Assembly (NCBI GenBank): GCA_963924555.1
Contig: OZ004581.1
Coordinates: forward strand, 8,161,338-8,225,337
Length of the DNA: 64,000 nt
Direction: 5' to 3'
Source: Crambe crambe
Lineage: Eukaryota > Porifera > Demospongiae > Poecilosclerida > Crambeidae
The first letter of the stretch is position 1. Each line of letters begins with the position of its first letter. The notes under the pieces are model-generated. The model saw only the letters and a list, made by a program, of their open reading frames with translations. It searched no databases and was not told where the DNA came from. Positions 1 through 64,000 of the stretch are shown piece after piece. The position numbers and the translations under genes were made by a program.

Positions 1-2158
1 GAATAACTTACCTCCTGAAGGAATGAAATTAAGCATCAAAATAAAACAGTGAAGGTAGGACAGGGTAAGAGAATAGACAGTATGTAATTAACAATGCAGA
101 GAGTGAATCTGTACAGAATAACTTACTTTCTGAAAGAATAAAATTAAGCATCAAAATACGACAGTGAAAATACGACAGGGTAAGAGAATAGACAGCATGT
201 TAGTAACAATGCAAAGAGTGAGTATGTTCAGAATAACTTACCGGCTGAAGGAGACCATCGAAATACGACAGTTAATGTATGACATGGTAAGAGGATAGAC
301 AGCATGTAAGTAACAATGCAGAGAGTGAGTCAGTTCAGAGTAACTTACCAACTGAAAGAATAAAATTAAGCATCAAAATACAACAGTGAAGGTATGACAG
401 GGTAAGAGAATAGACAGCATGTAAGTAACAATACAGATAGTGAGTCAATCCAGGATAACTTACCCACTGAAGGAATGAAATTAATCATCAAAATACGACA
501 GTCAAGGTACGACAGGGTAAGAGAATAGATAGCATGTAAGTAACAATGCAGAGAGTAAGTCAGTTCAAAATAACTTACTAACTGAAGGAATCATCAAAAT
601 ATGACAGTGAAGGTAAGACAGGGTAAGAGAATAGACATCATGTAAGTAACAATGCAGAGAGTCAGTCCGTTTAGAATAGCTTACCTCCTGAAGGAATGAA
701 ATTAAGCATTGAAATACGACAGTGAAGGTACAGCAGGGTAAGAGAATAGACAGCATGTAAGTAACAATGCAGATAGTGAGTCAATCCAGGATAACTTACC
801 CACTGAAGGAATGAAATTATTCATCAAAATACGACAATCAAGGTACGACAGGGTAAGAGAATAGATAGCATGTAAGTAACGATGCAGAGAGTGAGTCTGT
901 ACAGAATAACTTACTTTCTGAAGGAATAAAATTAAGCATCAAAATAGGACAGTGAAGGTACGACAGGGTAAGAGAATAGACAGCATATAAGTAACAATGC
1001 AGAGATTGAGTCAGTTCAAAAAAACTTACCGACTGAAGGAATCATAAAAATACAACAGTGAAGGTAAGACAGGGTAAGAGAATAGACAGCATGTAAGTAA
1101 CAATGCAGAGAGTGAATCTGTACAGAATAACTTACTTTCTGAAGGAATAAAATTAAAATACGACAGTGACAGGGTAAGAAAATAGACAGCAAGTCACAAT
1201 GCTGAGAGTGAGTACGTTCAGAATAACTTACCTCCTGAAGGAATGAAATTAAGCATCAAAATACGACAGTGAACGTACAACAGGGTACAATTATAGACAG
1301 CATGTAAGATTGAGTCAGTTCAAAAAAACTTACCAACTGAAGGAATCATAAAAATACAACAGTGAAGGTAAGACAGGGTAAGAGAATAGACAGCATGTAA
1401 GTAACAATGCAGAGAGTGAATCTGTACAGAATAACTTACTTTCTGAAGGAATAAAATACAGTGACAGGGTAAGAAAATAGACAGCAAGTCACAATGCTGA
1501 GCGTGAGTACGTTCAGAATAACTTACCTCCTGAAGGAATGAAATTAAACATCAGAATACGACAGTGATAGTATTACAGGGTAAGAGAATAGACAGCATGT
1601 AAGCAACAATGCATAGAGTGAGTCAGTTCAGAATAACTTACTTCCTGAATGAATAAAATTAAGCATCAACATAAGACAGTGAAGGTACGACAGAGTAAGA
1701 GAATAGACAGCAAGTAAGTAACAATTCAGAGAGTGAGTCAGTTCAGAATAACTTACCCGCTGAAGGAATAAAATTAAGCATCAGTGAAAGTATGACAGGG
1801 TAAGAGTATAGACAGCATGTGAGTAACAATGCAGAGAGTCAGTCAGTTCGAAATAACTTACCCGCTGAAGAGTTAAAATTATGCATCAAAATACGACAGT
1901 GAAAGTATGACAGGGTAAGAGAATAGTCAGCATGTAAGTAGCTAATAGTGCTGAAATTATTTGACTTACATCCTTAAGGATCTAATTGGTATGACAGGGT
2001 AAGATAATGAGAAGGGATAAAATAATATGTTGATAAAGTATAAGTAATGACTTACCAGGAGAAGGGGTAATAAGTTCCAACATCAAATTGAGTGTGTATG
2101 GTAACAAAAAACATGATGCCAAATATAATAATGTTAGTCTTGAATGACTCACCTCCTG
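1..2158 (-). repeat. Tandem array of about 115-bp units, each with a 3-nt candidate microexon (copy A, partial)
   Basis: Units repeat about every 115 bp, with shorter variants near 1100-1540. Each holds, on the minus strand, an acceptor (CTTCAG, or CATTCAG and CTTAAG variants), a variable triplet and GTAAGT. The array continues beyond base 1. The unit at about 2053 has a donor but no AG just upstream, exactly like the unit at about 46725 in the other array, so this defect predates the duplication. Triplets from left to right in transcript sense: GAG, AAA, CCG, TTG, TGG, TTA, GAG, TGG, AAA, TCG, AAA, GAG, TTG, AAA, GAG, GAA, CGG, CGG, GAT, (odd unit), GAG. Confidence 0.9.
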
Positions 2159-3350
2159 AAAGAAAATATTGATACACATACTAACTAGGGCAATGTTCAA
2201 CATTCAGTTGGCAGCGAGCGAGCAAGCAAGTATTCTTTAGTGCTACAACTCTTTAGAATATTTTGCTGTTTAGTTTAGACAGTGAGCAAGTGAGCATGAT
2301 AGGCTCCAGTGCTTGATATTGCGTCAGAGACAAGAGTCATGTAAGTGGTGGTTCCAACCAGAAAGCTCCACTGCATCAAAAGCTGTAAATACTTACCACA
2401 AGCACTTAGATAAGCCAAGCGCCTACAATTCACTTTGATACATTATTAATTTTGACAGAGAGTGAGCAAGCAAGTTAGTGCTATAACTCTTTAGAAAATT
2501 TATGTAACAAAGTACCAGGCTAGAGCCTCTACAACTACTACTACACATGTAGCAATGTGCAGCATTTGACAGTGAGCAAGTGAGTAGCTGATAGGCTCCA
2601 GTGCTTGCTGTCAGAGACAAGAGTATGTAAGTTGTGGTTCCAACCGGGTAGCTCCATATATAGAAAGCTGTAAATACTTACCACAAGCACTTAGATTACA
2701 ATCCACTTAGATAAGTCTAGCGCCTCTATGATAAAGGCTGTAGAAAATAATCTAGCTTGATTAATTGGAGCATGTGCATTATGCACGTGCACAGCGCTAC
2801 TATTTCTGGACACATAGGTACATACGCATACGCCTGGGGCATTTTGGAGTGTAGACCTAAATATTTTATAAAATTTCAATGAGTCATGACCTGAGAGTCA
2901 GCTCGCTCGCTGCAACTAAAGGTCATGATCATACCACTTTCTAATCAATAGACATTCCAAACACAATCTTGAAACATCCTTCCTTTATTTGGTAAAGGGT
3001 TGACAAGTGAGAATTGGCCCCACCCACCCATGGGCCACATATGCACACTGAGGAATGAGCTTCCAAGTCATTACCAGTGGTGGGTTGCATTGGTACACCC
3101 ACAACTAAATGAGCTGGTGTCACACCCTAGCCCCTAGCCCCTGCCCCTAGCCCCTAGTCCCTAGTCCCTAGTCCCTAGCCCTTAGCTCCTAGTCCCTAGC
3201 CCCTAGTCCCTAGTCCCTAGCCCCTAGCCTCTAGTCCCTAGCCCCTAGCTACTTTTTTCATGTGAATGCACTTACAAAATATGGTTCAGCTCTGCTAGAA
3301 GTAGCCTTCTTCTCGGTCTTTTCATTCCTTTCTTTTTTTTTATTACTCAT
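1..3350 (-). CDS. 5' part of a second microexon-array gene (paralogue of the gene at 24056-47247), cut by the window edge
   Basis: The first coding exon is 3276-3350: ATG at 3350-3348, 25 codons beginning MSNKKKERNE and ending SSRAEPYF, then a GTAAGT donor. It ends in phase 0. It is clearly paralogous to the exon at 47173-47247; both share KKATSSRAEPYF. Downstream on the minus strand, about 20 candidate 3-nt microexons run from 2153-2155 (GAG) to 12-14 (GAG), each between a CTTCAG-type acceptor and a GTAAGT-type donor. Codons read include AAA, CCG, TTG, TGG, TTA, TCG, GAA, CGG and GAT; none is a stop. The Roc-COR part expected after the array would lie left of base 1 and is not seen. A promoter-like stretch at about 3400-3475 resembles 12597-12682 and 47630-47725. 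The exon is well supported by conservation; use of the microexons is inferred. Confidence 0.6.
3123..3252. repeat. Degenerate CCCTAG(C/T) short tandem repeat
   Basis: About 18 units of CCCTAGC or CCCTAGT in tandem lie just 3' of the first-exon donor of the left array gene. A shorter version of the same repeat (about 3 units) stands at 47120-47145 beside the paralogous exon. It resembles a telomere repeat at first sight, but the period is mostly seven and the unit is not CCCTAA. Confidence 0.85.
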
Positions 3351-3548
3351 GATGTGATCCAGTAAATATTTCTTACCTGACAAAAAATTGCACAAGTGCA
3401 AACACCTGTGAGATAAATAAAGAGAAGTGGGATGGATCAGTGTGCTTTCAATATAGAACCTCATTTATTTACTCTTAGAAAATAGCTAGGCAGAATTGAA
3501 CAATCTGATTGGTCACTTGCATGGCACTATATCCAGTAGTGACTCAGA

Positions 3549-3645
3549 GGAGGGCACTACATATAGATGCCCTGCCTCTCAGGGAATAGGGCATCTATAT
3601 ATATATAGCTATATATATATTGCCCTGCCTCTCAGGGCATAGCGT
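3549..3645. repeat. Hairpin with duplicated GCCCTGCCTCTCAGGG
   Basis: Two copies of GCCCTGCCTCTCAGGG flank an AT-rich core of TA repeats. GATGCCCTG and CAGGG..GGGCATC pair as inverted repeats, so the block can fold back. Probably a small non-autonomous element or its remnant. Confidence 0.55.
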
Positions 3646-4415
3646 TGTCATAGTAATTCAATATTATTTTGGCCTTTGGTGTTTATATCAAGATGATTGT
3701 GGTAATAGTAAACTAATAAAGATGAACAAGAGTTGGAGTTTGAAGATAATGTTTCTGGTAAGCTCTTCAGTATGTATGTATAGTTGCTCGGTAAGTTACT
3801 GAGCATTCCTATGGATTTTATCTCATCCCCATTTTCTTTGTCTCGGTAAGAGGTAAGAGGTCCATGCCTCCCACAAGCCAACACAGTAGCTACTTAGTAT
3901 CCTGCTTGGTCTTTGATGGAATGCCAGAGGTTCTTGCAAGCTCCACCTCGTCATCACTTTTAATTTGAGCAAATTGTCTAGACTTGGTGGAGGAACTGGA
4001 TGGCTCATTCTTAACTGGAAAATGAATGGAGCTGATAATTGAGCTGGTACTGGGTTGTAGAAGGGTGGAACTGGCCAAAGAAGATGAATGAAAAATGTGG
4101 GCAGGGCTGAGTTCAGGGGTGGAACTGGATCGAGTCTAGCTGTTGGCTGAGTTCCAAGAATAAGCTGGTATATTCTTGTTCAACACCACTAACTTCCTCC
4201 TCCTCCATTGTAGTGGCACTATTTTTTGGTTCAACTGCTACGTCTTTACATATGCCCCAAGCACTGCACCAGGGTTCGCCGAGGCAGGCAGGGTTGCCGC
4301 AGAAGAGGGAGGGGAGGGGCTATTGCCATAATATCTCTCTCTTCTTTGTCATAGAAGTGCAGCATTGCCTGAAATTTTTTTTTGAAAAGGTTGCTATGCT
4401 ATTTCTAAATTTAAA

Positions 4416-4582
4416 TAGTTAGACACCTCAACCAACGGGATCTACAGTCTATAGAAACCCTCAGGCCCTTGGTAGCGCCCTCGCTGCACTCTGGTCACTA
4501 CAGCCCAAGGGCCTCGGGTTTCTACAGACCGTAGATCCCTTTACAGACCGTAGATCCCTTGGTCTCGGTGTCTAACTATTAT
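4416..4582. mobile_element. Small MITE-like inverted-repeat element
   Basis: The ends AATAGTTAGACACC (left) and GGTGTCTAACTATT (right) are inverted copies. Inside, the segments 4439-4475 and 4512-4546 (GGGATCTAC... and ...GTAGATCCC) form a second inverted pair. I could not settle a target-site duplication, so the family is left open. Confidence 0.6.
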
Positions 4583-5145
4583 ATAGATTGAAAGAAATCT
4601 AAACTCTCTCACAGTATTGGAATCTCTACAACTGATCATGTAACCAAGGGTCCAAAGTGATTTATCATGGCATGGAGACAAAGGATGGAGAAATATTGGC
4701 CTATTAATAATGAAGCTGAAGATTTTTAGAATTTCTTTTTGAGCTTCGAGCTATAAAATTACAGTTTGGGAATGCAATGGAGGAAGATACTTATGTACTA
4801 GCTAGAAGCTAGCTAACTATCAGGTAGCCCATGAGGTATTAGCTGGATTGTAGCTACTATAACAAGACTGATCAATTTAATGTAGCTGTATCACATTTTC
4901 AGATTGTGCTGAAAAATGTCAGCAGTTTACTTCAAGAATATCAGCAATAGCTACATAGAAGATTCACCAGCAGGTAGGTACGTTACACATAGCTTTCCAA
5001 CTCTATGTACTTCATTAATTATTTTGCAGCCATGAGAAGAGCTGGTAGCAGCACATCTACTAAGGCCACAGGAAACATTCCTATGGCATGAAACGTCTAT
5101 CACCTATAGCTAGCTATGTAGCACGCATGTTTAGCTTTAATTAGA

Positions 5146-5490
5146 GCAGGGGTGGATTCAGAGAAGGTTCGACATAGTTCGTCCGAACCCCCCTTTTTTA
5201 GGGCAATACTATCGACTGTAAGATCTGAAGAACGCCGACGGCTAGCCTCTCTCAGACTCTGCCTGCTTAGCATAGTATATGAGTCCCAGGGGCGGATTCA
5301 AAGAAGGTTTGACATAGTTCGTCCGAATCCCCCCTTTTTAGGGCAATACTCTATATTTTATCGACTGTAAGATCTGAAGAATGCTGACGGCTAGCCTCTC
5401 AGACTCTGCCTGCTTAGCATAGTATAAGACCAGGGGCGGATTCAGAGAAGGTTCGACATAGTTCGTCTGAACCCCCCCCCCCCCCCCCCC
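5146..5490. repeat. Three tandem copies of a unit of about 140 bp
   Basis: Copies begin near 5146, 5287 and 5431 with CAGGGG(T/C)GGATTCA and share GTTCGACATAGTTCGTC and the GACTGTAAGATCTGAAGAA block. The third copy stops in a run of C. No coding role is apparent. Confidence 0.8.
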
Positions 5491-6633
5491 ATTAGAAACT
5501 GAGATGAGTTATTACTTAGCCATGATCTATAAATAAGTCGTAGCTCAGCTCAGGTTGAGGCATTTAGATAACATGATACAGGCCTGTAGCAAGCAGAATT
5601 GAAGTGGTAGGGCCATTAGGTGCAGGAAGCTATTTTTGACTGAGGGGGCACTCGCATCATTGTACAGTGCGCATTTCATGATCATTCAAATATATGTACA
5701 AACAACATTATGGAAGATTAGTTATTATTGATCACACCAAAAAAATCTTTTTCATACTGAATTCATTAGCTATGGTTAAGGTCTAAAAAGTTTTTTTCTT
5801 TCTTTATGGACATGCAAGAGCATGTTGAAATCCAGCCAGTTAAAGAGCCATTATTAAACTGAACACAGTCAGGCACAATAAGCATGCACTTTCATGTAAA
5901 TAGCTAGGTTGGCAATTTACAGTCTTGCTAATTTAGCAATTTACTGCCTGTGCTTGCTATATTAAGGAGTGCCCCCAAGGCCCCCCCCCCCCCAGCTCAA
6001 AATCTGGGGGGCCAGTGCCCCCTGGCCCCCCTGCTTCCAGCACCTATTGGTGCACGTGTGGAACCATGAAGATTCAGCGTGCAAAGCGCGCCATCTAGGG
6101 GGATCTGAGAGCATGCTCCCCCAGAAAATTTTTGGACCTCTTAGATTCAATTTGGCACACTCTAGGACCAAGACTTTAGATATGGTTTAAGTTACCCTTT
6201 GAATAAATTATTTTGTGATAATATAACAATTATCAGCTAAACAACAATGCTTCAATTAATTTTCCAAATAGCCGTAGTCTGTGCTCTGAGTCACCCACAA
6301 ATTCATTAGCCACATCAATTTCATTCAATAAATCAGTGCAATCTTTATGCACATGCAAAATAATAAATCCAGACACAGGGCTGAGTCCACATGCTAACAC
6401 AGGGCTGGATATCCAGGAGTGGGGTTGAGGGGGTTACCTAAGCCTTTAGATAAAATGATACATTATAATGCAATATGACCATGCCTATTAATTTTGCTTA
6501 GCCGTATCTATTTTTCTTGTGTTTCTGCTCTAAAGTAGTATAATTATATATGTTACTACAGCCATCATCATCTAAGGCTATGGTCAAGAAGGAAACGCTC
6601 TACATATGTATACATGACACATCCATTTTGGCT

Positions 6634-6845
6634 TACACTTTCAAGGTCACACATTAGATAACTCAGTGCATACTAACTGAGACTTCCTTAACAATCACAC
6701 CTGTGACCTTGCATGTGTCACTTTAAAGATATCTTTTGGAGCACTTTGGGCTTTCATTTTCAAGGTCACACATTAGATAACTCAGTGCATACTAACTGTG
6801 ATTTCCTTCATGAACACCTGTAACCTTGCATGTGTCACTTCAGAA
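6634..6845. repeat. Two tandem copies of a unit of about 120 bp
   Basis: Both copies hold TTCAAGGTCACACATTAG, CTCAGTGCATACTAACTG and CACCTGT(G/A)ACCTTGCATG in the same order, with few differences. Each also contains an inverted pair AAGGTCAC / GTGACCTT. Confidence 0.8.
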
Positions 6846-8777
6846 TTTGAGTGTAATAGCTAGCTAGCAATTTTTGAGATGGTTCACACCTTTGCCTATA
6901 CTCATGCTGTCATATAATGCACACAAATATGTGCTATATAGGGAAATTATGAAGCAAAATGCTAAAAGTGGCAGCCTGCAAGTGAAGCCAACATGGAGCC
7001 TCCAGATAACTTGCTCTTTCTTGCACCCTTCCCCATGGCCCAGTGTGTGTGCTCCTAGTCCTGCAACCCCACCTATCTAAAATCCTGGATTCGGCATAAT
7101 TATAAGTTACTGTAATGCTCAAAAAGTGGTAGGGCCATTGCCCTACCAGCCCTACTGCTTACTACGAGCCTGTGATATCTAACCACCATTGTTTTGATGG
7201 TAGACGGGATTGAATCTTCAGGCTGCACTTACAGCTATCCTAATGATAAATTCTCCCTTAGAAGAGCTGAATCTACTTTTGGTATGCCTAAAAAGAAATT
7301 GGAAGCTGAGTGGGAAAAGATGGAACGACAACTTGAACAAGGACAGAGCCGGTAAAGGATGTGGTCAGGGATGACGAGGAAAAGCTATGAATCGTGTTGC
7401 TTTATACAGAATCCATGTCTTCAAGTGACTCCAGCGATGCCGAGAGTAATGAAAGTTATCAATGCATCATTTGTGGGAATTCAGGTGGCAGATGGATTGT
7501 GATGCCTGTGATCGATAGTTTGACATAGGTTGATGTTTAATATAGGATATTGACTGGTATTGTGTGGATTGCAAGGACTATGGATATCCTTTCTGAGTAT
7601 TGACATTACATTGACTATATCAATAGTCAATACAGGGTTCTATCTAAGATTTTTTAATAGGGGGAAGAATATCTGCACGCTTACACGTGGGAAAATTTTT
7701 GCCTTGGCCACGCCCATTTTTGCCTAACCACAACCTTTTTGGATATCAAACTTGTAAAAAATTACAAAGAATGACTTTTAGCTAGCAGCTGCAATTGTTG
7801 ACATGAGGAGATTAAGATTACACTCCTAACCCCCCAATAGATAAACCCTGCAATAATATTGTTAGTTCAATAAAATTAATGGTGTTGGTGTACAATATTT
7901 AGCACTCAAACTGTGTGTACAAAAATTAGTTCCAATGTCAGATAATTGGTCCAAATATTGTAGTTTAGGCCAAACCAATTAAGTTTCCTGTTTCTCATCA
8001 AAAAAAAATACGAAAAATCAATGAAACAAAAACAACCACTTCCAGTAAAATGCATAGAGCTGTGTAGCTAGCTAGCTAGCTAGCTACATTATCTGCATTA
8101 GCTACTACCTAACTTATGTAGTCTACATTTTAATGGTCTGCATAGTGTATGTGCGTGCGTGTGTGTGTGTGTGTATCACTATGAATAAAGAGTGGCCATA
8201 GAACATTAGGATTTAACAATCAGCATTGTTGCTAGTCTGGCATAGCTACACCCCCAAGCGCGCTTCGCGCTCAGGGTGTGGCTGGCTATGCCAGACTACA
8301 TTGTCGCTGGCCATGTGCACATGGCTTTCACTTTATTGTATTAATTTTCCACCTCTAAGCTATAGCTACACTCTGAAAGTGTTTACTGCATATCTTTTGA
8401 ATGCTCTCTCTAAACACTACAGTAGAAGGCATACCTTTACTGTTTACTGCTTATAATTGATATAGAGTATACACTCTTATTTTTGCAGTGCATCAAAGGA
8501 CAAACACTTTAGAAAGTGGCTGGCCATTTTGCACCAAGGACCAGCAGTTATTTTAACTCTGGGCACAGCAAAGAAAGAAAGTTTGTTTGTGTTTTTAATT
8601 TTTACAAATCAATGAGGGAGCTGATGAGAAACAGTAAATTTAATTGGTTTGGCCTTATCTAGAAAAGGATGGGTTTAAATAAATGGAGTCAAAAATTCTG
8701 TCTCCATACCACTCCGTAAACCTTAAGTGTCCAAAATATGGCCCCTTTACATTTGGCTACATCAGACTAGCACTCAC

Positions 8778-8836
8778 AAAATATGGTCCAGCCCTACTAG
8801 AAGTATAACCGTCTTCTTTCTCTTTCTTCTTACCTG
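8778..8836 (-). pseudogene. Relic of a third array-gene first exon
   Basis: On the minus strand the frame reads KKKEKEDGYTSSRAGPYF and then a GTGAGTGC donor. This matches the end of the first exons at 3276-3350 and 47173-47247 (KKATSSRAEPYF, then donor). No in-frame ATG is present: a TAA lies a few codons upstream. No microexon array follows. I read it as a decayed duplicate first exon. Confidence 0.6.
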
Positions 8837-8979
8837 AGATTTACATGGGTCTTACTCTAGTTTTTATGTGCAGACTGCGCAGGCGCATGATGCAATAACA
8901 CGCGTACACAACGAATCGCCAATGCACCGGAAGTCCATTGCCGTAATACAATGTTAATTTTCGGAGAATACAAACAGTA

Positions 8980-9536
8980 AGGTAGGCGGGGGTAACTCCG
9001 GACGAACTTTCAATTGGGAAGGATAACTTTGGAATGGAAGCAGCTATGATCGAGCAGTAAAGTTCAAAAAGAAGCTGAACTACTTACTCTTGTCATAGAT
9101 ATACTAGACTACGTACACGTAGTCTAGTATATCTATGGTCTTGTGAAGTTAGCTATCAGGAAAAATTCGGTTTGGGGTAACTCCGGACACTACTGGTAGA
9201 AATCTCTGAGCTAGCAACCCAACATGAAAAATTTTAGAGAGAGATGACCTTGGTTTATCTGATACACATGCACTTTTTTCCTGCGCTCTCTTGATGTTCA
9301 ACCAGGCCTGTTTGAAATGCACAAGATCGTGACGTAAAGTTTCAGTTCGACGATTATAGATTTCGGGGCACGATGCAGTCCAGAACAGTGGAAGAAGAGT
9401 TTAGCTAAGCATGCATTTAAACAAGTAGCAGTTATAGTTACTGCAGGTACAAAGACTGCCTCTCAATCTTTGTAGTTTCTGAAAAAAAGTCGAAAGTCCG
9501 AAGTTACCCCATGTCCGGAGATACCCCCGCCTACCT
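8980..9536. mobile_element. MITE with AGGTAGGCGGGGGTA termini and TA target duplication
   Basis: The left end AGGTAGGCGGGGGTAACTCC and the right end (reverse complement) AGGTAGGCGGGGGTATCTCC are inverted copies, flanked by TA at 8978-8979 and 9537-9538. A second inverted pair GGGGTAACTCCGGAC / GTCCGAAGTTACCCC sits further in. The length of 557 bp with no coding frame points to a non-autonomous element. The TA duplication fits the Tc1/mariner group, but a transposase would be needed to say so. Confidence 0.75.
9094..9137. repeat. Perfect palindrome, 21-bp arms with a 2-bp loop
   Basis: CATAGATATACTAGACTACG... on the left is exactly complementary to the right arm ending ...CTAGTATATCTATG; only AC (9115-9116) separates them. 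It lies inside the MITE at 8980-9536. A related but shorter hairpin (CATAGATACTAAAT arms) occurs inside the fold-back element at 57890-58608. Confidence 0.9.
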
Positions 9537-9539
9537 TAT

Positions 9540-12329
9540 CCGGAAAATTACTGCAAACTCAGCATAAATTACCATAAAGAATGGCAGCTGTTTTGGTAAA
9601 CGTGCATCGAAAGATATTCAAGCACATGCAGTCGTTACGCCAGCGGAACCGGAAGTCATAGGGCCCCATACAATTTTATTTGCACCGGAAGTTCTTCATT
9701 TGGAATATTTTCCTGTTTAGTTAACTTATAATTCCTGCTTAGTATAACTCTTACACTTTATACGTGTAGTAAGTAAAACACTTCACACAAACAGATCACA
9801 CATAGACCTATCTAACTATGTGAAAAAGTTGTTACTTCCAGATACACGAAGTCACGATCACTTGGAAACAAGTGCCTTGACGGTAGAGGTGCAACTGGAT
9901 TTTCTGTAAGTGGCCACGACTTAAATTCTGCACCATCTTTGAGACCATGAACTGAAGTTACACTCATGCAAAATACATTTTGTTCCCAACGGTAGAAAGC
10001 GCGCTACACACGCTACAATTTCAGCTGTTATCAATCAAGGCAGCCGGTTGCGGTAGACTAGACATGCGTCTCTACCTTTTTTGTATGAACATCCATACCT
10101 GACCACACAGTCTAATCGCCAGTGCACGTAATTAATTACCACGTATTAGCGATGACGTCATAAATTGTAGTCTAAAAACAGAAACTGTGCGGGTGTTTTG
10201 TATGGACTGTAACTGCCTCTTAGAAGCCGAAGAAGCAATATGGAGAGCACTTTCGGCTAAAGATGAAACCTAGGTAAGTATTACTGCACAGTAAACATTG
10301 TTGCAAGCTATAAACAGGCAGAAAATTCAGCTATATGTTGCCTCTGTTGCTTGGCTAGGTTCATCACGTCATAGTGTTTCTTGCTAGAATTTTCGTTCCT
10401 AGCAGTGGACACTTCAGATTCTAGCTGGATCCTGTGCTGTAATGCTTGTATAATATACAGTAGCAATTTTGTGGATGTAAGTATTGTAAAATGCAAATGT
10501 CACACCCATTCATCCTGTCTTTCATTTAGTTCATGTTCTTCATCACTCTCTATATTATCTCCTATCAATTCTTCATTCTGTTTCTGAAGTCCATCAATGT
10601 TTACAGCTCCATCACTGCTTCAGGATGATTGAGACTGTTGTCATGGTAGCTATTTAAACAGTTGACACACTTGCATCCTGGTCCACATTTGTATGCATGT
10701 CAATTTTTAGCCACACCCATTGAAAATAAAATCCAACCTCTCCTGAACTCTTGCCATGTTTTCAGGAACGTCTAAGACACTTTGGACTTTTCCATCCAAC
10801 CATTTCCAGCTATACAGGTAAATGTATGTGTGTCAATGAGCTAGAAATCGAATCTTAATTACATTTCTCAAACAGCTAACTTACCAATGTCATTGGAAGT
10901 TGCATGATGCCACATCTCTAATATCACAGGGAGCGATTCCAGTGGAGCTTTAGAGCTTCGGTAGAGGGCATGGTCATGTCTGCTCGCTCCCACACTGTTC
11001 TCCTGATAGTACAAGTCATGGAGAGACTCTGATTTCATTGAATAAAAGAGGGTGACTGGTGAAGATTGCTGAAATCATGATGAATGTACTCTAAAATATC
11101 CACAGCCAACAAGTCGGAGGGAAGGGGAGGCAGGATCTGCTGTCACTTGTCCTAGTGAACCACACAGTGTTTCATTATTGATGAAGGAGAAAAATGATAG
11201 AATGTAGAGAGAAAACTGGTATTCCCGATCCCATGAAAAAGGAGTACAAACATAAAGTGTGGTAGTAGCTCTTCTGGGATAGAGTTCAAAGAGAGATAAG
11301 GGCATTCTGATTCAGGAACCTATAGCATCTTTAGTGTAACTCTTGCTCAATTGGATGAAAATCTTACTCCCAGGAAACATAATAGTATCAAACGTATGTG
11401 ATACACATCTCATTCTGTACCTATCAAGAGAGAATATCAACTTTATCTGGGGTTGGCCTGGGGTATTAAAAGATTGGTGGTGCTGTATGTCAGTTTTTTA
11501 CAGTTCTGAGTACAACAAATTGTTTCTGTTCGTAGCTACCTGCTTGGTTGGGCAGCCATCAAGGATGGAAATTTTTAATGTTAGCTAAGGGTTTTCCTTC
11601 CGATTTGTTTCATGGAAGCCTGGCAGAGGTATCCGTGTCTGAAAGTGTCCCATGATGATTAATAGTCAATCGATATTTTTAAGTGTGTATCTGAATGATC
11701 ACTGCTTACAGAGTGACATGGTCCATGGGCAAGGGTTGTCATAGTGTGTGTATAGCTATAGTAAAAGATTTGGATGGACTACTGCTAGCTAATAGCTAAT
11801 ACCAACACACCATTCTTATTCAGTAGGCCATTACTAATTGTTGTATATTCAATGAACAGTATAGCTTCAAGCTATGAGTAGCATTCAAAGGCTCTATAAA
11901 GCAAAGGCTGTATTACAGACATGCACTAATGGACAGTTAATTTTATTACACATAACATGCCACTTATAATAGGAGGAGCTCTACATACCTTCGAAGTAGT
12001 GGCAGGAAGTGTGAAATACAAATGTCACAGCCCACAACACGATTGATTATCACAACATCAAAGACCATAGCAGCTGCTTCGCGAGTGCAGCTGCATTTGC
12101 TATTAAAATTATAGTGGAGTTAGTACCGTGCAAGGTGCAGCTACAGGCAGCTTTATGCCTTCTGTAAAGGGAAAATCTCGGCACTACAACTAAAAGAAGT
12201 GAATTTGACCACAAATACTCTCTCCGGATACTTCCGTAAACTGGTGAATGATAAAAGTGCGTGTCTGTGCAATTAAAGTTGTATTAGTCCTATGGGCCTC
12301 GCTGGCGATTAGACTGATCTACGGGTTAG
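9540..12329. other. Stretch without a supported gene
   Basis: No long frame, no recognisable family and no consistent exon chain was found. A more GC-rich part (about 9560-10250) could be promoter-like, but nothing decisive is visible. Confidence 0.5.
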
Positions 12330-14420
12330 CTGAAATTTAAACTGTCTAACCCAGATGAGTGAATGGTTTTAAGAAAGCATGATGTATAAGTGAAGAGATC
12401 AGACAGCATGATAAGCATTGAGTGATACCTGCACATGAAAAGGGGAAAGTCATTCAGTCTCTGTGTAAAATCAGTAATGTCACACTGATCCGTCCTTCTT
12501 TACTTCTCTCTATTTATTACATAGGTGTGCATCCTTCTCAATATAATTATCAGTCTGTAAAGGATGCAGTCATGTATATGTATACCTGAAGCACCTGTGT
12601 GATAGAGAGAAGTTATTAAAGAGGGATGGATCAGTGTCTATTCACAACACACTAACAAAGAACCTCATTTATTTACTCATAGATTTCTAACCTCTCACCC
12701 ACCATCTAACCTCTCACCCACTTAATTCCTTCTTTTCCATTTAACCTCTCACCCACTTCTCCATCTCCACTTTTTCTCCATCTAACCTCGCACCCACTTC
12801 TTCATCTAACCTCTCACCCACTTCTTCTATCCTGTCACATACTTCCTCTCCACCTAGCCTGTCCCACAATTCTTAGCCTGCCGCCCACTTGATGGAGGAA
12901 CTCTTTCAGAGTTCTGACTGTGACCAAAGATGTCGGTCGACAACATTCAATGCACTGCAATATGAGCACTTTGACAAAGCATGTGACGTATCACTCAAGT
13001 CATATGTTGAGGACTGCTTGTTCCAGACTCCTGTAGTACAATTCAGTAATGTTTCTGCAAGAAAAGGTTAGCTAACCATACAATACGGGGGGGGGGGGGG
13101 GTGCACCTCCTCTGATTTCGATAAAAAAATAACTAGCAGAATAACACTGAGGCAATGACTTATCCTGTTTTTGCTTCCCAAATACCAGATGCAATAATAT
13201 AAGAAAACTCTAAAATTTTCCCAGGGGAGCATACCCCCAATCCAATTGGCGGGCCTTGCATGCTGTGTAGCCTACTTTCAATTCCTCAATGGAACCCAGA
13301 TTTGGTACCCCCAATATTTCGTAGTGGATTTTGTACCCATGCAAAATATCATATCATAGTTGATTTTGCACCCCCACACCAAATATCCTTGAATTCTCCA
13401 GTGGTTTTGGTTTGGTATCCCCATGGGTGCAAAAATCCCTAAGTAGATTCAAAATCCACTACCACATCTTTTTTGTGGATTGGTATGGGGTGCATAATAA
13501 TTCACTAGTGGATTAGGTAGGGGTACGAAAAAAGAGGTGCCGAATTTCCTGTGACACCATACCTGGTCTTACACCTTAAGTTACAGTATACATGGGCATC
13601 ATGCCCCCCCTTTCAAATTCCTAGATCCACCCCTGTACATAAGCAAGAAGATTTTTCTGTTGTAAAGGTAATTTCTATGTCATATATCTAATGGTACAGT
13701 ACATATGTACATGTTAACCTCCTTTTTCTCGAGGGTGGGCATAGGCGCCACCAGACTAGACGTGCAATGTGGTCTTAATAATAATCATTGTTATGATAAT
13801 ACCATGGATATTACAAAGCATTTAAATACACAACTCCTGATCTGAAATGAAGTGAGACGCTAAAGGCATCTCAGGAACAATCAGTTCACAAGGTTGTGGC
13901 CCAGCCCCACCCATTTCTTTCACAGCTAAATACTGTGAATGTGATGAGCTGTAATCTGGGAGATCTTCATCACTGAAGGAAACGTCAAATTCGTTCCCAG
14001 AATACTCTTCACTGGAGCTGGCAGTAGAATCTTCATTGGAGTAGATACTCCCCTCATTTCCACTCATCTCAGGAGGTACTTCGTGGGACGGCTGGTAAGT
14101 GGTGCAAGCACGAAGAGAAAATGGCATTGTGATCACAAACTCATCTCCCTCAACATAAACAGCATTCGCTTCAGGGAGAAGTGGCATAGCATAGCTGCCA
14201 TCTTGTGTCTCAGTGGCCTCATCACTCGCATCACCAGCTGCTTCAATAATCACTATGGCATTGTTTGGACCAAGACCAAATAAAAAGCGCAAATATTTGT
14301 AAAGACGTGAAAAAAACTGGCCGACAAGGATAGTGATTCTCCATCTATTCTGATTCAATGGAGCTTGGAATTCAGATGATGCAGAATCGACTGAGTAATG
14401 AGGTGTAACATCAGAAGTCT
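12330..14420. repeat. Segmental duplication, copy 1 (partner 47390-49453)
   Basis: Long near-identical stretches match 47390-49453 in the same orientation. They include a pyrimidine-rich block of AACCTCTCACCCACTTC repeats, the GGAGGAACTCTTTCAGAG block, a G run (13086-13101) and the last exon of the unrecognised gene at 13822-14418. In copy 2 the block lies next to the array gene's first exon. Here about 9 kb separates it from the first exon at 3276-3350. Confidence 0.85.
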
Positions 14421-16351
14421 GAAAGTGATGAGAATCAAGTCATTACCAGGTGAGGTGAGGCCTGAGCATGAAAAGATTTCAAGTACACTGGGAAGGATTC
14501 CGAAGTATTGGACAACCAAGAGGATTCAAGTAGCAACTCTTGATCGTTTAACGCACCATTTCCACCACCATTCAATCGTGCTAGTTCTCTGTTTAGCCTG
14601 TCACCCACTTTTTGGCGAGGAACGGAGAAACATTCATGGTGAGTGGCTTGCATGCTGGCATATCTCTGAAGTAGTTCCTCTACAGGATTGGGAGAGAATT
14701 GTGGAAGATAAGACTGCACATTTTGATGGAGAGGGTTGATGGTTTTTATACCGAATATGTCGATGAGAGTCAAGGTATAGCGATACAAGCACTTGGAGAG
14801 GTCACGTGACGAGGATCGGTTCGATAGTCGGACTTCTTTGCAATTCTGTAGATGATTCTGCAGGTAGGTAGAAAAATGAATTTATCAAATGGATGTGTAA
14901 TCTGCTCATATAGTTTCATTGCTGCTGAAACATAGTTCATAGTTCACCCAACAGTGAAAATAAGGATAAAACGCTTCACAGTGAAATCTCTGAACAAGGG
15001 GCCAAATTCAGCCAAACTGAATGGAATGAAATGACCTTTCCTAACCTCCGGAAAGGGCCAACCTCTCTACAAAGATCAAAAAAAATAAATATCTGTCCCA
15101 AACATTGACCTGGCTGTTGTTCAGTATGTGCACATCTGCTCTCAATCCCCTCAGAACCTCCCTTTATACTCTCAATCCCCTCGGAACCTCCCTTTATACT
15201 CTCAATCCCCTCGGAACCTCCCTTTATCCACTCTCAATCCCCTCGGAACCTCCCTTTATCCACTCTCAATCCCCTCGGAACCTCCCTTTATACTCTCAAT
15301 CCCCTCGGAACCTCCCTTTATCCACTCTCAATCCCCTCGGAACCTCCCTTTATCCACTCTCACTTTTAACTGTTATCTTGGAAGAACCAACTCACACAAT
15401 GGACACACCACTGGTGGAACCATAGTAACAAATCCATTACACCTGGCATAATATGGAAGTTCCAATACCTGCAGTAAGATAAGCAGTTGTGTTAACAAGT
15501 TAGCTGTACAAGATCTGAACGAGGTCCTAGACATGACGTAATCTATGCTTACATGTGTCTGCGACCGACGACTGTGATCTATCGTGCCATGCCTTCCAAG
15601 TATCATCTCACACTTTAGCTATTTAGCTCTAATGACTTACCCTGCTGGCTACATCATCGAGCAGCCTTTTGTTTCGAGCATTGTAATCAGATAGCTTCTT
15701 TCTTTGGCCTGTCACGCAGTGGATAGTCCCCCATAGCCGTAGTACCCCCCGGTTCGAATTTTTTAGCGCATGCGTGAAGTGCCGGTTCCGCCAACGAAGT
15801 ACTTGGACCTCCAGCTGCAGCTGCCAGAAACAAAGAAATGGATGAGTCGAAAGATGATATTTTGGATCTTGCTATTGGGTATGCTGTCAGAGGTTGTTAC
15901 AAGGATGGTCTTTCTAAAGACAAAAAGCGAGCAGTTCGTAAAAGGGCCAAAAATCTAATTGTCGAAAAGGGAGAGGTGTATCTAAGAAGAAAAGGTGGCA
16001 CTGTAAGTTATCTAAGAAGAAAAAGTGACACTCTAAGTTGGTAAAATTAGCTACTCATTATACTGCTCACTCCATAATTAGTTGCTTGCTCCCCCTCCTC
16101 CCGACCAACTTTATACACTTCATGCATTCTTGTTTTATTAATATTACTATGCATCATGTAGGTGAAAGTTATAACAGGAGTTAAAGATAAAAAGCGAATC
16201 TTGAACTCATGTCACTTTGATCCCACATCAGGTCACTTTGGCATAACCAAAACATGGCGTAGGGTTGCTGAGAGATTTTACTGGAAAGGACTGTATCAAA
16301 ATGTAGTGGAATTGGTAAGTTTCATTCCTCTTCCTCCTTTCAGCCCTTAAA

Positions 16352-16398
<47 letters not shown>

Positions 16399-16399
16399 A

Positions 16400-16451
<52 letters not shown>

Positions 16452-19400
16452 GAGATAAAATGTGCATTCTAGGTTGAGCATTGTCACGTTTGCCAATCAA
16501 TGAATAAGAAAATCGAAAGAGTCAGGCCTGAACTCCATCCTGTTCCAGTTAAATCGCCATGGTTCCATGTGGGAATGGATTTCATTGGACCTATTTCTCC
16601 ACCATCATCTTCAGGTAATAGGTATATACTTACCATTTCGGATTATTTCACAAAATTTGGATGGGCAAAAGCTCTACCTACAAAAGCCGCTATTAATGTC
16701 GTCAGTGCTCTACAAGAGGTAAGCAGTAGTGGCTTAATACACTTGATATTAAATATTTTCTTATAATTTTATAGTTATTTTATGTAATGGGACTGCCATC
16801 TGTAATAACAACTGATCAAGGGAAGGAATTTCATAATCGTCTAGATACAGAATTGATGGAAACCTTTAACATTGACCACAGATTGACAACGCCTTATCAT
16901 CCACAAGCTAATGGCCTGGATGAGCGTTACAATCAGACATTATGTAATTCACTTGCCAAATTTGCTCAAGAAAACCGTCGATCTTGGGATGAAAATCTAG
17001 GAGCTGTAGTGTACAGTTATAACTCTGCAGTTCAGGTGTGTCAATAAAGAAAGTAGCTAAGCTAATGGTGTGGTGATATGATTGTGTATGATACTAGGAA
17101 TCTACCAAGTATACCCCATTCAAGGCTATGTTTGGTCGTACTGCAAGGTTACCTATTGATATCAATACTGGTATACAAGATCCAGATGAAAGAGTAAAGG
17201 AGTTTGAAAAAAAGTGTGATCCAGATGATGAAGATGTAGCGTGTGAGAGGTGTGGTATGGAAAGTATTATTAAAACAAATATATTGAAAGCCCAGACGAA
17301 ACAAAAGAAGCTTTATGATGCAAAACATGCTAATGGAGCTGCCACATGTTTTAAAGTTGGATCTCTTGTTCTTAAAAAAGATTTTCGTAGGAAAAAAAGG
17401 AAGGGAGGAAAACTGGATAATCGTTGGGTAGGACCATATACAATTTTGGCATCACTGGGAAAAGGTCTCTTCAGGTTAAAAGAAAATGTTACTGGCAAGG
17501 TTATTTTGGCTCTTTATTATTTTTATACTTTGTTAATTTTAGTGGTTTCTTTACAGATCGTATCACGAGTTAATGGTTTTCATCTCAAAAAGTACATAGC
17601 TCCAGATTCAGAAGATGATAAGCCATTACAAAGGAATCGGACTCTAAGCCCCTTGGTATATTTTAGACTATAATGAATACAGTGTAATGAAACATGCATG
17701 TATATTATATGTATAGTCTTCTAGTAACAGTGTATCACAAGAAGAAGATAGCCTTAAGGTAATTGGCATAATTAAACCAGTTACTTCAATTAATTTCTAT
17801 GGCATGTGTATATTAGTATGGGAATGGTCACAAGTTCAATTTTTCTATCACTCCATTGAATTTAAGTGAATTGGAAATGAGCTCACCCAAGGTTAGTATT
17901 GTGGCTCAATATTTGTTTTTGGCTCTACTATTATCATCACCATGCATGCAGATTCCTGTTAATGAATTTAATGATGATGTCTCTGAAGACCAGGATTACA
18001 TGGGTGCTGTAAATTGTTCAAGATTTGTCACCAGTACACCAAAGCGTAAATCCAGTGATTTTTCATTCTTTTTTCCTATTACACTAGAAGTACCCCCATC
18101 TCCAATCATAACTCGTCCAATTTCAAGCAGTTCAAAAGCTCTGCCTTCACATCAAATTGGATCTGAACAGCTCAATTCTGTACCTGGTCGACCTATTAAA
18201 TCAAGACCTTCTGAATTATCTTTTGATCATAGCCCCATGCCAAAAAAGACTTGTATTAGAAGGTTGATGTTAGAGAAACGATCAACTAGGAGGCAAGCAA
18301 TTTTTTCCAAGCATCCTGTTACTAATCCAATTGTGGTTGAAGACTATCAGCCAAAACACCCTCCTCCACAGAAATGGATACCGGAGCTCAATCTTTACAT
18401 GTCAGATAAGAATATTCTTATGAATAATGAAAGTTGGGTGACTGACAGCATCATTGATGCAGCACAAACCCTTATTAAAGATATATGTCCTGTCAGTGGC
18501 CTTCAAAAAGTCTGCCGTGGACTTACATTATCTTTTTCAGTTCAAACCTCTGAGTTCTTACAAATATTGAACACTGGCAATGGTCACTGGCTTCTTGTGT
18601 CAACAATAGGCACTGTACATCCTACTGTATATGTATATGATAATGGATATCCAACAGTCAGTACTTTCGTTGAGAAGCAGATTGCTTGCTTGCTCTCTTC
18701 AGAAGAAAAAGAAGTTGACCTACAATTTATCAATGTTCAGATGCAGTATGGACAATCAAATTGCGGCATGTTTACAATTGCTTTTGCAACTGCTTTAGCC
18801 CTTGGCCATCAGCCTGAAGGTTACCATTTCATACAAGATGAAATGCGTCCTCATTTGCTTAAATGTTTTTCAGATAAAAAGATGGTGATGTTTCCATATG
18901 ATAAGACTCGTAGGGCTTTAACTCGGGTGAAAAACACACAAAAATTTTCTTTATATTGTTTCTGTCGGCTCCCAAAGTTTGGGAAAATGATCGAATGCTC
19001 AGATTGCAAAGAATGGTTCCATCTTGACATGTGTGTCAAAGTTCCTCCCGAAGCAGCTCTTAACCGTAGTGTCTTGTGGATGTGCAAGAAGTGCAAGTCA
19101 TGATATACTAACTGACATTTAAAAAATTACTTTTATTATAATAGTTACTTTGAGGGGGTCCATATTTTATGGACCCCTGATTAATAATAAGGTCCAATTA
19201 CTTCAAGTGGGGTCCTTATACTTCAGCTGTATTTGAAGTATTTGGACCAGGTGGACAAATGGCTGCATAGTATTTGGACTGGGGGGTCCTTTCACTATGT
19301 AAAATATGGACCTGGGGGTCCAAAATTGAGGGGTCCAAATTATTCGTGACAGGCCACGGCTTGTATACGTATTGTTATAAGATCGGCAATGCTGAATTCG

Positions 19401-19472
19401 AAGTTGCTTAATAACTGACATGGTTGGAAAGCTAGGTAACTCATAGAAGACTAAACTATCGGATATACTCAT
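13822..19472 (-). CDS. Unrecognised three-exon gene, exon 1 interrupted by a Ginger1 transposon
   Basis: Exon 1 starts at ATG 19472-19470 and reads [20 protein letters not shown] onwards to the GGCC at 19352. It resumes after the transposon at 15705 and ends at 15641 before a GTAAGT donor. Counting the duplicated GGCC once, the exon is 186 nt (62 codons), in frame, with a basic coiled-coil-like end ([10 protein letters not shown]). Exon 2 (14857 or 14845 to 14447) and exon 3 (14418-13822) both join in phase 0, giving about 397 residues. Exon 3 has a hydrophobic stretch near its start ([17 protein letters not shown]) and then an acidic, serine-rich region. I do not recognise the family. The insertion probably inactivates this allele. 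A truncated second copy of exon 3 lies at 48835-49447. Whether exon 1 joins exon 2 directly is inferred from phase. Confidence 0.5.
15139..15362. repeat. Minisatellite, seven copies with two unit lengths
   Basis: The unit is CTCTCAATCCCCTCGGAACC followed by TCCCTTTATA (30 bp) or TCCCTTTATCCA (32 bp). In order the copies are short, short, long, long, short, long, long. It lies in the inferred intron between exons 1 and 2 of the interrupted gene. Open frames across it are by-products of the repeat. Confidence 0.9.
15838..19103 (+). CDS. Ginger1 transposase: integrase, GPY/F, ULP1 protease and PHD finger
   Basis: Nine exons by splice signals, all in phase 0: 15838-16002, 16162-16314, 16473-16718, 16775-17035, 17098-17499, 17557-17655, 17717-17758, 17835-17891 and 17952-19103, about 858 residues. 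An HHCC zinc-binding region (H..H in exon 2, HCHVC in exon 3) precedes a DDE integrase core: D142 (GMDFIGP), D202 (TTDQGKEF) and E238 (NGLDERYNQ), a D-35-E spacing. WVGPYTI near 17425 is the GPY/F motif. The last exon has a ULP1-like cysteine protease ([13 protein letters not shown]) and a C-terminal PHD finger ([21 protein letters not shown]). Role: cut and integration of the element; the protease and PHD parts may act on SUMO or chromatin (inference). The small exons 7-8 are the least certain. Confidence 0.85.
16351..16452. repeat. ATG/ATA trinucleotide microsatellite in a transposase intron
   Basis: About 15 ATG units are followed by about 23 ATA units, wholly inside the intron 16315-16472. 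Poly-Tyr and poly-Ile frames on the opposite strand are by-products. Confidence 0.95.
19146..19345. promoter_or_regulatory. Subterminal GGGGTCC / GGACCCC clusters of the Ginger1 element
   Basis: The 3' subterminal 200 bp hold at least nine copies of GGTCC or GGGGTCC in both orientations (for example 19156, 19171, 19210, 19242, 19284, 19310, 19331). The 5' end has only GTCCCCC and related runs. Repeated short subterminal motifs are often transposase binding sites in DNA transposons; that role here is inference. Confidence 0.5.
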
Positions 19473-19803
19473 TCGAGCGTATTGATAGTTTTAAATTTAA
19501 CCGCGAACCCAGCGCCATTCTTAATCGCACCTTATTTTCGCGGGTCAACCTGATTGCATAATTATTAAACTGGTAACAGGATGGTGGGTGTTGTTTTGAT
19601 ATAATATACAGCAGCCATGGTCTGAGGATATGCACACTATGCAGCCATGGGGTCCTCCTGTTCAGCTTGTAGGCTTCCATTTCTTCTTCAGTGGGTTCCC
19701 GACACTCCCCATCCCTCTTCAGAGAGTTGTATGGTCTCTTCCTCTCATCCATCACCATCAGTCTCTCCATCTTCCCCTCTCGGTCCTCCTCAGCCAGTAG
19801 TGC
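19456..19803 (-). pseudogene. SLU7-like C-terminal exon fragment
   Basis: After a CCCTCAG acceptor (exon start 19803) the frame reads [16 protein letters not shown], then [10 protein letters not shown] and [16 protein letters not shown]. This resembles the C-terminal end of the splicing factor SLU7 ([17 protein letters not shown]) from memory. After NRRTPW the frame continues into sequence without family likeness, so the exon is probably truncated or has been captured. A degenerate related piece lies at 23838-23920. A fused host exon is an alternative, since its phase 0 start would accept the exon ending at 20675. Confidence 0.45.
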
Positions 19804-20674
19804 CTGAGGGTGGGGGAGGGGAATAGATCAGGTGATTTTATCAAAGCTGAAAGATACTGATTATGGTACAGTAAACTCCCTCCTTAATTAACAAAACCTT
19901 CTGAATTCCTATTAAGAGCCATTAGTTATTAATTGGATAGAGAAAACATGACTACATTTTTGAGAAATAACAACACTTTATTTTTTGAAATTCCTCATTT
20001 TCCTAACAATAATTCTTTCAATTTAGTGTGACCTGATAACATAGATGTCAATATGCAATTTTCCCCACTTTGGAATTTCACCAATTTTCATAGCAACAAA
20101 TACCACCAAGGATTAAACAAAGAGGGTTATACAATAGAATTACTCAAACCCACCCCAAGGCAATTGCACTTCATTATTATGGTGATGGCATTGTGTCATC
20201 ACCTGCCAGACGTGTGACAGTGGAGGGTAGAAATCTTTTGAAAAAAGACTCACCAGTGACCTCAGCTACCTAATTAACCCTACCAGTGAGGTAAGATAGC
20301 TCTTGGATCCACAGAAACCTTATAGACCAGATAAAGGGAATCTTCCCCTGCTATCCCCCTAAAAACCACCAATTCAATGATTATTTAATAGGACCTAGAC
20401 ACAATAAATCTAGTAATTATTGTGTATCCATACACCAGCCACTACTATGATATTCCACACGAATAGTTCAACATCATCCTTATACGACATCCACTTCCTA
20501 TAGGATTAGACAGCTGCTACTAATAATGACAGGGACAATCACAGGAGGAGGGAGGGCATGTTAGAGTCTTGCTACTAATAATCACATGACCTTGAGTTCC
20601 CATAGTATAAAAATGACTAACACTGTGTTGCCTTGGAAACCCCAGGCAGATATTAGCCTTATACCTGATGTTAC

Positions 20675-22547
20675 CAAGGACAACGGAATTATGAATATTC
20701 CAACTAGAAACAGCATGTTAACAATTTCCTCCATGTGGTAGATTGCCTGAGGATAGAGAGCTATGAAGTGGGTCCAACCCAAATAATATGGTTGTGCATA
20801 CAAATACTGTTCCTGATTGTTCAAGCCGTAGTAAAGATGAAACTTAAATAGTAAACAACTGAGAAAAGTGGAATACAAATAGACTATTGCCACAAAGAAT
20901 GAATGTACCCACTTCAATAAATTTCAAATAAAATTAATGGCCACTTCAAATTCATCAACAGTTAACTTGAGCCACGTGCCAGAACATGCTGTGGACCTGA
21001 TTATTAATTGTTCAGAACACTTGTATGAATAATATAAAATGGCTCATTGGCTCAAGTTACTTGTTGAATTAGACCACTTTTCTCTGCTTTTGAGAGATCC
21101 TTAGTGCAAAGGTCATCATTATATTCACACTCTTGCAGTTAGTGAATTTCTCTCCAGTTTTGGTTCAAGGTTTTTTTGCATGAGGTGTTCTAGAGGTCGT
21201 TTGCATGAGGTGTTCTAGGGGTACTCTCTCTCTCAGCTAACTTAATACTTACTGAGTGATTGTTTGGGAAGATGTCTTCTTCATAACATGACTTAGCAAT
21301 GGCTTTCTCTTGTCCCTTGATGACATTGCCAGAGCGAGAATACTCCACATAATTCTCAACAACAGTTCATTGGGTGGTACCTACACAATGACAAATACGC
21401 ATACCATATAAGGTAGCAGTAATATATCATAGCTCCAGCCAAGACCCACAGAATAGCAGCAAAGAAAAGGGAAAGAGCAGTCAGTGAAGTCATCATTATT
21501 GTTGGGACCAGATATTATGCTGTGAGCAAATGTGTGCGAAATTTTCAGAGAAACCAACCAATCAGCATTGGACTGCAGTAAAGCAGAAATATCTCAGAGG
21601 CACAGTCAATTTGTTTGTATGGCAAATGAGGCTCCAGTATGACTATTGCTTTGAAAGTCCTGTGTGCCTACGAATCTTGATACAATTAGGCCCTGAAGGA
21701 GGTAACTACCATTGGGTCATGTGTGATAGCTAACTACATCACTTCTTAAACCAACAAACTTCTGGCCTAGCCCAAGAATCCATTTTCTTGGTCTGGCCAG
21801 GAGCGTTAATGGATTGTATTATACATGTTTATCGTATCACACTATTTTTATCTTTGTTTATATTTCCTGATTTGAGCAAGCTAAAATCAATGATTGAATT
21901 CCTAGCAGGATTAGAATTGTGGAGATGTCTTGCCACCTGTACCTAGAGCACACACCACACCATACCACACCACACCACACCACACCTCTGTCAATACCAT
22001 ACCACCTGCAGGCTAGCACCTAGAAAACAGTCCAGATAGTAATCATCACTATTGCCCCATCTCTCATTGGACCTGTTGCATTGGACTACATGATTGGTTT
22101 AGAAAACTCTTTGGTCAAGTCAGTGCCCAGTCACTTGACCATTACAAGAAGTGATTATGCCCACAAAGTGCCTATTATGATGCTCCCTAACTAATTATAG
22201 AAGCATGTCTAACGAGGTTAGTGAATTAGAACCATGGAAACAGGAGGGGGGAATATTATTATAACAAAGTGGCTTATCATATGACCTGGGAGTCCAGGAA
22301 AAGCATGTCACCCACACCATAATTCTTATTTGCCTAACAAAATTAGAAATTAGTGTGACCTGAAAACCGTAGGACACAGGACAACATCATCATGACTTCC
22401 TACTACACTCATGCAAATTCTTCATTCTCATGGTCTTCTAGCATGGTCTCTCATGTACACATCTGTCATGATTATTATGTATGTCTGTCATGACTGTCTC
22501 CCACCCTCTGCATGTAATCCTTGGTTCTAATGATCTTCTAGCATGGG

Positions 22548-22597
<50 letters not shown>

Positions 22598-23431
22598 CCT
22601 CCTCCATAGTAAGCAAGTGCAACAAAAATACCACTTAGGACTTACAACCACCAGTAACCACCCAAGAAATAGCAACTTCCTGGTTGTAACAGTGTACCTC
22701 CCCGAGGCAATCCATTATGGGCATAAACCAAGTTCATAAGGTCACTTTCAGGCATGGGTATACTTTCTTCCATCATTGTTGATGTGTTTAGAGGTATGTG
22801 ACCTACCCATGGAATGGTGACAGACAAGATGTACACATGATAAGGTGACCTTTCTCTCACATGTACAGTATCTCTTCTCTCAAAGTGAGCTTGCTATATG
22901 TTATACATGCTCCCTTCACAGTCTGTCTACATATTACAGTGTTTCCCCCACCATACTAAATGCAGGGCGGGCCACCCTGTTGGGATATAGAACTTCAAAG
23001 AAAGTGGGCTGGGTCTATGGCATTAATTGAATTATATTCTCATGAATATACTTAAGCACCCTGTTTGAAAGTACAGCTAGGGGAGACTCTGATATTCCCT
23101 CATTCTGTGCTGAGTATTAACCATAACAAAACAACAGATTCCAACAAAGTGCAATACTCTAACATGGACTGCTTGCGATTCCCTAATATGGTGACTATTA
23201 AGGCTCTCTTGATCTGTCTGTCATGTGATGTGGCTACCACCTGCCAGGACAGACCTACCATGCCATACATAACATACACTTGCTATGGAAACTCAGATCT
23301 GTCATCTCATCAGACATGGAACATGCATGTCTCATGCACTGCACTCACAGCTAAGTCCAAGTCTTCATCTTCCCCCTCCCACTGCTCCCCCTCTCCTGCA
23401 AAGCCTTTCTCTACATCAAAGTCATCAGCAT
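20675..23431 (-). CDS. Unresolved multi-exon gene candidate with membrane segments
   Basis: Exon-like pieces with good splice signals on the minus strand. (a) 23431-23349 is acidic ([19 protein letters not shown]), GTGAGT donor. (b) About 22810-22690 contains [13 protein letters not shown]. (c) 21496-21405 is a transmembrane segment ([20 protein letters not shown]) with a GTATGC donor. (d) The piece ending 21253 reads [26 protein letters not shown] donor, phase 0. (e) 20812-20675, phase 0 to 0, has [14 protein letters not shown] and a second membrane segment ([14 protein letters not shown]). Pieces d and e join in frame; the others do not chain cleanly, and a TGA blocks the start of d from the nearest acceptor. 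Family not recognised. It may be a decayed gene or several genes. Confidence 0.35.
22552..22595. repeat. TC dinucleotide microsatellite
   Basis: An almost pure (TC)n run of about 22 units. Confidence 0.95.
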
Positions 23432-23837
23432 CTGAAAATACCACATAAAACGTAACTCAAGCTGACCAATCAGAATCTTCACTGCTGATATCACCAACCA
23501 TTCAGTAAACTGAGGGGGCTTTATTTGCAAGACTATGACTAGGGCCAACCCTCTGGTCCACACTGTAATCCACCCTTTATTTAAAACAGTTGGGAGATCG
23601 AAGATATGTAGCAAACCCATTCACACATGACATGTTAGCGGCAAACTAGTTGGCTGGAGATTTAGCTAGAAGGCAGCTGATGTCTAAAGTGAGTACTAAA
23701 TATTGTCACTTACCCCAGAAGTCTTCTGACATCTCTGTAGTTTTATCAATCGGTAAAGGATCGATTTTCGCGCCGATTCTTATTTGGCACGCGCGCATAT
23801 AAACAATAATGAATCATAGCTACAGAACTGTTGATGC

Positions 23838-23920
23838 CATGGCCAGTCTGAGACCAAGCAGTGGGGTCCTCTTGCTAGGAGTATGCTATCTTCCTCTCTC
23901 GCTCTGCCAGTGGTTCCTGA
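23838..23920 (-). pseudogene. Degenerate second copy of the SLU7-like exon start
   Basis: A CTCCCTCAG acceptor-like sequence is followed by EPLAERERK and then a stop, with GAGGACCCCACTGC downstream. The order and wording match the exon start at 19803 ([29 protein letters not shown]). The middle, including the DERKR and PTEEE parts, is missing. Confidence 0.4.
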
Positions 23921-24055
23921 GGGAGAGGAACACACATAATTTAAACAAGATGGAAGTTGATGGAACCTCTGATTGAAATGGACTGGAATTTCTGGAGGTT
24001 GTTGAGAGATATACCCATTATACTTAAATCACCCACCACATTAATATACCAAATA

Positions 24056-27000
24056 TCAGTACCAACCTACCATACAGTACTTTTGTTCAATGCTAGATGC
24101 AATATCTTTGCAGTTGACCAAAGGATCTCTGAGGGCTGTGCAGAGACTGTTCCAAGATGGTGGCTGACTTCCCTTCATCTTCAGCCACTGTTTGATGAGT
24201 TCTCTCATGCATCCATTGATGTCATTGGGGTTGTCAACTCCTATCTTCTCAACTTCAGCATCTGATAGTCCTAGGACGATTCCAAGGTCCTCCCATTCCT
24301 TCACTATGTCAATCAATGCTGTCCTCACATTGCGATAGGCTGCATACAGGCAAACACCCAATGGCATGACTCACAGCTATGTTGCTAGGTAGCTCACTGG
24401 GTATAACTATACATGTGCATGACATATACTATCCACTCACTCAAGGTGTCATCTTTAACTTGACTTGCTTCAACTGATTTTCTTGTTGGTTCACTCTATA
24501 GACATACACAATGGAGGTTGTCTTTAAATCATAGAAGATGATCTTCTTTAACTTACATCAGGAGCACTGCTTGTTCCTAGTGGTTGAGGTTTGCTGGTCA
24601 AAGTTGTGGACTGAGTAGGTGCTGGACTGCAACCAGGTTGAGGTGCACTTTGCAACTGGTTCAATGCTGAGATGAAAACATAATATTAATAACTACCATC
24701 AGTGACAGGTCAAGGAATTTGTGAATACACACCATTAGAGGTAACAAACCAGGTGGGTCTTTCACTTCTGTCCTCTGAGATAGTTTGGCAGCTATCTATC
24801 TACAGTATCTAGTCACAACCCACCCATACCATGTAACACTGGATGGGGCCCCCACTTTAGCTAGCTAGTCACAACCCACCCATACCATGTAACACTGGAT
24901 GGGGCCCCCACTTTAGCTAGCTAGTCACAACCCACCCATACCATGTAACACTGGATGGGGCCCCCACTTCAGCTAGCTAGCATTAATTTTTTGAGGACAA
25001 ACATTTTTGAACACAATGGTAGCTACCCTCAGTCATCATGTTATAGCTCTGGACCACGATATAAATATTGTGACTAGACCTATAAAATTCATTATTCATT
25101 GTGCTAGTAACCTAATATTATTCACCCTAACACACACTCTGATCCAATGATTACCTGTATGAGCAAATTGTGAGGATTGATGGTGTCTATTAGACTCTGT
25201 CAAAGGTTGTTCGTCTATTAAAGATCGTTTGCCTATCAGAGAATACCAAGATCATGTGAAATTAGAATGCTGTATACTGTAGGCACAGGAAACTGTTAAG
25301 ATTAAAATTACAAGCTGAAAATAATCTTGGGACCAACTTAAGTTATAATTATTTGAAAGACGATTAACCAAATTCCAATTTCTGCTCCAAGCAGAATTGA
25401 TATACTGTCTATGCATAAATAAACATTGATCAATTTATAAAATAAAGGAAGAATAGAATTAGTTAATAGGCATACCCTGCGAAAAAAGCAGGTCTGGGTG
25501 GGCATATCATGCAAAAATTAGTTCTCTATAAAAATAGTTGGGGAGACAGTTCATATTGCAAAAATTCATCTGCTGACATAAAATCAATGGTCCCTCAAGG
25601 ACCAGAATTTGAGGGTCCCTCCTTGCCAGGGGATGATTTTTGTAAAATGAATGGTCTCCTCCCATCTGCCACAAATAATAAAGTCCCCTCTAAGGTGGTA
25701 AAACAAAGTGTGTGAATTTCTTGCTTGTATGAATACACAGTGATGTGGGTGTCACACTGTGGTGGTGTACCATTGATGATACCGTAATCGTATAAATTTT
25801 CAATGGGGTTTTATTTTTGTTTTTTTCGTAGTCGATCAGAATCCTCGAAAATAATAAACAAAGTCTTAGTACTATGACGTCATAATATCTATGACGACGA
25901 TGCGCATGCGTGTGCGATGCGATATTAATAGCAGCTAGAAAAAAACCTGGAGCAGATAGTCCGTGAGACGAAAGTATCATGCTTCATTACCGGGATCATG
26001 GCTGTTACCTGTCTCTCTTCTACAACAAAGTGTCTCTCCTTCCGTAGCAGTAGCGATTCCGGAAGCCATACATTTCCTGAAACTTTGCCCGGCCAGCGCA
26101 GCCTGACGGTTATAGAAGTGCTTGATGTTTAGGTATCACTAGCTAGCTTATAACAAGGCCTACCTGCTGGTGTGGGTTAACCAAGGAACAGGTGAAGCAC
26201 ATAGATGTTATACAGATTTACTGTTTTCCCCATATAAATCTCCATAGAACTAAAAATCAAAGGCACTAACTGTGAACATAACACACTGGTTCATTTGGTG
26301 TTTGAGTAGTTAGTACATTTATTAAGCTGCTACTGGATATGAGTTACGTGTTCATGTGTTGATTGATGTTTGAGATAGAGCTAGTGATACGCGGGCAGGT
26401 CTAGCTTCCAGAATCAAGCCCAGCTTTTCTTCTTTTTGGGGGACTATCTAGATTTCTCTGTAGTAGCCACGAATCACGAGAAGGTAGCAGCCATCATGCA
26501 TGTCACTCGGCCCCAGCAGCAGGCAATGATATAGCTATTATGCGCATGCATTATTTTCCATGTGCTTGCTACGAAAATTAGACCTGCGGAAAATTTTTAT
26601 TATAGGAACAGCTCCAGAAATCACGAAATTTTAAACCTCCGACAATTACGGTATCCAATTACCTTTCCAAATCACTGTGTCTCTAATAGATTTAGCAAGT
26701 TGGTTCAATCCAATATCTTCCAGCACAGACACCAGAGTCTCCCAGGACACAGGCCGTCTCCCTTTCCCTTGCAGCCATTCTTGAAACACTCGATAGTTGA
26801 TGCCTTGTGCGTTCTTCATCAGTTCTTTTTCAAGGGCACTGATGTGTGCTCCAGTCTGGTCTTCTAGGAGGAGTATTCCGAACTCAAGGTACTTAGTTCC
26901 AACTTCTTTAGTCAAGTTCACTTTAGAGTCTTGCAAAGGGAAGCAGATGATGTTCATCATGGTTGGGGGACTGCAAGAACCTGCAATTAAAGCCCCACGA

Positions 27001-28695
27001 AGATAAGGGAGTCAACAGTCCATTATAGTCCACCAGACCCACTTTGCCAGTGTATACATATACTGTAACTATGACGACTGTAGTGATAGGCATTCCTGCT
27101 TATGATTGCATCATGCATTTGCAGCACATGCACTTGAAGCTGCACTGTGTTAAAAGAGATGAATTTTATTGCCAGCCAGAGGCAGTTGCCAGCTCATCTA
27201 AGGGCACTGGAAGAATGGTTCATATTGAAATCAGAGAAGTGTCTAATCAGACAACCTTATGATGAGATCACCTAGCTCTCTATTATTAAAGGCCACTCCA
27301 CCATGTTGCATTTATTTCAGCTACAGTGAAACCTGTCTAATCAGACCACCCCACAATGAGACCACCTAGCTATAAAGCCACTCCATCATGTTCCAACAGC
27401 ACTTATAATTGATCTCCCTAAAGAAACAACCTCCCTATTAAGGTCACTTGTTCCTGGCCCATAGGTGCATTCAGTAAGTAGGTTGCACTGCACATGTAAA
27501 AGAGGAGCCTTAAAGTGCATGTTGTGATTCACCAACTGAAATGCCTGGAACTCCATGCAGTACTAGTTCTACTAATACAAGAGGTTGTCCCTTTACAGAG
27601 GAAAAATTGGGACATAACCAAGTGGTCTTTAAAGAGAGGAAGTCTCTGATTCCCTGAAGATTCCCTGAATAGGGAGGTCTTGTTTCACTGTAGCTACTAG
27701 CAAAGCACTCACTTAAGGTGTAATCTTTAACTTGACTTGCTTCAACTGATTTTCTTGTTGGTTCACTCTATAGACATACACAATGGAGGTTGTCTTTAAT
27801 CATAGAAGATGATGTTCTTTAAACTTACATCAAGAGCACTGCTTGTTCCTAGTGGTTGAGTTTTGCTGGTCAAAGATGGTGTGGGCTGAGTAGGTACTGG
27901 ACTGCAACCAGGTTGAAGTTGAGGTGCACTTTGCAACTGGTTCAATGCTGAGATGGAAACATTATCATAGCAATATTAATAACTACCATCAGTGACACAT
28001 CACAGGTCAGGGAATTTGTGAGTGCACACCATTAGAGGTATCAGACTAGGTGGGGCCTCTGGATCTTTCACTTTCTGTCCTCTAAGATAGTTTGCATGTT
28101 ATCTACAGTATCCAACCCATACCAGATAGGGCCCCCACTTCCCCAGATATATACCCATAAAATTATGTTGAATTAATTTTTGAGGACAAATATTTTTGAG
28201 CACAATGGTAGCTTGTTAGCATAACTCAAAAGTGGATTAGGAGGCTCTTCATTTTGCTAGTAACCTAACAATCTTTGCACCCTAACACACACTCTGACCC
28301 AATAATTACCTGTATGAACGAATTGTGAGGACTGATGGTGTCTATTAGACTCTGTCAAAGGTTGTTCGTCTATTAAAGATCGTTTGCCTATCAGAGAATA
28401 CCAATACAAGATTTATGTGAAAATCAGAATGTAGGTAGGTACAGGGACAACTCCTAAAAATGTTAAGATAAAAATCACACGCTATATTCAAAAACATTGG
28501 GATCAACTAAGTTATAATTATTTGAAAGATGATTAACCAAATACCAATTTCTGCTCCAAGCAGAAATTGGATATGTCTCTCTATGAAATAAATAAACAGG
28601 TATCAACATTGATCAGAAAATTTATAAAAGAGGGGAAGAAGAGAGAGAGAGAGAGAGGAAGAGAGAGAGAGAGGAAGAGAGAGAGAGAGAGGGGA

Positions 28696-28731
<36 letters not shown>

Positions 28732-28758
28732 GGGAAGAGAGAGAGAGAGAGAGAGAGG

Positions 28759-28793
<35 letters not shown>

Positions 28794-31700
28794 AAAAATG
28801 ATGAACCTTGTGGAGTGTGTGTTTCCTTTTCCTTATAACTTCCGTCTTTGTGGTACATTAGTCTAGATGGGGGGGAGTGTTAAATCATGAGAAAGTATTA
28901 TTTGGCATAACTTACTTCATTTGCATGTCTTTTATTCCTATGCAACTCAAGTGGTGGAGGAGGTAAGGTCTGGCTGGAATATTCATCATCTCCATCTCCT
29001 TCTGCCATTTTTCTAGCAGAATCATAGCATCATTTTTGATGTATGGAAGATGTTCTGACATCTCCAAGGCTTCTGCCAGTTCCTTCACCTTCTCACACTT
29101 CAGAACCTCCATGGCAATAAATTCAAGTTCAGAGGAAGAGATGTTTGCATTAGGTGAATGGTCCTGCATGAAATAGGTAAAGAGCAACAGTCATTATGAA
29201 ATGAGACAAAGAGGTATGACTCACTTGTCGAATATTGAACCAAAATCTCTGGAAATCATTTAACTTTGTTTGATTCCCTTTCTGACAAATGAGGGCTGGG
29301 TTGGAAGTGGTGGGAGATGATGGAAGGATCACAAAATGATCGCTTTGTGGGCAGCCTTCACATTTCAGTGCAAAATCAATATTGATTCCGGGAAGCCACT
29401 TTTTGATATCGGAAGATGAGTCTTGAAGTATTTCAAGAATATCACGACATGAACTTATGAAGGGACAGTTGCACTCTCTTGAATTGATACGTTGTACATC
29501 AACTCTCACGCTCAACTTTTCTTCTGTAATGAAAAGTCTGTCCAGTTGCTGTCCAGGAGATCCAAACAAAAATTGGATTTGATTTCGATATATTTTTTCA
29601 TTGACAGGTAAATAACATTTTGGGTGCTTTGACATGACTGCTGCCAGTTGAGTGAAGAAGCCTGGAGGCAAGTAGTTGGTGTTGAAAACAAGATGAAAAG
29701 GAATTGCAAATTTGATGGCAGTGCTAATTGATTGTGGATCATCAACTTTCAATAAATGAGGTAGCATGGATGGAACAAAATACTTCCTACCAGGACCCTT
29801 ATGCTTTTCGATACTGATTGTAGCAATAATCAAGAAATGTTCCAACAGATCCACGATTTGTTGAGGTTGCAACTCTTTTTGAGCACTCAATACTTCCTGG
29901 TATAATGATTCTACTAATACTCCATCCTCACGCAGCAACTTCCAGAGACGGCTGTTTCTACATTCTTCTCGCCCTTCCAGTGCCAACAAACGGGCTATTT
30001 GCTTGATGAGCCATTGAGGGTCAGCAATGACACAAGACTTCAAGCTGGGGATGTCAGAGTAGTGAAAGAATACGGCAAGATCGTGATAGAATGCAAGAAT
30101 GCTAGTAAGAGTATCTTCAGGGATTAAACATGCTCTGCATAATTCCTTCACTTCCTCTAAAGGAACTACTGGCTTCTTTTGAGATCTGGCATATCTCTGG
30201 AACACTTTCCTGAACAGCAACCAAGTGATTGGAGTACGAATAGCTAAGTTTTTTGTTGCAAACTTATTCACAATTGTACGAATGAGCTTAAAAGTGTTAT
30301 CTTCTTCAAGCTCTCCTTTACCAGCTGTTGTATTATCGACTATTGCTCCATCCAGAACAATGTCAGAAAAAGCTTTATCTGTAAATTCTGTAGAAAGCTT
30401 TTCAAGAATCTCATCCTTCCTTTCCTTGACAGAAACATCGTCACCATGTGAACCAACAGGCAGAACGAGAGGATACTTGGGGGCTTCTTCATCTCCATCA
30501 CTTTCTTTATCAATAATGAGCCTCTTATTCAAGAGAGTAGCATGAATGGTGGATATCCACTGCACCATCAAGTCAAGTGTGGATATATCTTCTAGATGCG
30601 CAGTGGCTCTTCCTTTAAGATAGGTAAGACACTGATACTGATCATGGAGATCACACCTGGCATCGAACATTAAGAGAAACAATGTCCTCGCGGTTAGAAA
30701 CGCAGGAAGAATTTTAAGAAAGACTGGCTGGCCTCCACAATCCCACACATGCAGATAAACTTCCTCTTTGATAAATGGGTCACCAGTGATTATAACAGAA
30801 AGAATCTCTTTCAAAATCCCCTCAATTAATGGGTGGTCAAACTTGGGGGCAGTTTTACTAGGTTGAATCTCACCACTGCTCACATCACTTTCGCTGCTTG
30901 TATCACTTCCAATGCTCACATCACTTCCTGTGGCAGACTTGGAATCTTTGTAGTCAAGAATAGTTTGTATCAACTGAGCAAGTCCTTTGATTTCATCAGC
31001 ATCAGTTATTTTTGTCCAGAATTTTCCTTCCTGGCTGCAGGCCCAGTAACTCTCAGTGGGGCGGAGGGAGAACGTGTCAGCCACCTGGGTGCTGTAGGCT
31101 TCACAGGGAAGGGGCAGATTCATCAAGCCATTGAGTAGACTGCTCTTGCCCACACCTCCAGGACCAACGATCATCACACGAGCATATGCAACCTTCGTTT
31201 CACCCTGCCCCAGGGCATTCAGGTAATCCACTGAAAATCAAACATACAAAATAATCAATATCTATCAAAGTAAAAATATTACCTTCAGTCCTTGAGGCTC
31301 GAATCTCAAAAAAAAAAAAAAAAGAATTCAACATGGAAACAAAGTTGATTCATAAGTGAATTATGCACAAAAGACATACACTCACCACCTGAAAATATAA
31401 TATAAAAATATAATAGAATAGACAGCATAACTTACCGACTGAAGAAATCATCAAAATACGTCCGACAGAGTAAGAGAATAGACAGCATGTAAGTAACAAT
31501 GCAGAGAGTGAGTCAGTTCAGAATAACTTACCAACTGAAGGAATGAAATTAAAGCATCGAATACGACAGTGAAGGTACGACAGGGTAAGTTAATAGATAG
31601 CATGTAAGTAACAATGCAGAGAGTGAGTCAATTCAGAATAACTTACTGACTGAAGGAATGATCAAAATACGACAGTGAAGGTACGACAGGGTAAGAGAAT

Positions 31701-34700
31701 AGACAGCATGTAAGTAACAATGCAGAGAGTGAGTCAGTTCAGAATAACTTACAAACTGAAGGAATGAAATTAAGCATCAAAATACGACAGTGAAGGTACG
31801 GCAGGGTAAGAGAATAGACAGCATGTAAGTAACAATGCAGAGAGTGAGTACGTTCAAAATAACTTACAAACTGAAGGAATGAAATTAAGCATCAAAATAC
31901 GACGACAGGGTAAGAGAATAGACAGCATGTAAGTAACAATGCAGAGAGTGAGTACGTTCAGAATAGCTTACCGGCTGAAGGAATGAAATTAAAGCATCGA
32001 ATACGACAGTTAAGGTATGACAGAATAAGAGAATAGACAGCATGTAAGTAACAATGCAGAGAGTGAGTACGTTCAGAATAGCTTACCGGCTGAAGGAATG
32101 AAATTAAAGCATCGAATACGACAGTGAAGGTACGACAGGGTAAGAGAATAGACAGCATGTAAGTAACAATGTAAAGAGTGAGTATATTCAGAATAACTTA
32201 CCAACTGAAGGAATGAAATTAAGCATCGAATACGACAGTGAAGGTACGACAGGGTAAGAGAATAGACAGCATGTAAGTAACAATGTAAAGAGTGAGTATA
32301 TTCAGAATAACTTACCAACTGAAGGAATGTAATTAAGCATCAAAATACGACAGTGAAGGTACAACAGCGTAAGAGAATAGACAGCATGTAAGTAACCATG
32401 CAGAGAGTGAGTACGTTCAGAATAACTTACCGACTGAAAAAATGAAATTAAGCATCAAAATACGACAGTGATGGTACGACAGGATAAGAGAATAGACAGC
32501 ATGTAAGTAACAATGCAGAGAGTGAGTACGTTCAGAATAGCTTACATGCTGAAGGAATGAAATTAAAGCATCGAATACGACAGTGAAGGTACGACAGGGT
32601 AAGAGAATAGACAGCATGTAAGTAACAATGCAGAGAGTGAATCAGTTTTGAATAACTTACTTGCTGTAGGAATGAAATTAAGCATCAAAATACGACAGTG
32701 AAGGTACAACAGGGTAAGGGAATAGACAGCATGTAAGTAACAATGCAGAGAGTGAATATATTCAGAATAACGTACCTCCTGAAAGAATGAAATTAAACAT
32801 TAAAATACGACAGTGAAGGTACAAAAGGGTAAGAGAATAGACAGCATGTAAGTGACAATGCAGAGAGTGAGTCAGTTCAGAATAACTTACTCGCTGAAGA
32901 AATGAAATTAAAGCATCGAATACGACAGTGAAGGTACGACAGGGTAAGAGAATAGACGACATGTAAGTAACAATGCAGAGAGTGAGTATGTTCAGAATAA
33001 CTTACCGGCTGAAGGAATGAAATTAAAGCATCGAATACGACAGTGAAGGTACGACAGGATAAGAGAATAGACATCATGTAATTAACAATGCAGAGAGTGA
33101 GTACATTCAGAATAACTTACCAACTGAAGGAATGAAATTAAACATCAAAATACGACAGTGAAGGTATAAAAGGGTAAGAGAATAGACAGCATGTAAGTGA
33201 CAATGCAGAGAGTGAGTCAGTTCAGAATAACTTACCCGCTGAAGGAATTAAATTAAGCATCAAAAGACGACAGTGAAGGTATGGCAGGGTAAGAGAATAG
33301 ACAGCATGTAAGTAACAATGCAGAGAGTGAGTACGTTCAGAATAACTTACCTCCTGAAGGAATGAAATTGAGCATCAAAATATGACAGTGAAGGTACAGC
33401 AGGGTAAGAGAATAGACAGCATGTAAGTAACAATGTAAAGAGTGAGTATATTCAGAATAACTTACCAACTGAAGGAATGAAATTAAAGCATCGAATACGA
33501 CAGTGAAGGTACGACAGGGTAAGAGAATAGACAGCATGTAAGTAACAATGTAAAGAGTGAGTATATTCAGAATAACTTACCAACTGAAGGAATGAAATTA
33601 AGCATCGAATACGACAGTGAAGGTACGACAGGGTAAGAGAATAGACAGCATGTAAGTAACAATGTAAAGAGTGAGTATATTCAGAATAACTTACCAACTG
33701 AAGGAATGTAATTAAGCATCAAAATACGACAGTGAAGGTACAACAGCGTAAGAGAATAGACAGCATGTAAGTAACCATGCAGAGAGTGAGTACGTTCAGA
33801 ATAACTTACCGACTGAAAAAATGAAATTAAGCATCAAAATACGACAGTGATGGTACGACAGGATAAGAGAATAGACAGCATGTAAGTAACAATGCAGAGA
33901 GTGAGTACGTTCAGAATAGCTTACATGCTGAAGGAATGAAATTAAAGCATCGAATACGACAGTGAAGGTACGACAGGGTAAGAGAATAGACAGCATGTAA
34001 GTAACAATGCAGAGAGTGAATCAGTTTTGAATAACTTACTTGCTGTAGGAATGAAATTAAGCATCAAAATACGACAGTGAAGGTACAACAGGGTAAGGGA
34101 ATAGACAGCATGTAAGTAACAATGCAGAGAGTGAATATATTCAGAATAACGTACCTCCTGAAAGAATGAAATTAAACATTAAAATACGACAGTGAAGGTA
34201 CAAAAGGGTAAGAGAATAGACAGCATGTAAGTGACAATGCAGAGAGTGAGTCAGTTCAGAATAACTTACTCGCTGAAGAAATGAAATTAAAGCATCGAAT
34301 ACGACAGTGAAGGTACGACAGGGTAAGAGAATAGACAACATGTAAGTAACAATGCAGAGAGTGAGTATGTTCAGAATAACTTACCGGCTGAAGGAATGAA
34401 ATTAAAGCATCGAATACGACAGTGAAGGTACGACAGGATAAGAGAATAGACATCATATAATTAACAATGCAGAGAGTGAGTACATTCAGAATAACTTACC
34501 AACTGAAGGAATGAAATTAAACATCAAAATACGACAGTGAAGGTATAAAAGGGTAAGAGAATAGACAGCATGTAAGTGACAATGCAGAGAGTGAGTCAGT
34601 TCAGAATAACTTACCCGCTGAAGGAATTAAATTAAGCATCAAAAGACGACAGTGAAGGTATGGCAGGGTAAGAGAATAGACAGCATGTAAGTAACAATGC

Positions 34701-37700
34701 AGAGAGTGAGTACGTTCAGAATAACTTACCTCCTGAAGGAATGAAATTGAGCATCAAAATATGACAGTGAAGGTACAGCAGGGTAAGAGAATAGACAGCA
34801 TGTAAGTAACAATGTAAAGAGTGAGTATATTCAGAATAACTTACCAACTGAAGGAATGAAATTAAAGCATCGAATACGACAGTGAAGGTACGACAGGGTA
34901 AGAGAATAGACAGCATGTAAGTAACAATGTAAAGAGTGAGTATATTCAGAATAACTTACCAACTGAAGGAATGAAATTAAGCATCGAATACGACAGTGAA
35001 GGTACGACAGGGTAAGAGAATAGACAGCATGTAAGTAACAATGTAAAGAGTGAGTATATTCAGAATAACTTACCAACTGAAGGAATGTAATTAAGCATCA
35101 AAATACGACAGTGAAGGTACAACAGCGTAAGAGAATAGACAGCATGTAAGTAACCATGCAGAGAGTGAGTACGTTCAGAATAACTTACCGACTGAAAAAA
35201 TGAAATTAAGCATCAAAATACGACAGTGATGGTACGACAGGATAAGAGAATAGACAGCATGTAAGTAACAATGCAGAGAGTGAGTACGTTCAGAATAGCT
35301 TACATGCTGAAGGAATGAAATTAAAGCATCGAATACGACAGTGAAGGTACGACAGGGTAAGAGAATAGACAGCATGTAAGTAACAATGCAGAGAGTGAAT
35401 CAGTTTTGAATAACTTACTTGCTGTAGGAATGAAATTAAGCATCAAAATACGACAGTGAAGGTACAACAGGGTAAGGGAATAGACAGCATGTAAGTAACA
35501 ATGCAGAGAGTGAATATATTCAGAATAACGTACCTCCTGAAAGAATGAAATTAAACATTAAAATACGACAGTGAAGGTACAAAAGGGTAAGAGAATAGAC
35601 AGCATGTAAGTGACAATGCAGAGAGTGAGTCAGTTCAGAATAACTTACTCGCTGAAGAAATGAAATTAAAGCATCGAATACGACAGTGAAGGTACGACAG
35701 GGTAAGAGAATAGACAACATGTAAGTAACAATGCAGAGAGTGAGTATGTTCAGAATAACTTACCGGCTGAAGGAATGAAATTAAAGCATCGAATACGACA
35801 GTGAAGGTACGACAGGATAAGAGAATAGACATCATGTAATTAACAATGCAGAGAGTGAGTACATTCAGAATAACTTACCAACTGAAGGAATGAAATTAAA
35901 CATCAAAATACGACAGTGAAGGTATAAAAGGGTAAGAGAATAGACAGCATGTAAGTGACAATGCAGAGAGTGAGTCAGTTCAGAATAACTTACCCGCTGA
36001 AGGAATTAAATTAAGCATCAAAAGACGACAGTGAAGGTATGGCAGGGTAAGAGAATAGACAGCATGTAAGTAACAATGCAGAGAGTGAGTACGTTCAGAA
36101 TAACTTACCTCCTGAAGGAATGAAATTGAGCATCAAAATATGACAGTGAAGGTACAGCAGGGTAAGAGAATAGACAGCATGTAAGTAACAATGCAGAGAG
36201 TGAGACAGTTCAGAATAACGTACCTCCTGAAGGAATGAAATCAAAATACGACAGTGAAGGTAAGACAGGGTAAGAGAATAGACAACATGTAAGTAACAAT
36301 GCAGAGAGTGAGTACGTTCAGAATAACTTACCAACTGAAGGAATGAAATTAAGCATCAAAATACGACAGTGAAGGTAAGACAGGGTAAGAGAATATACAG
36401 CATGTAAGTAACAATGTAGAGAGTGAGTCTGTACAGAATAACTTACTTTCTGAAGGAATGAAATTATGCATCGAAATACGACAGTGAAGGTACAACAGGG
36501 AAAGAGAATAAACAGCATGTAAGTAACAATGCAGAGAGTGAGTATGTTCAGAATAACTTACCGACTGAAAAAATGAAATTAAGCATCAAAATATAACATG
36601 TGAAGATACGACAGGGTAAGAGAATAGACAGTATGTAAGTAACAATGCAGAGAGTGAGTTAGTTCAGGATAACTTACCGGCTAAAAGAATGAAATTAAGC
36701 ATCAAAATATAACAGTGAAGATACGACAGGGTAAGAGAATAGACAGCATGTAAATAACAATGCAGAGAGTGAGTCAGTTCAGGATAACTTACAAGCTAAA
36801 GGAATGAAATTAAGCATCAAAATATAACAGTGAAGATACGACAGGGTAAGAGAATAGACAGCATGTAAGTAACAATGCAGAGAGTGAGTCAGTTCAGGAT
36901 AACTTACCGGCTAAAGGAATGAAATTAAGCATCAAAATATAACAGTGAAGATACGACAGGGTAAGAAAATAGACAGCATGTAAGTAACAATGCAGAGAGT
37001 GAGTCAGTTCAGGATGACTTACTTGCTAAAGGAATGAAATTAAGCATCAAAATATAACAGTGAAGGTAAGACAGGGTAAGAGAATAGACAGCATGTAAGT
37101 AACAATGCAGAGAGTGAGTATTTTCAGAATAACTTACTTTCTGAAGGAATAAAATTAAGCATCGAAATACGACAGTGAAGGTACAACAGGGTAAGAGAAT
37201 AGACAGCATGTAAGTAACCATGCAGAAAGTGAGTACGTTTAGAATAATTTACCTCCTGAAGGAATATAATTAAAGTATCGAATAATTATGACAGTGACGG
37301 TACAACAGGGTAAGAGAATAGAAAGTATGTAAGTAACAATGCAGAGAGTGAGTATGTACAGAATAACTTACCGACTGAAGAAATCATCAAAATATGTCAG
37401 TGAAGGTACGACAGAGTAAGAGAATAGACAGCATGTAAGTAACAATGTAAAAAGTGAGTCAGTTCAGAATAACTTACTGGCTGAAGGAATGAAATTAAGC
37501 ATCAAAATACGACAGTGACGGTATAACAGAGTAAGAGAATAGACAGCATGTAAATAACCATGCAGAGAGTGAGTCAGTTCAGAATAACTTACTAACTGAA
37601 GGAATCATCAAAATATGACAGTGAAGGTACAACAGGGTAAGAGAATAGACAGCATGTAAGTAACCATGCAGAGAGTGAGTACGTTCGGAATAACTTACCA

Positions 37701-40700
37701 ACTGAAGGAATGAAATTAAAGCATCGAATACGACAGTGAAGGTACAACAGGGTAAGAGAATAGACAGCATGTAACGATGCAGAGAGTGAGTCTGTACAAA
37801 ATAACTTACCAACTGAAGGAATGAAATTAAGCATCAAAATATGATAGTGAAGGTACGACAGGGTAAGAGTATAGACAGCATGTAAGTAACAATGCATAGA
37901 GTGAGTCTGTACAGAATAACTTACTTTCTGAAGGAATAAATTAAGCATCGAAATACAACAGTGAAGGTAAGACAGGGTAAGAGTATAGACAGCATGTAAG
38001 TAACAATGCAGAGAGTGAGTCTGTACAGAATAACTTACTTTCTGAAGGAATGAAATCAAGCATCGAAATACGACAGTGAAGGTACGACAGGGTAAGAGAA
38101 TAAACAGCATGTAAGTAACAATGCAGAGAGAGAGTATGTTCAGAATAACTTACAGACTGAAAAAATGAAATTAAGCATCAAAATATAACATGTGAAGATA
38201 TGACAGGGTAAGAGAATAGACAGTATGTAAGTAACAATGCAGAGAGTGAGTTGGTTCAGGATAACTTACCGGCTAAAGGAATGAAATTAAGCATCAAAAT
38301 ATAACAGTGAAGATACGACAGGGTAAGAGAATAGACAGCATGTAAGTAACAATGCAGAGAGTGAGTCAGTTCAGGATAACTTACCGCCTAAAGGAATGAA
38401 ATTAAGCATCAAAATATAACAGTGAAGATACGACAGGGTAAGAGTATAGACAGCATGTAAGTAACAATGCAGAGAGTGAGTATTTCAGAATAACTTACTT
38501 TCTGAAGGAATAAATTAAGCATCGAAATACGACAGTGAAGGTACGACAGGGTAAGAGTATAGACAGCATGTAAGTAACAATGCAGAGAGTGAGTCTGACA
38601 GAATAACTTACTTTCTGAAGGAATAAATTAAGCATCGAAATACAACAGTGAAGGTAAGACAGGGTAAGAGTATAGACAGCATGTAAGTAACAATGCAGAG
38701 AGTGAGTCTGTACAGAATAACTTACTTTCTGAAGGAATGAAATCAAGCATCGAAATACGACAGTGAAGGTACGACAGGGTAAGAGAATAGACAGCATGTA
38801 AGTAACAATGCAGAGAGTGAGTACGTTCAGAATAGCTTACCGGCTGAAGGAATGAAATTAAAGCATCGAATACGACAGTTAAGTAACGACAGGGTAAGAG
38901 AATAGACAGCATGTAAGTAACCATGCAGAGGGTGAGTACGTTCAGAATAACTTACCGACTGAAGAAATGAAATTAAGCATCAAAATACGACAGTGAAGGT
39001 ATGACAGGGTAAGAGAATAGACAGCATGTAAGTAACAATGCAGAGAGTGAATCAGTTTTGAATAACTTACTTGCTGTAGGAATGAAATTAAGCATCAAAA
39101 TACGACAGTGAAGGTACAACAGGGTAAGGGAATAGACAGCATGTAAGTAACAATGCAGAGAGTGAGTACGTTCAGAATAGCTTACCGGCTGAAGGAATGA
39201 AATTAAAGCATCGAATACGACAGTTAAGGTATGACAGAATAAGAGAATAGACAGCATGTAAGTAACAATGCAGAGAGTGAGTACGTTCAGAATAGCTTAC
39301 CGGCTGAAGGAATGAAATTAAAGCATCGAATACGACAGTGAAGGTACGACAGGGTAAGAGAATAGACAGCATGTAAGTAACAATGTAAAGAGTGAGTATA
39401 TTCAGAATAACTTACCAACTGAAGGAATGAAATTAAGCATCGAATACGACAGTGAAGGTACGACAGGGTAAGAGAATAGACAGCATGTAAGTAACAATGC
39501 AGAGAGTGAGTACGTTCAGAATAGCTTACCGGCTGAAGGAATGAAATTAAAGCATCGAATACGACAGTTAAGTAACGACAGGGTAAGAGAATAGACAGCA
39601 TGTAAGTAACCATGCAGAGGGTGAGTACGTTCAGAATAACTTACCGACTGAAGAAATGAAATTAAGCATCAAAATACGACAGTGAAGGTATGACAGGGTA
39701 AGAGAATAGACAGCATGTAAGTAACAATGCAGAGAGTGAATCAGTTTTGAATAACTTACTTGCTGTAGGAATGAAATTAAGCATCAAAATACGACAGTGA
39801 AGGTACAACAGGGTAAGGGAATAGACAGCATGTAAGTAACAATGCAGAGAGTGAGTACGTTCAGAATAGCTTACCGGCTGAAGGAATGAAATTAAAGCAT
39901 CGAATACGACAGTTAAGGTATGACAGAATAAGAGAATAGACAGCATGTAAGTAACAATGCAGAGAGTGAGTACGTTCAGAATAGCTTACCGGCTGAAGGA
40001 ATGAAATTAAAGCATCGAATACGACAGTGAAGGTACGACAGGGTAAGAGAATAGACAGCATGTAAGTAACAATGTAAAGAGTGAGTATATTCAGAATAAC
40101 TTACCAACTGAAGGAATGAAATTAAGCATCGAATACGACAGTGAAGGTACGACAGGGTAAGAGAATAGACAGCATGTAAGTAACAATGTAAAGAGTGAGT
40201 ATATTCAGAATAACTTACCAACTGAAGGAATGTAATTAAGCATCAAAATACGACAGTGAAGGTACAACAGCGTAAGAGAATAGACAGCATGTAAGTAGCA
40301 ATGCAGAGAGTGAGTATTTTCAGAATAACTTACTTTCTGAAGGAATAAAATTAAGCATCGAAATACGACAGTGAAGGTACGACAGGGTAAGAGAATAGAT
40401 AGCATGTAAGTAGCCATGCAGAGAGTGAGTACGTTCGGAATAACTTACCAACTGAAGGAATGGAATTAAGCATCAAAATACGACAGTAAAGGTACAACAG
40501 GGTAAGAGAATAGACAGCATGTAAATGACAATGCAGAGAGTGAGTCAGTTCAGAATAACTTACCAGCTGAAAGAATTAAATTAAGCATCAAAAGACGACA
40601 GTGAAGGTATGGCAGGGTAAGAGAATAGACAGCATGTAAGTAACAATGCAGAGAGTGAGTCAGTTCAGAATAACTTACATACTGAAGGAATGAAATTAAG

Positions 40701-43700
40701 CATCGAAATACGACAGTGAACGTACGACAGGGTAAGAGTATAGACAGCATGTAAGTAGCAATGCAGAGAGTGAGTATTTTCAGAATAACTTACTTTCTGA
40801 AGGAATAAAATTAAGCATCGAAATACGACAGTGAAGGTACGACAGGGTAAGAGAATAGATAGCATGTAAGTAGCCATGCAGAGAGTGAGTACGTTCGGAA
40901 TAACTTACCGACTGAAGGAATGAAATTAAAGCATCGAATACGACAGTGAAGGTACAATAGGGTAAGAGAATAGACAGCATGTAAGTAACCATGCGTATGT
41001 TCAGAATAACTTACCGACTGAAGAAATCATCAAAATACGTCAGTGAAGGTATGACAGAGTAAGAGAATAGACAGCATGTAAGTAACCATGCAGAGAGTGA
41101 GTACGTTCAGAATAACTTACCGACTGAAGGAATGAAATTAAAGCATCGAATACGACAGTGAAGGTACAACAGGATAAGAGAATAGATAGCATGTAAGTAA
41201 CAAAGTCAGTTCAGAATAACTTTACCTCCTGAAGGAATAAAATTAAGCATCAAAATACGACAGTGAAGGTACAACAGGGTAAGAGAATAAACAGCATGTA
41301 ATTGACAATGCAGAGAGTGAGTCAGTTCAGAATAACTTACCCGCTGAAGGAATTAAATTAAGCATCAAAAGACGACAGTGAAGGTATGGCAGGGTAAGAG
41401 AATAGACAGCATGTAAGTAACAATGCAGAGAGTGAGTCAGTTCAGAATAACTTACTCGCTGAAGGAATGAAATTAAGCATCAAAATACGACGACAGGGTA
41501 AGAGAATAGACAGCATGTAAGTAACAATGCAGAGAGTGAGTACGTTCAGAATAACTTACCGACTGAAGGAATGAAATGAAGCATCAAAATACGACAGTAA
41601 AAGTACGGCAGGGTAAGAGAATAGACAGCATGTAAGTAACAATGCAGAGAGTGAGTATGTTCAAAATAACTTACCTTCTGAAGGAATGAAATTAAGCATC
41701 AAAATACGACAGTGAAGGTAAGACAGGGTAAGAGAATAGACAGCATGTAAGTAACAATGCAGAGAGTGAGTCAGTTCAGAATAACTTACTCGCTGAAGGA
41801 ATGAAATTAAGCATCAAAATACGACGACAGGGTAAGAGAATAGACAGCATGTAAGTAACAATGCAGAGAGTGAGTACGTTCAGAATAACTTACCTCCTGA
41901 AGGAATGAAATTAAGCATCAAAACAGGGTAAGAGAATAGACAGCATGTAAGTAACAATGCAGAGAGTGAGTACGTTCAGAATAACTTACCTCCTGAAGGA
42001 ATGAAATTAAGCATCAAAATACGATGACAGGGTAAGAGAATAGACAGCATGTAAGTAACAATGCAGAGAGTGAGTACGTTCAGAATAACTTACCTCCTGA
42101 AGGAATGAAATGAAGCATCAAAATACGACAATGAAGGTGAGACAGGGTAAGAGAATAGACAGCATGTAAGTAACAATGCAGAGAGTGAGTCAGTTTAGAA
42201 TAACTTACCTCCTTAAGGAATGAAATTAAGCATCAAAATACGACAGTGAAGGTACGGCAGGGTAAGAGAATAGACAGCATGTAAGTAACAATGCAGAGAG
42301 TGAGTATGTTCAGAATAACTTACCATCTGAAGGAATGAAATTAAGCATCAAAATACGACAATGAAGGTAAGACAGGGTAAGAGAATAGACAGCATGTAAG
42401 TAACAATGCAGAGAGTGAGTCAGTTCAGAATAACTTACCTTCTGAAGGAATGAATTCAAGGATCGAAACACGACAGTGAAGGTACGAGAGGGTAAGAGAA
42501 TAAACAGCATGTAAGTAACAATGCAGAGAGTGAGTACGTTCAGAATAACTTACCTCCTGAAGGAATGAAATGAAGCATCAAAATACGACAATGAAGGTGA
42601 GACAGGGTAAGAGAATAGACAGCATGTAAGTAACAATGCAGAGAGTGAGTCAGTTTAGAATAACTTACCTCCTTAAGGAATTAAATTAAGCATCAAAAGA
42701 CGACAGTGAAGGTATGGCAGGGTAAGAGAATAGACAGCATGTAAGTAACAATGCAGAGAGCGAATACGTTCAGAATAACTTACAATCTGAAGGAATGAAA
42801 TTAAGCATCAAAATACGACAGTGAAGGTACAACAGGGTAAGAGAATAGACAGCATGTAAGTAACAATGCAGAGAGTGAGTACATTCAGAATAACTTACCA
42901 ACTGAAGGAATGGAATTAAGCATCAAAATACGACAGTAAAGGTACAACAGGGTAAGAGAATAGACAGCATGTAAGTAACAATGCAGAGAGTGAGTACGTT
43001 CAGAATAACTTACATCCTGAAGGAATGAAATTAAGCATCAAAATACGACAGTGAAGGTAAGACAGGGTAAGAGAATAGACAGCATGTAAGTAACAATGCA
43101 GAGAGTGAGTACGTTCAGAATAACTTACCGACTGAAGGAATGAAATTAAGCATCAAAATATAACAATGAAGATACGACAGGGTAAGAAAATAGACCGCAT
43201 GTAAGTAACAATGTAGAGAGTGAGTCAGTTCAGGATAACTTACCGGCTAAAGGAATGAAATTAAGTATCAAAATATAACAGTGAAGGTAAGACAGGGTAA
43301 GAGAATAGACAGCATGTAAGTAACAATGCAGAGAGTGAGTCAGTTCAGGATAACTTACCGGCTAAAGGAATGAAATTAAGCATCAAAATATAACAGTGAA
43401 GGTAAGACAGGGTAAGAGAATAGACAGCATGTAAGTAACAATGCAGAGAGTGAGTCAGTTCAGGATAACTTACCGGCTAAAGGAATGAAATTAAGTATCA
43501 AAATATAACAGTGAAGGTAAGACAGGGTAAGAAAATAGACAGCATGTAAGTAACAATGCAGAGAGTGAGTCAGTTCAGAGTAACTTACATACTGAAGGAA
43601 TGAAATTAAGCATCAAATACGACAGTAAAGGTACAACAGGGTAAGAGAATAGACAGCATGTAAGTAACAATGCAGAGAGTGAGTACATTCAGAATAACTT

Positions 43701-46700
43701 ACCAACTGAAGGAATGGAATTAAGCATCAAAATACGACAGTAAAGGTACAACAGGGTAAGAGAATAGACAGCATGTAAATGACAATGCAGAGAGTGAGTC
43801 AGTTCAGAATAACTTACCTTCTGAAGGAATGAAATTAAGCATCAAAATACGACAGTGAAGGTAAGACAGGGTAAGAGAATAGACAGCATGTAAGTAACAA
43901 TGCAGAGAGTGAATCAGTTCTGAATAACTTACTTGCTGTAGGAATGAAATTAAGCATTGAAATACGACAGTGAAGGTACGACAGGATAAGAGAATGTAAG
44001 CAACAATGAAGAGAGTGAGTATGTTCAGAATAACTTACCAACTGAAGGAATGAAATTAAGCATCAAAATACGATAGTAAAAGTACGAGAACAGACAGCAT
44101 GTAAGTAACAAAATGCAGAGTGAGTTTATTCAGAATAACTTACCCGCTGAAGGAATAAATTAAGCATCAGTGACAGTATGACAGGGTAAGAGAATAGACA
44201 GCATGTGAGTAACAATGTAGAGTGTGAGTTGGTTCAGAATAACTTACCAGCTGAAGGCATCAAAATACGACAAGATAAGAGAATAGACAACATGTAAGTA
44301 ACAATGCAGAGAGTGAGTTTATTCAGAATAACTTACCCACTGAAGGAATGAAATTAAGCATCAAAATACGACAATGAAGGTATGACAGGGTAAGAGAATA
44401 GACAGCATGTGAGTAACAATGTAGAGTGTGAGTTGGTTCAGAATAACTTACCAGCTTAAGGCATCAAAATACGACAGGGTAAGAGAATAGACAGCATGTA
44501 AGTAACAATGCAGAGAGTGAGTACGTTCAGAATAACTTACATCCTGAAGGAATAAAATTAAGCATCAAAATACAACAGTGAAGGTAAGACAGGGTAAGAG
44601 AATAGACAGCATGTAAGTAACAATGCAGAGAGTGAGTACGTTCAAAATAACTTACATCCTGAAGGAATGAAATTAAGCATCAAAATACGACAGTGAAGGT
44701 AAGACAGGGTAAGAGAATAGACAGCACGTAAGTAACAATGCAGAGAGTGAGTACGTTCAGAATAACTTACATCCTGAAGGAATGAAATTAAGCATCAAAA
44801 TACGACAGTGAAAGTAAGACAGGGTAAGAGAATAGACAGCACGTAAGTAACAATGCAGAGAGTGAGTACATTCAGAATAACTTACCAACTGAAGGAATGA
44901 AATTAAGCATCAAAATACGACAGTGAAGGTAAGACAGGGTAAGAGAATAGACAGCATGTAAGTAACAATGCAAAGAGTGAGTCAGTTCAGAATAACTTAC
45001 TTGCTGAAGGAATGAAATTAAGCATCAAAATACGACGACAGGGTAAGAGAATAGACAGCATGTAAGTAACAATGCAGAGAGTGAGTACGTTCAGAATAAC
45101 TTACCGACTGAAGGAATGAAATTAAGCATCAAAATACGACAGTGAAGGTAAGACAGGGTAAGAGAATAGACAGCATGTAAGTAACAATGCAGAGAGTGAG
45201 TACGTTCAGAATAACTTACATCCTGAAGGAATGAAATTAAGCATCAAAATACGACAGTGAAGGTAAGACAGGGTAAGAGAATAGACAGCATGTAAGTAAC
45301 AATGCAGAGAGTGAGTACGTTCAGAATAACTTACAAACTGAAGGAATGAAATTAAGCATCAAAATATGATGACAGGGTAAGAGAATAGACAGCATGTAAG
45401 TAACAATGCAGAGAGTGAGTACGTTCAGAATAACTTACATCCTGAAGGAATGAAATTAAGCATCAAAATACGACAGTGAAGGTAAGACAGGGTAAGAGAA
45501 TAGACAGCATGTAAGTAACAATGCAGAGAGTGAGTACGTTCAGAATAACTTACAAACTGAAGGAATGAAATTAAGCATCAAAATATGATGACAGGGTAAG
45601 AGAATAGACAGCATGTAAGTAACAATGCAGAGAGTGAGTACGTTCAGAATAACTTACATTCTGAAGGAATGAAATTAAGCATCAAAATACGACAGTGAAG
45701 GTAAGACAGGGTAAGAGAATAGACAGCATGTAAGTAACAATGCAGAGAGTGAGTACGTTCAGAATAACTTACAAACTGAAGGAATGAAATTAAGCATCAA
45801 AATACGACAGTGAAGGTACGGCAGGGTAAGAGAATAGACAGCATGTAAGTAACAATGCAGAGAGTGAGTACGTTCAGAATAACTTACCAACTGAAGGAAT
45901 GAAATTAAGCATCAAAATACGACGACAGGGTAAGAGAATAGACAGCATGTAAGTAACAATGCAGAGAGTGAGTACGTTCAGAATAACTTACCGACTGAAG
46001 GAATGAAATTAAGCATCAAAATACGACAGTGAAGGTAAGACAGGGTAAGAGAATAGACAGCATGTAAGTAACAATGCAGAGAGTGAGTACGTTCAGAATA
46101 ACTTACCGACTGAAGGAATGAAATTAAGCATCAAAATACGACGGTAAAAGTACGGCAAGAGAACAGACAGCATGTAAGTAACAAAATGCAGAGAGTGAGT
46201 TTATTCAGAATAACTTACCCGCTGAAGGAATAAATTAAGCATCAGTGACAGTATGACAGGGTAAGAGAATAGACAGCATGTGAGTAACAATGTAGAGTGT
46301 GAGTTGGTTCAGAATAACTTACCGGCTGAAGGCATCAAAATACGACAGGGTAAGAGAATAGACAGCATGTAAGTAACAATGCAGAGAGTGAGTTTATTCA
46401 GAATAACTTACCCGCTGAAGGAATGAAATTAAGCATCAAAATACGACAATGAAGGTATGACAGGGTAAGAGAATAGACAGCATGTGAGTAACAATGTAGA
46501 GTATGAGTTGGCTCAGAATAACTTACCATCTGAAGCATCAAAAACAACAATGAAGGTACGACAGAGTAAGAAAATAAACAGCATGTAAGTAATAGTGCTG
46601 AAAGTTGTCAAGAATAACTCACATCCTGAAGGATCTAAATATGTCAATGAAGGTATGACAGGGTAAGATAATGAGAAGTGATAAAACAATAATTATGTTA

Positions 46701-47247
46701 ATGAAGTATAAGTAATGACTTACCAGGAGAAGGGGTAATAAGTTCCAACATCAAATTGAGTGTGTATGATGTGAAAGAACATGATGCCAAATATAATAAT
46801 GTCAGTCTTGAATGACTCACCTCCTGAAAGAAAACATTGATACACATACTAACTAAAGGTCGTGATCATAACATAATTCAGCACTTTCTAATCGATAAAT
46901 ATTCCAGTCACAATCTTGAAACCTCCTTCCTTTTTTGGTAAAGGGTTGACAAGTGAGAATTGGCCCCACCCGTACACATGGGTCACATAGGCACACTGCA
47001 GTACAGCACAAGCTGCACTTCAGGTGAGGAAGGAATGAGCTTCCAAGTCATTACCAGTGATGGGTTGCATTGGTACACTCTCTATAATCAATACTCCACA
47101 ACTAAATGAGCTGTCACACCCTAGCCCCTAGTCCCTAGTCCCTAGCTACCTTTTTCATGTGAATGCACTCACAAAATATGGTTCAGCTCTGCTAGAAGTA
47201 GCCTTCTTCTCTGCTTCTTCATTCTCTTCACCTTTTTTATCACTCAT
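24056..47247 (-). CDS. Roc-COR-Death GTPase gene with an array of one-codon microexons after exon 1
   Basis: Exon 1 (47247-47173; MSDKKGEENE...SSRAEPYF) ends in phase 0. After the microexon array come 31304-31283 (22 nt, IRASRTE+1), 31230-29225 (668 codons), 29163-28916, 28862-28807 (weak donor), 28387-28310, 27947-27829, 27767-27713, 26980-26663, 25232-25155, 24666-24557, 24495-24441 and 24369 to a TGA at 24056. All phases match. In the long exon: P-loop GPGGVGKS about 23 residues in, a Ser/Asp-rich insert, the G3 motif DCGGQ about residue 164, SHGDD in the G4 position, then a COR domain (FYHDLAVFFHY, VIADPQWLIKQ). Death-like domains lie at 29163-28916, 26980-26663 and 24369-24071. Roc-COR GTPases with Death domains are signalling proteins, probably cytosolic. 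No LRR or kinase is seen. The first Death exon also reads into a stop, so shorter forms are possible. Confidence 0.7.
24441..25460 (-). repeat. Duplicated exon module inside the Roc-COR-Death gene, copy 2 (partner 27713-28620)
   Basis: Three exons and their introns are repeated nearly identically: 78 nt (GKRSLIDEQPLTESNRHHQS...), a Pro/Gln/Ser/Thr linker (110 nt here, 119 nt in the partner, a 9-nt in-frame difference) and 55 nt (SEPTRKSVEASQVKD). Each module is followed by a Death-domain exon. The incoming and outgoing phases are the same, so the duplication adds a linker plus a Death domain without breaking the frame. The two Death exons have diverged far more than the linker exons. Confidence 0.85.
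24811..24979. repeat. Three tandem copies of a 56-bp unit
   Basis: Copies start at 24811, 24867 and 24923 with AGTCACAACCCACCCATACC and end with CCCCCACTT(T/C)AGCTAG. They lie in an intron of the second linker module; the partner module at about 28100-28150 has only one degenerate copy. Confidence 0.9.
25500..26640. other. Long intron between the first Death exon and the second linker module
   Basis: No coding exon is supported between 26662 and 25233. The part around 25860-26130 is richer in CG, with a TGACGTCA site near 25877, and could hold promoter activity. That is only a suggestion from composition. Confidence 0.4.
27324..27690. mobile_element. MITE with CAGTGAAAC termini and TA target duplication
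   Basis: The left end is CAGTGAAACCTGTCTAATC and the right end, reversed, is CAGTGAAACAAGACCTCCC. TA flanks both sides (27322-27323 and 27691-27692). It has no coding frame and is 367 bp long. It lies in the intron between the 55-nt linker exon and the first Death exon, and is absent from the other module. Confidence 0.7.
28638..28790. repeat. GA-rich microsatellite
   Basis: Blocks of (GA)n are separated by GGAAGA or GGGGAAGA interruptions. The Arg/Glu and Ser/Leu frames across it are by-products. Confidence 0.95.
31283..31304 (-). other. 22-nt exon linking the microexon array to the GTPase exon
   Basis: The minus strand reads a long T run, GAG acceptor, ATTCGAGCCTCAAGGACTGA plus AG, then the donor GTAATATT. 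It encodes IRASRTE plus one base, which with TG from the next exon gives GTG. Its start in phase 0 is what makes the array of 3-nt exons and the first exon fit in frame. Confidence 0.65.
32100..36190 (-). repeat. Higher-order repeat: three copies of a 12-unit block (1379 bp)
   Basis: Identical or nearly identical blocks recur at a shift of 1379 bp (for example 32417, 33796 and 35175). Each has twelve units with the same triplet order in transcript sense, including TCG, CAT, CAA, GAG, CGA, CCG, TTG, CGG, GAG, TTG, TTG, TTG when read left to right. Very few differences remain between copies (such as CGAC/CAAC near 32957, 34337 and 35716), so the expansion is recent. Confidence 0.9.
38770..40250 (-). 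repeat. Second higher-order repeat: two copies of a 6-unit block (689 bp)
   Basis: The stretches beginning near 38820 and 39509 repeat at a shift of 689 bp, with the triplets CCG, TCG, CAA, CCG, CCG, TTG in the same left-to-right order. Parts also match the block at 31930-32330, so segments have been copied between distant parts of the array. Confidence 0.85.
47173..47247 (-). other. First coding exon of the microexon-array gene
   Basis: Twenty-five codons from ATG (47247) to a TTT just before the donor GTGAGTGC. It is Lys/Glu-rich at first and ends ATSSRAEPYF. It is conserved in the paralogue at 3276-3350 with substitutions mainly in the charged part, and its phase-0 end is shared. An upstream sequence TTACTGGATCACATC precedes both ATGs; a GTAAGAAATATT further up may be a 5'-UTR donor. 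Confidence 0.7.
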
Positions 47248-47389
47248 GATGTGATCCAGTAAATATTTCTTACCTGATCCAAAAGTCTGTGGGTTCAAAG
47301 GTTATAATGATTCACTACGCATGCGCAAGATGCAAGTGGTTTCTGCACATAAATAAATAAATCTGAAAATAATGGTCTCAAAATTAATG

Positions 47390-49453
47390 TCTAACCTAGA
47401 TGAGTGAATGGTTTTAAGAAAGCATAAGTGAAGAGATTAGACAACATGATAAGCATTAAGTGATACCTGCACGTGAAAAGGGGAAAGTCATTCAGCCTGC
47501 AGTGTGAAATGTCACACTGATCCGTCCTTCTTTACTTCTCTCTATTATTTTATTACACATGTGCACATGTCTGCATCCTTCTCAATATAATTATCAGTCT
47601 GTAAAGGATGCAGTCATGCATATGTATACCTGTAGCACCTCTGTGATAGAGAGAAGTTATTAAAGAGGGATGGATCAGTGTCTATTCACAACACACTAAC
47701 AAAGAACCTCATTTATTTACTTATAGATTGAAGAGCCTGAGTGAATACATTCACACACTTCTTCTCTATCTGACCTCTCACCCACTTCTCTCTCATCCAC
47801 CATCTAACCGCTCACCCACTTAATTCCTTCTTCTCCATTTAACCTCTCACCCACTTCTCCATGCATCCTCCACTTTTTCTCCATCAAACCTCGCACCCAC
47901 TTCTTCTCCACCTAACCTCTCACCCACTTCTTCTATCCTGTCACATACTTCCTCTCCACCTAGCCTGTCCCACAATTTTTAGCCTGCCGCCCACTTGATG
48001 GAGGAACTCTTTCAGAGTTCTGACCGTAACCAAAGATGTCAGTCAACAACATTCAATGCACTGCAATATGAGCACTTTGACAAAGCATGTGACGTATCAC
48101 TCAAGTCATGTGTTGAGGACAGACTCCTGTACAATTCAGTAATGTTTCTGCAAGAAAAGGTTAGCTAACTATACAATTATTATGGGGTGGACAGGGGGGG
48201 TGCACCCCCTCTGATTTCAATTAAAAAAATAACTAGCAGAATAACACTGAGGCAATGACTTATCCTGTTTTTGCTTCCCAAATACCAGATGCAATAATAT
48301 AAGAAAACTCTAAAATTTTCCCAGAGGAGCATACCCTAGTTGGCGGGCCTTGCATGCTGTGTAGCCTACCTTCGATTCCTCAATGGAACCCAGATTTGGT
48401 ACCCCCTATATTTCGTAGTGGATTTTGTACCCATGCAAAATATCATAGTTGATTTTGCACCCCTAAGTAGATTCAAAATCCACTACCACATCTTTTCAGT
48501 GGATTTGGTATGGGGGTGCATAATAATTCACTAGTGGATTAGGTAGGGGGTACGAAAAAAGGGGTGCCGAATTTCCTGTGACACCATACCTGGTCTTACA
48601 CCTTAAGTTACGGTATACATGGGCATCATGCCCCCCCCCCCCCACCCCCTCCCCTTTCAAATTCCTAGATCCACCCTTGTACATAAGCAAGAAGATTTTT
48701 CTGTTGTAAAGGTAATTTCTATGTCATATATCTAATGGTACAGTACATATGTACATGTTAACCTCCTTTTTCTCAAGGGTGGGCATAGGCGCCACCAGAC
48801 TAGACATGCAATGTGGTCTTAATAATAATCATTGTTATGATAATACCATGGATATTACAAAGCATTTAAATACACAACTCCTGATCTGAAATGAATAAGA
48901 CGCTAAAGGCATCTCAGGAACAATCAGTTCACAAGGTTGTGGCCCAGCCCCCACCATTTCTTTCACAGCTAAATACTGTGAATGGATGAGCTGTAATCTG
49001 ATGAAGGAAACGTCAAATTCATTCCCAGAATACTCTTCATTGGAGCTGGCAGTAGAGTTGATACTCCCCTCATGATTGGAAGCGGTTTCAATGGTTCCAC
49101 TCATCTCAGGAGGTACTTCGTGGGACGGCTGGTAAGTGGTGCGAGCATGAAGAGAAAATGACATTGCAATGACAAACTCGTCTCCCTCGACATAAACAGC
49201 ATCTGCTTCGGGGAGAAGTGGCATAGCGTAGTTGCCATCTTCTGTCTCAGTGGCCTCATCACTCGCATCACCAGCTGCTTCAATAATCGCTATGGTATTG
49301 TTTCGACCAAGACCAAAAAAAGCACAAATATTTGTAAAGACGTGAAAAAAAGAAAAAAAGAAAAAAGGCTGATAAGGATAGTGATTCTCCATCTGTTCTG
49401 ATTCAATGGAATTTGGAATTCAGATGATGCAGAATCGACTAATGAGGTGTAAC
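47390..49453. repeat. Segmental duplication, copy 2 (partner 12330-14420)
   Basis: Matches 12330-14420 in order and orientation, with small indels. Its right border falls inside exon 3 of the unrecognised gene, just after the AATGAGGTGTAAC sequence. It stands directly upstream of the array gene and so may contribute its promoter region. Confidence 0.85.
48835..49447 (-). pseudogene. Truncated, frameshifted copy of exon 3 of the gene at 13822-19472
   Basis: The frame shares [27 protein letters not shown] and [12 protein letters not shown] with 13822-14418. The start of the exon is cut at the duplication border, the acidic [10 protein letters not shown] part is lost through an indel, and the frame shifts before the C-terminus. 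Exons 1 and 2 are absent. Confidence 0.75.
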
Positions 49454-50481
49454 CTCATCAGCACCGTAAACTGGGCTTAATCCTTGAGGACATCTCTTAC
49501 ATATGGAGCAAAATTTTGTGACTTGGATCTACCTGAAGATTGGAATGTGTTGAAGTCTGTGATCATCAGTGGATCAGTAATATAGAGAAGCTATATCATA
49601 CAGCCTATCCTACAGATACACTGTGGAGGCATTGAAAACAATCTTGAAGATGGTGTTTATCCTTTTTGCAACAATTGTAATAAAGAGAAGGCACATGTAT
49701 AGCTAAGAGAGGAGCTCGAGAGAAAACATAATTATTTTGTTTATAGTTTAGCCAGCCATAGCTAGCTAGTGTGTATTTTACTGTTGTTTTTTGATCATTT
49801 GTGTTTTATTAATTATTATACTGAATATTGAACTCTGCAAATTTAGAAATCTTGTGACGATAAACAGTGAATTTAGTTTGCATGGCCTAACCAGTTACAC
49901 TCACATTTATTTTAACTTTGGTAAGTCACTACTCATATGGACCATAAAAGTTATCACTATCTATGGTTATCATTACAACGCACCTGTAAGTAATTTGGCC
50001 ATGTTTTTGCACTGTTGAAATAACTGACGTGGGTTGATGGTTGCTTTGACTTTTGTATTATGAGAGGAACTAAACTGTTAAGATAGAAATATTGAAGTGG
50101 GGGTAGCTAGTTGCTGGATTTTAACTCAAAAGGTCGACACATAGTTATAATGGATATCATAATTTAAAAAGTCAACACACTAACTGAACAATAACACAAT
50201 GAGAAGCTTAATAAGAACACAACAAATAGCATGTATCATACCTAGCTATACAGTAGTAGTGACAAAAGGGGGAGGGGGGTACAAAAATAACTATGACAAT
50301 GACCTCAAATCAAACACAGGAAAAACCATAGCTACATAGCAAAAATAGAGGGGAAAAATTATAATATAGAAAAGGCATCACATTTTTCCATTCGGTGGAA
50401 TGTCTCTCATGATGTCCTGGTATTTTTCTTTACTTTTTGGTTCGTCCTGCCCCCCCAGCATTTCCTTGTGGTAGTTTTTAT
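49454..50481. other. Intergenic stretch
   Basis: No gene is supported. The left part (49460-49700) holds short interrupted frames; the rest is AT-rich and probably the 3' flank of the gene ending at 50482. Confidence 0.5.
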
Positions 50482-53400
50482 TCAGCCACCACTGAGAATG
50501 GTACCATCACTTGCATTCTTTGTCCAGAGCAATCCACCCTCCTTCGTCTTCATGTGAGTATAGTATGCACCACTGTCTATACCCCGCTGATCCATTTTGA
50601 CTTCACCCTCTGTGAGGCCAGTAAAATTTGAACGCCTTCCATTTTTTGAAACAGATAAAAATACCTCCTTCCAGCGCTCCCTCTCTTCTCCAGTTTTAGG
50701 AAAAACATGGCCCTTTTTTGGGGTAAATACATGATTCCAACGATGACTTGGTTTGCCACCATCACCATTGCTACCACCACTGCCACCACTCCTATTGCTG
50801 CCATCTCCATTGCTACTGCCACCACCAGCAGCAGCGCGCTGACTTGAGAATGATGAGGAACAGTTATGTGCACCAATATATTGTGCAGGTCTAGAAAATC
50901 TGCCTACCCTTCCTTGAGTGATTTTCGGTGCTACTAGCACTCCTCCATAGCAGATAGATCTAGAATCAAGGTCATCTTTAATCAGTTGAGCAGCAGGTAC
51001 CCAATCACTAAACTTCAAATGACTAGAAGGCAATGGAGAAGTTTTCAGCGATTGAATAAAATGGTTAAAAGCAGCATACTTGCTTACATAGGATCGAGTA
51101 ATACTCTGTCGAATTTCTGAAGCTGTTGGAAGAGGCATAGAAGAACATATAAAATCTCTCAGTTCTCTAGCAGAAGAAGGATTTCGAGTAGAAAGCCATG
51201 CTCTAACATACCTTTCTAATGAATATCTTGACAACTGACTGTTGCTAGACTGCACAAAAACATCAACAATCTGGGATAGAACAGACTGGTCTTTTTTATG
51301 TAATCCCTCTTTTACTATAGGCTCTACATCAGACCGATAGGCAACAACATTATAGGGCAAATTACGAACCAATTTATCAACTTCATTTGAAACTGTAGTG
51401 TAATCTTCAGCTTCAGGCCAGATTCCAATTTCTCTACTCATACTGTTTAGAGCTTTTTCGATATTGCTCTGGTATTGCTGTCTGGCATCAGTCTGTACTT
51501 CTGTAAGCAGCTCCCTACTCACAGTAATACCACTACCATCAGCTTTTGTTTTTAGATCCTTCAATACTGAATGCACCAATGCACCATAAACTTGCAGCTT
51601 ACAGAGTTCACGTAAGCGCAAAAATATAGGAAAGTATAGGCCAAGCTCGTCATAATGCTTAGTTAAATCTGATGCAAATGTTGCTTCAGGGCTATTAGGG
51701 TCATCTTCATGAAGTGTATCCTGAAGCCTACCATCAGAATCAGGGAGTAAGGGATGGCTGCGGACAGACATTTTCATTGCCCCAAAGCGGAATTCAATTT
51801 CTGATCCTGATTGATGTTGATCACAAGTAAGTTCTTCTGCCTGGATCCAAAAACGATGAACTCTGGATAGGCTTGGACCTCGTTCAGCAACTGGGCGAAT
51901 TTTATGCTTTAATCTGGAAGGAAGGTTCTTTGTCAATCCATTACTGCATGATCGTTGAACAAAGGGAGGCTTTGATGACACTTCTGCTCCAACACTGAAT
52001 GATTTAAGTAAGTAATCAGTTTGGAATAAAGTGTGTAAGAGATCAGTATTGTGGAGTTTGTCAGAGGACATTCTCATGCATTGAAAAGGATGAAATCTTT
52101 CGTGCACACTTGGGGGGTCAAGACTAAAGTAAACAGGAAGAATATCTGAAAAGTCCAATTGCAGCACTGCAGCAATGTCTGCCCGAGAGAAGAGACCCAC
52201 TTTTCCCTGACTAGGATTTGCAGGTATGACTACAGCTTTTATGGAAGGATTGTTTTCACTCAGATCTACCACAAAACCTTTCAATTCAGCATACTCCAAA
52301 TTGCTCATACAAAATTGACCATTTCGTGATTCAAGCCAACCTTCAGAATCACGTGGACTGAGATGAGAGGTCAAATTTTGAGAAATATCTTCCCAAGAGT
52401 ATCCCTTTTCACGCAGTAACGATTCCATAGCTCTTTCACGTGCACTAGCTGAATCAGGAAGTGTAGTGACATGGCAAAGATCATTTTCATACAGCTGATA
52501 CTTGAGTTCAGCCTCACGCAAGGGACTATTGAGTGGATTGACATTTTGAAGACCAAGGAGAAAGTTGCTGTGTATATTGCCAGAGGTAATGTGCATAATC
52601 ATGGCTTCAGATACAGGAACAGTGTGCGCCTGCCAAAATGGATTCATCCTGCCAGTTTTGATTATGGTTTTTACCAACTCTTTAAAGAACTCACAGTCTT
52701 CATGGGAAACTATCTGACTAGAATTCTTCAATTGAAAGACAGATATCAAGACCCCTTAAAGCCAAACGTGATGCATACAATTGCATACCTGGATGAAGAG
52801 CGATTGAAGCTATGCCATAAGATTGCTTCAAGATATCAATAATCAGCTTACTATGAGCATATATATCATTTATTGGAAGTCTTGGTTTCTTCTCCAAGTC
52901 ATCAAACAACCAAAAAGCAGCATGAAGAAAGCACAATACAAATTCAGAAGGATGGCTACAAGATGGCACGAGATCAAGATAAGCTAAACCAGCTTCCCAA
53001 GCTGTCCATTTCTTCTCTGCAATTTGTTTATGAATTCCCATTTCATACTTCCGATGGCTTCTGGCATTGTGCCCTTGAAATGAAAATTCAGGCCACATTT
53101 GAGAAAAGGGGGGTTTTATATCTGAAGAAGGTGGAAGAAGTTGAAAATTATTCCCATCACCACCAAAAATTAAGTTCTGGTGAGTCAATAAAATGCTTAG
53201 CAGCTGTGCAAGCTTCTCTGATACCACTCAACAAAAATAGGTTATTAGCCGGATCATTTAAGATATCCAAAAAGACCTGGATAATTTCTTTGCTCAAGAA
53301 ATCATCTGGAAGACCATGCCATGCTGCAAGCTCAATATCAGCTAAGCCATGTCTTACCTGTTTTTGCACAATTATTGATATACCTCTGAGGAAAATGATA

Positions 53401-56400
53401 GGATAGCGATCAGAATGAAGCATCTTGTCGATATAGCATTCCTTGTTCTTTATAAATGCCTCAAGTGCACTGATATAGAAGCTATCTCCTGAAGTTATTG
53501 CTGCTATCATTCCCTTCAGATCTCATGACTGCCACAACTTTTCTAATTCAGTAGTATAAAGAAACAACCTCATTTCATCCTCATGAATCTTCTCTTCTGA
53601 TAGAGCACGAAGGGAAGACTTGATTTCTTCACGAGTATGTTTGAAGCTTGGGATTTCTATGGAATCTTGAATTGAGCTTTCTAATTCCATTACGTGACAA
53701 GAAATTTCATTCACAGCCAACATCAAATCCCATTTCTCGTTTAGGATCAGATGAGGATCCTCTGCCATTTTTTGCAAAGCATCTGTGGCAAGTCTTGTTA
53801 TTTTTAACATGTCAATTGAATTTTCAGGAGTTTGGTTCATCAAATATACAATCAGAATCAAAGCTAATTCAGGATACCCACTAAGCAGAGAACGAACTAT
53901 CTTCTTAACAGGCTCTGCTGTGCTACCAATTTCTGAACCCACACTTATGGCCATGGTAAGACATCCAATACTTGCCTTCAAATCATTCTTGCTCAAAAAA
54001 TTGATGCTAGTTTCAGTCCAACTCTGGACATCAAGTGCGTGAAAGTGGTGGATACACTTAGGGCACAGTAGTTGAGTTTTAGAACTCAATCTTGGAAAGA
54101 CTTTTGAGTCAATAGTTGATTGGCATGGCTTGCAAATCATTGTACCACACCAGTAGCAGTTGTGCTGCTTGGAGAATCTAGACAACTTCTTTTCACATAT
54201 GGAGCAGTTTCTGTTTCTGGTTTGCTCTACAGCAGTGAAGTCTGGTGTTTCAGTGGATACAAGTGGAATGTACTTCAAGAGGATTTGCAGCTTTTTGTCA
54301 CGTGATTTTCCATTGATTTCAATGTCAGAGAATAAGCTCAGAAGTGTAGTTATGTCTTTATCACGCGCTTTTGTTAAGGTGATAACAGGCACCATACTTG
54401 AAGATGAGGAGCTAATATTTTTCAAACTGTTCTTTATACAAGCTGTGACTTCATCAATATTAGCATGGTGTAAGACAAAGTGTGGATCACTTACAACGTT
54501 TGTACAAGCATCTTTCAGTATTTCATAACTTGATTTCACTACAGCTTTCTTATAAGGTTTTGGGCTTGTCTTGTTTAACAGTATATGCTGGGAAAACATC
54601 TGCGAATCACATGATAATTTGTTTAACTCCTCTTGAAGACTACATATAACATTTATTGTCTTATGTGATCTGAACATAATTTTATATGTATGCAATTTCT
54701 CCAAGTAATCTTCAGATAATCTTTTTGCTGCATAACAAAAATGAAGTCATATACTTACATATTAATACATTAAATAGTTCTTATTTTCAACAGATATACA
54801 TTTCATCTATCATTTTAAACCCTATTATACTCATTAACACATACATGGGTTCAGCAGATTTTACCTATAATAGTCTCACACACACTTTTTAATATTTGGT
54901 GAGGATACGCTTGAAATTCATTTCAATATAGCATGCGACATATTACATATCATAATTTTATGCATGCTTTTATTCTTTGACATAGCTATGTTTTTTAAGG
55001 GCAACTGAAATGATACATGGTGTTTAGCAACGTGAACATCAGTGTTTGCACAAGGAGCGGAGTTTGAACTAGAGTCAGATAGAAGTACGCGCCAAAGTAC
55101 CAACTAAACCCAGAGAAGAGCAACAAGGTACCAAGGCAGCATAATTAGCAAACTTTTGTGGATTGCCATCCAAGGACTTTCGTGGAAATAACTTTCACAG
55201 AATCAGCTAGCCAGCTACCACACCCACTCCACGATCCTGTAGCTAGTATATGCACTGTAATGTATGTATCTTGACCTTTTTTAGCGGGTCAATAACTTTA
55301 GCTTTAGCAGCAAAAGATGATGAACAGTGGCGGATGTAGAAAAATGGAAAGGAGGGTTCTAATTGTATCCGCGCGCAAGCGCGGAAAAATTTTTACGCTT
55401 AGCCACGCCCACTTTACCTAACCACACCCTTTTGGTTAAACTTTACTGCCGTTGTTGCTCTAGCTAGCTGTTGTTGGAGCTGGAAAAGGCGGAGTCCGCG
55501 ATCGATCGTAGAATATATATAGTTTCCAGAAGATCGAATTAGTAGTGCGTACCGGTAGGTTAGGAGACTCTTATAAGTTGCTAGAGTCTCTACCAAGACT
55601 CTGCCAGCCTGAAAGGGGGGTTCCATGGAACCCTAGGAACCACCCTAAATCCGCCACTGATGAAGGTTAGCTAGATCTTTATAGATCTTTGACAGGGACT
55701 AGGGCTACTTTAGAGTCAGCGCTTGCTCCCGGATGGAAAAATAGCTCCAGTATGATCAATTGCCATGCTGCCAGACTTGAGGTCAAAGGTAAATTTTATT
55801 TGGTTTCAAATTTTTGCCACGAAGTAGAGGAAACACAGTATCTTTAGAAGCTAAAAATCAATATTAGCTAAAATATCTAAGGGGCAGTTTCAAACTAGAA
55901 TCAGAGAGAAGTTAGTATCTAGCTCTATGGTGTAGCTCCCTGGTGCTACAAATGAGGGAAATAACCAGCTTAGACTATGGCATCATAAATCAGGATCTTG
56001 CTGCATTGCAGGAAGTTAGCACGCACATGGCCATTGGATAATGAGCACATTTTTTCTCCAGTGCTCAGAAACATGGAGCTCATAGTATCCATTAAGATCA
56101 CTGAATAGATCCTCCAGCAATCTTTATTGAAGTGCATTCAACTTCCAGAAGTTTCCTGAAAAAGAACAACCTCAAGAAGCCACTATCAAGGAAGAGATCT
56201 CCAAAGCTGCCCCTGAAAAAACTCTTGATGAATAAGCTCCATCAATGTACTGAAATGTGAAGACAGTAGAGTTGATACATTATTATGTAATCAAGTGAAT
56301 ACAAAGAATGGAGAGATCAATCAGAACTAATTTGGAGTATACATAGAAAGCACTCAAGCTACGTACCAAAAAACAATACACATAGCTAACTGCCAAGTTC

Positions 56401-59400
56401 TACTTACGATCGAAAACCAGTATGAAGTACCCTCATACTTGGTATCAAACTGCGGATCAACTGAACTACACGGACCAGTATTATAATTAATAGTGCACGC
56501 TATTTATGACGTCATCGGGTCGAAGGTCAATTATTATAATAATTTTTTTAATAATTGGCGGGAAACACGCGGGAAGAGAAATGTCCCTGCTAGATCTTGG
56601 GCCTGTTGCCTTTGGGGGGACCCCTGCCATCATCACTTTTCTCCAGAGCAAAAATGTCCTTGCCAGGCAGAAAGAGTGTCCCTGTGGAGCCATGATGAAG
56701 TTGCAGAAGAGATCTGATGTCAGTGATGGCTGTCGTTGGCGATGCCCTGATTGCCGTAAGGCAATTTCAATCAGAAAGGGAAGCTTTTTTGAAAAATCAA
56801 AAATAACCCTCTAGAAATGGCTCCTCTCTTGATGCACTGGTGGGCAAAGTAGTATCCTGTAAAGGATGCTGCAGATGAGACTGAAGTTTCTCTGCATACA
56901 GCAATCCAAGTGTATTCTTGGATGAGGGACGTATGCAGCTACAGACTATGCACACTTGATCCTCAGATCAAACTTGGAGGGGCAGGAAAAATTGTAGCCA
57001 TTGATGAGTCCCTCTTCTCTCATAAACAAAAGGTAAATTTGATGAAGTGGTTACTGTTAACTCACAGAGGCCGGCCAGCACAGCAAGATGTTTGGGTTTT
57101 TGGAATGTGTGATATCAGCACAAATCCAGCACTTGGCTACATGGAGATTGTAACTGCAAGGGATTCCGCCACACTCCTACCAATAATTCAAGCCCATGTG
57201 AACCCAGGAACAGTCATATGGTCGTATTGCTGGGCTGCTTACAACAGTATTATTGCCTTGCCTTCTGTCCAGGCTCATGACACTGTTAATCATTCAATAG
57301 AGTTTGTTGCTCCTTCAGGCGTGCACACCAACCACATCGAGTCCTACTGGAACAGAGCAAAAATCAAGCTGAAGAGAATGCGAGGCTGCCATCGTTCTCA
57401 GCTCCCATCTTATTTGGATGAATTTATGTGGAGGGAAAGGTATGGGAAGAAAAGTGACGACATTCTAACCAACATATATAGAGACATAGCTCTTTGGTAT
57501 CCAGTCTAGACACTAGCAATAAATATGCCATGAATTATACCTAAATAACCTACCACAATAGCTAACCTTTCATTTTGATTCCTCTTCCATAAATTAATGA
57601 CGTATTATAGACATACTTCAGACACTGAGTCAGCAGAGAGAAGTAGGCCAGGTCAACACGAGGTCTTTAGTCTAAAGGATGACCTTCGACCCAATGACGT
57701 CATAAATAGCGCACACTATTAATTATAGTACTGGTCCGTGTAGTTCAGTTGATCCTCAAACTGCAGCATACTCTATTTGATGCTGCCGTACAAAGACGGA
57801 TTCTCCCTTCTATATCATGATGTAACTGTTTTGATAGACACTATTGCTGAGTAGGCAAACACACAATACTTTAACAATACAAGCAAACTGGCCTCTTTCC
57901 CAGGCCTTCCTCTCTCACTGGTATCATAGATACTAAATACGGATTTAGTATCTATGCTGGTATAGTCTCTCACGAAGAAAAAGGTAAAGTATCACAGGAG
58001 GAAAAGAAGAAGAAGAAGAAAAATAAGAGAGCCTGGTAAAACTTATCACATACGTGAGGATACAAGCGTAATGCAAACCACACCATGACAATGGTTAGTC
58101 TCGCGCGCGCCCCTCCAAAATAAAATCGGAGTGTCTGGTGTCACGCATATATCAAACTCGTTCTCTCCTCCAGATTCTGGAGGACATACTTTGAGCTGTA
58201 TAGCTTATGTAGCAGGTGTGGTTTCATACGTAAAGCGTGGGTGGGAATAAGCTTAGCACGCTATTAATTCGGCTCGTTCAGGCGGGATCATCATTGCATT
58301 CTGGTCAGCAATTAATAGCGCGCAAGTTTAGTAATCAATTCAATGGTATTCATACATTCTATCAGGCGCGCGTGCGATACTAATCAAGAATGAGTTTGAT
58401 ATACACGTGCCCTCCGATTCTATTTTGGAGGGGCGGGCGTGCAAGACTAGACAATGGTGACATCCGCCTTTCTACCCTCACAATAAGTTTTACCAGGCCT
58501 TCCTCTCTCTTATTTTTTTTCTTCTTCCTCTTCTTTTTCTTTTCCTCCTGTGTGATACTTTACTTTAGAGACTATAGCAGTGAGAGAGGAAGGCCTGGGG
58601 ATGAGGCTACAAGCAAACTACATAGTACATGCAGATTGCGATCGAAAAGCAGTTACTTCCGTTCAAATACTGCCGACTTTTTGGTATCAGCTGAAAAAGT
58701 AAGCTCTACAAAAGTAGAGTATGACCATTAATTTATAAATGTGGCAGTGACTTGGAGTCATTTTTCAGGGTTGGAGCTCCTACAACATAGTACTTAGTAG
58801 ACTTGTAGTCATGTACAGGTACCCAAGGTCAAATGGAATGTTGTCTAATTGACCACAAACAATGAGCACCAATAATTTACAATGCAATCTTCAATGCAGA
58901 GTGCATTAGTGTTAGATAAGTTGCGATAATTAATGTGCATTATTTACTCTTGATCACACCCACTTATGACGTAGCAAGACTCTAGTTAAAGCCATTTCAG
59001 CCATGGATATCTCAGGTCAGGTAAGGAGTAGCCTCACAAGAAGAGGAGTATATCAAGCCTAGAGGTCAAGGATGATGTCATCAAAAAAATGAAGTGTCAC
59101 TGACCTTTTGCTGCATGCTGCACAGTCTGGGAATATGGACGGAGAAGAAGAAGGGCATGTAGTCTTGGAAGGAAAACTATTGTATGCAGTGATACTAGTG
59201 GGTCTAATCAAGACTGCTGTGGCCATAAAACATTTGAAGTTAGTTTTGAATGTGCTAGTTCACGGTTAAAAAGTGGTGTTTCTCACTTTTTGTGACCATG
59301 TATCTCAAAGCACAAAGCATGAGTACGTTGAAATATCAAATCTCTCAGCAAAGAGTCAAGATTAGGAAAGCGTTTGCTGCAGCTTGCACAGTCAAGCCAA

Positions 59401-61071
59401 ATCACCTCTAGACCTGCCTGGTTTTTCAATGAATTGTTCAAGTTTATTTTAAGCGGCATAGGTTATAAATCGACTATTGCTTTTGTTAGAAACAAAGATA
59501 TAATATTAAAAATATCATGGCTAATTTTAAGTAGCAAAACATGCAGAAAATCTGCTTGATCTAGAGTATGATGCCTGCCTAGCATACCCACTGAAAATTT
59601 GCATGCAGGATGATAAATATCAAAGCCTCAGCCTGCAGGTGTTACCACAGATCACTTAAAAGAAGGAGCCGTTTTGTGTACAAAATTTGAATAACTTATC
59701 TGCACTTAGCCTGCCGGTGTTTGATAAATCAATTTACTCTACTGGCATGCACACTTCATGTATGAACATGACCTTTGACTGTTACATACACCAGCATTAG
59801 CCTTGGCCACAGACCCTCCTTTTTAATTTGTGTTTGTGGAGGGCCTGGTATGCAAAGTCACGTGGGGGTAGAACTGGGTAGAACTGGCAGTTGTATTAAA
59901 ATGCTGGTAACTCTGCCTACGCACTGCAGGAGCGAGGAGTCAGTTCCTAGGGTAGCAAGAATGCCACATCTCTCGGAATCTCTGGCTACTTGCAACTAGC
60001 TAGAACAGTTAGAAGTGTAGAAACATGTACGTATACCCAATAATGATGAAATAGTGTTTTGTTTCATAGACATATTCTACATTACTCAGCCAGGTGCTAA
60101 TGGAGTTTTGTTGGCTAGAAAATCGGGAGCGATAGTTATCTAGCTATACTCTGTGAAAATTTCTACCTAGCAGCTATCTAGTAGCCAAACAACTCAACCA
60201 GCGGCTGAACCAGCTAGCTTACTGTATAACATGCATTCCATAATGATGTCATGGTGATGTGGCCAATGGCAAAGCAGTCGCCCACGTTCATGTATTGTGA
60301 CGTCACTTCTGGTAACTTCGCATACCAGAAACATAAAGGAGGGCCTGGGGTCGAGGCTACAAAACGTATCATTAAATAAAGGATAAAGCAATCTCAATAA
60401 CTTTTCAAAGCATAATTAACTAGAACAGTCCTAGACCTCATACCAGCACACACTAATTGTTGATGATTTATGGGCGGGGTGTGGGGGCAGAGCATAATGG
60501 CGAATAATAATAGATTCTAGCTGGTCAACAGCGAGCTGGTGTTTTGCACACTGCCTTCTCTGATCTTCGGATTGGGCAGACACAAAATACTTATATCCCT
60601 GAGTATCCGGATTTAAAGCTCTTGACCCTCAGGTGCTGCGTGCCCTCGGGCCTCGAGCTTTAAACCGGATACATCCCTCACACTCAGGATATAACTATTA
60701 CAAATGGACCCAAATATTACAAAAAAAAACTGTAGACACAGAAAATTTAGAATACATGCATGTACTAAGTACTACTATACCTGAAGGTAATGCAAATTCT
60801 GGACAAATTTTCAAGTCATGATCATTCACCTCTTCCTCATCATACTTGTTTCTCTTGATACGATCAGTAAGAATGCTTTTAGCTTCATTTATTCTCTTCA
60901 TTGCTTCTTCTGAGCTTGGGTTGAGAGTTTTATCTGGATGAAACTGGCGAGCTTTAGCATGGTAGGCTTTTTTGATTTCTTCTTCAGTAGCATTAAAACT
61001 CACTCCCAATACATCATAGTGGCTACCATGAGTTGACAGTTGAGGAGGAACAAAAGATTCCATTATCAAAC
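50482..61071 (-). CDS. Large J-domain protein with a FYVE-like zinc finger (one in-frame TGA)
   Basis: Exons by phase: 61071-60781 (J domain with YDVLGV and HPDK), 54727-53225, 53121-52789 and 52709 to a stop at 50482. The junctions 60781/54727, 53225/53121 and 52789/52709 all restore the frame. A FYVE-like finger lies near 54030-54215 (CSICEKKL, HNCYWCG, CKPC, CPKCI), followed by a helical, possibly repeat-like region. The last exon is about 740 codons, with an Arg/Ser/Gly-rich linker (about 50740-50870) and a compact C-terminal block. Exon 1 lies further right and is not identified. J domains stimulate Hsp70; FYVE fingers usually bind PI3P membranes. The TGA at 53525-53523 interrupts an otherwise continuous frame; it could be a nonsense allele, an error or the true end of a shorter protein. 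The first intron carries Merlin and fold-back elements. Confidence 0.6.
56454..57755 (+). mobile_element. Merlin-type DNA transposon, full-length but decayed
   Basis: Terminal inverted repeats of 76 bp (56454-56529 and 57680-57755) start GGATCAACTGAACTACACGG and differ at only about four positions. A perfect 9-bp target duplication TCAAACTGC flanks it (56445-56453 and 57756-57764). Length 1302 bp with one transposase region inside, typical of Merlin (related to bacterial IS1016). It lies in the long intron of the J-domain gene. Confidence 0.9.
56506..57509 (+). pseudogene. Broken Merlin transposase
   Basis: The N-terminal part has a zinc-ribbon-like region (CPCGAMM, CPDCRK) and ends at TAG 56812-56814. 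A frameshift near 56830 and a second TAG near 56850 follow. From about 56910 the frame is open to 57509, with the DDE core: IDES (first Asp), then HTNHIESYW with the last Glu. The second catalytic Asp, expected before C-W-x-A-Y, reads Tyr (WSYCWAAY). So the copy is inactive by at least four lesions, although its termini are well kept. Confidence 0.85.
57890..58608. mobile_element. Fold-back element with long inverted repeats (MULE-like)
   Basis: The direct repeat ACAAGCAAACT (57879-57889 and 58609-58619, 11 bp) flanks an element whose halves are inverted copies over much of their length. Paired parts include CCCAGGCCTTCCTCTCTCAC at the ends, GTAAAGTATCACA / TGTGATACTTTAC, and CCCTCCAAAATA / TATTTTGGAGGG. 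No transposase. Long inverted repeats with 9-11-bp target duplications suggest a Mutator-like non-autonomous element. Confidence 0.75.
59794..60356. mobile_element. Possible relative of the fold-back element
   Basis: The left AGCCTTGGCCACAGACCCTC and the right AGGAGGGCCTGGGGTCGAGG are inverted copies with gaps, followed inward by GGTATGC / GCATACC. The word GGCCTGGGG is shared with the fold-back element at 57890-58608. No target duplication was found. Confidence 0.4.
60598..60692. repeat. Inverted repeat (hairpin) with TATCCGG/CCGGATA arms
   Basis: CCTGAGTATCCGGATTTAAAG and CTTTAAACCGGATACATC...CTCAGGATATA are imperfect inverted arms around a loop that itself holds CCTCAGG and CCTCGAG. It looks like a very small MITE. 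Confidence 0.5.
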
Positions 61072-61322
61072 CTGTAATTATAATGCCAGAAATAATTATA
61101 ATTATGAAAAGTAGTCACTCAGTATGTATAAATTTCTATAATACTGACCCACTGGGTGAAGGGTACTTGCTACAGGATTTTTTTTTTCCAGGAGGGGGAG
61201 AGTGTGCATGGCGAGGAGAATTATGTGGGCCGGAGGCTAAAAATGAACTACTCTGAATAAGAGCAGTTTTCAGTGTATGTGGAAAACTTCAGCCAGGGGG
61301 GGAGGGATGAATGAATCCCAGG

Positions 61323-61325
<3 letters not shown>

Positions 61326-61359
<34 letters not shown>
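61326..61359. repeat. Poly-C run of about 34 bases
   Basis: An uninterrupted C run; its real length is likely to vary or be misassembled. Confidence 0.95.
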
Positions 61360-61360
<1 letters not shown>

Positions 61361-63121
61361 TATACATCCCTGCCAGGGTTCATTTATTACATTCGTAGTT
61401 TGGGTAGAGGAGAAAGGAAATAGAGGAGGATAGCATTACTATATAGCTTCTTTATTACTCAGTACTGCAACTCACTAATATGATATCTCAGAGCATGCAA
61501 GCTAGTCATCATAACATAACCCACAATACATAATACTCATTATAGTACCACATACTCCAGTCTCACTTCCTACATAGCTGTGCTGTCACATGATGTGTAT
61601 CTATAATTATTGAGTGGAACTAACCCATTTCAACAAGGAATTTAAGTATTACAGTCAGTGTACAACAAATCAAAAGTTGCTATGAGAAAGAAATAACTAC
61701 TTGCAAATACAATTGAGAACAGAGCAAGCTGAGATAAACAAATACTACAGTGATTACTCACTCTACTAAGAACTTTGGTCAAGTTTCGATGAGTAATCAA
61801 AGTGTAAAAATGATAGATTTTTAGTAGCTATGCAGGCACAGTTCATGCAATCATGAAAAAATCACTTGCTGTGTACTACCAGCTCATTAGTGTGAAAGCC
61901 AGAATAGAGCAGCCATTAAAGCTTGCTGGCATACTGGTCCTGCTATAAGTGTAACCACTAGCTATGGAGCTAGCTACAAATAATATACTGAGTAGCTATG
62001 ACTTAGCAGTTATGTATAAAAGTGGGGGTTTGCACTGGAGCTACACAAAAATCAGATACAGTGGAAAAGGATACTCTGAAAGAGGACAAACCTCTCAACA
62101 AAGGACAATCTTTGTATATGCACTCAAAGTACTGATAAACTCTCTACAAAGGACAAAAACTGGGTCCCAAGTGCATCCATTATTCGGAAGTTCCACTCTA
62201 GATCTAAAATGTCACGTTCACTGCATCTAAAATAATACACTGATAGTCAGAGTTCCTCATGATCTAAGACACGTTTCCTAGATATAGTCAGATCTCCACT
62301 ATTAAGTGAACTCAGAGTTTTAGTATATCTGTGATGGTTATTCCTCTAATGACCTCTTGAACGGTCAAAGTGAAGCAGTGGGATGAGCCCCACCCTCAAA
62401 CAATAGCCTCTGACAAGCAGACTAGCTAGCTAGCAACTTTGACAATTCATGGCTAATAAGAATCAAATTAGCCTGCTTTATACTACATTATAGTCTAACC
62501 ACTGTGTAAAGTTTAACAAACTACTTTGGCAAAAATGTGGGAGTAATGTGTTTCAGTCTTCCTTTTCTAGAGTGCTTACGGTGTTGTGTAGATTTCCTTG
62601 GATTTCAAGTCTTGGTGATGGCATAGATCGAACACTGCGATTCCAATACCCCTTTACGAATATGATCCATGTCACGGGACCGGAACCGGACCCATGACAC
62701 GCCCATTGCACGTGATGTTATTATAGCGCAGACGAGCCCCGCCCCCAGTCTAGGGACAGTAGCGCCAGAACTGGCCAGAGCTGTACATTAATGATAAAAA
62801 TTGTACCTGGCATCCATTAGATCTATACCTATTAGAGGTGTCAGGGTCATGATAATCCTCCACCAACTGTCCCAAGAAGTCCTGGGATAAACATTTGATC
62901 CAAGCCACACTAAACCACCTTTTCCACACATGATTCAGATCTAGCTGCTACTGAAAAGGATGGGGCATGGCTACATGCTTTGCCAGTATCGTCTCTTGGA
63001 CTGAGACTTGATGACACCATCGTAGTATCCAACTGATTTTGTTTATGCCAATTTTTTGTACCTTGCACTCATTCCTATTTTCATTGTTAAAATTATTATC
63101 ATGACAAAAAATAAACAAAGT
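61360..63121. other. Stretch without a supported gene
   Basis: No exon chain found. The first exon of the J-domain gene (61071) must lie somewhere to the right and may be in here. An imperfect palindrome TGTCACGGGACCGG / CCGGACCCATGACA sits at 62672-62700. Confidence 0.45.
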
Positions 63122-64000
63122 TCAAAAATACCAATCACTGATAGTTTCGTTTATTTCTTCTGCAAGTATTTTCAATCCGATATCATTTAAGACTTTGACA
63201 AGACTCTTCCACGAAACTTCCACTCCCTTTCCTTCCAACCAGTTGTTGAGTATTCTGGTGGTGATGTCCACTGGAACCCCACGAAGTTCTTTTTGAATGG
63301 CCTTCACATGAGCACCTGTTTCATCCTTCAGCAGTGATATCCCAAAACTGGTATAATCTGCTCCAATCTTGTTTGGAATGTTGATGTTACGCTTGAGGCC
63401 AGGGAAGTTGAGTAAACAGGGCATAGTGGGCTTCAAACCTGGAAGAGTAAGTGACAACCAAAACTTTCATTAATATTGCCCCTGAAGGAACTGCAATCAA
63501 AAGGGGACATGCTTGGACAATGACTGCAAGTAACTAGCTATTCTAGTAATAGTTAGCTAAGTAACATAATAATATTATTATGGTGGCTAGACTTGTTCAT
63601 GTTTGGATTTCTTTAATGACCAGGTCCACTGGCTATCACAGTCAATAGCTTTAGGCTTTTTTATTTTTTAGTATTCTTACATTCTGAAGTGCTCATCCCT
63701 CCCTGAGATGACGGGTAGACCTTTAAATCAGCTGTACCTAATGATTGAGTGTGCATATAAAACACTATGGAGAGCACATTGGCACTACGTAGCTTACCAG
63801 GCATCCACTTTGGCATAAAGATAGCTAAAATGATGGCTAGGAGGGCAATAACAATTGCGATGATGGTGGTAACTGCAATGGGTCCAAATAATTATTATTG
63901 CATGTATGGAGAGTACATTGGTGCTACGTAGCTTACCAGGCATCCACTTCAGCATAAAGATAGCTGAAATGATGGCTACTAGAAGGGCAATAACAATTGC
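63122..64000 (-). CDS. C-terminal part of a membrane Death-domain protein with two tandem transmembrane exons
   Basis: Exon 63438 to a stop at 63122 encodes a Death domain (YTSFGISLLKDETGAHVKAI, WLEGKGVEVSWKSLVKVLND). It is closely related to the Death exon at 26663-26980, which shares GILLLEDQTGAH and WLQGKG. Upstream, exon 63872-63798 (75 nt) encodes a transmembrane helix (TIIAIVIALLAIILAIFMPK) and joins it in phase. A second, nearly identical transmembrane exon ends at 63937 and runs off the window. The protein is thus membrane-anchored with a Death domain after the helix, probably cytoplasmic. The N-terminal part is not in the window. A weak alternative donor (GTGATT near 63136) would keep phase with the J-domain exon at 61071, but a terminal exon is simpler. 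Confidence 0.6.

What the first reader, a model, noticed from the sequence alone, without database searches (positions are those of the whole stretch)
31386..46823. A bank of about 138 one-codon microexons inside a Death-domain GTPase gene
On the gene's strand each 115-bp unit contains a full set of splice signals around exactly three bases: branch-like GCTTAAT, pyrimidines, CTTCAG acceptor, NNN, GTAAGT donor. The array lies between a conserved 25-codon first exon and the Roc-COR exon. If used, the transcript would gain one codon per unit: up to about 138 variable residues, and with exon skipping a very large set of peptides. Single 3-nt exons are known in animals; a tandem bank of them is not something I know to be described. 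If real, it is a splicing-based diversity generator attached to a signalling protein.
Basis: partly seen in the sequence, partly recalled or inferred. Interest (0 to 1): 0.97.

Follow-up and report, generated by a model that had tools for sequence, protein, structure and literature searches.

The report
Sponge protein written one codon per exon
In a marine sponge, part of a signalling protein appears to be spelled out by scores of consecutive three-base exons, one amino acid each, spaced by near-identical short introns; this would be an unusual way to store and change a protein sequence, and it still needs proof from RNA.

Summary
Minus strand 46823-31386 holds 138 AG|NNN|GT units with a typical intron of 112 nt, between a 25-codon phase-0 exon and a 22-nt exon leading into the Roc-COR exon. 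Joined, they give 839 codons without a stop. The genome is that of the sponge Crambe crambe. This is a gene family: 23 Roc exons, the window's included, lie on this chromosome at 85-100% identity. Nine Roc-linked arrays were read: 794 micro-exons, 0 stop codons; 102 are expected from column composition. Genome-wide, 2232 exact cores have three bases, 0 have 0-2 and 0 have 4-12; 0 are TAA or TGA. The four TAG cores lie, by coordinates, in stretches with no Roc exon. A 45%-identical subfamily on another chromosome carries diverged units with the same three-base exons and frame. Units of different genes with identical upstream introns still mostly differ at the codon. Best reading: real one-codon exons, spliced in order, encoding a hypervariable segment of a Roco-type protein, probably mostly constitutively. 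Splicing-based diversity is possible but untested; no transcript was available.

The parts
47173..47247 (-). Exon 1, 25 codons (MSDKKGEENEEAEKKATSSRAEPYF), ends in phase 0 at GTGAGT
   Evidence: Sequence; 40 DNA matches in the genome, all on C1: 38 minus strand (3 of them weak, E above 1e-10), 2 plus strand
46821..46823 (-). First micro-exon, GAG (Glu), donor GTGAGT, in non-repeat flanks
   Evidence: GAG is the first micro-exon in 8 of 8 Roc-linked arrays whose 5' end was read
31386..46823 (-). Array of 138 micro-exons of 3 nt, introns mostly 112 nt (47-195); encodes EDMRPRSSLFNF...FFSLSV
32202..36334 (-). Higher-order repeat inside the array: a block of 12-13 units (about 1379 bp) three times over, peptide L(E)ERLPREQHSLL
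   Evidence: Triplet positions, e.g. TCG at 35191, 33812, 32433
31386..31388 (-). Last micro-exon, GTG (Val), in non-repeat flanks
   Evidence: GTG ends 9 of 9 Roc-linked arrays read; the flanked form occurs 18 times in the genome at up to 3 mismatches, 17 GTG and 1 ATG
31283..31304 (-). 22-nt exon (IRASRTE plus one base), restores the frame to the Roc exon
   Evidence: a like exon with the same frame stands before each of the 9 Roc exons examined
29225..31230 (-). Roc-COR exon (Roc PF08477, COR-A PF16095)
   Evidence: 23 copies, itself included, at 85-100% identity on C1
28915..29163 (-). Death-like exon downstream of COR (range of the match)
   Evidence: Paralogs at 64-95%; no Pfam match by itself
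26661..26981 (-). Second Death-like exon (range of the match)
   Evidence: Paralogs at 58-89%, others near 45% or below; Pfam Death E 0.01, below cut-off
12..2155 (-). 5' part (19 micro-exons) of the array of the neighbouring paralog g3, which continues left of the window to about C1:8140651 (193 usable micro-exons in all)
3276..3350 (-). Exon 1 of that neighbouring paralog (80% aa identity)

Best explanation
This is a family of sponge Roco-type genes (Roc-COR plus Death-like exons) in which the segment between a short first exon and the GTPase is encoded one codon per exon. Each satellite-like unit of about 115 bp is a complete 112-nt intron plus one 3-nt exon. Shown from sequence: architecture, frame, absence of stops in Roc-linked arrays, conservation of the design in paralogs, and codon-focused variation. 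Inferred: the pre-mRNA is spliced through the array from 5' to 3'. Once exon N is joined, its NNN|GTAAGT core becomes the next donor, a codon-adding form of recursive splicing, because a 3-nt exon cannot easily be bound at both ends at once. Most or all units are included, giving a segment of about 20-190 residues that differs between paralogs. Tandem duplication and conversion homogenise the introns and change the length; changes in the triplet, kept by selection, rewrite the peptide. A likely use, inferred only, is a variable recognition or assembly region on an innate-immunity or cell-death type signalling protein.
For: (1) Exact length: 2232 exact cores with 3 nt in the genome, 0 with 0-2, 0 with 4-12, although intron lengths vary. 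(2) Stops: 0 of 794 in nine Roc-linked arrays, expected 102 by column shuffling; over 284 unique short units 0, expected 33, and TAA+TGA 0 against 11 expected (minimum 2 in 5000 shuffles). Read in the other two frames the joined triplets have 25 stops in 785 codons each. Genome-wide TAA+TGA are 0 of 500 cores ending in A. (3) TAG occurs 4 times among the exact cores; by coordinates all four lie where no Roc exon stands before the next exon 1. An array without a Roc exon (g1) has 4 of 48 units without AG against 3 of 797, p = 0.0003, and one TGA (1 of 44 against 0 of 794, p = 0.053). (4) Splice-type limits on the triplet: CAG, which would make a strong competing acceptor, is absent from the 794 (expected 44); codons ending in C are 19 of 2232; two donors are GC in place of GT. 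(5) Frame: phase-0 exon 1 in the 8 Roc-linked genes where it was fetched, and the 22-nt exon in all 9. In the 45%-identical subfamily on C11, one array was read: 72 of 72 sites have 3-nt exons once two shifted alignments are allowed for, and a 46-nt exon keeps the frame into Roc. (6) Unit pairs from different genes with identical bases -50 to -11 differ at the exon at 0.52-0.64 per base, against 0.020 in the acceptor (-10 to -1) and 0.028 in the donor (+1 to +10); the residue differs in 83% of 3156 pairs. (7) The joined ORF is open for 839 codons.
Against: No RNA or peptide evidence. The 11 hits to the Roc exon at 82-100% are ORFs on contigs of 0.43-1.07 Mb (best 120 of 472 listed, lengths limited to 0.55-1.75 of the query); the 4 of them that I read run into intron sequence. 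A spliced N-terminal query (gene g10) found one protein, a 97-aa ORF on a 508-kb contig that covers only 21% of the query, the length of exon 1. Units are related by duplication, so counts are not independent. TAG and CAG may be avoided for splicing reasons alone; only TAA and TGA speak purely for translation, and TGA alone is weak in unique units (0 against 2.6, P 0.07). Avoidance of AG-ending triplets is not general: GAG is the commonest triplet (154 of 794, 61 expected), and AAG is not significantly low in unique units (10 against 13.7). The peptides match no Pfam domain above cut-off (7 of the 9 scanned) and show no consistent order signal: helical moment z from -0.9 to 3.6. In array g4 three pairs of calls (GAG, CCA) lie 20 nt apart, too close to be introns, so a few calls are wrong or alternative. 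One Roc copy (that of g5) has an internal TGA although its array has no stop. That these exons can be spliced was not shown.
Confidence: 0.6

Rival explanations
1. Combinatorial diversity generator: units are real exons but each transcript includes only a subset, so one gene makes a very large set of in-frame peptides.
For: Every unit is a symmetric phase-0 exon, so any subset keeps the frame, and skipping all still gives an open frame. Splice sites are nearly identical between units, so choice could be stochastic. 23 Roc copies; the nine banks read differ.
Against: If inclusion were optional, broken or stop-bearing units should accumulate; only 3 of 797 lack AG and 0 of 794 are stops in Roc-linked arrays. 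No unusual folding in the 4 units tested: z-scores -0.40 to 1.10.
Confidence: 0.2
2. Non-coding satellite: an intronic tandem repeat that happens to carry splice-like signals and is spliced out whole or acts as a splicing decoy.
For: The array is a 115-bp tandem repeat with higher-order structure. The antisense strand carries two similar but nearly invariant cores per unit, showing that repeated AG|NNN|GT can be a by-product of amplification.
Against: Stop avoidance, frame conservation, exact 3-nt length with variable introns, codon-focused variation, and persistence of the design in a 45%-identical subfamily.
Confidence: 0.1
3. Formerly coding array now mostly skipped: selection has left its mark, but present transcripts bypass it.
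For: Skipping all units keeps the frame; several exon 1 copies have no Roc exon before the next exon 1, and the one such array read (g1) shows decay.
Against: Higher-order duplications in the window gene hold no stop, and the nine Roc-linked arrays read show almost no decay.
Confidence: 0.07
4. Mutually exclusive choice of one unit, giving a single variable residue (a Dscam-like selector).
For: Tandem near-identical exons resemble such arrays in outline.
Against: 138 units give only 25 triplets with heavy redundancy (24 TTG), which is wasteful for one residue; docking or selector pairs were not systematically sought.
Confidence: 0.03

Closest known systems
Schistosoma micro-exon genes (MEG)
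   Same: Protein region made mostly of very short in-frame exons in tandem; sequence varies between paralogs (abstract and passages of PMC10526429).
   Different: That paper's text gives 10-20 exons of 6-81 nt, most of 15 nt (its abstract says 3-81), introns of 0.1-5 kb and a signal peptide for secretion. Here exons are 3 nt, 23-193 per complete array read, with homogenised introns of about 112 nt, and exon 1 is highly charged.
Single 3-nt micro-exons (Ncam, Drosophila troponin T and homothorax)
   Same: Exons of exactly one codon (passages of PMC8042270; start of the abstract of PMC7392893).
   Different: Reported there as single exons of a gene, not tandem banks of dozens to hundreds.
One-nucleotide plant micro-exons (APC11, VPS55)
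   Same: Show that exons of 1 nt can be spliced, with conserved GTRAGT donors (passages of PMC8831610).
   Different: Conserved and one per gene in the passages seen; no array of them.
Recursive splicing / ratchet sites in long fly and vertebrate introns (recalled)
   Same: An acceptor fused to a donor lets an intron be removed in steps.
   Different: Ratchet exons are 0 nt after splicing; here each step would leave one codon.
Dscam-type tandem exon arrays (recalled)
   Same: Large tandem arrays of alternative exons in one gene.
   Different: Those exons are of ordinary length and chosen one per cluster; no evidence of that here.
Metazoan Roco proteins with Death domains (recalled)
   Same: Roc-COR, with a P-loop and Death-like exons downstream.
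   Different: No described member known to me carries a one-codon-per-exon segment; I did not survey that literature (one search, paper not read).

Membership tests
Roco (Roc-COR) proteins | Roc GTPase domain followed by COR | tested here: met
   PF08477 36.8 bits (cut-off 27) and PF16095 58 bits (cut-off 35.3)
Roco proteins with Death domain | Death domain | tested here: inconclusive
   PF00531 E 0.01, below cut-off, on the second downstream exon; none on the first
Schistosoma micro-exon genes | 10-20 exons of mostly 6-81 nt, typically 15 nt | tested here: not met
   138 exons, all 3 nt, in the window gene; definition from PMC10526429
Schistosoma micro-exon genes | N-terminal signal peptide, secreted product | tested here: not met
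   Exon 1 is MSDKKGEENEEAEKK..., charged throughout; by inspection, no signal-peptide program run
Micro-exons in general | Exon of 30 nt or less joined in mature mRNA | not testable with these tools
   Length met in the genome; no transcript available
Mutually exclusive exon arrays (Dscam type) | Exactly one exon chosen, docking/selector RNA pairing | tested here: inconclusive
   No unusual folding in 4 single units; longer-range pairing was not tested, and choice itself needs RNA
Recursive splicing | Acceptor and donor adjacent, used stepwise | not testable with these tools
   Adjacent sites seen; order of splicing needs nascent RNA

The most novel reading that the evidence does not exclude
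A codon bank used as a repertoire. Each gene of a Roc-COR/Death-like family stores a variable recognition segment as movable one-codon units, rewritten by unit duplication, conversion and triplet change, and partly chosen at splicing, so that cells or individuals make many different peptides on one signalling protein: a splicing-based counterpart of immune receptor diversity in a sponge.
Probability: 0.17. Interest if true: 0.99.

Novelty: categorically new. Interest (0 to 1): 0.94.

Why it matters
If the units are spliced as inferred, the smallest symmetric exon has been turned into an alphabet: protein sequence held one residue per satellite repeat, editable by the same processes that expand satellites. 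It would test how little exon the spliceosome needs, offer a natural system for processive codon-by-codon splicing (over 100 steps in about 15 kb), and show a new route to hypervariable protein segments in a lineage without adaptive immunity. Ordinary annotation pipelines and short-read aligners would be expected to miss it, so similar regions may be hidden in other genomes as intronic repeats.

Tried and rejected
Rejected readings. Array as a long ORF in itself: the longest open stretch is 185 aa in 15.4 kb of the window array and 86-183 aa in the eight others. RNA secondary structure: 4 single units fold no better than shuffles, although in two of them the donor GUAAGU pairs with an ACUUAC in the same intron; 586 of 797 units have ACTTACATG within 110 nt downstream, left unexplained. 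Residue order as evidence for a folded domain: no consistent signal in nine arrays. Pfam: 7 of the 9 Roc-linked peptides (g6 and g7 not given) and the C11 one were scanned; no match reaches its cut-off. The repetitive g9 peptide has 24 families at E up to 1, the best DPC2 at 2.8e-7, F-box_4 at 6e-6 and eIF3 at 9.5e-6, taken as chance. Strict modularity of units: the nearest unit in another gene has the same triplet in 26-30% against 8% expected, so units are only partly copied as modules.

Searches that led nowhere. The unit pattern had no match in viral contigs or genome contigs. No paper on tandem one-codon exons was seen in searches (0 papers; 49, 20 listed; 7; 0; 6), judged by titles and starts of abstracts. 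Crambe RNA-seq papers: 6 listed, none useful by title. The Roco/sponge search gave one paper, not read.

Rows dropped before counts. In one search, three units without AG were left out of the 794; hits on a conserved non-exonic stretch upstream of the arrays, one non-site in g4 and stray hits upstream of g7 and g10 were removed; seven shifted alignments in g2 and g3 were re-read as 3-nt exons by rule, and one in the Roc-less array g1. For g1, calls with other exon lengths (4, 7 and 10 nt) were dropped, which makes it look better kept than it is. Array g9 is incomplete at its 5' end. The three GAG/CCA pairs in g4 were kept in the 794. In one search pairs are not independent. A further C1 Roc fragment (68%, residues 538-668, one TAA) is not among the 23. 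Three weak exon-1 matches and the two on the plus strand were left out of the map.
Full report
What the window is. The window is G000:C1:8161338-8225337 of a 143,139,886-base, 119-contig assembly. Contig lengths C1 9,566,324, C6 9,083,326, C10 8,732,411, C11 7,656,483 and C20 6,340,956 agree with chromosomes of 9.57, 9.08, 8.73, 7.66 and 6.34 Mb in Table 2 of the Crambe crambe genome note (PMC12166358, passages seen). That note gives 143,197,480 bases in 124 scaffolds, so about 58 kb and five small pieces are missing here. I take the organism to be this demosponge, with the window on chromosome 1. The assembly rests on 459-fold HiFi reads, so a 115-bp repeat array of 15 kb should be well resolved.

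The observation. A scan by similarity to the consensus that allowed 0-12 bases between acceptor and donor found 137 sites in the window array, all three bases long once one shifted donor is allowed for. Blind to the splice sites, 59 units picked by a mid-intron anchor show AG|NNN|GT in 58 of the 58 without a gap there. The exon columns carry 1.84, 1.95 and 1.04 bits of entropy; most intron columns carry less than 0.5, but three intron positions carry 1.67, 1.74 and 1.38.

Reading frame. Exon 1 (ATG...TTT, 25 codons) ends in phase 0; the micro-exons add whole codons; the 22-nt exon adds seven codons and one base; the Roc exon begins with the two bases that complete the codon. The joined frame is open for 839 codons. 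The 22-nt exon and the Roc exon show the same phases in all nine Roc-linked genes examined, and exon 1 in the eight where it was fetched (exon 1 of g9 lies beyond the stretch read).

A family, not an oddity. The Roc exon has 23 copies, its own included, at 85-100% identity on C1 between 8.138 and 9.363 Mb, all on the minus strand, 22 of 23 without internal stops (two of the 23 match only from residue 100 on, with separate matches to their first 119 residues). Exon 1 has 40 DNA matches, 38 on the minus strand of C1. I read nine Roc-linked arrays (g2 = window; g3-g10). The eight read to both ends have 23 to 193 usable units, begin with GAG and end with GTG; g9, cut at its 5' end, also ends with GTG. 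Apart from these ends, a frequent E-D-x-R start and pieces shared by g5 and g9 (KSYLDGLS, LPPE), the peptides differ, although these Roc exons are 84-93% identical to the window's. Examples: EDQRKERPWFQREDPWSRFW...GGRDRV, EDRFEEELKRLEKAAPSKNITFIFGSTEESRERLRERLRELKLEERDLIDGLMPSV and EDMREQRRWEEDREKRRFLLLEEKRLEEQLLRELGLLSEE...SSYRQV.

Genome-wide test of length and stops. The exact core TTCAG-NNN-GTAAGTTATTCTGAAC occurs 2232 times (145 forward, 2087 reverse). With 0-2 bases it occurs 0 times, with 4-12 bases 0 times; the same kind of gapped pattern does find the 3-base cores in the window, so the pattern type works at least in the local search. Of the 2232, 500 end in A and none is TAA or TGA. 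TAG occurs 4 times and CAG 6 times; 19 end in C. The four TAG and the five minus-strand CAG cores lie where no Roc exon stands between them and the next exon 1; the sixth CAG lies in a plus-strand cluster at C1:6.64 Mb where the Roc search found nothing. This placement is by coordinates only, and some Roc exons have no detected exon 1.

Stop avoidance in the arrays read. Of 794 micro-exons in nine Roc-linked arrays none is a stop; shuffling each column gives 102 expected. Counting only 284 distinct short units, 33 are expected and none seen; for TAA and TGA alone 11 are expected and the minimum in 5000 shuffles was 2. The other two frames of the joined triplets have 25 stops in 785 codons each. 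TAG and CAG could be avoided merely because they make a competing acceptor, so TAA and TGA are the cleaner evidence; yet GAG, also AG-ending, is the commonest triplet (154), so that avoidance is not general. The array without a Roc exon (g1, C1:8.229-8.235 Mb) has 4 of 48 units without AG against 3 of 797 in Roc-linked arrays (p = 0.0003), one TGA (1 of 44 against 0 of 794, p = 0.053) and a rearranged exon 1.

Where the variation lies. For unit pairs from different genes with identical bases -50 to -11 (3156 pairs), the exon bases differ at 0.64, 0.57 and 0.52, the last ten intron bases at 0.020 and the first ten of the next intron at 0.028. The residue differs in 83% of pairs, and of 2670 pairs with different triplets only 53 are synonymous; among random pairs the synonymous share is about the same, 315 of 11888. 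The codon thus varies far more than the DNA on either side. Selection for change and a local mutational bias cannot be told apart here.

An older relative. On C11 a Roc gene 46% identical to the window's, one of 17 relatives on that strand, has its own array: units diverged over much of the intron but sharing GTAAGTTATTCTGAAC, a GATGCT(T/G)AATTT branch-like stretch and TTCCTTCAG. There are 72 sites, all 3 nt once two shifted alignments are allowed for, triplets mostly ending in T, and a very different acidic peptide (SDDWDEDRSRDNDYD...). The 46-nt exon and Roc exon downstream again keep phase 0 for the micro-exons. C11-type cores occur 560 times at up to 3 mismatches, the 100 listed all on C11, at two clusters. 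Two other Roc relatives, on C20 and on the plus strand of C11, show no array in about 7 kb upstream, only one or two isolated cores. So the design predates the split of the two array-bearing subfamilies.

How it probably works. Sequence shows exons, introns and frame; the rest is inference. A 3-nt exon leaves no room for factors at both ends at once, so stepwise splicing in which each joined codon brings the next donor is the simplest path; the typical 112-nt introns suit intron definition. Near-complete preservation of every unit in Roc-linked arrays favours inclusion of most units, but symmetric exons would allow skipping. The product would be a variable segment directly before a Roc-COR GTPase with Death-like exons, a plausible place for recognition or assembly specificity.

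What is missing. No RNA: the 11 hits to the Roc exon at 82-100% are ORFs on contigs of 0.43-1.07 Mb, and the four read run into introns; a spliced query found only a 97-aa ORF on a 508-kb contig, matching over the length of exon 1. Neither search covers all lengths, so absence of transcripts from that database is not proved. The array peptides scanned have no Pfam match above cut-off.

Comparison with the literature. One-codon exons are known singly (PMC8042270, passages; PMC7392893, start of abstract), one-base exons exist in plants (PMC8831610, passages), and schistosome micro-exon genes have 10-20 exons of mostly 15 nt (PMC10526429, abstract and passages). I saw nothing on tandem banks of one-codon exons in searches; no preprints are held in that library. 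I rate the architecture as categorically new, on the condition that RNA confirms it.

Noticed in passing
31463-46535, plus strand of each unit: Each unit also carries two antisense cores, CAG|CAT|GTAAGT and CAG|AGA|GTGAGT, almost invariant (97 of 101 and 95 of 98 in the window array). On the sense strand they read ACTTACATGCTG and ACTCACTCTCTG, complementary to splice cores. Purpose unknown; not evident in the C11 units by eye.
   Followed up: partly
Intron positions +17/+18 of each unit: A second hypervariable dinucleotide (mostly GT or TG) in the intron, associated with the triplet beyond shuffles (AAA units 59 of 85 AG, CAA units 22 of 25 TG).
   Followed up: partly
G000 C1:6605981-6709000, plus strand: A separate cluster of units on the plus strand (145 forward exact cores in the genome; the 100 listed lie at 6.606-6.661 Mb) with two exon 1 copies (6636325, 6706638) and no Roc exon detected; its downstream exons were not read.
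   Followed up: no
63140-63430 and C1:8228831-8235047: An array without a Roc exon (g1) with a long run of TGG triplets and a partly duplicated exon 1; a Death-like exon (45% identity) lies downstream inside the window.
   Followed up: partly
17098-19103: Remains of a retroelement-like open frame (Tf2-1 SH3-like, below cut-off) followed by an ORF with a PHD finger and a weak cysteine-peptidase match.
   Followed up: no
56853-57509: Transposase domain of the ISXO2/IS1595 type, PF12762 E 3e-17.
   Followed up: no
53523-54746 and 50482-52755: FYVE zinc-finger ORF (PF01363) beside a 757-aa ORF without Pfam match.
   Followed up: no
48835-49419 and 13822-14439: Two related ORFs (72% over 123 aa) upstream of the two array genes, no Pfam match; probably part of the duplicated block.
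   Followed up: partly
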